Positions 1-43,183 of a stretch of 43,183 nt of DNA are shown piece after piece; within the stretch, counting starts at the first letter, position 1; each line of letters begins with the position of its first letter. The notes beneath the pieces were generated by a model. It made no database searches. It worked only from the letters and a program-made list of their open reading frames with translations, and was not told the DNA's origin. The stretch spans positions 1 through 43,183 of the forward strand of contig JAQIBT010000070.1 in assembly GCA_027858915.1 (NCBI GenBank), given 5' to 3'. This DNA is from Salinisphaera sp. GTDB taxonomy: Bacteria; Pseudomonadota; Gammaproteobacteria; Nevskiales; Salinisphaeraceae. The position numbers were made by a program, and so were the translations under genes.

Positions 1-662
1 TGCCCGCCCCGTTCCGGCTCGATTAGCAGCCAGGCGACAAAAGCGGCCAGGATGAATCCCAACAGACCGAGCAACCAGAACGCCGCACGCCAGGAAACCA
101 GGCCAGCGACCGTTCCAGACACCAGATACCCGAACGCCGAGCCCAGCAACTCACCGCCGAGCAGATAGCCCCAGATACGGCCGCGCTCAAACGACGGAAA
201 CAGGTCGCCGGTTAGCGACGCCACAGCCGGCGCGGCCGTGGCAATAATTGCGCCCAGCGCCAGCCGGGTCAGCAGCAGCATGAGATAAGAATTGGAAAAG
301 CCGCTCGCGATCATCGCCGTTGACCAGATAACGATGGCCCCAGCCAGCAGGCGCTTGCGATGCATTTGATCGACGAGCACACCGACGGGCAGCGTGGCGA
401 TCGCACCGACCAGAGTGGACGCGGTCACCAGCAATCCGACTTCAGTGTTGCCAATGTTCAGGGCTTTTTCCAGCTGTGCTCCGATCGCGCCGATCGTGCC
501 TTTGTCCGCCCCGTCGAGGCCCAGCACACAGGCCAGGAGCACAATAATCTTGAGCCGTTGCCAACCGGCCATGGCCGCTGCGGCCGATTGCCCGATCGCC
601 TTGACGAACCCGCTATTGGCTTGTTGCGTAGAAGACGATTCGGAGTCAGACATCACGTTCAT
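1..662 (-). CDS. MFS transporter, N-terminal part (runs off left edge)
   Basis: Reading the minus strand inward from 662 gives an uninterrupted hydrophobic frame to base 1. The gene is therefore truncated by the window and only about 220 residues are visible. After a polar N-terminus come about six membrane segments. The loop after the second segment carries GVLVDQMHRKR, matching the major facilitator motif A (GxLaDrxGrkr) between helices 2 and 3. A further arginine-containing loop (FPSFERGRIWG) fits the region after helix 4. Spinster-like or metabolite:H+ symporters resemble this, but the substrate cannot be told. The start is uncertain: ATG at 662 and an in-frame ATG at 653 are both possible, and neither has a strong Shine-Dalgarno sequence. 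Confidence 0.8.
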   Translation of the reverse strand, partial: MNVMSDSESSSTQQANSGFVKAIGQSAAAAMAGWQRLKIIVLLACVLGLDGADKGTIGAIGAQLEKALNIGNTEVGLLVTASTLVGAIATLPVGVLVDQMHRKRLLAGAIVIWSTAMIASGFSNSYLMLLLTRLALGAIIATAAPAVASLTGDLFPSFERGRIWGYLLGGELLGSAFGYLVSGTVAGLVSWRAAFWLLGLLGFILAAFVAWLLIEPERGG

Positions 663-793
663 TAATCATGTTGCAATCTCAGCCAACGGCGTCGCCACGC
701 GCATCCTTGTGATGAATCGAGCAGCCCATATGCGTCGTCGCTGGCCGCAAGAAAGCACCGGGCACTACCCACTAAAAACATGGAAAACAGGTC

Positions 794-1069
794 CTAGCCG
801 GAACGCGAACCGTCGCCGGGCAACGGCAGCCTCGCCAAATGAAATTCGCGCAGCACCTTGATCGTGGGCCGCAACATGAAATTCACCGATCCAAACGTGA
901 AGCACCAGGTGGCCGGGATCATCAGGCTGCTATAGAAGAACATGATCGAACCGCCGAGAAAGAAAGACGCGGCGAAGAAGTCGTTGAGCGTATAGATTCT
1001 TTCGTACCAGCCGTAAACGGCCTGATGCTCTGTCGTGGCGTTCTTATCTGTATTAAACATCTTGCCCAT
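794..1069 (-). CDS. YrhK-domain small membrane protein
   Basis: A 91-residue protein with two hydrophobic stretches (about residues 29-48 and 51-66), the second running into FGSVNFMLRPTIKVLRE. This layout (NDFF..., a helix, P-T-W-C-F-x-x-G-S, then R-P-x-I-x-x-L-R) matches the YrhK domain, a two-helix module of unknown function found in bacteria. The start ATG has AGGAG at ideal spacing (about 1076-1080). It lies 131 bp upstream of the MFS gene on the same strand and could be co-transcribed with it. The family name is from recognition of the pattern. No biochemical role can be assigned. Confidence 0.7.
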   Translation of the reverse strand: MGKMFNTDKNATTEHQAVYGWYERIYTLNDFFAASFFLGGSIMFFYSSLMIPATWCFTFGSVNFMLRPTIKVLREFHLARLPLPGDGSRSG

Positions 1070-1435
1070 GAAAATCTCCTGTACACGCGGTGATAACGCG
1101 TCGCCATACGGACCGACGCCGCCGACGTCAGGATTGCAGGATCGCCCCGCCGAATTCGCACACGGGCGGATTGATTTACCCGCCGTCTTTCATAATCTCC
1201 AAGGCAATATCGAGCGGGATTTCAAAAACGAAAAGCCCATGCCGAATCCTGTGCGATTCGGTATCTGTTCAACGCGAACCGGCTAAACCGTTTGAGAAGC
1301 TTCCGTCACTCAAGTTTATGCACACACGCGCTGTGTTTCTCAATCCGTAGTCTTGCTGAGTGTGGCACGCCACCACCACGAGTCTGCGCAATCGACTGTC
1401 TTTGCTTTACGCTACATTCGACAGCCTCGCGGCCA
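1070..1435. other. Intergenic stretch of 366 bp without a convincing gene
   Basis: This gap separates the stop of the patatin/amidotransferase ORF from the YrhK gene on the same strand. Short frames exist in it but none shows a recognisable domain or a good ribosome-binding site. The only structure seen is a small perfect hairpin near 1242-1261, listed separately. A promoter for the YrhK gene must lie here or the gene is read through from upstream. Confidence 0.6.
1242..1261 (-). terminator. Possible terminator hairpin after the patatin/amidotransferase ORF
   Basis: CCGAATC at 1242-1248 and GATTCGG at 1255-1261 form a perfect 7-bp stem with a 6-base loop. On the minus strand it is followed after several bases by a T-rich run (CTTTTCGTTTTT). 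It lies about 175 bp past the stop at 1436, in the right direction for a terminator, but the T-tract is not immediate, so the call is weak. Confidence 0.3.
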
Positions 1436-3448
1436 TCAGTTATCGGCCCGCAACCGCACGTCGCCCGCCTGAATCAGAAATGTTGCGCCCTCTCGCAGAT
1501 CCTGCCAGGGGCCGTCATCCAACGGCACACTGGCGATCAGTAGCCGACTCTTGCCCGTACCCGTCAGGTCGGCGCCTTTGGTTCGCCAGCTTCCTTGCGA
1601 AGAACTCAACTCGCGCATATGCAGACCCGGCGCGCGTGGCGGCCCCATTACGCCGTCTTCCTCGTAGCGACGCTTATGCGCATGCACATAAAGCGCTTCA
1701 CCCTCGGTATAAAGGAAGTTGGCATCTCCGAAAGTTCGCATTTCCGCACAAAAATCGGTGAAGACCGCAAATCGGTCGGCGGCCGACGCCGTCGGCGACA
1801 GCGCGGCCAGGCGGTCCAGCAGCAGGAGGAATGCAAGCTCGGAGTCGGTGTCGCCGATACAATGCCTGGCCGATGCGCTGCCCTGGTAGTGATCCTTAAG
1901 GGCCGGCAGATTGCCATTATGGGCAAAATGGCGGACCTGGCCGTCGATCGTTCGTCGAAACGGATGGGTATTGCACAGGGAAGGCTCGCCGGCAGTGGCC
2001 CTGCGCACATGCGCCATCACTAACCGTGACGGCGGCGCGTGGCTGGCGACCATCTGCTCCAGTGGACTGCCGGAAGCAGCCGACGGCTCCTTGAACAGAT
2101 AGGCGTCGCACGATTGCGCAAATACAATCCCCCAGCCGTCGCGGTTGGCAAAGCTCTCGCCGCCGTGGGTGGCAAACTCGGACAGCGCATAGCGCAGCCG
2201 TAGCGGCTGGTCACTGGACATGGCAAACAGTTCGCACATCTGGATTAGCCTCTGGTGGCGCGCGAGCCGCGAGCAGGAACGCTTCGATTTCAACGCAGCG
2301 CGCGTCCGCGTCACGGTATCCAACGTCGATAAGGGCGCGCGCGTGTACGCGCCATCAAAGCTGATCAAGTCTGCGCCTTGCACGCCAGCCGCGCCGAAGG
2401 TATCCAGCGCAAGGCGCACCGTCCGCGGCATCCGACGCTCGTGCATTCTGGCAATTTCGGCGGGATCTTCCGAAGGCGTAAGCGTCAACGGCTGGATGAT
2501 CCGCATGGGTTGGCGCACCTCCAGCGGCTCTGCCCCCGGCCCGCGGCTGCGCCGATAGGCCCGAAGCTGGTCGTTCATGCGCATGAGGTGCGCGAGATCG
2601 GAATCCAGATGATCCAGAAACAGTGCGTTCAAGGTCACGCCGCAGACATGGGCCAGTGACGGCCGCGGCACGTTGCCTGACGTGCCGGCATCGCCAGTCG
2701 ACTCGTTGCCGGTGCGCCGGGCCATTGAATAGCGGGAACCGATGCCGATCGCCAGTATGCGATCCGCCCCCAGACGAACCGCCGGGCTGAGCGGCGTGAC
2801 CAGGCGCAGCGCGCCATCACCAAACCATGCCCGCCTGCCCTCTACATCAAGCGCAACCGGAGGAAAGAGCACGGGTATGGCCGACGATGCATGGACATGA
2901 TCGACGGTGATACGCGTACTGATTGCGATCTGCCCGGGCTTGTGCCACAGCGGATGGCCAGCGCGACCCTGGATGAACGTATGCGACGTGCCGGTTCGAT
3001 AGCTCGTAGCGGAAACCGCCAGCGCGTATAGCCGGCCCTTGCCGATGCCGTCGGCGATACCCGACAGCGGCAAGTCACGGCCGAGAAGCCGGCGCAGCGG
3101 CGCCGTATCGAGCAGCGATGAAAGACCGCAGGCGCCAGTCCAACGCCCGATCGTGGCGGCCGAAACCAGACGAGCCGCGCCGCGCAGCAGTGCAACGCCG
3201 CCGGTATGGTAGACCTGCGTAGCGTCGAGCCGACCCCACAAATGCGCCAGCCGGGCGCCGCCGTGATGAAGATCATCGCTGAATCCAGCGATCAAGGCGC
3301 CGTTGATGGCCCCACAGGATGCCCCCGCAATGACATCGAACGGCGAATTGCGCCCACGCAAAGGCGGGATTTCACCGATACGCTTGAGTACGCCAGCCTG
3401 ATAAGCGCCCCGCGCGCCACCAGCCGCCGCAGGCAGAGATGTCCGCAT
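1436..3448 (-). CDS. Patatin-like phospholipase joined in frame to a class II glutamine amidotransferase
   Basis: One frame of 670 codons without an internal stop. Residues about 1-330 are patatin-like: an oxyanion loop GGARGAYQAG (11-19), nucleophile Ser44 in G-A-S-C-G, and the dyad Asp211 in FGDGAL. From about residue 404 a YafJ-type class II amidotransferase begins with MCELFAM and continues with AHNGN and GDTDSEL. Such enzymes need Cys as the free N-terminal residue, so a fused polypeptide would have to be processed, or the second domain is translated from its own ATG at 2239, which has GAGG upstream. I chose ATG 3448 because patatins start just before the oxyanion loop; the frame stays open to 3604. 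Substrates are unknown. The lipase part probably acts on phospholipid or neutral lipid. Confidence 0.75.
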   Translation of the reverse strand: MRTSLPAAAGGARGAYQAGVLKRIGEIPPLRGRNSPFDVIAGASCGAINGALIAGFSDDLHHGGARLAHLWGRLDATQVYHTGGVALLRGAARLVSAATIGRWTGACGLSSLLDTAPLRRLLGRDLPLSGIADGIGKGRLYALAVSATSYRTGTSHTFIQGRAGHPLWHKPGQIAISTRITVDHVHASSAIPVLFPPVALDVEGRRAWFGDGALRLVTPLSPAVRLGADRILAIGIGSRYSMARRTGNESTGDAGTSGNVPRPSLAHVCGVTLNALFLDHLDSDLAHLMRMNDQLRAYRRSRGPGAEPLEVRQPMRIIQPLTLTPSEDPAEIARMHERRMPRTVRLALDTFGAAGVQGADLISFDGAYTRAPLSTLDTVTRTRAALKSKRSCSRLARHQRLIQMCELFAMSSDQPLRLRYALSEFATHGGESFANRDGWGIVFAQSCDAYLFKEPSAASGSPLEQMVASHAPPSRLVMAHVRRATAGEPSLCNTHPFRRTIDGQVRHFAHNGNLPALKDHYQGSASARHCIGDTDSELAFLLLLDRLAALSPTASAADRFAVFTDFCAEMRTFGDANFLYTEGEALYVHAHKRRYEEDGVMGPPRAPGLHMRELSSSQGSWRTKGADLTGTGKSRLLIASVPLDDGPWQDLREGATFLIQAGDVRLRADN
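2237..2252 (-). promoter_or_regulatory. Internal ribosome-binding site and start for the amidotransferase domain
   Basis: On the minus strand GAGG (complement of 2249-2252) precedes ATG (complement of 2237-2239) by nine bases. The codon after this ATG is TGC, giving the N-terminal Met-Cys-Glu needed for the Ntn nucleophile. Initiation here would give a 267-residue free-standing amidotransferase ending at 1436. This resolves the problem that the fused frame buries the catalytic cysteine. Confidence 0.5.
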
Positions 3449-3477
3449 GTCGACATTGCGACGTAGCGGCAATGATA

Positions 3478-3576
3478 TAACGCAAACGTGAGTAATCCAC
3501 CGACCTGCATGGGCGCTACGTTCTTCTCCGCGCTGAGCCAGGCGGTATCGAGCAGATTGAGGCGCTTGGTGGACAT
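3478..3576 (-). pseudogene. Remnant of a wax ester synthase/diacylglycerol acyltransferase N-terminus
   Basis: From ATG 3576, preceded by GGAGA, 33 codons read like the start of the bacterial WS/DGAT family: KRLNLLDTAWL followed by NVAPMQVGGLL. In the family these residues are the conserved N-terminal L-x-x-x-D-x-x-F/W-L and P-M-H/Q-V-G-G-L elements. After about base 3478 the frame loses resemblance and runs on to a stop near 3292 inside the patatin gene in another register. A full enzyme is about 450-500 residues with an HHxxxDG motif, which is absent. The likeliest reading is a deletion that removed the rest of the gene and brought the patatin ORF close. Confidence 0.55.
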
Positions 3577-3727
3577 TGGCGCTTTCTCCGAACGCACGCA
3601 GCAACCACCGCCGCTGTACTCGCGCGAGCAGGTATCTGTGTATTCAAGCTAACACGCGGCCGCGGGTTCAGTTATCGGGGTTTTACCTGACTTGAACTCG
3701 CCGATCCGGCGCACCGAGGCTTTGGCC

Positions 3728-5197
3728 TCAGGCACGCCTGCGCGTGCCCCGTTGAACCAGCACGGCGACGAGCACCATGACCGGAATGATCTCCAGGCGC
3801 CCCATCCACATCACGGTCATCAGCACGAGCTTGCCGGCCGCACTTAGATGCGGGCCGACCAGGCCGGCGGAGAGGCCCACGTTCGACTGTGCCGACAGGA
3901 CGTCAAAGATCGTGATTTGAAGCGGGGTGGAATCGGGAACCGAATAGGCCATCGCAAGCACACCCAGCGCGCTCACCATGAACCAGGCATAGGTCAGCGT
4001 CGTGGCCGCGCGCACGCGCGACTCGGCGTCGCCCCTGGTCAGCGCTTCACCGTCGAAGGTCAATCGCACGAGTTCGTGTGGCCGGCGGTTGATTTCGACC
4101 ACGCTCCATACGATCGATTTATACAGCAGTACGACGCGTAGGACCTTGAGTCCGCCGCCGGTAGAACCGGCGGTCGCGCCGACCAGCATCGCCAGCGACA
4201 TCAGAAACAGCGTGCCGGGATGCCAGTGGCCGAGCGGCTCACTCTGGAACCCGGTGGTGGTGACCGCGGATACCCATTGCAGAACGCTGTCGAGCCAGTT
4301 CGATTGATAGAGCAGAAAATTATCGGCGGCCAGAACCCCGGCACCGATAATCAGCAGAAACCAGAACAATTTCAGTTCGGAACTGCCGAACAGCGCGCTG
4401 AATGGCCGGCGCGTGCTGACCGCGCGATAGTGCGCATAGAAGCTGATGGCGCCTGCGATCATGATGGGAATATACAGCGCCTTGGCCAGCGGGGTGGCGC
4501 TTATCAGGCTGTCGCCGGTGATCGCGAAACCGCCGGTGGCGATAGCGGTCATCGCATGGTTGATCGCCTGCCATATTGGTACATGGCCTAGCCACAACAG
4601 TCCGATTCCAAGCAGCGTATAGCCGACATAGATCGACCAGATAGCGCGTGCGGTCGAGCGTATCGACGGCAGCAATTTCTTATCCCGGCTTTCCGAATAG
4701 TAGAGTTCGAGCGCGCCGCGCCGTGGCGGCAGGATCGATAGCAGCAGGACAATGACACCGACCCCACCGATCCATTGCGACAGGCTGCGCCACCACTGCA
4801 GATAGTGCGGGAGTTCGTTGGCATGGAGCACGCTCATGCCGGTGCCCGTGAATCCGGAGATCGATTCGAACAGCGCATCGAGCACCGAGATATGATCGCC
4901 GAGCACAAACGGAATGGCGCCGATAATCGATACCAGCAGCCAGGCCACAGCGGCGATCAGCATGGCGTGGCGGGATTGGGTTGGACTATGTCCGCGTCCA
5001 GCCCAGAACAGCGCCTGTCCCAGCAACAGGCCCGTAGCCGCCGTAACCCCCAACGCGCGCACGCCGGAAACCTCGTCGAAAATCACGCACAGCGGCAGCG
5101 ACACCAGCGCCATCAGCGCCGGCACGTGCAACAGCAGGCCAACGCCGCGACTGACCGGCTTCGCGATCGCGAACCGCGCCGCCGATCGCTGGTTCAT
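3728..5197 (-). CDS. trkH: TrkH/KtrB-family potassium uptake channel subunit
   Basis: 489 residues, a normal length for TrkH, with many hydrophobic helices. The four pore loops of the superfamily can be read in order: SGFTGTGMS, AIATGGFAITG, AVTTTGFQSE and SAQSNVGLSAG, each carrying the selectivity-filter glycine. The protein forms the membrane channel for K+ uptake and is gated by a cytosolic RCK subunit. Its ATG overlaps the stop of the upstream trkA-like gene by 4 bp (ATGA), so the two are translationally coupled. K+ uptake through Trk/Ktr systems is a first response to osmotic upshift, which would suit a halotolerant cell. Assignment to TrkH rather than KtrB is by length and general pattern only. 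Confidence 0.9.
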   Translation of the reverse strand: MNQRSAARFAIAKPVSRGVGLLLHVPALMALVSLPLCVIFDEVSGVRALGVTAATGLLLGQALFWAGRGHSPTQSRHAMLIAAVAWLLVSIIGAIPFVLGDHISVLDALFESISGFTGTGMSVLHANELPHYLQWWRSLSQWIGGVGVIVLLLSILPPRRGALELYYSESRDKKLLPSIRSTARAIWSIYVGYTLLGIGLLWLGHVPIWQAINHAMTAIATGGFAITGDSLISATPLAKALYIPIMIAGAISFYAHYRAVSTRRPFSALFGSSELKLFWFLLIIGAGVLAADNFLLYQSNWLDSVLQWVSAVTTTGFQSEPLGHWHPGTLFLMSLAMLVGATAGSTGGGLKVLRVVLLYKSIVWSVVEINRRPHELVRLTFDGEALTRGDAESRVRAATTLTYAWFMVSALGVLAMAYSVPDSTPLQITIFDVLSAQSNVGLSAGLVGPHLSAAGKLVLMTVMWMGRLEIIPVMVLVAVLVQRGTRRRA

Positions 5198-5865
5198 TCG
5201 TGGTCGCCGACAAACAGATCGAGCGCTTTGCGTGTCAGTGCATTCACGCTGAAGACCAGCAGCAGATCCTCGGCCTCAAACCGTGTCTCCGTACGCGGAA
5301 ACACCCGCTCGTCGTCGCGCTCGATGAGCACGATGCAGCTTTCGTCTGGCAGCAGATGCTCGTCGTCCAACTCGCCCAGGGTACGACCCACAAGCTCCGA
5401 TGTCGCGCCGAGCGCGAGCTCATAGACCTGCCCCTTGCCGCCCAGCGAGGTCACGGTTTCGCCACTAGGATTCAATGCCAGATTGAGCAGATGGCGCGCC
5501 ACGAGGATCTCGGGGTCGACCAACGTACTTACGCCCAGGCGATCGAACAGCGGTTTGCGATGTTTGGAATTGACGGTGCTGGTGAGCTTTGCGATCTCGT
5601 ACTGCTGGCCCATGACCATGGCCATCAGGTTGACCGAATCGTCGTCGGTGGTCGCAATCAATGCATCTGCATGGTCGGCTCCTGCCTCATCGAGAATGCC
5701 CTCCTCGCCGATGCCGGCATGCAACACCTGGGCGTCGTAATGCTGAGAACAGTGCTCAGCTCGCAATTCATCAGGTTCGATCAAGACCACATCATGTCCT
5801 GCATCGATCGCAAGCTCGATAAGATGCTCACCGGTCGCGTCGGCGCCTACTACAATGACGTGCAT
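5194..5865 (-). CDS. trkA: TrkA/KtrA-type RCK regulatory subunit of potassium uptake
   Basis: 223 residues with one RCK unit. An N-terminal Rossmann fold starts MHVIVVGADATGEHL and has the acidic end of strand 2 (VVLIEPD). A linker leads to a C-terminal RCK_C domain from about residue 135. E. coli TrkA has two tandem units and about 458 residues, so this is the single-unit (KtrA-like) form. NAD(H) or ATP binding to the Rossmann fold gates the partner channel. I chose ATG 5865 over the ATG two codons upstream because GGGAG lies 7 bases before it but only 1-2 bases before the other. The gene overlaps trkH by 4 bp. Confidence 0.85.
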   Translation of the reverse strand: MHVIVVGADATGEHLIELAIDAGHDVVLIEPDELRAEHCSQHYDAQVLHAGIGEEGILDEAGADHADALIATTDDDSVNLMAMVMGQQYEIAKLTSTVNSKHRKPLFDRLGVSTLVDPEILVARHLLNLALNPSGETVTSLGGKGQVYELALGATSELVGRTLGELDDEHLLPDESCIVLIERDDERVFPRTETRFEAEDLLLVFSVNALTRKALDLFVGDHE

Positions 5866-6077
5866 GGACATTCTCCCGAGGTCGGTGACGCAACCGCCAT
5901 AGCCAATAACGTCACTCGACCATTTCTCAATGGACGCACTGTGTCACCGGCGCCACGTCGAGCGGCGCGGATGGTCTGGGCATAACCCAGTTGCAGAGCA
6001 TGGATACAACGCTCGCCGATGGCCCTGCTGAAAACATTACGATGAAACCGATCGACGCACATCGGGTGGCGAGGTGC

Positions 6078-7781
6078 TTACGCACTAGCTCTGCGATAGG
6101 CACGATAGACAGGCCGCCATCGGCAGTCGTCGATCATCTGCTCGAGTGCGTCGTCTGCAAAGGACTCGCACAGGTTTTCGCCGCGTGCTTTAAGCGCAAC
6201 CACCCGAGCGATCGTAGCGGCCACATCTCGCAGCTCGTTGATCGGTGGCAGCAGATGGCCCGGGCCGTCGGTGTTCACATCGGCCGCATCGCCCAGTGCG
6301 CGCGCTGCGGCGGTGAACAGACCATCGCTCACGTAGCGTGCCTTGACCGCCAGCAGACCCAATCCGACGCCGGGGAAAATATAAGAGTTGTTGGTCTGGT
6401 CGACCGTGTACTGCGTACCGTCGATCTGGACCGGATCGAACGGGCTGCCAGTACAGATCAGCGCTTTGCCGTCGGTGGCGTCGAGCACGTTTTCCGGGGT
6501 GGCCTCGCAGTTATCAACCGGGTTGGACAACGGCATGATGATCGGCCGTTCGACGTGCTCGGCCATCGCTTTGAGCACCTCCTCGTCGAATGCGTTCTGC
6601 TGGCCGGAAACGCCGAGCAACACCGTCGGATGGGCATTCTTCACCACGTCGATCAGCTGAATGCCGTCTTCACTGTCGTCAGCGATTTCCCAGTCCGAAA
6701 GATCATCCTGCGCGCGGGCAAAAGGCTTCTGGAAGTCCTTGAGGTCGTCGTTATCGTCGACCAGCAGGCCCGGCTTGTCGATGGCATAGAATCGCTGGCG
6801 AGCCTCGTCTTCGCTCAAGCCGTCCTCGACCATCAGGGCCACGATCAGCCGCGCGATGCCGCAGCCGGCCGAGCCGGCACCGAAGATGACGATGGTCTGA
6901 TCGGTAAGCTTGTTGCCCGTGGCGCGCGCCGCCGCCAGCAGCGTGCCAGCGGCCACCGCTGCGGTGCCCTGAATGTCGTCGTTGAAGGTACACAGATCAT
7001 CGCGATAGCGTTCCAGCAATCGCAACGCGTTGCGCTGGGCAAAATCCTCGAACTGCAGCAGGACATGCGGCCAGCGTTTTTTCACAGCAGCGACGAAGGC
7101 ATCGACGAACTCATCGTAGTCGTCACCGCGTACGCGCTCGTGGCGCCAACCGATATACAACGGATCGTCGAGCAGCTCCTGATTATCGGTACCGGTATCC
7201 AGCAGCACTGGCAGCGTAGTAGCCGGATCGATACCGGCACAGCCGGTATAGAGCGATAACTTGCCGATCGGGATGCCCATACCGCCGGCCCCTTGATCAC
7301 CCAGTCCCAGAATACGCTCGCCGTCACTGACCACGATCACGCGGACATTGTCGAAGCGTGAATGGGCCAGCATGTCATCAATACGGTCGCGTATCGGGTA
7401 GGACACAAACAGCCCGCGCGGATGCTGGAAATGATGCGAAAACTCCTGGCAACCACGGCCAACCGTAGGCGTATAGACCAGCGGCAACATTTCCTCGAGG
7501 TTGCGCTCGACCAGCGCATAGAACAGCGTTTCGTTTGAATCCTGCAGACTACGCAACTGCAGATATTTCTGCAGATCGTCGTTGACTGCGCGAACCGAAC
7601 TCAACCGCCGCTCAATCTGATCGTCCATGTCGCCGTGATGCGGAGGCAGCAGCCCGTGTAACGAAAACGCATCCCGCTCATCGTCGGGAAACGCCGTACC
7701 CTTGTTGAGCAGAGGATCCGTCAACAGATCGACGCTGTCCTTGTCGACCGTCACGGCTTCAGGCTGATCTTTCTTGCTCAT
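6078..7781 (-). CDS. maeA: NAD-dependent malic enzyme
   Basis: 567 residues, nearly the length of E. coli MaeA. The enzyme oxidatively decarboxylates malate to pyruvate in the cytosol. Visible are the N-terminal signature with the catalytic Tyr (VYTPTVG), the malate-binding segment with the catalytic Lys (GDQGAGGMGIPIGK), the metal-binding FNDDIQGTA, and the dinucleotide fold GAGSAGCGIA. The C-terminal half holds the conserved PLSNP region. It lies downstream of the fumC-sdhCDAB genes on the same strand, separated from sdhB by 243 bp that contain a hairpin repeat. It may be read from the same transcript or from its own promoter. The context supports a role draining TCA malate to pyruvate when C4 compounds are abundant. 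Confidence 0.92.
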   Translation of the reverse strand: MSKKDQPEAVTVDKDSVDLLTDPLLNKGTAFPDDERDAFSLHGLLPPHHGDMDDQIERRLSSVRAVNDDLQKYLQLRSLQDSNETLFYALVERNLEEMLPLVYTPTVGRGCQEFSHHFQHPRGLFVSYPIRDRIDDMLAHSRFDNVRVIVVSDGERILGLGDQGAGGMGIPIGKLSLYTGCAGIDPATTLPVLLDTGTDNQELLDDPLYIGWRHERVRGDDYDEFVDAFVAAVKKRWPHVLLQFEDFAQRNALRLLERYRDDLCTFNDDIQGTAAVAAGTLLAAARATGNKLTDQTIVIFGAGSAGCGIARLIVALMVEDGLSEDEARQRFYAIDKPGLLVDDNDDLKDFQKPFARAQDDLSDWEIADDSEDGIQLIDVVKNAHPTVLLGVSGQQNAFDEEVLKAMAEHVERPIIMPLSNPVDNCEATPENVLDATDGKALICTGSPFDPVQIDGTQYTVDQTNNSYIFPGVGLGLLAVKARYVSDGLFTAAARALGDAADVNTDGPGHLLPPINELRDVAATIARVVALKARGENLCESFADDALEQMIDDCRWRPVYRAYRRASA

Positions 7782-7840
7782 AACTCGATTCCAAACAATA
7801 GACAGGGCACGAATGAACGTAACTGAGAAAAAGACTTTTT

Positions 7841-7910
7841 ATCCGCAGATTGACGCAGATTAAATACAGGCAATCCGTGCTTTTCGTCTTATCTGCGCTA
7901 ATCTGCGGAT
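7841..7910. repeat. Intercistronic hairpin repeat, copy 1 (sdhB-maeA gap)
   Basis: Two 20-base arms, 7841-7860 (ATCCGCAGATTGACGCAGAT) and 7891-7910 (ATCTGCGCTAATCTGCGGAT), are inverted copies matching at 18 of 20 positions around a 30-base loop. A near-identical structure lies between sdhA and sdhB. The element probably folds into an RNA hairpin within the operon transcript and could affect mRNA stability or transcript ends. Part of one arm recurs reversed at about 8010-8024, over the sdhB stop. Confidence 0.75.
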
Positions 7911-8024
7911 AACCTTTGCCTTTATTGATTTGTCAGACTCGGTCGTTGAGCTCCGAGCGCGCCGGGCGACTTGCAACCAGCGACCTGTCTGTCTTCCATT
8001 CGCGCTTATTTGCGGATAAAAGTC

Positions 8025-8804
8025 TTATCCACGCCGCGCCAGCATGCGTTTGGTGTCGGCGATTGCCTTGGCCGGGTTCAGGCCCTTGGGGCAGGCATTG
8101 GTGCAGTTCATGATGGTGTGACAGCGATACAGCCGGAACGGATCATCGAGGGCATCGAGCCGTTCGCCGGTGCGGTCATCGCGGGAGTCGACCAGCCAGC
8201 GATGGGCCTGCAGCAGGATCGCCGGACCGAGATATTGCTCGCCGCTCCACCAGTAGCTCGGACAGGCCGTGGCACAGCAAAAACACAGGATGCACTCGTA
8301 CTCGCCGTCGAGCTTGTCGCGGTCTTCGGGCAATTGCAGACGCTCACGCTCGGGCTCGGCCTGGTCATTCTGGAGCCACGGCTCGATCAGTTCGAGTTGG
8401 GCATAAAGCGTGCGCAGATCGCCGACCAGATCCTTGATGACCTTGAGATGCGGCAACGGCGACAGCCGCACCTCGCCCGATTTCAACTCGTCGATATGGG
8501 TCAGGCAGGCCAGCTTGTTGGTGCCGTTGATGTTCATCGCACAAGAGCCACACACCCCTTCGCGACAAGAACGCCGTAGCGCCAGCGACGGATCAATCGT
8601 GTCGATGATATGCAGAATCGCATCCAGCACCATCGGCCCGCTGTCGGCCAGGTCGATATCGTAGGTATCCATGCGAGGCAGTTCGTCGGCCGACGGATCG
8701 TAGCGATAGATCCGAAACGTGCGCGGCTTCTCCGCCTCGCCGTCGTAGGCAAAATGCCTGCCCTTCTGGACCTTGGAATTCTTCGGCAGCGTAAGTTCGG
8801 CCAT
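8025..8804 (-). CDS. sdhB: Succinate dehydrogenase iron-sulfur subunit
   Basis: 259 residues, slightly longer than E. coli SdhB (238). The [2Fe-2S] ligands appear in [10 protein letters not shown] with a following CLTH. The [4Fe-4S] and [3Fe-4S] ligands appear in [12 protein letters not shown] and [12 protein letters not shown]. The subunit carries electrons from the SdhA flavin to ubiquinone in complex II. ATG 8804 is chosen because AGGAG lies just upstream; the frame stays open 19 codons further but with a poor start. It is separated from sdhA by 184 bp instead of the usual few bases, and that gap holds a hairpin repeat. Confidence 0.95.
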
Positions 8805-8867
8805 CAGAAGGCTCCTATCTAAAACAGGTTCCAGGAAAAAATCAGCAAAGACAAAAGACAAGAAGTC

Positions 8868-8942
8868 ATCCGCAGATGACGCAGATTCAATACAGACAAA
8901 GTCTTCTTTTTTTTATCTGCGAAATCTGCGTAATCTGCGGAT
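8868..8942. repeat. Intercistronic hairpin repeat, copy 2 (sdhA-sdhB gap)
   Basis: The arm at 8868-8887 (ATCCGCAGATGACGCAGATT) and the inverted arm at 8923-8942 (AATCTGCGTAATCTGCGGAT) match at 19 of 20 positions. The arms closely resemble those of the copy in the sdhB-maeA gap, including a shared AATACAG just after the left arm, so the two are copies of one element rather than chance hairpins. The loop contains a run of eight T on the plus strand. Confidence 0.8.
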
Positions 8943-8988
8943 AAAATGTCTTCCTTTTCTGCGTTCATTTGCTGACAAAACGGTTTCA

Positions 8989-10782
8989 TCAACTCTTGCG
9001 TACGGTCGGCGGGAAGGTATCGGCGTCGTCGCGCAGGGTGTCGAGACGCACCGGGCGGTCGCCGATTTCGATATCGCCCGCGCCGCTGCGCCAGGCCACG
9101 GTGTGCTTGAGCCAGTTGTCGTCGTCGCGTTCTTCGTAATCGTCGCGGATATGCGCCCCGCGGGATTCGGTGCGTGACAGTGCCGAATGCGCCACCACAT
9201 CGGCCTGGGCATACAGGTTCTGTACTTCCAATGCGGTCATCAGTTCCATGTTCCAGGACAGATCCGGGTTGGATACGCCGATATTGTCGATTCGGTCAGC
9301 CAGACCGGTCAGCTTGTCGATGCCTTCCTGCATGGTGTCTTCCTTGCGGAAGACGGCAAAGTCGTCCTGCATGACTTTTTGCATCGCCATGCGGACCTGG
9401 CCGGGATTTTCGCCGGTGTCGTTATGGCGCAGTCCGTCGAAGCGGTCGAGAATGGTCTCTTCGCAGGCTTTGGGCGAAGCCGGCACGTCGCTGTTCGGAT
9501 CGATGATATCGGCGCAGCGCAAAGCCGCTGCCCGGCCGAAGACAATGATATCGAGCAGGCTATTGGTGCCCAGGCGGTTGGCACCGTGTACCGACACGCA
9601 GGCCGCCTCGCCGATGGCCATCAGCCCGGGCACGATGGCGTTCTTGTCGCCGCGATGCGGATCGATGACCTCGCCGTGCAGATTGGTCGGAATTCCGCCC
9701 ATGCAGTAGTGCGCCGTCGGCACCACCGGAATCGGATCCTTGCGGCAATCGATATTACGGAAAATCCGCACCGTCTCAACAATGCCGGGCAACTTGCTGT
9801 CGAGGACGTCGTCGCCGAGTTCCTCGAGATGCAGCAGGATATGATCACCGTCGTCGCCGCAGCCACGGCCTTCGCGCATCTCTACGCCTTCCGCGTGGCT
9901 GACGATATCGCGGCTGGCCAGGTCTTTTTCGTGCGGCGCGTAGTTGGGCATGAAGCGATCGCCGTCGCCGTTGGTGAGATAACCGCCTTCCCCGCGGGCG
10001 CCTTCTGTAATCAGACAGCCCGAACCCTGCAGCCCGGTCGGATGGAACTGCACGAACTCCATGTCCTGCATGGGCACGCCGGCGCGCAGAACCATGCCAC
10101 CGCCATCACCGGTGCAGGTATGCGCCGAGGTACAGGATTCATAGATGCGACCGCAGCCGCCAGTGGCCAGCACGGTCTGCTTGGCACGGAAACGATGGAG
10201 CGTGCCGTCCTCCAGTGAAAACGCCATCAGGCCGCAGCAGCTGCCCTCTTCGTCCATCAACAGGTCGATGGCAAAATATTCGATGAAGAACTGGGCCTTG
10301 TGCTTGAGTGATTGCTGATAGAGCGTATGCAGCACGGCATGGCCGGTACGATCGGCCGCGGCACAGGCACGGGCGGCCATCTCGCCGTCGGCGCAGTGGG
10401 TGGTATGGCCGCCGAACTTGCGCTGATAGATGCGTCCGTCTTCGGTACGAGAGAACGGGACCCCCATATGCTCGAGTTCGATCACCGACGGAATGGCCTC
10501 GTGGCACAAATAAGCGATCGCATCCTGATCGCCCAGCCATACCGAGCCGGCGACGGTGTCATACATATGCCAGTGCCAGTCGTCTTCCATGATGTTGGAA
10601 AGCGCGGCCGCGATACCGCCCTGGGCGGCCACGGTATGCGAGCGGGTAGGAAACACCTTGCTGATACAGGCGGTTTTGAGGCCAGTTGAAGCCAGGCCGA
10701 GCGTCGCCCGCAGGCCAGCGCCGCCGGCGCCTAGTACGATTACGTCAAACGCGTGATCGACGATGTGATAAGCCTTGCCCAT
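8989..10782 (-). CDS. sdhA: Succinate dehydrogenase flavoprotein subunit
   Basis: 597 residues, the normal length. The N-terminal FAD-binding fold reads [14 protein letters not shown]. The histidine of [10 protein letters not shown] is the residue that carries covalent FAD in this family. HPTGL and the HGANRLG segment belong to the active site. SdhA oxidises succinate to fumarate in complex II at the inner membrane. ATG 10782 is preceded by GAGGAG. The frame extends upstream to 11109 but that part is antisense-like, overlaps sdhD and has no family resemblance. It starts 17 bases after the sdhD stop, so the two are in one operon. Confidence 0.97.
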
Positions 10783-10799
10783 ACGGGGCTCCTCAGGTT

Positions 10800-11453
10800 C
10801 TAGATAGCCAGATGAATGAGCGCGGCAATTGATGCAACAGCCAACACGAACGCAATCAGTTTGACCAGCAGCACAGAGGCTGCTCGCAGCCCCTCGCCGT
10901 CGACGTAATCCTCGAACACCGACTCGATGCCGATCACGGCATGACGCAGCGCGATCACGATGAATACCGCCATCACGGCCGCATTGACCGGCCAGGCAAG
11001 CCAGGCCGCGGCCGCTGACTGGCTGGCAAAGCTCATACGGATGACGCTCACCACAAACCAGATCGCCAACGGGATCAGCGCCAGCGCGGTCATGCGCTGG
11101 ATCTTCCACGTGGCAGCGCCGGTATGGCCGGCACCCAGCCCGCGGGCCCGGGCATAGTCGCGCCGGTGTTCGAGCTGGCTGAGCAGCGCCGGACTGGTCG
11201 GCGTGCGAGCGACCTTGATCACCTCATCGCTGTCGTCGTCTTCCTTCTGGGTGCCGTGATCCTGGTCGGGGACCTGTTCTTCATATTCATCGGATTCGTT
11301 ATGGCCTTCGACGCCGTGATGGTTACGGCTGGGATGCGACGGCTTTTCGTCTTTTGGATGCCTATCGGACCGGCTTTTATTCTGCTCGGAGGTATTTTTT
11401 TCCGACTCGCTCGAGGTCTTGTTGTCGGATGCGTCTTTCTGGGTATCGCTCAT
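10800..11453 (-). CDS. sdhD: Succinate dehydrogenase membrane anchor SdhD with long acidic N-terminal extension
   Basis: 217 residues, whereas SdhD proteins are usually about 115-130. The C-terminal 115 residues are a normal anchor: G-x-G-x-x-H-x-G, W-K-I-Q-R-M-T-A, three membrane helices, the probable haem ligand His171 and Asp182-Tyr183 of the quinone pocket. Residues 1 to about 100 are hydrophilic, rich in Asp, Glu, Ser, Lys and His, and look disordered. ATG 11453 has AGGAG at good spacing and lies 10 bases after the sdhC stop, so the long form is the one the operon layout supports. The extension would face the cytoplasm if the anchor has the usual topology. Confidence 0.85.
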
Positions 11454-11463
11454 CAAAACTCTC

Positions 11464-11838
11464 CTATCCGATCAGGGCGATGAGCCAGACGACGATCGTC
11501 AGCACCGCTGTCATCAGCAGCACCGCCATGCCACTGCGGTTGACCGTGGTCATCTCGAAGCCGTAGCCGGCGTCCCAGAACAGATGCCGGATGCCGTTGG
11601 ACAGATGAAACGACAGCGCGAGCGTCCAGCCGAACAGAAAGATCTGGCCGATGATCGAGGTATAGACCGCCGTGGTATTCGCAAAGGTCGCCCCGCCGAC
11701 GGCAACCGCCACCACCCACCAGGCCAGCGCGATGGAGCCGACGGCCAGCGCGATGCCGGTCAATCGATGCAGAATCGACAGCACCGAGGTGATCTGTGGC
11801 TTGTACCAGGTCAGATGTGGGGAAAGCGGTCGTGCCAT
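11464..11838 (-). CDS. sdhC: Succinate dehydrogenase cytochrome b556 subunit
   Basis: 124 residues with three membrane helices. The N-terminus PHLTWYKPQ and the following SILHRLTG are the SdhC signature, contributing Ser and Arg to the ubiquinone site. HLSNGIRHLFWD holds the region of the haem-ligand histidine. It anchors SdhAB in the inner membrane together with SdhD. AAGGA precedes the ATG by seven bases. It starts 41 bp after the fumC stop and is followed 10 bases later by sdhD, so fumC may be transcribed with the sdh operon. Confidence 0.95.
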   Translation of the reverse strand: MARPLSPHLTWYKPQITSVLSILHRLTGIALAVGSIALAWWVVAVAVGGATFANTTAVYTSIIGQIFLFGWTLALSFHLSNGIRHLFWDAGYGFEMTTVNRSGMAVLLMTAVLTIVVWLIALIG

Positions 11839-11879
11839 GGGACTGTCCTTATGTCACGTGAATAGAAGACTGGGCGACG

Positions 11880-13340
11880 TCATGCGCCCGCCAGGCCCGA
11901 GCCGGTCATCGCGGCCGGGTCGGCAATACGGTCGAATACGTCCTCATCCAGATAGCCCAGCGCGAGCGTCGCCTCTTTCAATGTGCCACCGTCTTCGCTG
12001 GCCTTGTGGGCGATTTCGGCGGCCTTGTCGTAGCCGATCTCCGGGCTGAGCGCAGTCACCAGCATCAGCGAACGCTCGAGATGCTCGTCGATGGTGTCGT
12101 CGTCCAGCTCGGCGCCTGCCACCGTATAACGACAGAACATGTCACAGCCGTCGGCCAGAATCCGGTTGGCCTGCAGCACATTGTTGATCAGGCTCGGGCG
12201 CATGGCGTTGAGTTCGAAATTGCCCTGGCTGCCGCCAAAGGCCACCGCGTTATCCAGCCCGATCACCTGGATACAGATCATCACCAGCGCCTCGCACTGG
12301 GTCGGGTTCACCTTGCCGGGCATGATCGAGGAACCCGGCTCGGTCGCCGGCAGCTTGAGCTCGCCGATGCCGCAGCGCGGCCCAGAGGCCAGCCAGCGCA
12401 GATCGTTGGCAATCTTCATCAGCACGACCGCCAATCCGCGCAGCGCCGCCATCACCGCCACCGTGGCATCCAGCCCACCCTGGGCCGCGAACTTGTTGGG
12501 TGCAGTGGTGAACGGCTGCCCGGTCAACTCAGCGATCATGTCGGCCATGGCCTGGCTGAAACCCGCCGGCGCGTTCAGCCCGGTGCCCACCGCCGTACCG
12601 CCGACCGCCAACGCATAAAGCCCGTCGCGCGCATGCTCGATGCTGGCCAGCGCCATGCGCAGTTGCGCACCAAACCCAGACCATTCCTGGCCTACCGTCA
12701 GCGGCACGGCGTCCTGCAGATGAGTGCGTCCGATCTTGGGCCGGTCGATCCAGCCACCGGCCTTGCCTTCGATGGTATCCGCCAATTGTCGAACGGCCGG
12801 AAAGAGCCGGTCTTCGAGTGCGGCGACCATCGCAATATGCATCGCCGTGGGAAAGGTATCGTTCGACGACTGCCCCATATTGACGTGATCGTTCGGATGC
12901 ACCGGCGTCTTGCTGCCCAGCTCGCCGCCGAGCAGCTGAATCGCCCGGTTGGAGATCACCTCGTTGACGTTCATGTTCGACTGCGTGCCGGAACCGGTCT
13001 GATAGACGAACAGCGGATAGCTGTCGTCCAGATCGCCAGCGATGGTCTCTTCGCAGGCGTGCATGATGGCGTCGGCGATCCGGCGGTCCATGCGCCCGGC
13101 CCGCTTGTGCAGCATGGCCGCCGCCTTCTTGACGGTGCCATAGGCGTGATAGACCGCCTTGGGCATGCGGTCTTCGCCAATCGAGAAATGGATCAGCGAG
13201 CGCTGGGTCTGGGCGCCCCAGTAACGATCTGCCGGCACCTCGATGCTGCCCATGGAATCGCTCTCGGCGCGCTTGCCACTCGCATCGATGCCGATTGGCA
13301 GATCCCAGGATACGGTGAATGTCTTGTTTCCAGCGCTCAT
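11880..13340 (-). CDS. fumC: Class II fumarate hydratase
   Basis: 486 residues, about 20 longer than E. coli FumC. It interconverts fumarate and malate without an iron-sulfur cluster. The superfamily signature GSSIMPGKVNP is intact. Also visible are the substrate-binding segment TGSGTQSNMN, the HPNDHVN segment, and the GRTHLQDA histidine region. The N-terminal family motif (E-S-D-S-M-G-x-I-x-V-P) begins at about residue 26, so residues 1-25 are an extra leader. The start is supported by GGAGG seven bases upstream. It is placed directly before sdhCDAB, joining three consecutive TCA steps with maeA in one block. Confidence 0.95.
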   Translation of the reverse strand: MSAGNKTFTVSWDLPIGIDASGKRAESDSMGSIEVPADRYWGAQTQRSLIHFSIGEDRMPKAVYHAYGTVKKAAAMLHKRAGRMDRRIADAIMHACEETIAGDLDDSYPLFVYQTGSGTQSNMNVNEVISNRAIQLLGGELGSKTPVHPNDHVNMGQSSNDTFPTAMHIAMVAALEDRLFPAVRQLADTIEGKAGGWIDRPKIGRTHLQDAVPLTVGQEWSGFGAQLRMALASIEHARDGLYALAVGGTAVGTGLNAPAGFSQAMADMIAELTGQPFTTAPNKFAAQGGLDATVAVMAALRGLAVVLMKIANDLRWLASGPRCGIGELKLPATEPGSSIMPGKVNPTQCEALVMICIQVIGLDNAVAFGGSQGNFELNAMRPSLINNVLQANRILADGCDMFCRYTVAGAELDDDTIDEHLERSLMLVTALSPEIGYDKAAEIAHKASEDGGTLKEATLALGYLDEDVFDRIADPAAMTGSGLAGA

Positions 13341-13480
13341 GCAAGCGCCTCCGCCGGTTCAGGGCTCATGAAAAGAGCCTGTAGAAAAAGTAGGCCTGTC
13401 GGCCTGCTACGTCCAGTCCGTATTTTCCCTCGCCGGCCGACCGTCGCCATGAACTTGCCGGCGCGCAGCCGTCTGATCAC

Positions 13481-14902
13481 TCAAGCAAACTCGGAAGGAT
13501 TGGGAATCGTCGGAAACCGCGCTGGATGTGCGTCCATATAGGCATTGGCAGCACGCAGCACGCGCACGTCGTCGAACCGACCACCGGCCAGTTGAAAGCC
13601 CACTGGCAGCCCCTTGTCGGTAAAGCCGCAGGGAATCGAAGCCGCCGGCTGGTTGGCGAGGTTGAACGGATAAGAGAACTGAGCCCATTCCTCCCAGTCA
13701 TGCATATCACTGCCGGGTGGCACCTGATGATTGATCTCGAACGGTTCGATTGGTACCGAAGGCGTCATCAACAGATGATATTCCTGGTTGAAATGCTCGA
13801 GTCGTTCGGTCAGTCGTGCGCGCTCGGCAAAAGCGCGGAACAGATCGATGGCGGCCCAGTGTTCGGCCTTGCGGGCGTTCTCCACCAGCCCAGGATCGAG
13901 CAGCTCCTTGCCCTTATCGTCACATTGCGAGTACACCTCCAGAGAGGCGGTAAACCAGAGCTTGCGGAAGATATCGAGTGGCGACTCAAAGCCGGGATGG
14001 ATCTCGACCACCTTGGCGCCGAGCGCTTCCAGATTGCGCGCGGCATCAGCCACCCGATCGGCGATCTGGCTGTCGACCGTGGCGTAGCCCAGATCGGCCG
14101 AGAACGCAATCTTCAAACCGTGCAGGTCACAGTCCAGATCCACGCCCCAGTCCTCGGGCTGACCGCGCACCGCATAAGGATCGCGATAATCATAGCGGCC
14201 GATCACGTTCAGCATGCGCGCCGCGTCGCGCGGATGACGGCAGATCGGGCCGATACTGGACAGGTCGGCCATCTTGGCCGGCGGCCATTGCGGCGTCCAG
14301 CCGAAGGTGGGCATCATGCCGAATACGCCAGAGAAGGCCGATGGAATACGGATCGAGCCGCCCGAATCACCGCCTTGATGCAGTACGCCCATATTGAGCG
14401 CGGCCGCCGTGGCTGCCCCGCCGGATGAGCCACCCGGTGTAAGACGCGTATCCCAGGCGTTGCAGGTCGCCCCGAACACACGGTTATCGGTGACGGCTTT
14501 CCAGCCGAATTCGGGCGTATTGGTCTTGCCGAGCAACACCGCTCCGGCTTCGCGTAATCGCGTGACTGGCGGCGCATCGCGTTCGCAGAGTTCCTCGGAT
14601 GTCGTTAACGAGCCTTCGCGCGCCGGCATGCCGGCACAGTCGGTCAGATCCTTGAGAGACGTGGGCACGCCGTCGATCGGCGACAACGGCTCGCCGCGGC
14701 CCCAGCGCCGGGCCGATGCCGTCGCGGCTTTCTCAGCGCCTTCGCGATCCACATAAACGTAGGCGTTGACCTCGTCGTTGAACCGGTCGATGCGATCCAG
14801 CGCGGCGCGCGTGGCTTCCAACGGTGAGGCGTCACCCGAAGCATAAAGTTTCGCGAGATCACCTGCGTCGAGGTTGCCTAGATCTGTGTCCTGCTTGCTC
14901 AT
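13481..14902 (-). CDS. Amidase-signature family hydrolase
   Basis: 473 residues covering one amidase-signature domain. The Ser-cisSer-Lys triad is intact: Lys84 in TSLKD, the cis-Ser in TPGGSSGG (about 159-160) and the nucleophile Ser183 in GGDSGGSIRIP. Such enzymes hydrolyse amide bonds of many small molecules; GatA is a close relative but the gatB and gatC partners are missing here. AGGAG precedes the ATG. The gene starts 43 bp after the EctB/DoeD-like aminotransferase and is the third gene of that operon. An attractive but unproven idea is that it frees the amine substrate, for example by deacylating an N-acyl diamino acid. Confidence 0.85.
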   Translation of the reverse strand: MSKQDTDLGNLDAGDLAKLYASGDASPLEATRAALDRIDRFNDEVNAYVYVDREGAEKAATASARRWGRGEPLSPIDGVPTSLKDLTDCAGMPAREGSLTTSEELCERDAPPVTRLREAGAVLLGKTNTPEFGWKAVTDNRVFGATCNAWDTRLTPGGSSGGAATAAALNMGVLHQGGDSGGSIRIPSAFSGVFGMMPTFGWTPQWPPAKMADLSSIGPICRHPRDAARMLNVIGRYDYRDPYAVRGQPEDWGVDLDCDLHGLKIAFSADLGYATVDSQIADRVADAARNLEALGAKVVEIHPGFESPLDIFRKLWFTASLEVYSQCDDKGKELLDPGLVENARKAEHWAAIDLFRAFAERARLTERLEHFNQEYHLLMTPSVPIEPFEINHQVPPGSDMHDWEEWAQFSYPFNLANQPAASIPCGFTDKGLPVGFQLAGGRFDDVRVLRAANAYMDAHPARFPTIPNPSEFA

Positions 14903-14945
14903 ATAAGTCTCCTAAAGCCCCTGCTCCCGATGGATTCAAGTGCCC

Positions 14946-16208
14946 TTACGACAGCGCGGCGCCAATCGCCTGATCGACGACGGCCAGCCCTTCATCGAGA
15001 TCCTCGGCGGTGCTGATCAGCGGTGGCATGACCTTGACCACGCGATCGTTTTCGCCGGTGGTTTCCATGATCAGGCCGCGTTCGAAGCACGCTTTCGTGA
15101 TGGCATTGCCGTGGGCCGGCTCCTGACAGTCCAGACCGATGAAAAACCCGCGGCCGCGCACTTCGGCGTCGAAGCCGTCATGGCCCTCCACGATCTCGCG
15201 CAGCCGTTCGCGGATCCGCTCGCCTTGTTCAGTCACGTGCTGGGTTAGTGCATCGTCCTGCCAGAACTTGTCGAGCGCCGCCGCGCCGGTAATAAACGCA
15301 TGATTGTTGCCGCGGAACGTACCGGTATGCTCGCCCGGGTCCCAGACGTCGAGTTCCGGGCGCATCAACGTCATGGCCATCGGCAGACCCATGCCCGAGA
15401 TCGATTTGGCGACAGTGATGATGTCCGGCGTAACACCGGCGGGCTCAAAGGAGAAGAACGGTCCGGTGCGCCCGACGCCGGCCTGGATATCGTCGACGAT
15501 CAGCAGCACATCGTGATCGCGACAGATGCGTTCGAGCTTGGCCAGCCACTCGAAGCTGGCGACATAGATGCCGCCTTCGCCCTGCACGGTCTCCACGATC
15601 ACCGCCGCTGGCTTGTCCACCCCGGAAAACGAATCGCTAAGCAGCGCTTCCAGTTCGATGCTGGTGTCGCGGCCGTCGCGATAATAATCGTCGTACGGGA
15701 CAGTCGTGGTGTCCGACAGTCCCACGCCAGCGCTGTCACGGATCGCGGCGTTGCTGGTCACCGCGGTCGAGCCCAGCGTCATGCCGTGAAAGCTATGGGT
15801 GAAATGAATCATGCCCGAGCGACCGGTCACTTTACGCGCCAGTTTCAGCGCGGCCTCGACCGCGTTGGTACCGGTGGGCCCGGTGAACTGCATCTTGTGG
15901 TCCAGGCCGCGCGGCTTGAGGATGATCTCCTCGAAGCGCTCCATGAAATGTTTCTTGGCGGCTGTGGCCATATCCAGGCCATGGTTGATACCGCCCGACT
16001 GGATATATTCGAGCAGCGCGGCTTCCATGTCTGGGTCGTTGTGCCCGTAGTTGAGCGCGCCCGCACCAGAAAAGAAATCCAGATATTCGCGGCCGTCCTC
16101 TGCCGTCAGCCGATTACCTCGCGCAGTAGTGAATACGGTAGGGAAAGAACGTACATAGCCACGAACTTCCGATTCAAGCCGATTGATGATGCCCAGATCG
16201 TTTTCCAT
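14946..16208 (-). CDS. Diaminobutyrate-2-oxoglutarate aminotransferase family (EctB/DoeD-like)
   Basis: 420 residues, the length of EctB. This PLP class III aminotransferase swaps the gamma-amino group of 2,4-diaminobutyrate and the aldehyde of aspartate semialdehyde. Family features include the N-terminal RSFPTVFTTARG, LNYGHNDP, GPTGTNAVEAALKLAR, VETVQGEGG, VDDIQAGVGRTG and the PLP lysine K268 in AKSISG. EctA and EctC do not flank it. Instead a semialdehyde dehydrogenase lies 44 bp upstream and an amidase 43 bp downstream. This favours the catabolic DoeD-like direction over ectoine synthesis, but sequence alone cannot settle it. GGAGG lies five bases before the ATG. Confidence 0.8.
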   Translation of the reverse strand: MENDLGIINRLESEVRGYVRSFPTVFTTARGNRLTAEDGREYLDFFSGAGALNYGHNDPDMEAALLEYIQSGGINHGLDMATAAKKHFMERFEEIILKPRGLDHKMQFTGPTGTNAVEAALKLARKVTGRSGMIHFTHSFHGMTLGSTAVTSNAAIRDSAGVGLSDTTTVPYDDYYRDGRDTSIELEALLSDSFSGVDKPAAVIVETVQGEGGIYVASFEWLAKLERICRDHDVLLIVDDIQAGVGRTGPFFSFEPAGVTPDIITVAKSISGMGLPMAMTLMRPELDVWDPGEHTGTFRGNNHAFITGAAALDKFWQDDALTQHVTEQGERIRERLREIVEGHDGFDAEVRGRGFFIGLDCQEPAHGNAITKACFERGLIMETTGENDRVVKVMPPLISTAEDLDEGLAVVDQAIGAALS

Positions 16209-16253
16209 GACAGCCTCCGAAGCCTACAAAAAGAATGAATTGCATCGCTTGGA

Positions 16254-17699
16254 TCAAGCGTTGCCTAATCCCCCGATGCAGTAGTACTTGGTCTCGAGAT
16301 ACTCCTCGATGCCGATATGCGCGCCTTCGCGGCCCAGCCCCGATTGTTTGACGCCGCCAAACGGCACGTGCGGGCCGGTGATATCCATGGTGTTGACGCC
16401 GACCATGCCGTACTCGAGCGCACGCAGGAACTTGCGGATACGGGCATCTCGATGGGTATAAACATAGCTCGCCAGGCCGTAGATCGTGTCGTTGGCTGCG
16501 GCGATTACCGCGTCGTCGTCGTCAAACGGCGTGATGGGCGCCACCGGCGCAAACGCCTCTTCGGAGAACAGGTTCATTTCGCGGGTGAAATCGGCGACCA
16601 CGGTGGGCATGAAGAAATGCTCGCCGGGCGCGTCTTTCTGATCGCGTCCCAGGATACGTGCGCCCTTGGCTTTGGCATCGTCCACCAGGCCCTGGGCTTT
16701 CTCGACCGCTTGTTTGTGGATCAGCGGGCCAATCTCGTTGGCCTCGTCCAGGCCGTGGCCGACCGGCATGGCATTCATGCGCGTCACGAACCGCTCGACG
16801 AAATCCTCGTAGATATCGCGATGCACGAAAATACGATTGGCGGCTACGCAATCCTGGCCCGAGGTCTGAAACTTGGCCGCGATCGCACCTTCGACGGCAG
16901 AATCTATATCGACGTCCTCGCAGACGATGAACGGCGCGTTGCCGCCCAATTCCATCGATGTGCATTTCACTGTGTCGGCGGCTTGTCGCAGCAGCGACCG
17001 ACCGACTTCGGTCGAGCCGGTAAATGAGAGCGCGCGCACCCGGTCGTCAGCGCAGACAGATTTGGAAAATCGCTTGCCGGGTCCGGTCAGGACATTGAAT
17101 TCGCCGTTGCACAGGCCGGCCTCTTCAGCCAGCACGGCCAGTGCGAGCGCACAGAACGCGGTTTCGCTGGCCGGATTGACCAGTGTCGTACAGCCGGCCG
17201 CGATCGCCGCACCCACTTTGCGGGTGATCATCGCCAACGGGAAGTTCCACGGCGTGATCACGGCTACCACGCCCATCGGTTCACGCAGCGTGCCGATGGA
17301 AACCGTCGGGTCTTCAGCCGGAATCGTGGCGCCATAGGTTCGACGCGCTTCCTCGGCGAACCAGCGTAGAAAGCTCGCGGCATAATCTACTTCGCCGCGG
17401 GATTCGGCAATCGGCTTGCCCTGCTCGCGGGTCATCAGCCTTGCCAGTTCCTCGCGGTTGTCCAACATGCCGTGATACCAGGCCAGCAACTTGTCGGCAC
17501 GCTCGCCGACGGCGCTGTAACGCCAGTGCTCGAACGCGCCTGCGGCGGCGTCGATCGCGTTATCCATTTCAGCCGCGCTCACGTCGGGCACATGACCAAT
17601 CAACTCGCCGTTGGCGGGGTCGTGGACAGCAATCTGTGCATCCGACCCGGCTTTGATCCAGCGACCGCCTATGAATGCCTGCTCTCGTATCAACGTCAT
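16254..17699 (-). CDS. GabD/DoeC-like semialdehyde dehydrogenase
   Basis: 481 residues of the aldehyde dehydrogenase superfamily, closest in pattern to succinate semialdehyde dehydrogenase GabD (SFTGSTEVGR, MELGGNAPFIV, IGPLI, GREGAHIGIEEYLE). Catalytic Asn152 (PWNFP), Glu250 and Cys284 (GQDC) are present. Two differences stand out: the cofactor-binding lysine of KPAS is Asn (VNPAS, residue 175) and GQTC is GQDC. Next to a diaminobutyrate-type aminotransferase it may oxidise aspartate semialdehyde to aspartate, as DoeC does, though succinate semialdehyde is equally possible. ATG 17699 has GAGG seven bases upstream. It is the first gene of the minus-strand operon. Confidence 0.85.
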   Translation of the reverse strand: MTLIREQAFIGGRWIKAGSDAQIAVHDPANGELIGHVPDVSAAEMDNAIDAAAGAFEHWRYSAVGERADKLLAWYHGMLDNREELARLMTREQGKPIAESRGEVDYAASFLRWFAEEARRTYGATIPAEDPTVSIGTLREPMGVVAVITPWNFPLAMITRKVGAAIAAGCTTLVNPASETAFCALALAVLAEEAGLCNGEFNVLTGPGKRFSKSVCADDRVRALSFTGSTEVGRSLLRQAADTVKCTSMELGGNAPFIVCEDVDIDSAVEGAIAAKFQTSGQDCVAANRIFVHRDIYEDFVERFVTRMNAMPVGHGLDEANEIGPLIHKQAVEKAQGLVDDAKAKGARILGRDQKDAPGEHFFMPTVVADFTREMNLFSEEAFAPVAPITPFDDDDAVIAAANDTIYGLASYVYTHRDARIRKFLRALEYGMVGVNTMDITGPHVPFGGVKQSGLGREGAHIGIEEYLETKYYCIGGLGNA

Positions 17700-17937
17700 A
17701 CTAAATCCTCGTCCTGATAACTGCATCTGACATCGATTAACCATAACAGTTGCATCATGCATGTCATCGGTATTGTTGCGGAGGACGGGCAGCGGCGTGA
17801 CACGACTTTCAAACGCACAGTCACCTAACGTATCGTGACAAACTAGACGCTAAAAGCGGTTGGGCCTGCGCAGACCCACGATTAGGCGAGGCCTGGCCGG
17901 TCGGCATGACGCGAACGCACAGCACAAAGGCAGGACC

Positions 17938-19242
17938 ATGAAGTCGACCGATCACCAGAGCGCGATGCTGCGCTTCGCCAAGGCGATGAAGCCGAACACG
18001 ATGGTCAAGGCACTGAGCGGCGCGCCGGTCATCTGGTACTGGATGGCCAACGACGGGAGTTCGGCCAACAATATCCATCGACTGTTCTCGCAGCAGTCCT
18101 GGCGCGAGGACGGACTGGCCGGCGGCGCGGTGCTGGCTGCGGGTTCGTTGTTCATGCTGCCCGTGCTGCTGGGTGTCGCGACCGGCTACACCTGGCGCTG
18201 TGGCGCGCGCGTCAAGCGCGAGACCGGCAAGAGCGCAGTACGACAGTGGCGCGAGCAGATCCGCCTGGGCTGTCAACTGGCCGTGCCGCCGCCCTGGTAT
18301 TACATCTTCGAGTTCTATCGCGACGACCACCGCCGCCGGGCCTCGCACTATCTGTATCGCAGCGAGACCAAGAGCGGCATTTACGACATGCTGCGCAAGC
18401 GAAGAGACTGCGAGCAAACAACCGAGGCACTGCGCGACAAGGCCGGTTTTGTGCGGCGCTGCCAGGCTCACGGGCTGTCGGTGGTCGATACGCTCGCCAC
18501 AGTCAGCGACGGCGTTATCGAAAGCTTCGACGGCTCGTCTGGCCTCGCACTCTGCGATCTGTTCTTCAAACCGGCCAAGGGTGCCGGCGGTCGCGGAGCC
18601 TCGCGTTGGCTATATCAAGGCGATGAACACTATCTGGCAAGCAACGGCGAGAGCGTCTCGCGCGAAGACCTCGAAACGCATGTCCGTGCGCTATCGCAAG
18701 ACGAACGCTATGTCGTGCGCCGTCATCTACGCAGTCACCCCGATATTCTCGATCTGACCCCCGGCGCCCTGAGCACCGCTCGGGTAGTGACCTGTCTGAA
18801 CGAGGAGGGTCAACCCGAAGTCACCCATGCAGTGTTTCGAATGGCGCGAAGTGCCAACGTTGTGGTGGACAACTTCCACGCCGGCGGCATCGCTGCCTGC
18901 ATCGATCTGGCGAGCGGGCAGCTGGGCATGGCGTCGGACATGGGTCTGCGTGCCGACAGCGACTGGTGGGCGTCGCACCCGACCACCGGGGCTGCCATCG
19001 AGGGCCGAACCCTGCCCCATTGGGATGCCGTGGTCGCGCTGGCGCTGGGTGCCCACGCGGCGTTTGCCGATCAGGTCGCCATCGGCTGGGATATCGCGAT
19101 ACTCGCCGACGGGCCCTGCCTGATCGAAGGCAACAAGTCGCCGGATCTGGATATTGTCCAGCGTACCAGCGGTCAACCCGCCGGCAATTCCCGGCTGGGC
19201 CAGTTACTGTCGTATCATCTGACCGACGCGCTTTCGCATTAA
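17938..19242 (+). CDS. ATP-grasp enzyme of the sugar-transfer-associated family
   Basis: 434 residues. The first part holds one hydrophobic stretch (about residues 60-80). The rest is an ATP-grasp fold with the nucleotide-binding lysine and glycine loop FFKPAKGAGGRGAS and the metal-binding end EGNKSPDLD. This matches the ATP-grasp group found in polysaccharide loci (ATPgrasp_ST). The reaction is unknown; ATP-grasp enzymes join a carboxylate to an amine or thiol. ATG 17938 is preceded by GGCAGG. The frame is open for another 26 codons upstream but those overlap the divergent promoter region. It is followed by a Kdo-hydroxylase-like gene on the same strand, suggesting lipopolysaccharide or glycan modification. 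Confidence 0.75.
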   Translation: MKSTDHQSAMLRFAKAMKPNTMVKALSGAPVIWYWMANDGSSANNIHRLFSQQSWREDGLAGGAVLAAGSLFMLPVLLGVATGYTWRCGARVKRETGKSAVRQWREQIRLGCQLAVPPPWYYIFEFYRDDHRRRASHYLYRSETKSGIYDMLRKRRDCEQTTEALRDKAGFVRRCQAHGLSVVDTLATVSDGVIESFDGSSGLALCDLFFKPAKGAGGRGASRWLYQGDEHYLASNGESVSREDLETHVRALSQDERYVVRRHLRSHPDILDLTPGALSTARVVTCLNEEGQPEVTHAVFRMARSANVVVDNFHAGGIAACIDLASGQLGMASDMGLRADSDWWASHPTTGAAIEGRTLPHWDAVVALALGAHAAFADQVAIGWDIAILADGPCLIEGNKSPDLDIVQRTSGQPAGNSRLGQLLSYHLTDALSH

Positions 19243-19342
19243 CCGACAGCACTCACCGATCGCTGTGGCGGCCTGCCGGTATCGGTGCGACATGGTTGAT
19301 CGCTACCTATTGGATGAACGAGACAAGCAGGACAACGGATTT

Positions 19343-20248
19343 ATGGAAACCTATACCGGCGACGTGGCACCGATGCTGGAACTGACCGATATCGCCGCGC
19401 TGGACCGGCCGGATATCACCGCCCAGGCCACTGCCACGCTCGAGCACGGCGGCATTGTCTATCTGCCGCAGGCAGGATTCGATCTGAGCGAGGACGAATT
19501 CGCGTTCGTCTCCGATGCCAGCGTCACGTTGCCCACCCGCGCCGAGAAGAAAAGCCAGAACGGTCGACCGACGGTGATCTACAACCCGGCCACCGGACGG
19601 CTCGAACGATCGCGCATCGGTGCCAGACAGCGCCCCCAGGTCATCGCCTTGCTCGACCGCTACGCACAATGGTCGACGCAGCTGGTGAACCGGCTGTTTC
19701 CGCAGTACAGCGACGGGCTGATTCGTGATCGCACCACTTACAGGCCCTGCGAACGGGCCGCCACCCAGGGCTTGCACGTAGATGCCAGCTACGGCCGCCC
19801 GACCGGCGGCCAGAGCATGCTGCGCGTATTCTGCAACATCAATCCCGAGGCACGGGTGCGCACCTGGCGCATTGGCGAAACGTTTGAACCGTTTGCCAGC
19901 CGCTATGTCGCGACCGCCAATCCGAAGACCAGCGGTACGCTGGAAAGTCTGCTCTACCGGTTGGGAATCACCAAAGGCCAGCGCACTGCCTACGATCTGC
20001 TGATGGAAGACATTCGCGGCCAGGTCAAGAAAGACCGTTCCTACCAGGCCAACGCGCCACAGACGGTATTCGATTTCCCGGCCGGCTCGGCCTGGATCGC
20101 ACTCACGGACCTGGTGCTGCACGGCGCGGTCTCGGGCCAGCACTCGCTCGATCAGACATTTTTCGTGCCCGACCAGACGATGGCCGAGCCTGAATGCTCG
20201 TCGCTGCGTATTCTGGAACGCCTGTCCGGCAATCGGCTATCAGCGTAA
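19343..20248 (+). CDS. Kdo hydroxylase family Fe(II) oxygenase (KdoO-like)
   Basis: 301 residues. A double-stranded beta-helix oxygenase pattern is visible: the first metal-binding H-x-D at His145 and Asp147 (GLHVDASYGRP), followed by RVFCNINPEARVRTW, and the distal His260 in LVLHGAVSGQH. The segment H-V-D, R-P, R-V-F-x-N-I-N-P is characteristic of the Kdo 3-hydroxylase family, which hydroxylates Kdo of the lipopolysaccharide inner core to Ko. The start is uncertain: ATG 19343 has AGGA ten bases upstream, while 19292 and 19265 are alternatives that would add 17 or 26 residues. It lies 100 bp after the ATP-grasp gene on the same strand. Confidence 0.8.
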   Translation: METYTGDVAPMLELTDIAALDRPDITAQATATLEHGGIVYLPQAGFDLSEDEFAFVSDASVTLPTRAEKKSQNGRPTVIYNPATGRLERSRIGARQRPQVIALLDRYAQWSTQLVNRLFPQYSDGLIRDRTTYRPCERAATQGLHVDASYGRPTGGQSMLRVFCNINPEARVRTWRIGETFEPFASRYVATANPKTSGTLESLLYRLGITKGQRTAYDLLMEDIRGQVKKDRSYQANAPQTVFDFPAGSAWIALTDLVLHGAVSGQHSLDQTFFVPDQTMAEPECSSLRILERLSGNRLSA

Positions 20249-20297
20249 GCAGGTACCGGACACTACCGCGATTCCCAGGGAATACACACGATTGTGC

Positions 20298-21152
20298 TCA
20301 CCATTTGCGTTGACCCAGTACCGCGCGGCGGACCTTGCGGCCCAGCGAACCTACCGCGCGCGGCAACGGCGACACGCGTGGCGTGCGAAAAGCGGCGATC
20401 TCGGCCGACGACAAGACCAGCCAGGCCGGGTCGTCGGGAATAGGCTGGCCCGCACTCCAGAGCACGCCATTGGCAACCAGCTGACGCAGCCCAAAGTGTT
20501 CCCAGGCGCGGTGATTATCCAGCCCGGTAAAGACAAACGACCGACCGCCGCCCGATCGCTCGCAAGCCCAGGACACCACGGCGGCTGTTCCTGCCTGCGG
20601 GTCGCTGCCCAGTCGACGATCCGACCACAGCAACGGCGTCACGCCGACCTCGTCGTCGACGAACTGCAGATGATTGAGCCAGCCGTCGCGCAGGCGCCAG
20701 GCCTGCTGATAACGGGTGATCGCATGCTCCGGAAAACGTTCGTGCCGGCTACGCCAGTGGCCGCGATTGGACTGGCCGCCCACATAGACACCGCCAAACA
20801 GCTGCTTGCCGAATGCCAAGTATTCGCTTGGAAATCCTGCGGCCTGGTGCATGACTCCCAGTCCGCAACCTGTGGCTGCCAGTCGCTCAAGACAGGCCCG
20901 GCGGTCAGCATTGGCAAGAAACCCCTGTTTGCCGCCGCCGTTATCATAGAACAGCACGGCGACTGCCTCATCGAAAACCGATTCGTCCACCGGCCAGCCG
21001 TCCTCGACAACCACCGGCGCAACACCCGGCAGTCGGCCCAGCAGCGTCGCCAGCAGATGACAACCGGCGATATAGTCGTGGTGGCCGACGCGTCCGGCCT
21101 GGCGGACCGGACCGGCCACCAGAACAATTTTCCCTGCTTGATTCCGAGCCAT
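20298..21152 (-). CDS. ThuA-like domain protein
   Basis: 284 residues with the layout of ThuA-like proteins, a class I amidotransferase-like fold: an N-terminal strand KIVLVAGP, then GHHDYIAGCHLLATLL, a middle GCGLGVMHQAAGF at the nucleophile-elbow position, and a late segment RSFVFTGLDNHRAWEHFGLRQLVANGVLW. In ThuA proteins the catalytic cysteine is usually absent, and no Cys is seen at the elbow here. Members are often linked to sugar metabolism but have no settled reaction. The gene converges on the Kdo-hydroxylase gene, 49 bp between stops. The start at ATG 21152 has no clear Shine-Dalgarno sequence; TTG 21158 is an alternative. Confidence 0.75.
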   Translation of the reverse strand: MARNQAGKIVLVAGPVRQAGRVGHHDYIAGCHLLATLLGRLPGVAPVVVEDGWPVDESVFDEAVAVLFYDNGGGKQGFLANADRRACLERLAATGCGLGVMHQAAGFPSEYLAFGKQLFGGVYVGGQSNRGHWRSRHERFPEHAITRYQQAWRLRDGWLNHLQFVDDEVGVTPLLWSDRRLGSDPQAGTAAVVSWACERSGGGRSFVFTGLDNHRAWEHFGLRQLVANGVLWSAGQPIPDDPAWLVLSSAEIAAFRTPRVSPLPRAVGSLGRKVRRAVLGQRKW

Positions 21153-21279
21153 AGTCAATGCGCCAACTGAACGGGATAATCATGCGGAGCCACGCCGCCT
21201 GCAGCACAGATTATCTCTATCCTATTGTGCAGGATGGGCGTGTCAAAGCCGTTCACTTGCCAATGACCGATGCACGCCC

Positions 21280-22302
21280 ATGATCGATATTACCGTTCTT
21301 ATTCCGGTCTATAACCGGGCCCGATATATCGTCTCGGCGATTCAAAGCATCCAGAACCAGAAAGATGCACCGCCGCTGGAAATACTCATTGTCGACGACG
21401 GATCGACCGACGACAGTATGGCGCATATTCGTGCGCTGGCCGATCCACGTATCCGCGTGGTGGCTCGCGAGCAAAACGGCGGTATTGCAGCGGCCCGAAA
21501 CCTGGGCATTACGCAGGCACGCGGGCGTTATATCGCTTTTCTGGACAGCGATGACCACGCGCTGCCCGACCGGTTGCGATTGCAGGCACGGTTCCTGGAC
21601 AAGCATCCGGACTATGCAGCGCTCGGCTCCTGGATCGGCTGGATCACCGCCGACGGGCAACCCATGCGTCGAATCAAGCGCAAGCCGATCGGCGCCCGGC
21701 TGATTGCAGCCGAGCGTCTCTTCCGTTCCGGGCTGGAAAATTCCACCGTGATGGCACGGGCCGATATCCTGCGCGCCTTTCCGCACCGCGAAGATCTCGC
21801 CGTGGGCTCGGACTACGATCTCTGGGCGCGAGTCGCGGCCGACTATCCCCTGACCTGTCTGCCAAGACGACTCGTCGACCGGCGCAATCACGCAACCCAG
21901 GCAACCGCAGAACACGTCGAAAACGACAAACGTTATCGCAGCCAGGTCTTCGCCTGGCAGCTCGAAGCCCTGGGCATTGATTTTTCCCCGGCCGATCTGG
22001 ATCGCCACTATCGGCTGCGCCGCCTCAACAAGACCGGAGAAATCGTCGACTCGGCGTTCCTCGACTGGGCCGATCAGTGGCTGGGCACGCTCAGACAAGC
22101 GAACAACCAGCACCTTCTTTATCCGGAGCCCGAATTTTCCGGCGTGCTGGCCTTGTTCTGGGCCAGCGCCTGCTGGCACGGCCGTCGGGCCACAGGCAGC
22201 TGGCGACAATTCCTGCGCTCGCCGTTGGCACGCCGTGCTCCGCTTGGGGCGTATCAGGCGGCCAATCAAAGATTGAATGTATGGGCGCATGTCGGGCGCT
22301 AA
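21280..22302 (+). CDS. Family 2 glycosyltransferase
   Basis: 340 residues. The GT-A fold of family 2 is clear: VLIPVYNRARYI at the N-terminus, LIVDDGSTDDS for the nucleotide-sugar site, GIAAARNLGI, and the metal-binding D-x-D at FLDSDD (89-92). An ALGSWIG segment and an SGLENSTVMARAD segment fit the acceptor side. No membrane helix is obvious, so it is probably a cytoplasmic or peripheral enzyme transferring a sugar to a surface glycan. Donor and acceptor are unknown. It is divergent from the ThuA-like gene and near the envelope genes upstream. The Shine-Dalgarno sequence is weak. Confidence 0.85.
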   Translation: MIDITVLIPVYNRARYIVSAIQSIQNQKDAPPLEILIVDDGSTDDSMAHIRALADPRIRVVAREQNGGIAAARNLGITQARGRYIAFLDSDDHALPDRLRLQARFLDKHPDYAALGSWIGWITADGQPMRRIKRKPIGARLIAAERLFRSGLENSTVMARADILRAFPHREDLAVGSDYDLWARVAADYPLTCLPRRLVDRRNHATQATAEHVENDKRYRSQVFAWQLEALGIDFSPADLDRHYRLRRLNKTGEIVDSAFLDWADQWLGTLRQANNQHLLYPEPEFSGVLALFWASACWHGRRATGSWRQFLRSPLARRAPLGAYQAANQRLNVWAHVGR

Positions 22303-22448
22303 GCCATTCTTGATTATGTATCGGCTCAGTAAGTCGGTCAGGCCTGATTTCCAAGCACATCGATTGCTTTGTACGTTTTCGTCGATCCGGGCTGTGGGTT
22401 CGCGCTGATGCGCGAGATACTTTTGTTTGCTTGCCCAAATCAAAGTAT

Positions 22449-23774
22449 TCAAAACTTTGGAATCACCAGGGTAACGCGCAGCCCGGTCGGCGACCGTCGC
22501 GCGTCCGAAAGCTCGATACGCCCCTGCATCCGCTCGACAGCGTTCTTGACAATCGACAGGCCGAGCCCAGAACCCACGGTGCCGGTGCCCAGGCCGCGAT
22601 AGAACGGCTCGAATACCCGCGCTCGATCCGATTCAGCGATACCGGGCCCGTTGTCTTCCGTGACCAACTCCACGGCGTCGACGGTCTCGTTGATTGCCAG
22701 CGTGATTCGCCCGTCCTCGGGCGTGTATTTGATCGCATTGCCGACAATATTCTTCAGCGCGACCGTGAGCTCGACTGCACTCGCCACCATCTGGACATCG
22801 CCTTCGTCCTCGACGCCTATGTCCAGACGTTTGGCCTCAACCAGCGGCATCAGGTCGGCGAATATGTGGCGGATCACCGCTTGTACTGAAATCTCTGTCC
22901 TGGGTACCCGCACGTCTGCCTCGGTACGCGCATACGTGAGCAACTGATCCAGCAATTGCCGGTTGCGCTCGATGCCCCGGCGCAGATCAGCCAGACGCTG
23001 CTGCCCGTTATCGTGCATGTCGATCGCTGCCAGGCGCTCTGCCTGAAACGAGAGCGCAGTCAGCGGGGTCCGGAGTTCATGGGCAGCAGCCGCAATAAAT
23101 CGGCGCTGCGAGGACATGGCCTCGGCGACCCGGCCCAGCAATCGATCGATAGCCACGACGAAAGGCTGGATCTCGCTTGGCAGCGTGGCTTCACCCACCG
23201 GCCGAAGGTCGCTTTCATTACGCTGGTCGACCCTGGCCGCCAGCACCGCGACAGGCCGAAGCGTGGTCCGCACCAGACGGGCCACCACAAGCAGGAGCAC
23301 AGGCATCAGAATCAAGTACGGCAGAATCGCGATCAATGCGGTATTGCGCGCACTCTCGTTGCGAATCGCGGTCTGCTGGGCTACGGCAATACGCAGTCCG
23401 GGGCCGAGCGTATTGACGAAAATCCGGTAGGTCTTCCCCTGGATCATGCGCGTCTGCATGCCGTTGATGAGGTCGACCGGGAACCGCAACCCCGCGGGGT
23501 GGTTCGACGAGACGGCATTCGTTGGCAGCCGCGAGACAATCACCCGCGCTTCGGAACCCTCATCTGTCAGGCGCAACCCGATATCGGGCTGCGGGCTGGG
23601 TAGATGACTGACGTTGAACAACGCGCCAATATGACGCAGCGTGCTGTCCTGTATTTCGTTGGCTTCACGGAACGACAGCAGGAACGAGGCACTACCAGCG
23701 ACCAGGGCCGCCCCCACAATCGTAAGCGCCAGCCAGAATGCGAGCTGGCGCTCTAGGGTCTGTTGCCGTTTCAT
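22449..23774 (-). CDS. Sensor histidine kinase, QseC/PmrB-like
   Basis: 441 residues. Membrane helices at about 11-33 and 145-167 enclose a periplasmic sensor region of about 110 residues. A HAMP-like linker leads to the H-box AAAHELRTPL with phospho-acceptor His232, the N-box NAIKYTPEDG, and the G-boxes DNGPGIA and GSGLGLSIV. It should phosphorylate the OmpR-type regulator encoded immediately upstream. Its first seven codons (MKRQQTL) and its start codon lie within the terminal inverted repeat of a MITE-like element (23753-23932). GGGG sits eight bases before the ATG, also inside the element. The signal sensed is unknown. Confidence 0.9.
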   Translation of the reverse strand: MKRQQTLERQLAFWLALTIVGAALVAGSASFLLSFREANEIQDSTLRHIGALFNVSHLPSPQPDIGLRLTDEGSEARVIVSRLPTNAVSSNHPAGLRFPVDLINGMQTRMIQGKTYRIFVNTLGPGLRIAVAQQTAIRNESARNTALIAILPYLILMPVLLLVVARLVRTTLRPVAVLAARVDQRNESDLRPVGEATLPSEIQPFVVAIDRLLGRVAEAMSSQRRFIAAAAHELRTPLTALSFQAERLAAIDMHDNGQQRLADLRRGIERNRQLLDQLLTYARTEADVRVPRTEISVQAVIRHIFADLMPLVEAKRLDIGVEDEGDVQMVASAVELTVALKNIVGNAIKYTPEDGRITLAINETVDAVELVTEDNGPGIAESDRARVFEPFYRGLGTGTVGSGLGLSIVKNAVERMQGRIELSDARRSPTGLRVTLVIPKF

Positions 23775-23932
23775 ACGACCCCGCGCCGGCGGCTATTTTG
23801 TCGCAAGACAAGGCGCAGGGAGCGCAATGTAGCCCAGCTACATAAACGAGCTGCAACGCCGGATTGCGGGAAAATAGCCGCCGTCCCTTCGGGTCGCAAC
23901 GTGGGGCCGTATGAAACGGCAACAGACCCGAG
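23753..23932. repeat. MITE-like inverted-repeat element, copy 1 (180 bp)
   Basis: The ends CTAGGGTCTGTTGCCGTTTC and the matching inverted GAAACGGCAACAGACCCGAG enclose 180 bp. Inside are further concentric inverted repeats, CGGCGGCTATTTT and AAAATAGCCGCCG, and a central hairpin ATGTAGC-CCA-GCTACAT. If CTAG is a target duplication, the right copy has one change (CGAG). No transposase is encoded. It occupies the space between the response-regulator stop and the histidine-kinase body and contains the kinase start codon. A second, longer copy lies at 25682-25954. Confidence 0.85.
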
Positions 23933-23934
23933 GC

Positions 23935-24600
23935 TCAGGCGTCTCCGGAAACCATCCATCCCACACCCCTGATGTTCTTGATCCGTTGATGCCCTACTTT
24001 CTTGCGCAGCGCGTGGATCAGAAACTCTATCGCGTTGCTCTCAACTTCCTCGCCCCAGCCATACACCCGATCTTCCAACTGGCTGCGCGATAAAATGGCG
24101 CCTGGGTGATTCATCAGCGCTTCGAGCAGTGTGTATTCCCGTCGCGAAAGCTGGAGCGTCGTCGACTCGCCGACGCGGACCTGCCGGGTGCTGGTATCCA
24201 GCTTGATATCGCCGCTGCTCATGACGGTATCGACCAACGTTCTTCGTCGGCGCATCACGGCCCGCATACGGGCCAGTAATTCGCTCAGCGCAAAAGGCTT
24301 GGTCAGATAGTCGTCTGCTCCAATGTCCAGCCCTCGAATACGGTCGGTCACTTCGTCGCGCGCTGTCATGATCACCACCGGCGCTGGGTCGTTGGCCTTG
24401 CGAATCTCGGCCAGGATATCCATACCGTCGCATCCCGGCAGCCCCAGATCGAGCACGATGATGTCGTAGGTTTGCGACGCGACGGCTAAGGTCGCCATCC
24501 GTCCGTCTCGCAACCAGTCCACGGCATAGGCCGCGTCCTTGAGAGCGCCTTCGACGGCAGCACCAATCATGGCGTCGTCTTCAACCAGCAATACGCGCAT
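23935..24600 (-). CDS. OmpR-family response regulator
   Basis: 221 residues from ATG 24600. The receiver domain has the acidic pair VEDD, phospho-acceptor Asp51 (VLDLGLPG), the Thr/Ala switch MTARDE and Lys101 (LTKPFAL). The C-terminal winged-helix DNA-binding domain shows LSRREYTLLEALM and the recognition region SNAIEFLIHALRKKVG ending in RGVGWMV. A TTG five codons upstream is an alternative start. It lies 39 bp after the DUF347 membrane-protein gene and is followed by the kinase, with the MITE-like element in between. It probably autoregulates this operon. Confidence 0.9.
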   Translation of the reverse strand: MRVLLVEDDAMIGAAVEGALKDAAYAVDWLRDGRMATLAVASQTYDIIVLDLGLPGCDGMDILAEIRKANDPAPVVIMTARDEVTDRIRGLDIGADDYLTKPFALSELLARMRAVMRRRRTLVDTVMSSGDIKLDTSTRQVRVGESTTLQLSRREYTLLEALMNHPGAILSRSQLEDRVYGWGEEVESNAIEFLIHALRKKVGHQRIKNIRGVGWMVSGDA

Positions 24601-24639
24601 CGTGGTCTCGTGCAATCGTGCTATCCGGAGTCAGATGCA

Positions 24640-25425
24640 TTACGTCCTCCCGACCCGAGCCCACGGTTCGCCGCGGCTCGCCACGAACATCACAATAGCC
24701 AGGATGAGCACCGCAACCGCAGAGGCTTGCAGGCGCCCAAGCTCGAGGCCACCTTTGGGAATGGATTTTGTCAGGAAATCGCCAAACGTCGCGCCGAACG
24801 GGCGGGTGAATACAAACGCAATCCAGAACAGCGCAATCCGGTTGAAACTCGTGGCGTAGTGAAGTGCCAGTACGACCCCAATGACGCCGGCCGTGACCAG
24901 CGCGCCCTGCACATAGCTCAATCCAACCACGTCGACCAACGCATCGCCGAAAGCAGTCCCCAGGCTGTTGGAAAAAATCACCGCGATCCAGAACAGAAGT
25001 TCGGTATCGGCACTGACAATCGGGTTGATGCTCAAGTTGCCTTTCAATCGATACCACACAACAAGCGTGGCCAGCAGACCTGCGCCAAGGATCGTCGATC
25101 CCCAGATATAACCCAGCCCCAGCGTACGATCCATCATGTCCGAGATTTCTGTTCCCATCATGGTCGTAGCCACGATAGCTAGCCAGAAGATCACGGTATG
25201 AAAACAAACGGCGCGGATCTGCAGCAATAGCATGACCAGCAGAGAAACAGCCGTGATGGCAAGGCTCTTTATATACCCTAGCCCCCAGGTCATGGACAGC
25301 GCATCGCCGCCGGTTTCACCCAGCGTGGTGGCGATGATCTTCATCACCCAGAACAGCAAAGTCACACGGGCGATCTTGCTCACCAGGCTGGATTCGTTAT
25401 TTCCAGTGTTTGAGATTTGGTTCAT
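24640..25425 (-). CDS. Four-repeat DUF347 (COG4705-type) integral membrane protein
   Basis: 261 residues, strongly hydrophobic. Four copies of the DUF347 repeat can be read: FWVMKIIATTLGETGGD (about 25-41), FWLAIVATTMMGTEISD (80-96), FWIAVIFSNSLGTAFGD (145-161) and FWIAFVFTRPFGATFGD (200-216). Each pairs FW at the start of a helix with a polar T/S-x-x-G-x-x-x-x-D end, suggesting a pseudo-symmetric membrane protein with conserved acidic residues facing one site. Transport of a cation is plausible but not shown. AGGTG precedes ATG 25425. It is the first gene of an operon with a two-component system. Confidence 0.8.
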   Translation of the reverse strand: MNQISNTGNNESSLVSKIARVTLLFWVMKIIATTLGETGGDALSMTWGLGYIKSLAITAVSLLVMLLLQIRAVCFHTVIFWLAIVATTMMGTEISDMMDRTLGLGYIWGSTILGAGLLATLVVWYRLKGNLSINPIVSADTELLFWIAVIFSNSLGTAFGDALVDVVGLSYVQGALVTAGVIGVVLALHYATSFNRIALFWIAFVFTRPFGATFGDFLTKSIPKGGLELGRLQASAVAVLILAIVMFVASRGEPWARVGRT

Positions 25426-25681
25426 AACCACACCTGTTTTGATGGGTTGCACAGTTAATTCAAAAAATCACCCGCTGTCGGGCGACCACCATTAAGCTTA
25501 TCGGTCTCGGTCGGTCTCGTCCTGCACATCGTCGTGATTGGCCTGTTCAGGAGTCGAAGCGATCACCGCAACGCTTGCGGCATCCACCGTCACGTCGAAG
25601 ACTTGCTTGTGAATAACGCAGGTAACCGCGTAATTGAGCTATGTTGAAGGCGCAGACTTAGCGCAGAGTTAGGCCGCATGG

Positions 25682-25954
25682 CTAGGGCCTGTTGCCGTTT
25701 CATACGACACCGCGCCGGCGGCTATTTTTTTGCAAGACAAGGCGCAGGGAGCGCGATGTAGCCCAGCTACATAAGCGAGCTGCAACGCGGTATTGCGGAA
25801 AAATAGCCGCCGTCCCTCCGCGTTGCGGCCCAAAATCCCGCCATCCGGCGTTGCAGAGCTTGACCGCAGAATGACTGCGGCCGTCGCTCTGCGCCTTGTA
25901 TGACAAGATTTTGGGTCACAACGCGGGGCCGTATGAAACGCCAACAGGCCCTAG
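25682..25954. repeat. MITE-like inverted-repeat element, copy 2 with nested module (273 bp)
   Basis: The ends are CTAGGGCCTGTTGCCGTTTC and, inverted, GAAACGCCAACAGGCCCTAG, with CTAG at both outer edges. The left 130 bp match copy 1 closely, including the ATGTAGC-CCA-GCTACAT hairpin and the flanking CGGCGGCTATTTT and AAAATAGCCGCCG arms. About 93 extra bases follow, bounded by GTTGCGGCCCAAAATC and GATTTTGGGTCACAAC. They contain their own hairpin CCGCAG-AATGA-CTGCGG with the same AGGCGCAG/CTGCAACG-type flanks. The element is modular and non-coding. Confidence 0.85.
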
Positions 25955-26072
25955 GCGGATCTGCCTCCTATTCAATCTATTTAATCGAAAATTCACCAAT
26001 TAAATTTGTCTTGTCTGAAACTTCCTACCCAGATCGCGGTCAATTATTGACGAGGTAGCTCGGTAATTGCAT

Positions 26073-26103
26073 TTGAACAAGCATTTAATTACGAAAATAT
26101 AAC
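26073..26103 (+). promoter_or_regulatory. Possible promoter of the two-component/exporter operon
   Basis: TTGAAC at 26073-26078 and TATAAC at 26098-26103, 19 bases apart, lie in the AT-rich stretch about 135 bp before the response-regulator start. The boxes resemble sigma-70 elements but the spacing is long, so this is only a candidate. Confidence 0.25.
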
Positions 26104-26238
26104 GAATCAATTACGATCCTATCGAAGCAATTTTCTAGTATTCCAGGCAAGCACATAGCGCCGGCGGTGGCGTATTTTGCTGCCCGGGTCCAACGCGCTT
26201 GCCACACGTGCTGGTATGAACGAAAAGGTTGTTAGCCC

Positions 26239-26916
26239 ATGCGGATTCTGGTGATCGAAGACGATTGCGCCATTGCACATGCGCTGTGTACCGGGCTGCG
26301 CGAAAGTGGGCATGCGGTGGATCATCTGTCCGACGGCCGCCAGGCCGCCCTTGGCCTGCGAGACCAGGCACATGATTTGCTGATCCTGGATCTGGGCCTG
26401 CCCTATCTCAACGGCGATCGTCTGCTTAATGACTTGCGCAAGACTGATAACAATATCCCTGTACTGGTGGTGACAGCGCGAGACAGTATCGAAGAGCGGG
26501 TTCGCATACTCGATCTGGGCGCCGATGATTATCTCGTCAAACCATTTGCCTATGCCGAGTTTGCCGCGCGCGTGCGCGCGTTGATGCGGCGTCACATCAG
26601 TCAGGGCACCCCAGAAATGCTACTCGGGAAGTTACGGCTGGACGTGCCGGGACGACGCGGCTGGGTCGATTCTCATGAACTCGACCTCACCGCCCGCGAA
26701 TTCGGCGTGCTGGCGGCACTGGCTTCGCGCCAGGAACGACTCACCAGCCGCAGCCAATTGATAGAGGCCTTGTGCGACTGGAGCGAGGAACTCACGGATA
26801 ACGGACTCGATATCGCCATGTACCGGCTGCGACGCAAGCTGAAAGACTCTGGCACGTCAATACGTACCGTCCGCGGGCTCGGATACATGCTGGAAGTCAG
26901 AGAACACGCTATATGA
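26239..26916 (+). CDS. OmpR-family response regulator
   Basis: 225 residues. The receiver has IEDD, phospho-acceptor Asp51 (ILDLGLPY), VTARDS and Lys101 (LVKPFAY). The winged-helix domain shows LTAREFGVLAAL and the recognition helix region NGLDIAMYRLRRKLK, ending VRGLGYML. It overlaps the following kinase gene by 4 bp (ATGA) and heads an operon that continues through a complete exporter, so it most likely controls that exporter and itself. It is distinct in sequence from the minus-strand regulator 1.6 kb away. Confidence 0.92.
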   Translation: MRILVIEDDCAIAHALCTGLRESGHAVDHLSDGRQAALGLRDQAHDLLILDLGLPYLNGDRLLNDLRKTDNNIPVLVVTARDSIEERVRILDLGADDYLVKPFAYAEFAARVRALMRRHISQGTPEMLLGKLRLDVPGRRGWVDSHELDLTAREFGVLAALASRQERLTSRSQLIEALCDWSEELTDNGLDIAMYRLRRKLKDSGTSIRTVRGLGYMLEVREHAI

Positions 26917-28349
26917 GCAGTCAGGCGAGCTCGACGCCCGCTTTGCGGCGACGTCCAAGCCTGCGCCGGCGACTGCTGCTTTTCCTCGTAGTCCCGATGC
27001 TCGTCTTCTTGTTAGTCGATGCGGTCGTGACGTATTTCGTTGCACTGTCGTATGCCAACCATGTGCACGATCGTGATCTGGCCGACGATGCGCTGACGCT
27101 GGCCACCATGCTCAGGACACAGGCCCCGGATGGCCAGATTTCGCCCCAGGCGCGTTTCCTGCTGGAGTTCGACCCTGACGGCCACAATTATTTCTCGATC
27201 CGTAGCGTCAAGCAAGGCCTGATCGCCGGTAGCAAACGACTACGTCCGATCACCCGCGCCGCTCTGCCGGGCCAGCCGCCTACGCTGTATAACGAAAACC
27301 TGAATCGCCAAGCGTTACGCCTGGCAACCCTGGCCATCGCCAACCCACACGATAAGCGCGATGTACTGGATATTACCGTGGCCCAGGATTTTCGGGGACG
27401 CGAACAAGTCGCACAGCATATTCTTTTTTTGAGCGTGTCGCTGCAGCTTGCGCTGATTGTCGCGCTATTGATCCTGGTCTGGCTCGGCGTGCGCTTCGGC
27501 CTGCGCGTCATTGACCCATTGACCCGACGGCTGAGCCGCCGCGAACACGATCTATCGCCGATCGATGATGACGACGTGCCTGTGGAACTGCTGCCGTTGA
27601 CGAAAACGATCGACGATCTGTTCGCCCGAGTCAACGAACTCCTGAAATTACAGGAACGATTCATTGCCGACGCCGCCCATCAGTTGCGTACGCCGCTGGC
27701 CGGTTTGCGCCTGCATATCGATCGGGCGCTGCGTTTTACCCACGATGAGCGCGCTCGCGAAGCGCTCGAGCAGATCGAACGACTGACTGATCGCACCACA
27801 CGCACGTCGACGCAGTTGTTGGCGCTGAGTCGCGCGCAAGCACGCCCAATGCAAATGGCAGCCGTGAATCTGAGAACACTGGTTCCTGATCTGACCGGCC
27901 AACGCGTACCGGACACCATCGAACGGGATATTGACCTCGGTTTCGAGACGACCGATGAACCGGCCTGGGTGCGCGGCGACGCTATCGCCCTGCAGCAGGC
28001 ACTGGACAACCTGATCGACAACGCGCTGCGCTATACACCTCGCGGCGGTACGGTCACGTTGACGCTGGCCACCGAATCCAGACAGTGGTTGTGCCTGCAG
28101 GTCGAGGACAGCGGCCCGGGGGTCGACTCGGCAGCCCTTTCCAGACTCGGCGAACGGTTCTTCCGCGCCCCGGGCAATCAGCATAACGGCACCGGACTGG
28201 GCCTTGCTATTGTTCAACACATCGTGCGCCAGCATGCCGGCAAACTGCAGTTCAGACGCTCGGTATTAGGCGGTCTGAGTGTCACTATTTATTTGCAGAG
28301 ATTGCCCGCCGAATCTGACAGTGCGGCGGCCGTTGGTGCCGGCACATGA
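26913..28349 (+). CDS. Sensor histidine kinase, TctE-like
   Basis: 478 residues. Membrane helices at about 21-45 and 170-195 enclose a periplasmic region of about 125 residues that fits the 2CSK_N/TctE-type sensor. The H-box is ADAAHQLRTPLAG with His256; N-box DNALRYTPRGG, DSGPGV and GTGLGLAIV complete the kinase core. An F-box-like FFRAPG is present. It overlaps the regulator by 4 bp and the next gene, an outer-membrane factor, by 4 bp, so kinase and exporter are translationally coupled. The ligand is unknown; it may be the exported compound or an envelope signal. Confidence 0.92.
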   Translation: MSSQASSTPALRRRPSLRRRLLLFLVVPMLVFLLVDAVVTYFVALSYANHVHDRDLADDALTLATMLRTQAPDGQISPQARFLLEFDPDGHNYFSIRSVKQGLIAGSKRLRPITRAALPGQPPTLYNENLNRQALRLATLAIANPHDKRDVLDITVAQDFRGREQVAQHILFLSVSLQLALIVALLILVWLGVRFGLRVIDPLTRRLSRREHDLSPIDDDDVPVELLPLTKTIDDLFARVNELLKLQERFIADAAHQLRTPLAGLRLHIDRALRFTHDERAREALEQIERLTDRTTRTSTQLLALSRAQARPMQMAAVNLRTLVPDLTGQRVPDTIERDIDLGFETTDEPAWVRGDAIALQQALDNLIDNALRYTPRGGTVTLTLATESRQWLCLQVEDSGPGVDSAALSRLGERFFRAPGNQHNGTGLGLAIVQHIVRQHAGKLQFRRSVLGGLSVTIYLQRLPAESDSAAAVGAGT

Positions 28350-29773
28350 TGGTAGCTAGCGCCAGAGACCAGGCAAAAAAGCTGGTCGCCCGCCGGACCC
28401 GCTCCTGGAGCGCAGGCTTCGCAGCAATGATGCTGTTGAGCGGCTGCGCTTCCGTGCCGATTCCGAAACCCGATGCGCCGTTGCCCGAACACTGGCAGCA
28501 CGCCAAGATCCGGACCGGCGCGCCGCAGCCAAATTATCGCGACTGGTGGCAGGCGATGGACGACCCTGCGCTTGACCAGGTGATTGATCTTTCGCTGCGG
28601 GCCAATCCCAATCTGGAGGCAGCGATCGAACGACTGCGCGCTGCACGCGCTATTTACACGCACAGCGACGCACCGTACAAGCCTTCGCTGAGCGTCGGAT
28701 CCGGCGATCCGGTCGATCCAGACGCCAGAACATCCTATTTTCAATTGGGGTTCGATGCGCGTTGGGAGCTGCCGCTGTTTGGACGAGGCAAGGCCAACCG
28801 CGCAGTGGCCAAAGGCCACCTCGACAGTGCCGCCGCCAATATTCGCGATGTACGCGTGTCGCTGGTGGCCGAGGTCGTCAAGGACTGGGTCAGGCTGCGC
28901 GCCGCACAACAACGTAGCGACGTACTCCAACAGATGCTTGCGCTGCAGGACCAACGCATCAACCTGAGTCAGGTCAGTGTGCATCTGGGGCTGGCGTCGC
29001 CCGCTTTGACCGCGAACGCGCGCTCGCGGAGGTCTGACCTGCAAGTCAAGCAGCGCCAGACCCGACACGAAATTGTCGCTGCTGCGCAACAACTGGCGCT
29101 ACTGACCGGGCGCGACGAGCCCGAGTCGGCCTGGCTGAACACCGGATCATTACCGACCCTGCACGGCTATAAGCGCGTATCGGTCCCGGCTGATCTGCTC
29201 AACACCCGGCCAGGCATTGCACTCGCCCGGGCAAAGGTCATCCATGCGGCCGGGCAACTCGGGCTGGCACGCGCCGACCGCTATCCGAGTATCGGTCTGG
29301 ACGCTTCGCTGGTGGCCTCCACCAGTCTCACCGGCTCCAACGCGAGTGGGGTCAGCGGCATCGGTTCGTTCGGGCCGGTGATTGATATGCCGTTGTTTGA
29401 TTGGGGCCTGCGCAAGGCCCGCGCACACGCCAAGGATCATTTGCTCAAGGCCGCGCTTTTCGATTATCGCGATGCCGTGCTGCAGGGCGTAGCCGACGTG
29501 GAAATACGGCTCGACGATCTGCAGAGCACCGCGGCGCAGCTGCAGACTCGCAGCACATATCTACAGCACCAGACACAGGCAGTTGCGCACGCCCGGACCC
29601 GGCACAAACTTGGCCTCGGCAGTCAGGCTCAGCTGGTCGCGTCTCAGGTGGCGACGGGCCAGGCACGACTGCAACAGATCCAGGCCGGGGCCGCTCACGA
29701 CCTGGCCTACGTCGCGCTGTACAAGGCATTGGGCGGCGCCAGCAATAGTCGTATCAACAGCGCTGGCCATTGA
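28346..29773 (+). CDS. Outer-membrane efflux lipoprotein (NodT/TolC-like)
   Basis: 475 residues. A signal peptide ends in the lipobox LLSGC, with Cys34 as the lipidated residue. The body shows two outer-membrane efflux repeats: YRDWWQAMDDPALDQVI followed by NPNLEAAIERLRAARA, and later RPGIALARAKV with long helical segments. This is the NodT-type channel that spans the outer membrane and periplasm. Unlike RND operons it sits before an ABC permease, ATPase and membrane-fusion gene, supplying the outer part of that pump. It overlaps the kinase by 4 bp, and its TGA shares one base with the permease ATG. Confidence 0.92.
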   Translation: MMVASARDQAKKLVARRTRSWSAGFAAMMLLSGCASVPIPKPDAPLPEHWQHAKIRTGAPQPNYRDWWQAMDDPALDQVIDLSLRANPNLEAAIERLRAARAIYTHSDAPYKPSLSVGSGDPVDPDARTSYFQLGFDARWELPLFGRGKANRAVAKGHLDSAAANIRDVRVSLVAEVVKDWVRLRAAQQRSDVLQQMLALQDQRINLSQVSVHLGLASPALTANARSRRSDLQVKQRQTRHEIVAAAQQLALLTGRDEPESAWLNTGSLPTLHGYKRVSVPADLLNTRPGIALARAKVIHAAGQLGLARADRYPSIGLDASLVASTSLTGSNASGVSGIGSFGPVIDMPLFDWGLRKARAHAKDHLLKAALFDYRDAVLQGVADVEIRLDDLQSTAAQLQTRSTYLQHQTQAVAHARTRHKLGLGSQAQLVASQVATGQARLQQIQAGAAHDLAYVALYKALGGASNSRINSAGH

Positions 29774-30906
29774 TGGTTTCCCTAGCACGCAAGACTCTGA
29801 TTCACGAATGGCGGCGTTTTTTGCCCGCAACGCTTGCGGTGGGGTTTTCGACCTTGTTGCAGTTATTGCAGGCTGCCCTGGTGCTGGGTATTTTCGGCGG
29901 CGCAGCGGTCTATATCAATGACTCGAGCGCCGATATCTGGATCGGCTATCCGGGCACCCAGGCTATCGATCTGGGCCGAGCGATTGATGGCGATGTGGCA
30001 TCGCTGCTGGACATGAATCACGAGGTGACCCGAGTCGAGCCGTTCTACCTGCTGGACGGTGACTGGCGTGGCGGACACGGCACCGGCGGCGTATCGGTGT
30101 ATATCTCCGGCATCAGTACCCAGCCGGGCGGGATGATGTTCGCGCGCGTGCTCACGCCTGTGTTACGTGCCAAACTGACCTATCCGGAGTCGGTGATTGT
30201 CGACCCGGCAGATCTGACCAAGCTCGGGGTCAAGGTCGGAGGCACCGCCGCCATCAACGGCCATCTGGTGCGAGTGGTCGCAACGGCCCCTGGTCTGCGA
30301 GCCTTGGGCGGCGTCGATATTCTCGCATCGCTGCAGACCGCGCGCCTGCTCGATTCATCCGCCGGCGAGGCCGGTGGCCCGACCTATCTGGTCGCCCGGC
30401 TTCGTCACCCGGCAAACGCCGGTCGGGTCGTGGCTGATTTGAATGGCCACACCGGCTTCGGCCGGTATCACGCCTGGACCGCGCCACAGTTTGCCCGACG
30501 CTCGGTGCTGTTCTGGCTGTTCAATACCGGTGCCGGTGCTGGCGTGCTGTTCCTGGCGGTGGTCGTATTTGCAGTCGGCGCGATTATCACCAGTCAGGCG
30601 CTGGTAGCAGCGGTGGCAGCCTCGGTGAATGAATACGCGACTCTCAACGCGCTCGGCGTCGGCCGGCGCCAACTGCGATGGGTGGTGCTCGAACAGGCAT
30701 TCTGGGTCGGCGCCTGCGGTGTGATACTAGCCAGCGTGCTGGCAGGGCTGCTGATATGGCTGGCGCAAAGTGAAAACGTGCCGGTCGCGGTGAGTGTGCC
30801 GGTGCTGTCGGCTTGTCTGGTGCTGGTGATGGTACTGGTAGGTATCTCCGGATTGATGGCGATGCGCACCTTGCGCCGCGCCGATCCCGCCACTCTGTTG
30901 AGGTAG
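29773..30906 (+). CDS. ABC transporter permease, DevC/FtsX-like
   Basis: 377 residues. An N-terminal helix (about 20-45) is followed by a periplasmic domain of about 190 residues (MacB_PCD-like, starting VYINDSSADIWIG). Three C-terminal helices lie at about 235-270, 300-325 and 340-365, with the characteristic cytoplasmic NEYATLNALGVGRRQLRWV coupling segment after the second helix. This is the MacB/DevC topology of mechanotransmission ABC proteins with the ATPase as a separate gene. The ATG overlaps the preceding stop (TGATG). A TTG one codon earlier is also in frame. Confidence 0.9.
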   Translation: MVSLARKTLIHEWRRFLPATLAVGFSTLLQLLQAALVLGIFGGAAVYINDSSADIWIGYPGTQAIDLGRAIDGDVASLLDMNHEVTRVEPFYLLDGDWRGGHGTGGVSVYISGISTQPGGMMFARVLTPVLRAKLTYPESVIVDPADLTKLGVKVGGTAAINGHLVRVVATAPGLRALGGVDILASLQTARLLDSSAGEAGGPTYLVARLRHPANAGRVVADLNGHTGFGRYHAWTAPQFARRSVLFWLFNTGAGAGVLFLAVVVFAVGAIITSQALVAAVAASVNEYATLNALGVGRRQLRWVVLEQAFWVGACGVILASVLAGLLIWLAQSENVPVAVSVPVLSACLVLVMVLVGISGLMAMRTLRRADPATLLR

Positions 30907-30910
30907 TCTG

Positions 30911-31663
30911 ATGCCAGAACTCGTGCCGCCGCTCCCCTCGTCTGCGACTCTGGTCGCTCAGAACATCGCCAAATCTTTCGCCTCCGGGCGCCTGACGACA
31001 CCCGTGCTGAGCAATCTGTCGGTCAGCATAGACGCCGGCGAGCTGACTCTCATTTCCGGGCCGTCGGGCTGCGGTAAAAGCACGCTGCTGTCGATTCTGA
31101 GCGGCCTGCAGACACCGGATGCAGGCCATGTCATGGCGTTATCCGAGTCTCTTCAGACCATGGACAGTCATCGCCGAGAGGCTTTTCGTCTGCACCACAC
31201 CGGGTTCGTATTCCAGGGCTTCAATCTGTTTCCGGCGCTGACTGCACGCGAGCAGGTCCGCCTGCCGCTGCAGTATCTGGATTTGTCATCACAGGAAATC
31301 GATCGCCGCACCGATGAATCACTTGAAGAGGTGGGCATCGCCCATCGCCACCACCTGCGACCGGCAGAGCTGTCCGGCGGCGAAAAACAGCGGGTTGCCA
31401 TCGCCCGCGCACTGGCTAAATTGCCGGCGCTGCTGTTTGCCGACGAACCGACCAGCGCGCTGGACGCCGCTAGTGGCCAGGTGATCATCGATTTGCTGCA
31501 TCGCATCGCCCGGGCTCACGGCACCACGGTGCTGTGCGTCAGCCATGACCCACGCCTGATCAGTCACGCCGATCGCGTATTGACTATGGAGGATGGACGT
31601 ATTCTTAACGACTCACGCCAGCTCACGCCTCATCGACCTCAGGACAGACGCGCCTCATGCTGA
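30911..31663 (+). CDS. ABC transporter ATP-binding protein, LolD/DevA-like
   Basis: 250 residues. Walker A GPSGCGKS (50-57), Q-loop VFQGFNL, signature LSGGEKQR, Walker B LLFADEPTSALD (Asp179, Glu180) and the H-loop SHDPR are all intact. The pattern with FQ-x-FNLxPxLT is that of the LolD/MacB/DevA ATPases that drive mechanotransmission exporters. It starts 4 bases after the permease stop and overlaps the membrane-fusion gene by 7 bp. It is expected to work as a dimer at the cytoplasmic face with two permease copies. Confidence 0.95.
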   Translation: MPELVPPLPSSATLVAQNIAKSFASGRLTTPVLSNLSVSIDAGELTLISGPSGCGKSTLLSILSGLQTPDAGHVMALSESLQTMDSHRREAFRLHHTGFVFQGFNLFPALTAREQVRLPLQYLDLSSQEIDRRTDESLEEVGIAHRHHLRPAELSGGEKQRVAIARALAKLPALLFADEPTSALDAASGQVIIDLLHRIARAHGTTVLCVSHDPRLISHADRVLTMEDGRILNDSRQLTPHRPQDRRASC

Positions 31664-32631
31664 AGAAAAGATATGTCCGGGGCCGCCTCCTTGCCGTGTT
31701 CGTCGCCCTGTTGGTGGCCGTGGCGGCCGGCGTGGTCGCAATGGCAGGCACTGCCGACACCTCTCGAAGTGCGCAGGCCGAACACCAGGGCCAAAGCCCA
31801 TATGCCGCGGTCGCCCGCGGCCGGGTCGCGGTCAAGGGCGGGATGATATCACTGCATGTGCCCGTAGCTGGCACGGTCGATACCGTCAAGGCGCAAGCCG
31901 GCGACGATGTGCACAAGGGTCAACTGCTGGCACAACTCGATCCACAGGTCGCCCAGGCCCGCCTCGATATTGCCGGCGCCAAACTGACTCAGGCACGAAC
32001 ACAGAGTGACATCCTTGCCGACCGTCTGAAGGCCGCACGCAGCAACGCCGGCAAGCTGCGAAGTGCAGCGCGTGCGGGTGCCGGCTCAGCACACGATGCC
32101 GACGCTGCCGCTCAACAGGTTCGCGAGCTGAAATGGCAACTGAAAGGCGACAGGGCGCAGGTGCAGATCGCCCAGGGCCAGGTGGCTATCGCCAGACATC
32201 AGCTGGCACAACACCGCATCACGGCGCCGGCAGCCGGTCGTATCGTCACTGTCCACATACAGGCAGGTGACCAGCTTAGCGCGGCTTCAAAACCCGCCTT
32301 CGAGTTGCTCCCCGACCGGCAACGCGTGATCCGAGCCGAACTCAATCAGGAGTATGTGGAGGCCGTCCGTCCGGGGATGCAGGCACAGGTCGTGCTGGAT
32401 AACGGCAATCAGAAAATTCTGGGTACGGCACACGTGGTCCGCGTAGGCGATGTATTCCACCAGCCCAGCCTGGAAAACAACCCGGCCCTGAATGCCGGCA
32501 CCCGTACCGTGCTGTGTGTGCTGCGCTTCGACAAACCCACCCATCTGCGCATCGGGCAACTGGTACTGGTACGCGTTCTTCGCCAATCCTCGCCGTCGAC
32601 GTCTGCCACACCATCCGCGAAAGGCTCTTGA
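31657..32631 (+). CDS. Membrane-fusion protein, HlyD/DevB-like
   Basis: 324 residues. One N-terminal membrane anchor lies at about 12-32. A lipoyl/barrel-sandwich half motif follows (ISLHVPVAGTVDTVKAQAGDDVHKGQLLAQLD), then a helical hairpin rich in Ala, Gln and Lys (about 105-185), the second half motif ITAPAAGRIVTVHIQAGDQL, and a beta-barrel region. This periplasmic adaptor joins the ABC permease to the outer-membrane factor encoded three genes upstream. It ends the operon. In DevBCA systems the adaptor usually comes first, so the gene order here is rearranged. The exported substrate cannot be told. Confidence 0.9.
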   Translation: MLKKRYVRGRLLAVFVALLVAVAAGVVAMAGTADTSRSAQAEHQGQSPYAAVARGRVAVKGGMISLHVPVAGTVDTVKAQAGDDVHKGQLLAQLDPQVAQARLDIAGAKLTQARTQSDILADRLKAARSNAGKLRSAARAGAGSAHDADAAAQQVRELKWQLKGDRAQVQIAQGQVAIARHQLAQHRITAPAAGRIVTVHIQAGDQLSAASKPAFELLPDRQRVIRAELNQEYVEAVRPGMQAQVVLDNGNQKILGTAHVVRVGDVFHQPSLENNPALNAGTRTVLCVLRFDKPTHLRIGQLVLVRVLRQSSPSTSATPSAKGS

Positions 32632-32874
32632 AACCGTACTTTGACATACTTGCTTGATAGCCGACGAGCCGACACGATGCCTTCCATGGACAACCTTGGC
32701 TCAAGTCAATCGCCACGAGTCACGGGATACAGCCAAATCAGTGTCTGCCAGCAGGGTATGCCCCGGTTAGCTGACTGACATAGCAAGTCGTGATTCGCCT
32801 CTTTAGAACTCTTATCGTGCCAATCCCGCGACAAACCGTGGAATTTGCGAGATCGAAACAGAACGGACCCGTCG

Positions 32875-33711
32875 ATGAATCGCAACGTTGAATTCGTATT
32901 TCAGGGTGACAAGCGAGGCGTCCTGTTGATTCACGGCCTGACCGGCACCCCGCAGGAAATGCGGCTTCTCGGCAAGGGCCTGAACAACCGCGGATTCACC
33001 ACGCGTGGCGTTCAGCTCGCCGGCCACTGCGGCAGCGTCGATGACCTGCTCGCCACCCGCTGGGAGGATTGGTATCAGAGCGTGGAGGCCGCCGCGCGCG
33101 AAATGCGGGATACGGTAGATCAGCTGTTTGTCGCCGGCTTGTCGATGGGTGCCCTGCTCGCCCTGCGGCTTGCCGAAGAGCAGCCGACGTGGGTCGACGG
33201 CGTCGGTGTTCTGGGCGCCACGTTTCGCTACGACGGATGGAGTATTCCCGCCGTTGGCCGTCTGTCGTTCCTGCTGCCTTGGCTCAAGCGCGTGGGCATC
33301 GGCCGCGAACGCGTGTTCATGGAGCAACCGCCGTATGGGCTGCGTGACAAGAACCTGCGGTTTCAGATCAGCCAGATGATGGCCAGCGGCGACAGCAGCG
33401 AAGCCGGCCTGCCAGGCAATCCCTGGCACGCGCTCGCCGAATTGCATTTGTTCGCCCGTCAGGTGCGTCGCGATCTGGCCCGCGTAAGCGCGCCCTGCCT
33501 GATCGCCCACGCAACTGAAGACGATATCGCCTCGCGCTGGAACGCCGAGCTCGTGGCACGGCACGTCAGCGGCCCTTCCGAGTTCCTGTGGCTGGAAGAC
33601 AGCTACCACATGATTACCATCGACCGGGAACGACGGCTCCTGATGACCCGCCTGGCCGAATTCTTCGCCCGGCTGGCCCAACAGGCGACGGCCGTGGGCA
33701 ACGCCGCGTGA
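32875..33711 (+). CDS. Alpha/beta hydrolase (carboxylesterase/thioesterase-like)
   Basis: 278 residues. The fold reads GVLLIHGLTGTPQEMR with the oxyanion HGLTG, the nucleophile Ser90 in AGLSMGAL, the probable acid in ATEDD and the catalytic His in DSYHMITID. Spacing is that of Est30-like monoacylglycerol or carboxyl esterases. ATG 32875 is chosen because family similarity begins there; the frame is open ten codons further upstream. It lies 19 bp before the first EamA half transporter and opens the plus-strand part of the accessory cluster. It could act as a thioesterase or deacylase in that pathway, which is inference. Confidence 0.85.
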   Translation: MNRNVEFVFQGDKRGVLLIHGLTGTPQEMRLLGKGLNNRGFTTRGVQLAGHCGSVDDLLATRWEDWYQSVEAAAREMRDTVDQLFVAGLSMGALLALRLAEEQPTWVDGVGVLGATFRYDGWSIPAVGRLSFLLPWLKRVGIGRERVFMEQPPYGLRDKNLRFQISQMMASGDSSEAGLPGNPWHALAELHLFARQVRRDLARVSAPCLIAHATEDDIASRWNAELVARHVSGPSEFLWLEDSYHMITIDRERRLLMTRLAEFFARLAQQATAVGNAA

Positions 33712-33730
33712 CCGACGGTACACACCAGCC

Positions 33731-34090
33731 ATGACGCCTTTGGTGCTGGCGCTGTGGCTGCTCGTCGAATTGCTCGATACCGCCGGGCAGCTTGTATTCA
33801 AGACCGCCGCCAACCACGGCGGTGAAGCCGATGGCTGGGCCCACTGGCGGCATATGCTGGCCCGCCCGTGGATATGGCTGGGCGGCGCCTGTTACGTGTT
33901 CGAGTTCCTCGCCTGGACCGCGTTTCTGTCGTTGATCCCCCTGGGCCGCGGCATTCTGCTCGGTTCGATCAACATCGTCGCCATCATGATCGCCGGGCGG
34001 CTGCTGTTCGGCGAGCGCCTGACCCGCCTCCGGGTGATCGGCATCCTGCTGGTCACGCTCGGCGTAGCCATCGTCGGAATCGGCACATGA
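33731..34090 (+). CDS. Small four-helix EamA/SMR-like transporter subunit A
   Basis: 119 residues with four predicted membrane helices. It has the half-EamA pattern: an N-terminal helix with a polar DTAGQLVFKTAA end, a middle WIWLGGACYVFEFLAW, PLGRGILLGSINIVAIMIAG, and a final GILLVTLGVAIVGIG. Length and layout resemble ArnE/ArnF, which pair as a flippase for undecaprenyl-phosphate-linked aminoarabinose. It overlaps the next, similar gene by 4 bp, so the two probably form a heterodimer. The substrate is unknown; a lipid-linked product of the cluster is a reasonable guess. Confidence 0.8.
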   Translation: MTPLVLALWLLVELLDTAGQLVFKTAANHGGEADGWAHWRHMLARPWIWLGGACYVFEFLAWTAFLSLIPLGRGILLGSINIVAIMIAGRLLFGERLTRLRVIGILLVTLGVAIVGIGT

Positions 34091-34464
34091 AACGTTTCTA
34101 CCTGATCGGCTTCGCCGTATTGATGAGCTTCGACACGCTGGCCCAGATCAGTTTCAAATACGCCGGCGACCATGCCCTGCCCGTGCAGGCCAACGCCGCC
34201 TGGTTGTTGCGCCTGTTCGGCCAACCCTGGGTATACGGCGCGGTCATCGGCTATATCGGTGCTTTTTTTGCGTATATGACGCTGCTGCGCCGCGCGCCCA
34301 TCGGCCCGGCTTTTGCCGCCTCACATCTGGAGGTCGTCAGCGTGCTGTTGCTGTCGGTACCACTGTTCCACGAATCCATCGGCTGGGCCCAGGCTCTGGG
34401 CGCCACCGCCATCGTTGCCGGCATTGTCTGCCTGGCCATGAGCGAGTCGGATGACGGTCAGTGA
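34087..34464 (+). CDS. Small four-helix EamA/SMR-like transporter subunit B
   Basis: 125 residues and four membrane helices, parallel to the preceding subunit: FDTLAQISFKYAGDHA at the end of helix 1, a GYIGAFFAYMTLLRRAPIGPAFAAS middle part and a GATAIVAGIVCLAM end. The shared D-T-x-x-Q-x-x-F-K-x-A motif in both subunits shows that they arose by duplication. The ATG overlaps the upstream TGA (ATGA). Its own end overlaps a further small hydrophobic frame by 14 bp. The pair belongs with the esterase gene in one plus-strand operon. Confidence 0.8.
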   Translation: MKRFYLIGFAVLMSFDTLAQISFKYAGDHALPVQANAAWLLRLFGQPWVYGAVIGYIGAFFAYMTLLRRAPIGPAFAASHLEVVSVLLLSVPLFHESIGWAQALGATAIVAGIVCLAMSESDDGQ

Positions 34465-34783
34465 TCTCTACAAGGCACATAACGAGCGCGATTGGGCCTA
34501 CGTCTCTCTGCCAACTTTAGCGATCGCCGTAGTCCCGCTGATCTGGCTTCCGAAGGCACTCGCCGTTCTCTTGTGGTTCGTGCTTTCTGCCGCCGCCCTG
34601 TCTCTCCGCATACGGTACTGTCGACGGCTGTTCGCGGACGATTCCGGACCGCTGCACACTTTTCGCGCTCTATTGCCGGTCGTGCTGGTTATGCGGTCTG
34701 TGCATACTGCCTCTTGGCGGCTTGCTGACCATGGCTTGCCAGCAGCCCGATCAGGCATCCAAGAGACGTCCATGGCAAATTAA
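34451..34783 (+). CDS. Small hypothetical membrane protein
   Basis: A 110-residue frame that starts 14 bp inside the end of the preceding EamA-like gene. It has one broad hydrophobic stretch (about residues 18-52), perhaps two helices, then a basic segment (RIRYCRRL) and a weaker hydrophobic segment. I recognise no family. Translational overlap with the transporter pair speaks for a real gene. The lower GC bias at third positions near the end and the lack of a Shine-Dalgarno sequence of its own speak against it. It could be a degraded remnant. Confidence 0.4.
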   Translation: MTVSDLYKAHNERDWAYVSLPTLAIAVVPLIWLPKALAVLLWFVLSAAALSLRIRYCRRLFADDSGPLHTFRALLPVVLVMRSVHTASWRLADHGLPAARSGIQETSMAN

Positions 34784-34904
34784 CGCGGCGGGCATTGCGA
34801 CTGCCTACGGGCACTTCGTCAATGGTCGGAGAAAACGCCTGCCAATGAAAGACGGGATGCCTGCCGATCAAATCACTCGTATTCGCTGAGCGCCGAGCGA
34901 ATGC

Positions 34905-36029
34905 TTACCCACTGACCTTGGCTTTTGTCGAGCTGAATTGTTCGTTGGCAACGGATTCCGACCTCTGACTCGGGCGGCACAAAGCTGCATCGCGCTGCGC
35001 ATCGGCCAGCTCAGTCAGATGAGCCTTGATCTGCACCGGTGTAATCTGGAGCATACACTCGCAGTTGGTCGGATCGGTCTCGCCTTTCGGCACTGGACAA
35101 TGGGTGCACTTTCCGGCCCGTTGAAAAGTGCGTGTGCGCGGGCCAATGGGTCCCCAGCGGCCCGTGTGCTTGGCTCGAAACGGTACATAAATGCCTACCG
35201 TGGCTTTACCCAGCGCAGCCGCTATATGCAGCGGGCCGGTACTGACGGCGAGCAAGCCGTCAGCGGCGTCAATCAGGCTGATCAACTCAGCGAGCGAGAT
35301 ACGGCCCATCAGGTCTTTGACGTGCGCCAGATGCATGGGTAGTTCGTCTCGTACCAACTCGCCCTCGCGCGCGCTACCCGTCACCAGCACGTTGAATCGC
35401 TCGGGCGGGAGGCTCTCGATCAGCTGGGCAAAATAGTGACTTGGCCATTCCCGCGAACTACCGGCTGATTTCGGATGGACGATCAGGTTGAATTTTCCGG
35501 CTTCCAGGTATGCGCCAATAGACGCCGGTAGCGGCGGGATATTGCTCAAGCCGAAGTACGAGCCGATTTCATCCAGCTCGTAGAATCGCTCGATGCCCAC
35601 GCCGCGCAGCAGTTGAATATTCAACTGTGCTTCATGCAGCGGCGAGTGGTGCCGGCGCAGATACAGCAGGCGGTTGCAATTAGGCCAGTGATACAGACGT
35701 CTGATGGTACCGATACGCTTTGGTATGTGTGCCTGACGAGCCAGTCTTGCGACTTCGGACTTGGGGTAAATATGAATAATCGCATCTGCGTCAAAGGCCT
35801 TGAACCGCGCGATCCGCTCTGCCTGACTCGGCAACTCCGCGATTTCGTCCCAGGCATAGACTTCGTCAATATATTCACAGCATTCCGCCAGCGGCGCGGT
35901 ATAGCGCTGGCCGAGCAGCGAAACCTTACAGCCAGGAAAGGTGGCCTTGAGAATGCCCGCCATCGGCAACGTCAAAATGACGTCGCCCAGCTTATCGGCT
36001 CTATTAAGCAAAAAATGAGGATGTTTCAT
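34905..36029 (-). CDS. Family 9 glycosyltransferase (heptosyltransferase-like)
   Basis: 374 residues. The start NRADKLGDVILTLPMAGILK is the N-terminal signature of the family, including the G-D. The C-terminal half has the nucleotide-sugar region KSAGSSREWP and STGPLHIAAALG, and ends with a Cys-rich C-x-x-C-P...C-x-C-M stretch common near the C-terminus of GT9 enzymes. Such enzymes transfer heptose or related sugars to the inner core of lipopolysaccharide at the cytoplasmic face. ATG 36029 is chosen because similarity begins immediately after it. It is isolated on the minus strand between the transporter pair and the arginase-like gene. Confidence 0.9.
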   Translation of the reverse strand: MKHPHFLLNRADKLGDVILTLPMAGILKATFPGCKVSLLGQRYTAPLAECCEYIDEVYAWDEIAELPSQAERIARFKAFDADAIIHIYPKSEVARLARQAHIPKRIGTIRRLYHWPNCNRLLYLRRHHSPLHEAQLNIQLLRGVGIERFYELDEIGSYFGLSNIPPLPASIGAYLEAGKFNLIVHPKSAGSSREWPSHYFAQLIESLPPERFNVLVTGSAREGELVRDELPMHLAHVKDLMGRISLAELISLIDAADGLLAVSTGPLHIAAALGKATVGIYVPFRAKHTGRWGPIGPRTRTFQRAGKCTHCPVPKGETDPTNCECMLQITPVQIKAHLTELADAQRDAALCRPSQRSESVANEQFSSTKAKVSG

Positions 36030-36223
36030 GTCAATTCCATATCGGAATATCTCGTGGGTAGCCTTGCAGTCGTTCATCACATCGGTGAACCACTCTGCGG
36101 CAGGCTACGGGGTATCTCTGAGGCCGGTCCGATAGCTGCTTAAGGGCGTGTGGTGTCGGCGCCTACTTCTTGCGCCGCAAGCAGCGGGGAGTGACATCCT
36201 CAGAGATTCAATGATGTGGCCTC

Positions 36224-37099
36224 TCAGTCCATGGCCCACGCATCCTCGATTGCCTCTAGCAATCGTTGATTCAACGCATGTTGTTGCGGCTGCCACGCCG
36301 TCAGTTGCTCGGACGTGACTTCAGGCTGGTGATCCAGCGCCGACAGCCGTCGCTTCCACCACTGGGCATAGCGGGCTAGGGATATCTCGCCGGTGATATC
36401 GCCACCGACGATGCGGCCGTGCAGCGTCTCGATCACGTCCAGCAGGCCGCTGGCGCGCATACGGCCCTGATCCCAGTTGGTGCGTGCGTCTTCGACGCCG
36501 AGCACATCCTTGTCGATCGATAGATACACTGGCGATGTCCGAGACGATATATAGGCGCCAAACGACGCCAGCAGCGCATCGACGCTATCGAAATCCTTGA
36601 ACGCCCGACCCAGGCCAAGCGTGCTGGCCCAGCCCACGGACACGCCCGTCGACCAGTACGTCAGCCGACCGGCAAACAGCGGCCAGAGTCGATTTTCCCA
36701 GGCATGTCCCGCGCCAATATCGCCAGAGGTAATACCGACCACATGCACGTGGCGCACCTGCGCCAGAGCCGCGACGGCACTCACCCACGAGCCGCAGTGC
36801 ACGCCGAAGGGAAAACGCATGTTGTCTGGATGGTTGTCGAAGATCACGACATCCAATGGTCCGTGCATCGCGCTGACGCGCTCGATCAGCGGCAGACTCA
36901 GATGATGGAAGTCACCGCTGCCGGTGAATACCACCCCGGTATCGACCGGCAGCATTTCGGGCAGACCGCGCGAGAACGCACGCAGCGCACGCCGGCTGCA
37001 GGCAAACCGCAGACGCTGGCCCCACACGGCTATCCGCGACCGATGGGCGCCGGCCAGTTCGCCGACCGACCCGTCGACGTCAAGTACGACGGGACGCAT
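36224..37099 (-). CDS. Arginase/ureohydrolase-fold protein
   Basis: 291 residues. The three metal-binding motifs of the ureohydrolase superfamily appear in modified form: GSGDFHH (63-66) for GGDHS, FDNHPDN (Asp88, His90, Asp92) for DAHxD, and SIDKD (Asp196, Asp198) for SxDxD. All six expected manganese ligands are therefore possible, but the surroundings differ from true arginases and agmatinases, so the substrate is probably not simple arginine. A deacetylase-like or novel amidino or amide hydrolase role is open. The start at ATG 37099 overlaps the end of the acyltransferase-like gene by 20 bp, so the two are co-translated. Both belong to the ACP/ketosynthase cluster. Confidence 0.7.
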   Translation of the reverse strand: MRPVVLDVDGSVGELAGAHRSRIAVWGQRLRFACSRRALRAFSRGLPEMLPVDTGVVFTGSGDFHHLSLPLIERVSAMHGPLDVVIFDNHPDNMRFPFGVHCGSWVSAVAALAQVRHVHVVGITSGDIGAGHAWENRLWPLFAGRLTYWSTGVSVGWASTLGLGRAFKDFDSVDALLASFGAYISSRTSPVYLSIDKDVLGVEDARTNWDQGRMRASGLLDVIETLHGRIVGGDITGEISLARYAQWWKRRLSALDHQPEVTSEQLTAWQPQQHALNQRLLEAIEDAWAMD

Positions 37100-38195
37100 G
37101 GTCGGCCTGCTCCTCGTACCAGTGGCTATCGCTTTCGAAATGGCCCGACAGTCGCCGAAGTACAGCGCGCAGCAGCCTATTGCGGGGGCGCACGGCATGT
37201 CGGGTAAACGTCATGCGCGCACCCAGATGTGCCTTGACCTCCGGATCGGTCCAGCCGGCGATGAAGCGCTTCAGGCCGCGTAGTCGGGCATATTCCAGAT
37301 TGTGCATCCAGCTGACCGCATACAGATTGAGTTCGCGCGACATCGCATAGTCGAAACCGACATACTTATCGACCAGGGCGCCCTGGTACTCGAAGCACAG
37401 ATTCCAGCCGATCACTCGACCCTCGTGGCGATAAACAAACATCACGCCACCGCTGTCGGCGTCTGCGAACACAGCCCGGAAGAAATCCGCCTGCAAATGA
37501 TCGAAATGCACTTCGCTCTGGGCAAAGACCTGTTCGTAGAGCGCGATCAGCGCATCCTGCATGTCGGGATCACGCAGCACCGTGCAGCCTGTGGCGAGCG
37601 CTTCGATCTCCAGCCGATCGCGCGAGCGCAGCTTGCGCCGGATGTTGCGCCGAGCGCCACGCGACAGACGTTTCAGATAGGCGTCCTCGCTATCGAAATC
37701 GATCGGTACCCAGGCCAGCGCCTGGCCTTCGACCAGAATGAAGCCGGCTGCCTCGCAGGCGGTCGCGAACCCATCGGCAAAAGCGTTGGCATGCGCATCC
37801 AGCAAGGGCGACGCGCAGGGCAGATCCTTGATGATGAAAAACGGGCACTCGCGCCCGTGTGCCGCTAGCAGCTCGTCGGCCAACTCCGAGGCACTGGCAG
37901 TCGCCGGCAGCCAGGCATACTCGCTGACGGTTGAGCCAATAAAGCGCGTTCGGGGTTGTAATAACCGCTGCCAGTAGCGGTATAGCGGTAAACGTCGCAC
38001 GCGATCACGCACGGCTGGATCAGCCGTGGTCAACAAATCAAACCGCGTCGAGAACGTCGGTATATCGTAGAGCGTCGTCCCGGCAGAAAAGCCGTCGGGC
38101 GGGTACGCTTGCACATCGCGCACCAGCGACGAGGGCTCCAACTGGCCGATGAAAGCTTCGTGCAAGGTTCGATGCCTAAGCTGCGAACCTGGCAT
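37080..38195 (-). CDS. FemAB/GNAT-like acyltransferase
   Basis: 371 residues. The C-terminal half is GNAT/FemAB-like: a basic segment RGARRNIRRKLRSRDRLEIE, then ALYEQVFAQSEVHFDHL, a substrate-facing GGVMFVYRHEGRVIGWNLCFEY and DKYVGFDYAMSRELNLYAVSWMHNLEYA near the end. The family joins aminoacyl or acyl groups to amines. Here the divergent neighbour is an acyl carrier protein, so acyl-ACP may be the donor, which is inference. ATG 38195 is chosen; the frame is open to 38531 but that would run antisense through the ACP gene. The gap to the ACP start is 66 bp and must hold both promoters. It overlaps the arginase-like gene by 20 bp. Confidence 0.7.
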   Translation of the reverse strand: MPGSQLRHRTLHEAFIGQLEPSSLVRDVQAYPPDGFSAGTTLYDIPTFSTRFDLLTTADPAVRDRVRRLPLYRYWQRLLQPRTRFIGSTVSEYAWLPATASASELADELLAAHGRECPFFIIKDLPCASPLLDAHANAFADGFATACEAAGFILVEGQALAWVPIDFDSEDAYLKRLSRGARRNIRRKLRSRDRLEIEALATGCTVLRDPDMQDALIALYEQVFAQSEVHFDHLQADFFRAVFADADSGGVMFVYRHEGRVIGWNLCFEYQGALVDKYVGFDYAMSRELNLYAVSWMHNLEYARLRGLKRFIAGWTDPEVKAHLGARMTFTRHAVRPRNRLLRAVLRRLSGHFESDSHWYEEQADHASRRT

Positions 38196-38261
38196 CAGGC
38201 CGGTGCGCCTTGCGCATGCCCGACACGCACAGCCTTGTAGCCGCCGGCGAGGAAACCGAAT

Positions 38262-38534
38262 ATGACCGCGACAGTCCAGGACCAGATTTTCGAAATTATC
38301 GAAGAATACGCCCAGATTGATGCAGCCAGCATCCGACTCGACAGCACTATTCGCGACCTGGGTATCGCATCCCTGGATACGATCGAAATCCTCTTCGATA
38401 TCGAGGAGCATTTCGACATCACCCTGCCGGAACTCGATCCCGAATTCGAGACCGATAACGTGCAACGGCTGATCGCGATTGTCACCCAGGCCGTGGACAG
38501 CAACGCCCAGAGCAGCGTCGCGACGAAGCACTGA
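38262..38534 (+). CDS. Stand-alone acyl carrier protein
   Basis: 90 residues, acidic, with the four-helix ACP layout. The phosphopantetheine site is Ser37 in GIASLDTIEILFDIEEHF, where Ala replaces the usual Asp of D-S-L. It is not the housekeeping acpP, which lies with fab genes and reads DSLD. It starts 66 bp from the divergent acyltransferase-like gene and is followed 36 bp later by a FabF-type ketosynthase. It probably tethers the acyl chain handled by that ketosynthase. Loading needs a phosphopantetheinyl transferase encoded elsewhere. Confidence 0.9.
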   Translation: MTATVQDQIFEIIEEYAQIDAASIRLDSTIRDLGIASLDTIEILFDIEEHFDITLPELDPEFETDNVQRLIAIVTQAVDSNAQSSVATKH

Positions 38535-38570
38535 TCGCCAGCGTTATTCATCTTATCCATGGAGCATTAC

Positions 38571-39791
38571 ATGCATCGTGTTGTGATAACCGGTATGGGC
38601 GCCGTCAGCGCGCTCGGCCTGGGAGCGGCGCCACTCTGGCGCGCGATGGTGGAGGGACGCAGCGGCATCAGGCCGCTGGTCTCGCCTGATCCGGAGGCCG
38701 TGCTGCGCATGCAAGTAGGCGCGCAGCTGCCGGCATTCGATCCCGCTCAGCATTTTGACGATGCGCGTCTGAGCCTGCTCGACCCGATCTCGCAATTCGC
38801 CCTGGTTGCTGCCCGCGAGGCCATCGCTCAGTCCGGCATCGATTTTTCGACCGGAGACCTGGGCGACCGCACCGCCACCGTAATCGGTACCGGTGTGGGC
38901 GGCGAGGCCTCGCGCGACCATCAGAGCCGGCGCCTGTATCGCGACAACGCAAAACGCATCCACCCGCTGTCGATCCTGCGCTTGATGCCGAACGCACCCG
39001 CCAGCCATATCACTATCGAACACGGCCTCAGAGGCCCTGCCTTCGGCGTAACCAGCGCCTGCGCATCGTCCAACCACGCCATCACTCAGGCAGTCGCCAT
39101 GCTGCGTACCGGGCTCGCCGACGCTGCCCTGGCGGGCGGCACGGATGCCAGTTTCAGCCTGTCCGGAATCCGCGGATGGGAAGCGATGCGCGTAGTGGCA
39201 CCCGATACCTGCCGGCCCTTCTGCAAACAGCGCCGCGGGCTGGTGCTGGGCGAAGGCGCGGGCATGCTGGTGCTCGAGACACTGGCTCATGCGCAGGCCC
39301 GCGGCGCGGTGATCCTGGCCGAACTGGCCGGCACCGGCATGAGCGCTGACGCGGTCAATATTGTTGCCCCGTCGGCCGACGGGGCGGCGCGCGCTATCCG
39401 CGCTGCCCTGCAGGACGCCCAGCTCAGACCGGAGCAAATTGGTTATATCAATGCGCACGGCACCGCGACCATCGCTGCCGACGCGAGCGAAACACGCGCT
39501 ATTCATATGGCGTTCGGCGAGCACGCAAAACGGCTTGCGGTGTCTGGGACCAAGGCCATACACGGCCACGCTCTGGGCGCGTCTGGCACGCTGGAAATCG
39601 TGGCCGCGGTCGGCGCTCTGCGTGAAGGCGTGATCCCGCCCACTGCCAACTTCCTCGACCCGGATCCGGCCTGCGATCTGGACTATGTGCCCAACACCGC
39701 ACGCGAGCAGCGCGTCGATGCCGTGCTGTCCAATTCCTTTGCTTTTGGCGGGCTCAATGCGGTACTTGCGCTGCGACGCTTCGACGGCTGA
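38571..39791 (+). CDS. Beta-ketoacyl-ACP synthase, FabF-like
   Basis: 406 residues of the thiolase fold. The Cys-His-His triad is visible: Cys164 in SACASSNHA, His296 in NAHGTAT and His333 after Lys328 in GTKAIHGHALGASG. These enzymes condense an acyl-thioester with malonyl-ACP. ATG 38571 is preferred over ATG 38559 because GGAG then lies six bases upstream and similarity starts with RVVITGMG. It follows a dedicated ACP by 36 bp, and no reductase or dehydratase is nearby. It may therefore make a single ketoacyl intermediate, or rely on the housekeeping Fab enzymes. Confidence 0.9.
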   Translation: MHRVVITGMGAVSALGLGAAPLWRAMVEGRSGIRPLVSPDPEAVLRMQVGAQLPAFDPAQHFDDARLSLLDPISQFALVAAREAIAQSGIDFSTGDLGDRTATVIGTGVGGEASRDHQSRRLYRDNAKRIHPLSILRLMPNAPASHITIEHGLRGPAFGVTSACASSNHAITQAVAMLRTGLADAALAGGTDASFSLSGIRGWEAMRVVAPDTCRPFCKQRRGLVLGEGAGMLVLETLAHAQARGAVILAELAGTGMSADAVNIVAPSADGAARAIRAALQDAQLRPEQIGYINAHGTATIAADASETRAIHMAFGEHAKRLAVSGTKAIHGHALGASGTLEIVAAVGALREGVIPPTANFLDPDPACDLDYVPNTAREQRVDAVLSNSFAFGGLNAVLALRRFDG

Positions 39792-39812
39792 ACGCCGCTC
39801 GTCATAACGGCC

Positions 39813-39840
39813 GCTGCCCCGGCGAAGTTGCCGGGGCAGC
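39813..39840. terminator. Perfect GC-rich hairpin between convergent genes
   Basis: GCTGCCCCGGC at 39813-39823 pairs perfectly with GCCGGGGCAGC at 39830-39840 around a six-base loop. It lies between the ketosynthase stop and the aminotransferase stop. No T-tract follows on either strand, so it may act as a bidirectional transcript-end structure or a stabiliser rather than a classical intrinsic terminator. Confidence 0.6.
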
Positions 39841-39877
39841 CCCATCAAGGCTGTATCCGTCATCATGCGAAGCGACT

Positions 39878-41290
39878 TCAGCCGGCACGCTTGGCTTTGA
39901 TCAGCATCTGATCCAGCAGAGCGATGCCCAGATCGATCTCTTCGGTGCTGATATGCAGCGACGGCGCAAACGTAATCACGTTCTTGTAGTAGCCGCCGAT
40001 ATCCAGCACCAGACCCATCTTGCGGCCGTTGTGCTCGAGTTCGGCACCCAGCCCGATATCGACCATGCGATCGACCAGCGCCTTGTTCGGGGTAAAACCG
40101 TCCTCGGTACAGATCTCGGCGCGCAGCGCCAGACCGAGGCCGTCGACGTCGCCGATCTCCTTGTGGCGTTTCTGGAGATCCTGCAGGCCTTCCAGAAAAT
40201 ACGCGCCCTTGGCCATGACCATCGACTCGTAGTCGGTTTCCTGCATCATGTGCATGGCTTCCAATGCCACCGCGGTACCCAGCGGGTTGGCGTTGAAGGT
40301 CGAATGCGTCGAGCCGGGCGGGAACACCTCGGGATTGATCAATTCCTCGCGTGCCCACAGGCCAGACAGCGGGTTCAGGCCGTTGGTCAGCGCCTTGCCG
40401 AACACGATGATGTCCGGCGTCACGCCGAAGTGCTCGATCGACCATAGCTTGCCGGTGCGATAGAAACCCATCTGGATCTCGTCGCTCACCATCAGGACCC
40501 CGTGCTGGTCCAGTACTTTCTTCAGGCCCTTGAAGTAGTTCATCGGCGGCACGATGTAGCCACCGGTGCCTTGCAACGGCTCGACATAGAACGCGGCGTA
40601 CTCGCATTCGCCGACCTTTGGATCCCATACGCCGTGGTATTCGGTCTCGAACAGGCGGGCAAAATCGGCCACCAGGTATTCACCGTATTCTTCCTTGTCC
40701 ATGCCCTTCGGCCGGCGAAACGGATACGGATACGGCATGAACTTCGCCCGTTCGCCAAAATGCCCGTAGCGACGACGATAGCGATAGCTGGAAGTGATCG
40801 CCGAGGCGCCCAGGGTTCGGCCGTGATAGCCGCCTTCAAAGGCAAACATCAGACTCTTGCCGCCAGTGTAGTTGCGCACAATCTTGAGCGAATCCTCGAT
40901 CGCCTGTGCACCGCCGACGTTGAAATGCACGCGACCGGGCAAACCGAACTTCTGCTCGGCGTCCACGGCAATCGTCTTGGCCAGCTCGATCTTCTCGCGG
41001 TGCAGGTACTGGCTGGCGACCTGCGGCAGACGATCGATCTGTTGCTTCAGCGCATCATTGAGCCGCGGATTGGCATAGCCGAAATTAACCGCTGAATACC
41101 ACATCTGCAGGTCGAGATACGGCGTGCCAGCGGTATCGAACATATAACTGCCTTCGCAGCTGTCAAACAGCTTGGGCGGGTCGGTGTAGTGCACCGTATC
41201 GCCGAAAGAGCAGTACTGCGCCTCGTCAGCAAGCAATGCTTCGTCGGTCTGTTCTGAAGAAAAAATAGTGGGCTGGAGAACGCTGTTCAT
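39878..41290 (-). CDS. Class III PLP aminotransferase
   Basis: 470 residues. Class III features are present: VHFNVGGAQAIEDSLKIVRNYTG, FEGGYHGRTLGA, VEPLQGTGGYIVP, SDEIQMGFYRTGK with the PLP-binding Asp, and the lysine in VFGKALTNGLNPLSG. Class III enzymes move amino groups from amine or omega-amino-acid donors to ketones or aldehydes. The protein differs clearly from the EctB/DoeD-like enzyme earlier in the window. ATG 41290 is chosen; the frame is open 18 codons further upstream without a better start signal. Placed by the ketosynthase and ACP, it could aminate a beta-keto product. Confidence 0.9.
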   Translation of the reverse strand: MNSVLQPTIFSSEQTDEALLADEAQYCSFGDTVHYTDPPKLFDSCEGSYMFDTAGTPYLDLQMWYSAVNFGYANPRLNDALKQQIDRLPQVASQYLHREKIELAKTIAVDAEQKFGLPGRVHFNVGGAQAIEDSLKIVRNYTGGKSLMFAFEGGYHGRTLGASAITSSYRYRRRYGHFGERAKFMPYPYPFRRPKGMDKEEYGEYLVADFARLFETEYHGVWDPKVGECEYAAFYVEPLQGTGGYIVPPMNYFKGLKKVLDQHGVLMVSDEIQMGFYRTGKLWSIEHFGVTPDIIVFGKALTNGLNPLSGLWAREELINPEVFPPGSTHSTFNANPLGTAVALEAMHMMQETDYESMVMAKGAYFLEGLQDLQKRHKEIGDVDGLGLALRAEICTEDGFTPNKALVDRMVDIGLGAELEHNGRKMGLVLDIGGYYKNVITFAPSLHISTEEIDLGIALLDQMLIKAKRAG

Positions 41291-41399
41291 GTTATTTGCA
41301 CTCTTTAGGAAAGGCTGGACAACAGAGCTTGCGCCGTGATCCACGGTGTCTTCGCTGTAGTTTCAGAATCGACGATCAGAAATCCCTTTGTTACGGGCA

Positions 41400-42065
41400 C
41401 TAGCACGCCACTGCGCGCGCCATGGCAAGCTCTGGTAGTCGGGCCAATAACGACCGAGCCTCGTGAAAATCGGCGATTGGCTGATGAGGAATACCGAGCC
41501 CACGGCAATGAGTAATCAGCCGGTGTTTGGCGAACACGTAGTCCGCGCTATCGGCCACGCAGAAATCGGAGCGGCCGTCGCCAACCAGCAGGGTGTCGGC
41601 ATGCTGGCTGGCAATACTGCACTTGCAGGTGCCGCTGGCTGCCGCACAGCCCGCGTAGGCGTAAGGGGACAGCATCGACCAGCCGCGCACCCCGTCGTGG
41701 ACGACATGGTTGGCGCGCACCGGCAGGTGGCCCAGGCCGTGGCGCGCAAGTATGCGACTGATGGCATAGTCGAGGCCGTCGCTGACCACCATCACCGACA
41801 TGTCTTGTCGCCGGGCCTCGGCGACGAAATCGGGAAACCCTGGATCGATCGGCAGCGTGTCGAGCAAAGCGTCGACCGTCTGGCGCGACGCATCGATCAG
41901 TGCAACCTGTTGCGTCATGCACTCTCGTGAACCGATGACCCCCCGTTGCCAGTCAGCCTCGATGCGCTTCCACTCTGGTGCCGCCAGACGCGACAACAGG
42001 ACATCCGTGACATCATCTCCGGCGATGGTGCCATCAAAATCGCAGAGTATTGTCCACTGGCTCAA
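41400..42065 (-). CDS. HAD-family phosphatase, MtnX/SerB-like
   Basis: 221 residues. HAD motif I is CDFDGTIAGDD (Asp9, Asp11), motif II VVSDGLDY, and motif III LLVGDGRSDFCVAD. A helical cap follows motif I, as in class IB phosphatases (phosphoserine phosphatase, MtnX, phosphocholine phosphatase). The substrate is unknown but probably a small phosphorylated metabolite. The start appears to be TTG 42065, with AGGTG five bases upstream and the family start immediately after. A cluster of Cys residues (SGTCKCS) occurs in the cap-core loop. It lies between the aminotransferase and the 2OG oxygenase on the same strand. Confidence 0.85.
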   Translation of the reverse strand: MSQWTILCDFDGTIAGDDVTDVLLSRLAAPEWKRIEADWQRGVIGSRECMTQQVALIDASRQTVDALLDTLPIDPGFPDFVAEARRQDMSVMVVSDGLDYAISRILARHGLGHLPVRANHVVHDGVRGWSMLSPYAYAGCAAASGTCKCSIASQHADTLLVGDGRSDFCVADSADYVFAKHRLITHCRGLGIPHQPIADFHEARSLLARLPELAMARAVAC

Positions 42066-42153
42066 AAGAACACCTACGCTCAGATTGAATCTGTGCGTAG
42101 GCTAGCGAGCTTATCTTTCGGCGCCCTTTCCGATCGGCGCTATACGCGATTTA

Positions 42154-42166
42154 CAACAGGCCCTAG
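42154..42166. repeat. Solo end sequence like the MITE-like element
   Basis: CAACAGGCCCTAG is identical to the outer 13 bases of the right end of the 273-bp element at 25942-25954. It overlaps the stop codon of the 2OG-oxygenase gene. No second end is found nearby, so it is either a relic or chance. Confidence 0.3.
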
Positions 42167-42888
42167 CTCTTTTGCAAAACCTTGCGCTTCACCGTAGCGA
42201 GCACTCGGTGTAGCCCGGCGCGCAGCGGGTCGTTGATCACGACAATAAATACCTTGCGGTAGTAACCCTCCGGGCAGGTGATTTCGCGCACGCCGTGCCA
42301 GGAGCCTTCCTTGCGCTGAAAAAGCAGACTGGCGTTACCCTGGCTTTCGGCTGCATAACGGGCGTTGAAATCGGCGAAGTCGGGCGCCGAGCGGCGTTCG
42401 AAACGTCCACCGTCGTCCAGAATAATGGTATCGCCGCCCCAGGCCGGATCCCACGTGTCAGGCGCGTTGAAGTAAAAGATATGCGAGCCGAGCTTGCGCG
42501 TGGCATCGCAGTGAGGCGAAACCGAGGCACCGCGCGGCGCATAATGCCAATGGAAAACCGTTTGAAGGCGACGACAGCCAAACATTCGCTGGATGAATCG
42601 CTGATATCTATCGCTCTTGAGTTCCGAGACGAACGCATGCCATTCCGGCGCTATAGGCAGGTCGTCCCGATATTCCAACGCGTAACGATCGTGTGGCTGC
42701 TGCCCGTGCGAGCGCTTGACACCGAATACCGGCGTCATCTGCTCGACCGTCGGCAATGTCTCGACTAATCTGTCGTAGCCGGCATCCTCGATCAGGCCCA
42801 CTGGGTTGAGCCAGGGATAGGGATGCGTCTGCTGGAACTTGTCGGCGCTCATCGCCTCCAAGCGGTCATAATCGAGAAAATCGTTCAT
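42163..42888 (-). CDS. 2-oxoglutarate/Fe(II)-dependent oxygenase
   Basis: 241 residues. The jelly-roll metal site reads SPHCDA (His126, Asp128) with distal His198 in SWHGVREI and the 2-oxoglutarate-binding arginine at about 211 in YRKVF. GGDTIILDDGG fits the strand between them. Such enzymes hydroxylate small molecules, sugars or lipids. ATG 42888 has GAGGTG seven bases upstream. It is the last gene of the accessory group before the insertion sequence and could add a hydroxyl group to the cluster product or to a surface glycan; neither is shown. Confidence 0.85.
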   Translation of the reverse strand: MNDFLDYDRLEAMSADKFQQTHPYPWLNPVGLIEDAGYDRLVETLPTVEQMTPVFGVKRSHGQQPHDRYALEYRDDLPIAPEWHAFVSELKSDRYQRFIQRMFGCRRLQTVFHWHYAPRGASVSPHCDATRKLGSHIFYFNAPDTWDPAWGGDTIILDDGGRFERRSAPDFADFNARYAAESQGNASLLFQRKEGSWHGVREITCPEGYYRKVFIVVINDPLRAGLHRVLATVKRKVLQKS

Positions 42889-43060
42889 CGGGCACCTCAT
42901 CGAACCAGGCAGCAGCGCCTGATCTGTGTCAGATTCTAATACGCCAGCGGGTTGCCAACTCGTTCACCTTGGCGCTTTCTTCGCGTCCGCAGTTTGCATT
43001 ATAACGCAACCAATTCGTTTAAAAACAATTAGACACCACGCGTTAGAAAAAAGTATGCTA

Positions 43061-43183
43061 CTAGGAGTCTGTCGGACTCAACCGATCGCGATCCTGATAA
43101 AATAACAGAGCTGCAGCCCGCCGGATTTCGAGGTTCTCATGGCCGATAGATTCCGACCGATCAACCGTGATACCCCGCATCTG
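43061..43183 (+). mobile_element. Insertion sequence, left end (IS1182-like), runs off the window
   Basis: A putative outer end GAGTCTGTCGGACTC (43065-43079), itself a small palindrome and preceded by CTAG, lies 60 bp before a transposase start. The sequence left of it (about 42990-43060) is AT-rich. Only the first 123 bases of the element are in view, so the other end, the target duplication and the family assignment cannot be verified. Confidence 0.6.
43139..43183 (+). CDS. Transposase N-terminus (IS1182-like), truncated by window end
   Basis: Only 15 codons are visible: MADRFRPINRDTPHL. The F-R/K-P-x-x-R-D-T/Q-P-x-L pattern is how many IS1182-group DDE transposases begin. The GAGG at 43130-43133 precedes the ATG by five bases. 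The frame is open to the window edge. Too little is present to be certain of the family or of activity. Confidence 0.6.
   Translation, partial: MADRFRPINRDTPHL

Follow-up and report, generated by a model that had tools for sequence, protein, structure and literature searches.

Within the window, i.e. the whole stretch of 43,183 nucleotides that was analysed, every gene named in an earlier note is present between positions 32875 and 42900, and all have Pfam support except the 2OG-Fe(II) oxygenase-like protein at the far end, which scores just under the 2OG-FeII_Oxy_3 cut-off. The limits drawn at the time, however, overlooked a regulator pair and an exporter (26239-32631), and the conserved set starts with these, at 26239; conversely, a GT9 glycosyltransferase and the 2OG protein, both counted as members in the note, fall outside it. 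The cluster itself is genuine and conserved, with borders other than those first drawn, and forms a modular, recurring set whose catalytic residues are intact. The comparison drew on 59 related loci, sampled because they carry FemAB, arginase-fold or class III aminotransferase (AT3) genes, so that all tallies are conditional on that choice; some stretches stop at contig edges or at the fetch limit (e.g. L011, L013, L071, L110 and L111), their ORFs were picked with a codon-usage scorer, and their neighbours were compared with the families of the window only.

The forward-strand part opens with an OmpR-family response regulator of the PmrA/QseB type (26239..26916; 196 bits against NCBIfam PmrA, cut-off 330) and a conserved QseC/PmrB-like sensor histidine kinase (26913..28349; QseC 195 bits, cut-off 475; PmrB 153, cut-off 314), both below the PmrAB equivalog cut-offs; the regulator gene stands ahead of the kinase gene in related loci as well. 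An outer-membrane efflux factor of the NodT/TolC type follows (28346..29773; TIGR01845, 242.6 bits, cut-off 210.05), and then come a DevC-like ABC permease (29770..30906; TIGR01185 devC, 60 bits, cut-off 290), a DevA-like ABC ATPase (30911..31663; best NCBIfam match TIGR02982 DevA, 221.8 bits, cut-off 295.8) and a periplasmic adaptor (MFP; 31657..32631; TIGR01730 RND_mfp, 76.3 bits, cut-off 94.9; DevB, 53 bits, cut-off 129), none of the three reaching its DevBCA family cut-off. On the same strand lies an alpha/beta hydrolase, est (32875..33711; PF12146 Hydrolase_4), whose best PDB matches are monoacylglycerol lipases, LipS and Est30. Its nucleophile is serine in 45 and cysteine in 9 of the 54 loci (out of 59) that have the gene, and this exchange suggests acyl transfer rather than hydrolysis, making est a possible acyltransferase. 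Two EamA/SMR half-transporter genes (33731..34090 and 34087..34464, forward strand; both PF00892) overlap by 4 bases; the best NCBIfam matches are ArnF/ArnE for the former and ArnF for the latter, at 23-28 bits against equivalog cut-offs of 92 and 99. Exactly two copies occur in 49 of the 50 loci that have any.

The arginase-fold metallohydrolase (36224..37099, reverse strand; PF00491, 28.7 bits, cut-off 22) most likely starts at the ATG at 37099, overlapping the gene for a FemAB/GNAT-type transferase (37080..38195, reverse strand; PF13480 Acetyltransf_6 and PF04339 FemAB_like). The AlphaFold2 models of the two, built on alignments of 14 and 15 rows, reach pLDDT 82 for the metallohydrolase and 87 for the transferase. 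The former is closest in the PDB to proclavaminate amidinohydrolase/arginase, and its seven ligand-type His/Asp positions are invariant in 51/51 sequences; Pfam match, His/Asp ligands and ureohydrolase fold place it in the arginase superfamily, whereas it scores only 16-18 bits against agmatinase cut-offs of 174 and 302. The latter was listed earlier as a FemAB/GNAT acyltransferase, and the family assignment stands; its fold, however, is nearest to aminoacyl-tRNA-dependent transferases and MprF (best PDB matches Sbb17/Sba18, MprF and FemX), with ordinary acetyltransferases lower in the list. Back on the forward strand, a dedicated acyl carrier protein (38262..38534; PF00550), the source genome having five PP-binding matches in all, precedes a FabF-like condensing ketosynthase (38559..39791; PF00109/PF02801). 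The latter scores below the NCBIfam fabF equivalog cut-off (432.3 versus 493.75 bits) but above that of the broader PRK07314 subfamily (419.4 versus 387); besides it, the source genome has a further strong PF00109 match (C137) as well as two weak matches, both at 25 bits. The ACP serine and the Cys-His-His residues of the ketosynthase are invariant in 32/32 sequences. Aryl polyene and type II polyketide clusters have several ketosynthase subunits, with a ketoreductase and a dehydratase beside the ACP; this assignment was rejected, as the window cluster has a single ketosynthase with neither enzyme seen beside it. The earlier observation that a local reductase and dehydratase are absent holds likewise, no fatty-acid-type one having been seen among ORFs judged by eye (at least 70 aa in 29-43 kb and at least 200 aa in 1-29 kb, with Pfam run on part of them).

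AT3 (39878..41290, reverse strand; PF00202 Aminotran_3) is 75-90% identical to 10 relatives. In 52/52 sequences the PLP lysine is invariant and a threonine takes the place of a C-terminal arginine that is found at this position in the PDB relatives 7vno, 9wqz, 9wrf and 5g09 (the alignment of 2eo5 stops earlier). The arginine of the YHGRT motif is also retained in 52/52, and the two features together hint at a substrate with one anionic group. The pathway nevertheless does not strictly depend on this arginine, because in Roseomonas and Aureimonas AT3 is replaced by another aminotransferase that carries YHGFS instead. An Erwinia class III aminotransferase (PMC9371280) looks unrelated, since its locus tags, as far as the text available goes, adjoin a PKS/NRPS set. 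Next in position lies an MtnX-like HAD-IB phosphatase (41400..42065, reverse strand; TIGR01489, 92.3 bits, cut-off 81.55), with DxD residues in 51/52 sequences, the remaining one being cut off by the fetched stretch. In one locus, L009, neither AT3 nor the phosphatase was seen.

The GT9 gene (34905..36080, reverse strand; PF01075) is unmatched in those related loci that were searched and has only weak matches among the remaining 13 genomes of the genus (E 2e-9 or worse, mostly 22-29% identity). The 2OG protein (42163..42900, reverse strand; 25.8 bits, cut-off 27) has relatives of 61-68% identity in seven further genomes of the genus, the source genome carries a second copy (61%), and in both other cluster-bearing genomes of the genus its orthologues sit elsewhere than the cluster. 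Both are probably not cluster members. A small forward-strand ORF (34451..34783), missing from the earlier gene list, aligns over 78 aa, at 63% identity, with a 471-aa GT87 protein (PF09594) of the same-genus locus L026 and therefore looks like a truncated remnant of such a membrane glycosyltransferase. A relic of a DegT gene was sought between the second half-transporter gene and the arginase gene and in this ORF; among the matches listed there was nothing better than E 0.09 for the former, and the ORF, a GT87 relative, gave nothing better than E 0.15.

The recurrence of the same set across many genera and two classes, with conserved neighbourhoods in which gene order is shuffled and pairs are retained, argues that the grouping is not due to chance. 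Arginase-fold and FemAB genes co-occur in 51/51 and ketosynthase and ACP genes in 32/32 of the sampled loci that have them. Clusters were seen in Rhodanobacter, Luteibacter, Dyella, Lysobacter, Xanthomonas and two same-genus genomes, a variant form occurs in Roseomonas from human skin, and the set is plasmid-borne in Rhizobium, Agrobacterium and Xanthomonas, with part of it on Bartonella plasmids; the genes are thus neighbours in relatives, where the earlier note had allowed that they might not be. Among 198 genomes of one family, picked around a positive genome, at least 23 have the arginase-like gene and at least 24 the aminotransferase, 23 being common to both; these counts may be low, given that first-pass candidates were scored in part in many genomes (6/31, 12/49, 8/15, 4/21). 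In the window's genus both genes occur in the same three of 14 genomes. Hypergeometric values for such overlaps take the genomes as they stand, uncorrected for common ancestry. Their coupling persists without physical linkage, since they lie on separate contigs in G491, G518 and G565 and ~100 kb apart in G449. In E. coli, the DNA of the L109 aminotransferase gene had no match in 20,395 records.

The set also appears to have been described before without being recognised. As given in the part of the paper available, genomic island 11 of Serratia sp. HRI comprises an outer-membrane factor, an ABC permease, an ABC ATPase, an MFP, an MtnX-related phosphatase, an alpha/beta hydrolase and two DMT permeases, then, on the reversed strand, an 891-bp hypothetical gene, a 'peptidogalycan' gene and a class III aminotransferase, and, further along, an ATP-binding protein, a response regulator and EptC; they are entered there individually, as efflux or hypothetical genes belonging to a resistance island (PMC9964261). 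By gene name, order and strand, which are the basis of the comparison, this is the same run as in the window, minus a named ketosynthase or ACP, and we take the 891-bp gene, from its position and length, to be the arginase-like one. A published name for the cluster was not found in the open-licence literature that was searched, and the earlier statement that the set matches no named pathway still holds in that literature and in the profile searches made.

What might such a set produce? We see an even chance that it is an accessory envelope-modification system of the envelope-stress type, predicted to make, flip and export an acylated amino-lipid. The PmrAB/QseBC-like pair would activate it. 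AT3 and the HAD phosphatase would generate a small amino building block from a keto or aldehyde compound, probably phosphorylated, that is aminated and then dephosphorylated, in the order seen in SerC/SerB or in the formation of serinol by RtxA. In rhizobitoxine synthesis, the latter aminates dihydroxyacetone phosphate, with dephosphorylation following, according to the portion of the paper available (PMC3222319); the pathway is a different one and serves as a model for the order of reactions. A serinol lipid was considered too, but a link of serinol to the cluster did not surface in the literature available to the search. The alpha/beta-hydrolase protein, acting as an acyltransferase, and the FemAB-type transferase may add acyl and/or aminoacyl groups to the amino block, and the arginase-fold enzyme may trim a guanidino, amidino or amide group on an intermediate shared with FemAB. 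The lipid tail would be supplied in the window by the private ketosynthase and ACP, and edited in some other lineages by a desaturase or CFA synthase. The paired EamA/SMR protein would flip the lipid over the inner membrane and the DevBCA/TolC-like pump would carry it outward, which would be likely to alter the charge of the cell surface or its barrier to agents that are cationic or act on membranes.

This lipid reading draws on the neighbourhoods conserved in two classes, the module tallies and the joint presence in genomes, on the varying tail enzymes and the Ser-to-Cys nucleophile of est, and on a pump nearest the DevA/DevC families, the EptA and DgkA genes that come after the A. fabrum cluster, EptC in Serratia and the AT3 threonine; against it count the regulator, ABC, adaptor and SMR scores, which lie under the curated cut-offs of the named families. 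Ketosynthase and ACP are a variable tail module, present in 32 of the 59 loci; a desaturase occurs in 7 (2 of these with a ketosynthase) and a CFA synthase in 5. As they were not found in 27/59 stretches, nor FemAB and arginase in 8/59, some of these being cut by contig ends, a single product is not guaranteed. The modules fit the earlier proposal of a lipid that is acylated or aminated and handled by a flippase pair, whereas hydroxylation and GT9 drop out and the ketosynthase and ACP are not general. In Bartonella, cluster genes are paired with a DltB-like MBOAT and an AlgX-like protein, so that transfer to a polysaccharide fits as well as transfer to a lipid. A bolder proposal, tentative though quite possible, is that the cluster encodes a horizontally spread and previously unnamed pathway to cationic membrane lipids of a new class, which would stand next to Arn and MprF as a third route and combine an amino-alcohol core, private-ACP acylation, FemAB aminoacylation, arginase-fold remodelling, SMR flipping and DevBCA-like export. 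If the envelope reading is right, one envelope-modification pathway of plant-associated and soil bacteria would lie dispersed in annotations under the labels 'efflux', 'hypothetical' and 'arginase', several unnamed families (the arginase-fold subfamily, the FemAB subfamily and the very conserved class III aminotransferase) would gain functions, and tolerance to membrane-active agents in strains with a plasmid- or island-borne cluster might be explained in part.

Alternatively, the product may be a soluble exported amine or peptide. That AT3, HAD, FemAB and the arginase-like enzyme make a small diffusible metabolite (an amino-alcohol, aminoacyl or guanidino compound) that leaves the cell through the tripartite pump, with the SMR pair and hydrolase providing self-protection, is unlikely but deserves weight. 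Sbb17/Sba18, nearest to the FemAB model, are aminoacyl-tRNA-dependent peptide synthases solved with streptothrisamine, proclavaminate amidinohydrolase is nearest to the arginase model, the Roseomonas/Aureimonas substitute aminotransferase matches the HemL and GntE (guanitoxin) models, and the distribution is patchy and often plasmid-borne. The ketosynthase-ACP, desaturase and CFA synthase modules, however, indicate a lipid, envelope-sensing regulators are among the best matches of the window regulators, and a DevC-like gene is present in 26/59 loci and was not seen in the other 33, some cut by contig ends. Rather improbable is a modification of LPS or another surface glycan in parallel to Arn, with the arginase-fold enzyme as amide hydrolase in the role of ArnD, next to an aminotransferase, an ArnEF-like SMR pair and a membrane glycosyltransferase. 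Although the SMR subunits score highest with ArnF/ArnE, a DegT/ArnB-like aminotransferase occurs in 29/59 loci (78 versus 631 for ArnB in one relative), L026 encodes a GT87 protein, and EptA and EptC are neighbours, the SMR scores fall far short of the cut-offs, ArnA, ArnC and ArnT homologues were not recognised, the full GT87 gene is seen in that one locus only and is truncated in the window, and ketosynthase, ACP and desaturase are left unexplained. A plain mosaic of unrelated stress and transport genes kept together by gene order is very hard to credit: HAD, esterase, EamA and ABC are common families, but the set recurs in two classes with pairs kept despite shuffling, and the genes go together in 23/24 genomes of one family and, within the genus, in the same three genomes out of 14.

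The lipid reading invites comparison with known systems, of which Arn, MprF and Ols are kept as analogies only, not as families to which the cluster belongs. DevBCA-type pumps are known for glycolipid export, and the DevBCA-TolC heterocyst glycolipid exporter is the best NCBIfam match of the window ATPase and permease, yet under its cut-offs. Modification of lipid A with L-Ara4N by Arn involves an aminotransferase, paired SMR flippase subunits and PmrAB-type regulation, each with a counterpart in the window cluster; the core aminotransferase of the latter, however, is of another class, ketosynthase, ACP, HAD, FemAB and arginase-fold genes are additional, and the classical pathway (ArnA, ArnB, ArnC, ArnD, ArnT) was not recognised among the cluster proteins scanned. 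The FemAB model shows a possible match to the catalytic fold of MprF and LPG synthases, i.e. the aminoacyl-phosphatidylglycerol synthases, with Foldseek E values of roughly 1e-10 to 1e-7, a query TM near 0.5 and 9-14% identity. MprF has its own Pfam domain and a fused membrane flippase, whereas the window FemAB, up to E 0.01, has no matches other than PF13480 and PF04339 and is accompanied by a separate SMR pair. Finally, ornithine-lipid (OlsB) and N-acyl amino acid synthases resemble the window in having a GNAT-type transferase near an ACP; the OlsB domain, which we take to be Acetyltransf_5 (PF13444), has no match in the window FemAB up to E 0.01, and the window cluster differs further by its additional aminotransferase, phosphatase and arginase-fold gene.

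The window spans a contig from end to end (G000:C15, 43183 bases), one of 169 in a 4.33-Mb genome assembly, and all of the genes that the earlier note had assigned to an unrecognised acyl-lipid cluster are indeed present in it. Six further genes (26239-32631), lying on the same strand as the esterase gene and leading into it, encode a response regulator (best NCBIfam name PmrA), a kinase (QseC), an outer-membrane factor (NodT-type), an ABC permease (DevC), an ABC ATPase (DevA) and a periplasmic adaptor (RND_mfp); among the matches shown for these six only the outer-membrane factor passed the NCBIfam cut-off. A 471-aa GT87-like protein encoded inside a cluster from the same genus (L026, 3550-4965) has a truncated relative in the window, a 110-aa ORF at 34451-34783. 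At 24640-25452, a DUF347-repeat membrane protein adjoins a second two-component pair, and its relatives (41-46%) occur near the cluster regulator in two related loci (L070 and L073). Elsewhere in the window, adjacent genes for a sugar-transfer ATP-grasp protein, a Kdo-hydroxylase (PF11004), a ThuA-type protein and a GT2 (17860-22302) possibly constitute a surface-glycan locus, and a single open frame at 1436-3604 combines patatin-like and class II glutamine amidotransferase domains, as either a fusion or an artefact.

How well is this arrangement kept in relatives? Searched with the FemAB/GNAT-type transferase (FemAB), GTDB genome contigs yielded 15 loci, including those of Rhodanobacter, Luteibacter, Dyella, Lysobacter and Xanthomonas, the usual order being kinase, outer-membrane factor, two ABC genes, periplasmic adaptor, esterase, two EamA/SMR half-transporters (SMR), a DegT aminotransferase in some, arginase-fold protein, FemAB, ACP and ketosynthase (KS), class III aminotransferase (AT3) and HAD phosphatase. 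The DevC-like permease is encoded in 11 and DegT in 13 of these 15 stretches; in both Xanthomonas loci of the scan, none of KS, ACP, DegT and the pump was seen. Within the genus of the window the set also occurs in two further genomes, where GT9, 2OG oxygenase and DegT genes are absent from the stretches read and one genome carries the full GT87-like protein.

In a class-wide draw of 369 genomes the arginase-like profile had matches in 3, and among 198 genomes of one family it had matches in 23: 18 at E 1e-122 or better and five, all belonging to a single genus, between 1e-36 and 1e-41. AT3 was found in 26 of 398 genomes drawn from the phylum and in 24 of the same 198, 23 of them common to the arginase-like set; the exception, genome G427, bears a cluster (L120) where neither an arginase nor a FemAB gene turned up. 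Of the 14 genomes of the window's genus, the same three carry both genes; a fourth arginase match, outside this genus among 61 genomes, was short, contained stops and was counted as chance. The hypergeometric probability of such joint presence of AT3 and the arginase-like gene, uncorrected for descent, is 3.5e-29 by genome and 1.9e-9 by genus.

When six-frame ORFs of 59 loci picked for carrying FemAB, arginase-fold or AT3 genes were compared with profiles, the esterase was recovered in 54, HAD and AT3 in 52 each, arginase and FemAB in 51 each, and SMR in 50, with exactly two SMR genes in 49 of these and the fiftieth locus ending at a contig edge. KS and ACP followed in 32 each, DegT in 29, the DevC-like permease in 26, a MipA-like gene in 15 (six of them weak, below 80 bits), a desaturase in seven and CFA synthase in five. 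Arginase and FemAB never occur one without the other, nor do KS and ACP, whereas AT3 and HAD are paired in 49 loci with three of each unpaired. Five alphaproteobacterial-type stretches (L114-L117 and L122, labelled 'same phylum') have HAD, AT3 and esterase, with KS and ACP in three and CFA synthase in one; SMR, arginase and FemAB were not found there. Three of them (L115, a short contig, L117 and L122) hold only KS, ACP, HAD, AT3 and hydrolase, no SMR, pump or FemAB/arginase gene being found, and may represent an ancestral or reduced core.

This modular pattern is read as a nested pathway, in which HAD, AT3 and esterase would come first and the SMR pair next, FemAB and arginase would supply a paired decoration step, the tail would be the task of KS and ACP or of desaturase/CFA synthase, and a pump would be added in some loci. 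The most economical account, about which we are evenly divided, is that the cluster is an envelope-modification system making, flipping and, in many hosts, exporting an amino-bearing acyl lipid. Its strongest rival, that the genes produce a secreted small molecule, seems to us unlikely; modification of a surface glycan is more improbable still.

The enzymes have retained their catalytic residues. The KS Cys-His-His and the ACP Ser are kept in 32 of 32 sequences, the PLP-binding Lys of AT3 in 52 of 52, seven His/Asp positions of the arginase in 51 of 51 (a further His, in VHCGSW, in 49) and the HAD DxD in 51 of 52, the remaining sequence being cut off. As nucleophile of the hydrolase, 45 of 54 sequences have Ser and nine have Cys (L103, L104, L106, L116 and L125-L129), eight of these nine being rhizobial plasmid loci; the Cys is taken as a sign that the hydrolase might act as an acyltransferase. 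AT3 keeps the Arg of YHGRT, but at another, C-terminal position it has Thr, where Arg stands in the four PDB relatives whose alignment extends that far. AT3 was not found in the Roseomonas and Aureimonas plasmid stretches (L123, 9529-13910; L124, 9532-14149), where a HemL/GntE-like class III aminotransferase without the YHGRT Arg adjoins the cluster and is probably a non-orthologous replacement of AT3. At L119 (9912-12232), a sulfotransferase-family gene adjoins a more distant AT3 (55%). The nearest structures to the FemAB model (pLDDT 87) are the aminoacyl-tRNA-dependent Sbb17/Sba18, MprF and FemX, and those to the arginase model (pLDDT 82) are proclavaminate amidinohydrolase and arginases; since query TM-scores are near 0.5, both models indicate fold rather than substrate.

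Among 72,556 plasmid records, 34 carry AT3 at E up to 1e-60, and 47 carry the arginase-like gene at E up to 1e-10. The order on pAt2788a of Agrobacterium fabrum is regulator, kinase, HAD, AT3, arginase, EamA, desaturase, hydrolase, GNAT (FemAB), EamA, CFA synthase, MipA/OmpV, EptA and DgkA, and as far as MipA it is resembled by that on Rhizobium leguminosarum, R. acidisoli and Phyllobacterium plasmids. The Sinorhizobium plasmid set is without CFA synthase and that of A. larrymoorei without both tail genes, a TolC/ABC pump is added in A. salinitolerans and pAspH13-3a, and a Xanthomonas sacchari plasmid bears the complete set, with KS, ACP and DegT among its genes. On the Bartonella sp. HY328 plasmid (L102, 9968-16017), AT3, FemAB and an arginase-like gene are the only cluster genes seen, and they adjoin DltB-like MBOAT and AlgX-like genes; the SMR pair, HAD and a cluster-type hydrolase were not found in that stretch. 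As for described mobile elements, the cargo of a Pectobacterium ICE is mentioned as including an arginase-family gene and a mipA/ompV gene (PMC9373382), and the same gene run, judged by the genes listed, appears in Table 2 of PMC9964261 for the resistance island of Serratia sp. HRI.
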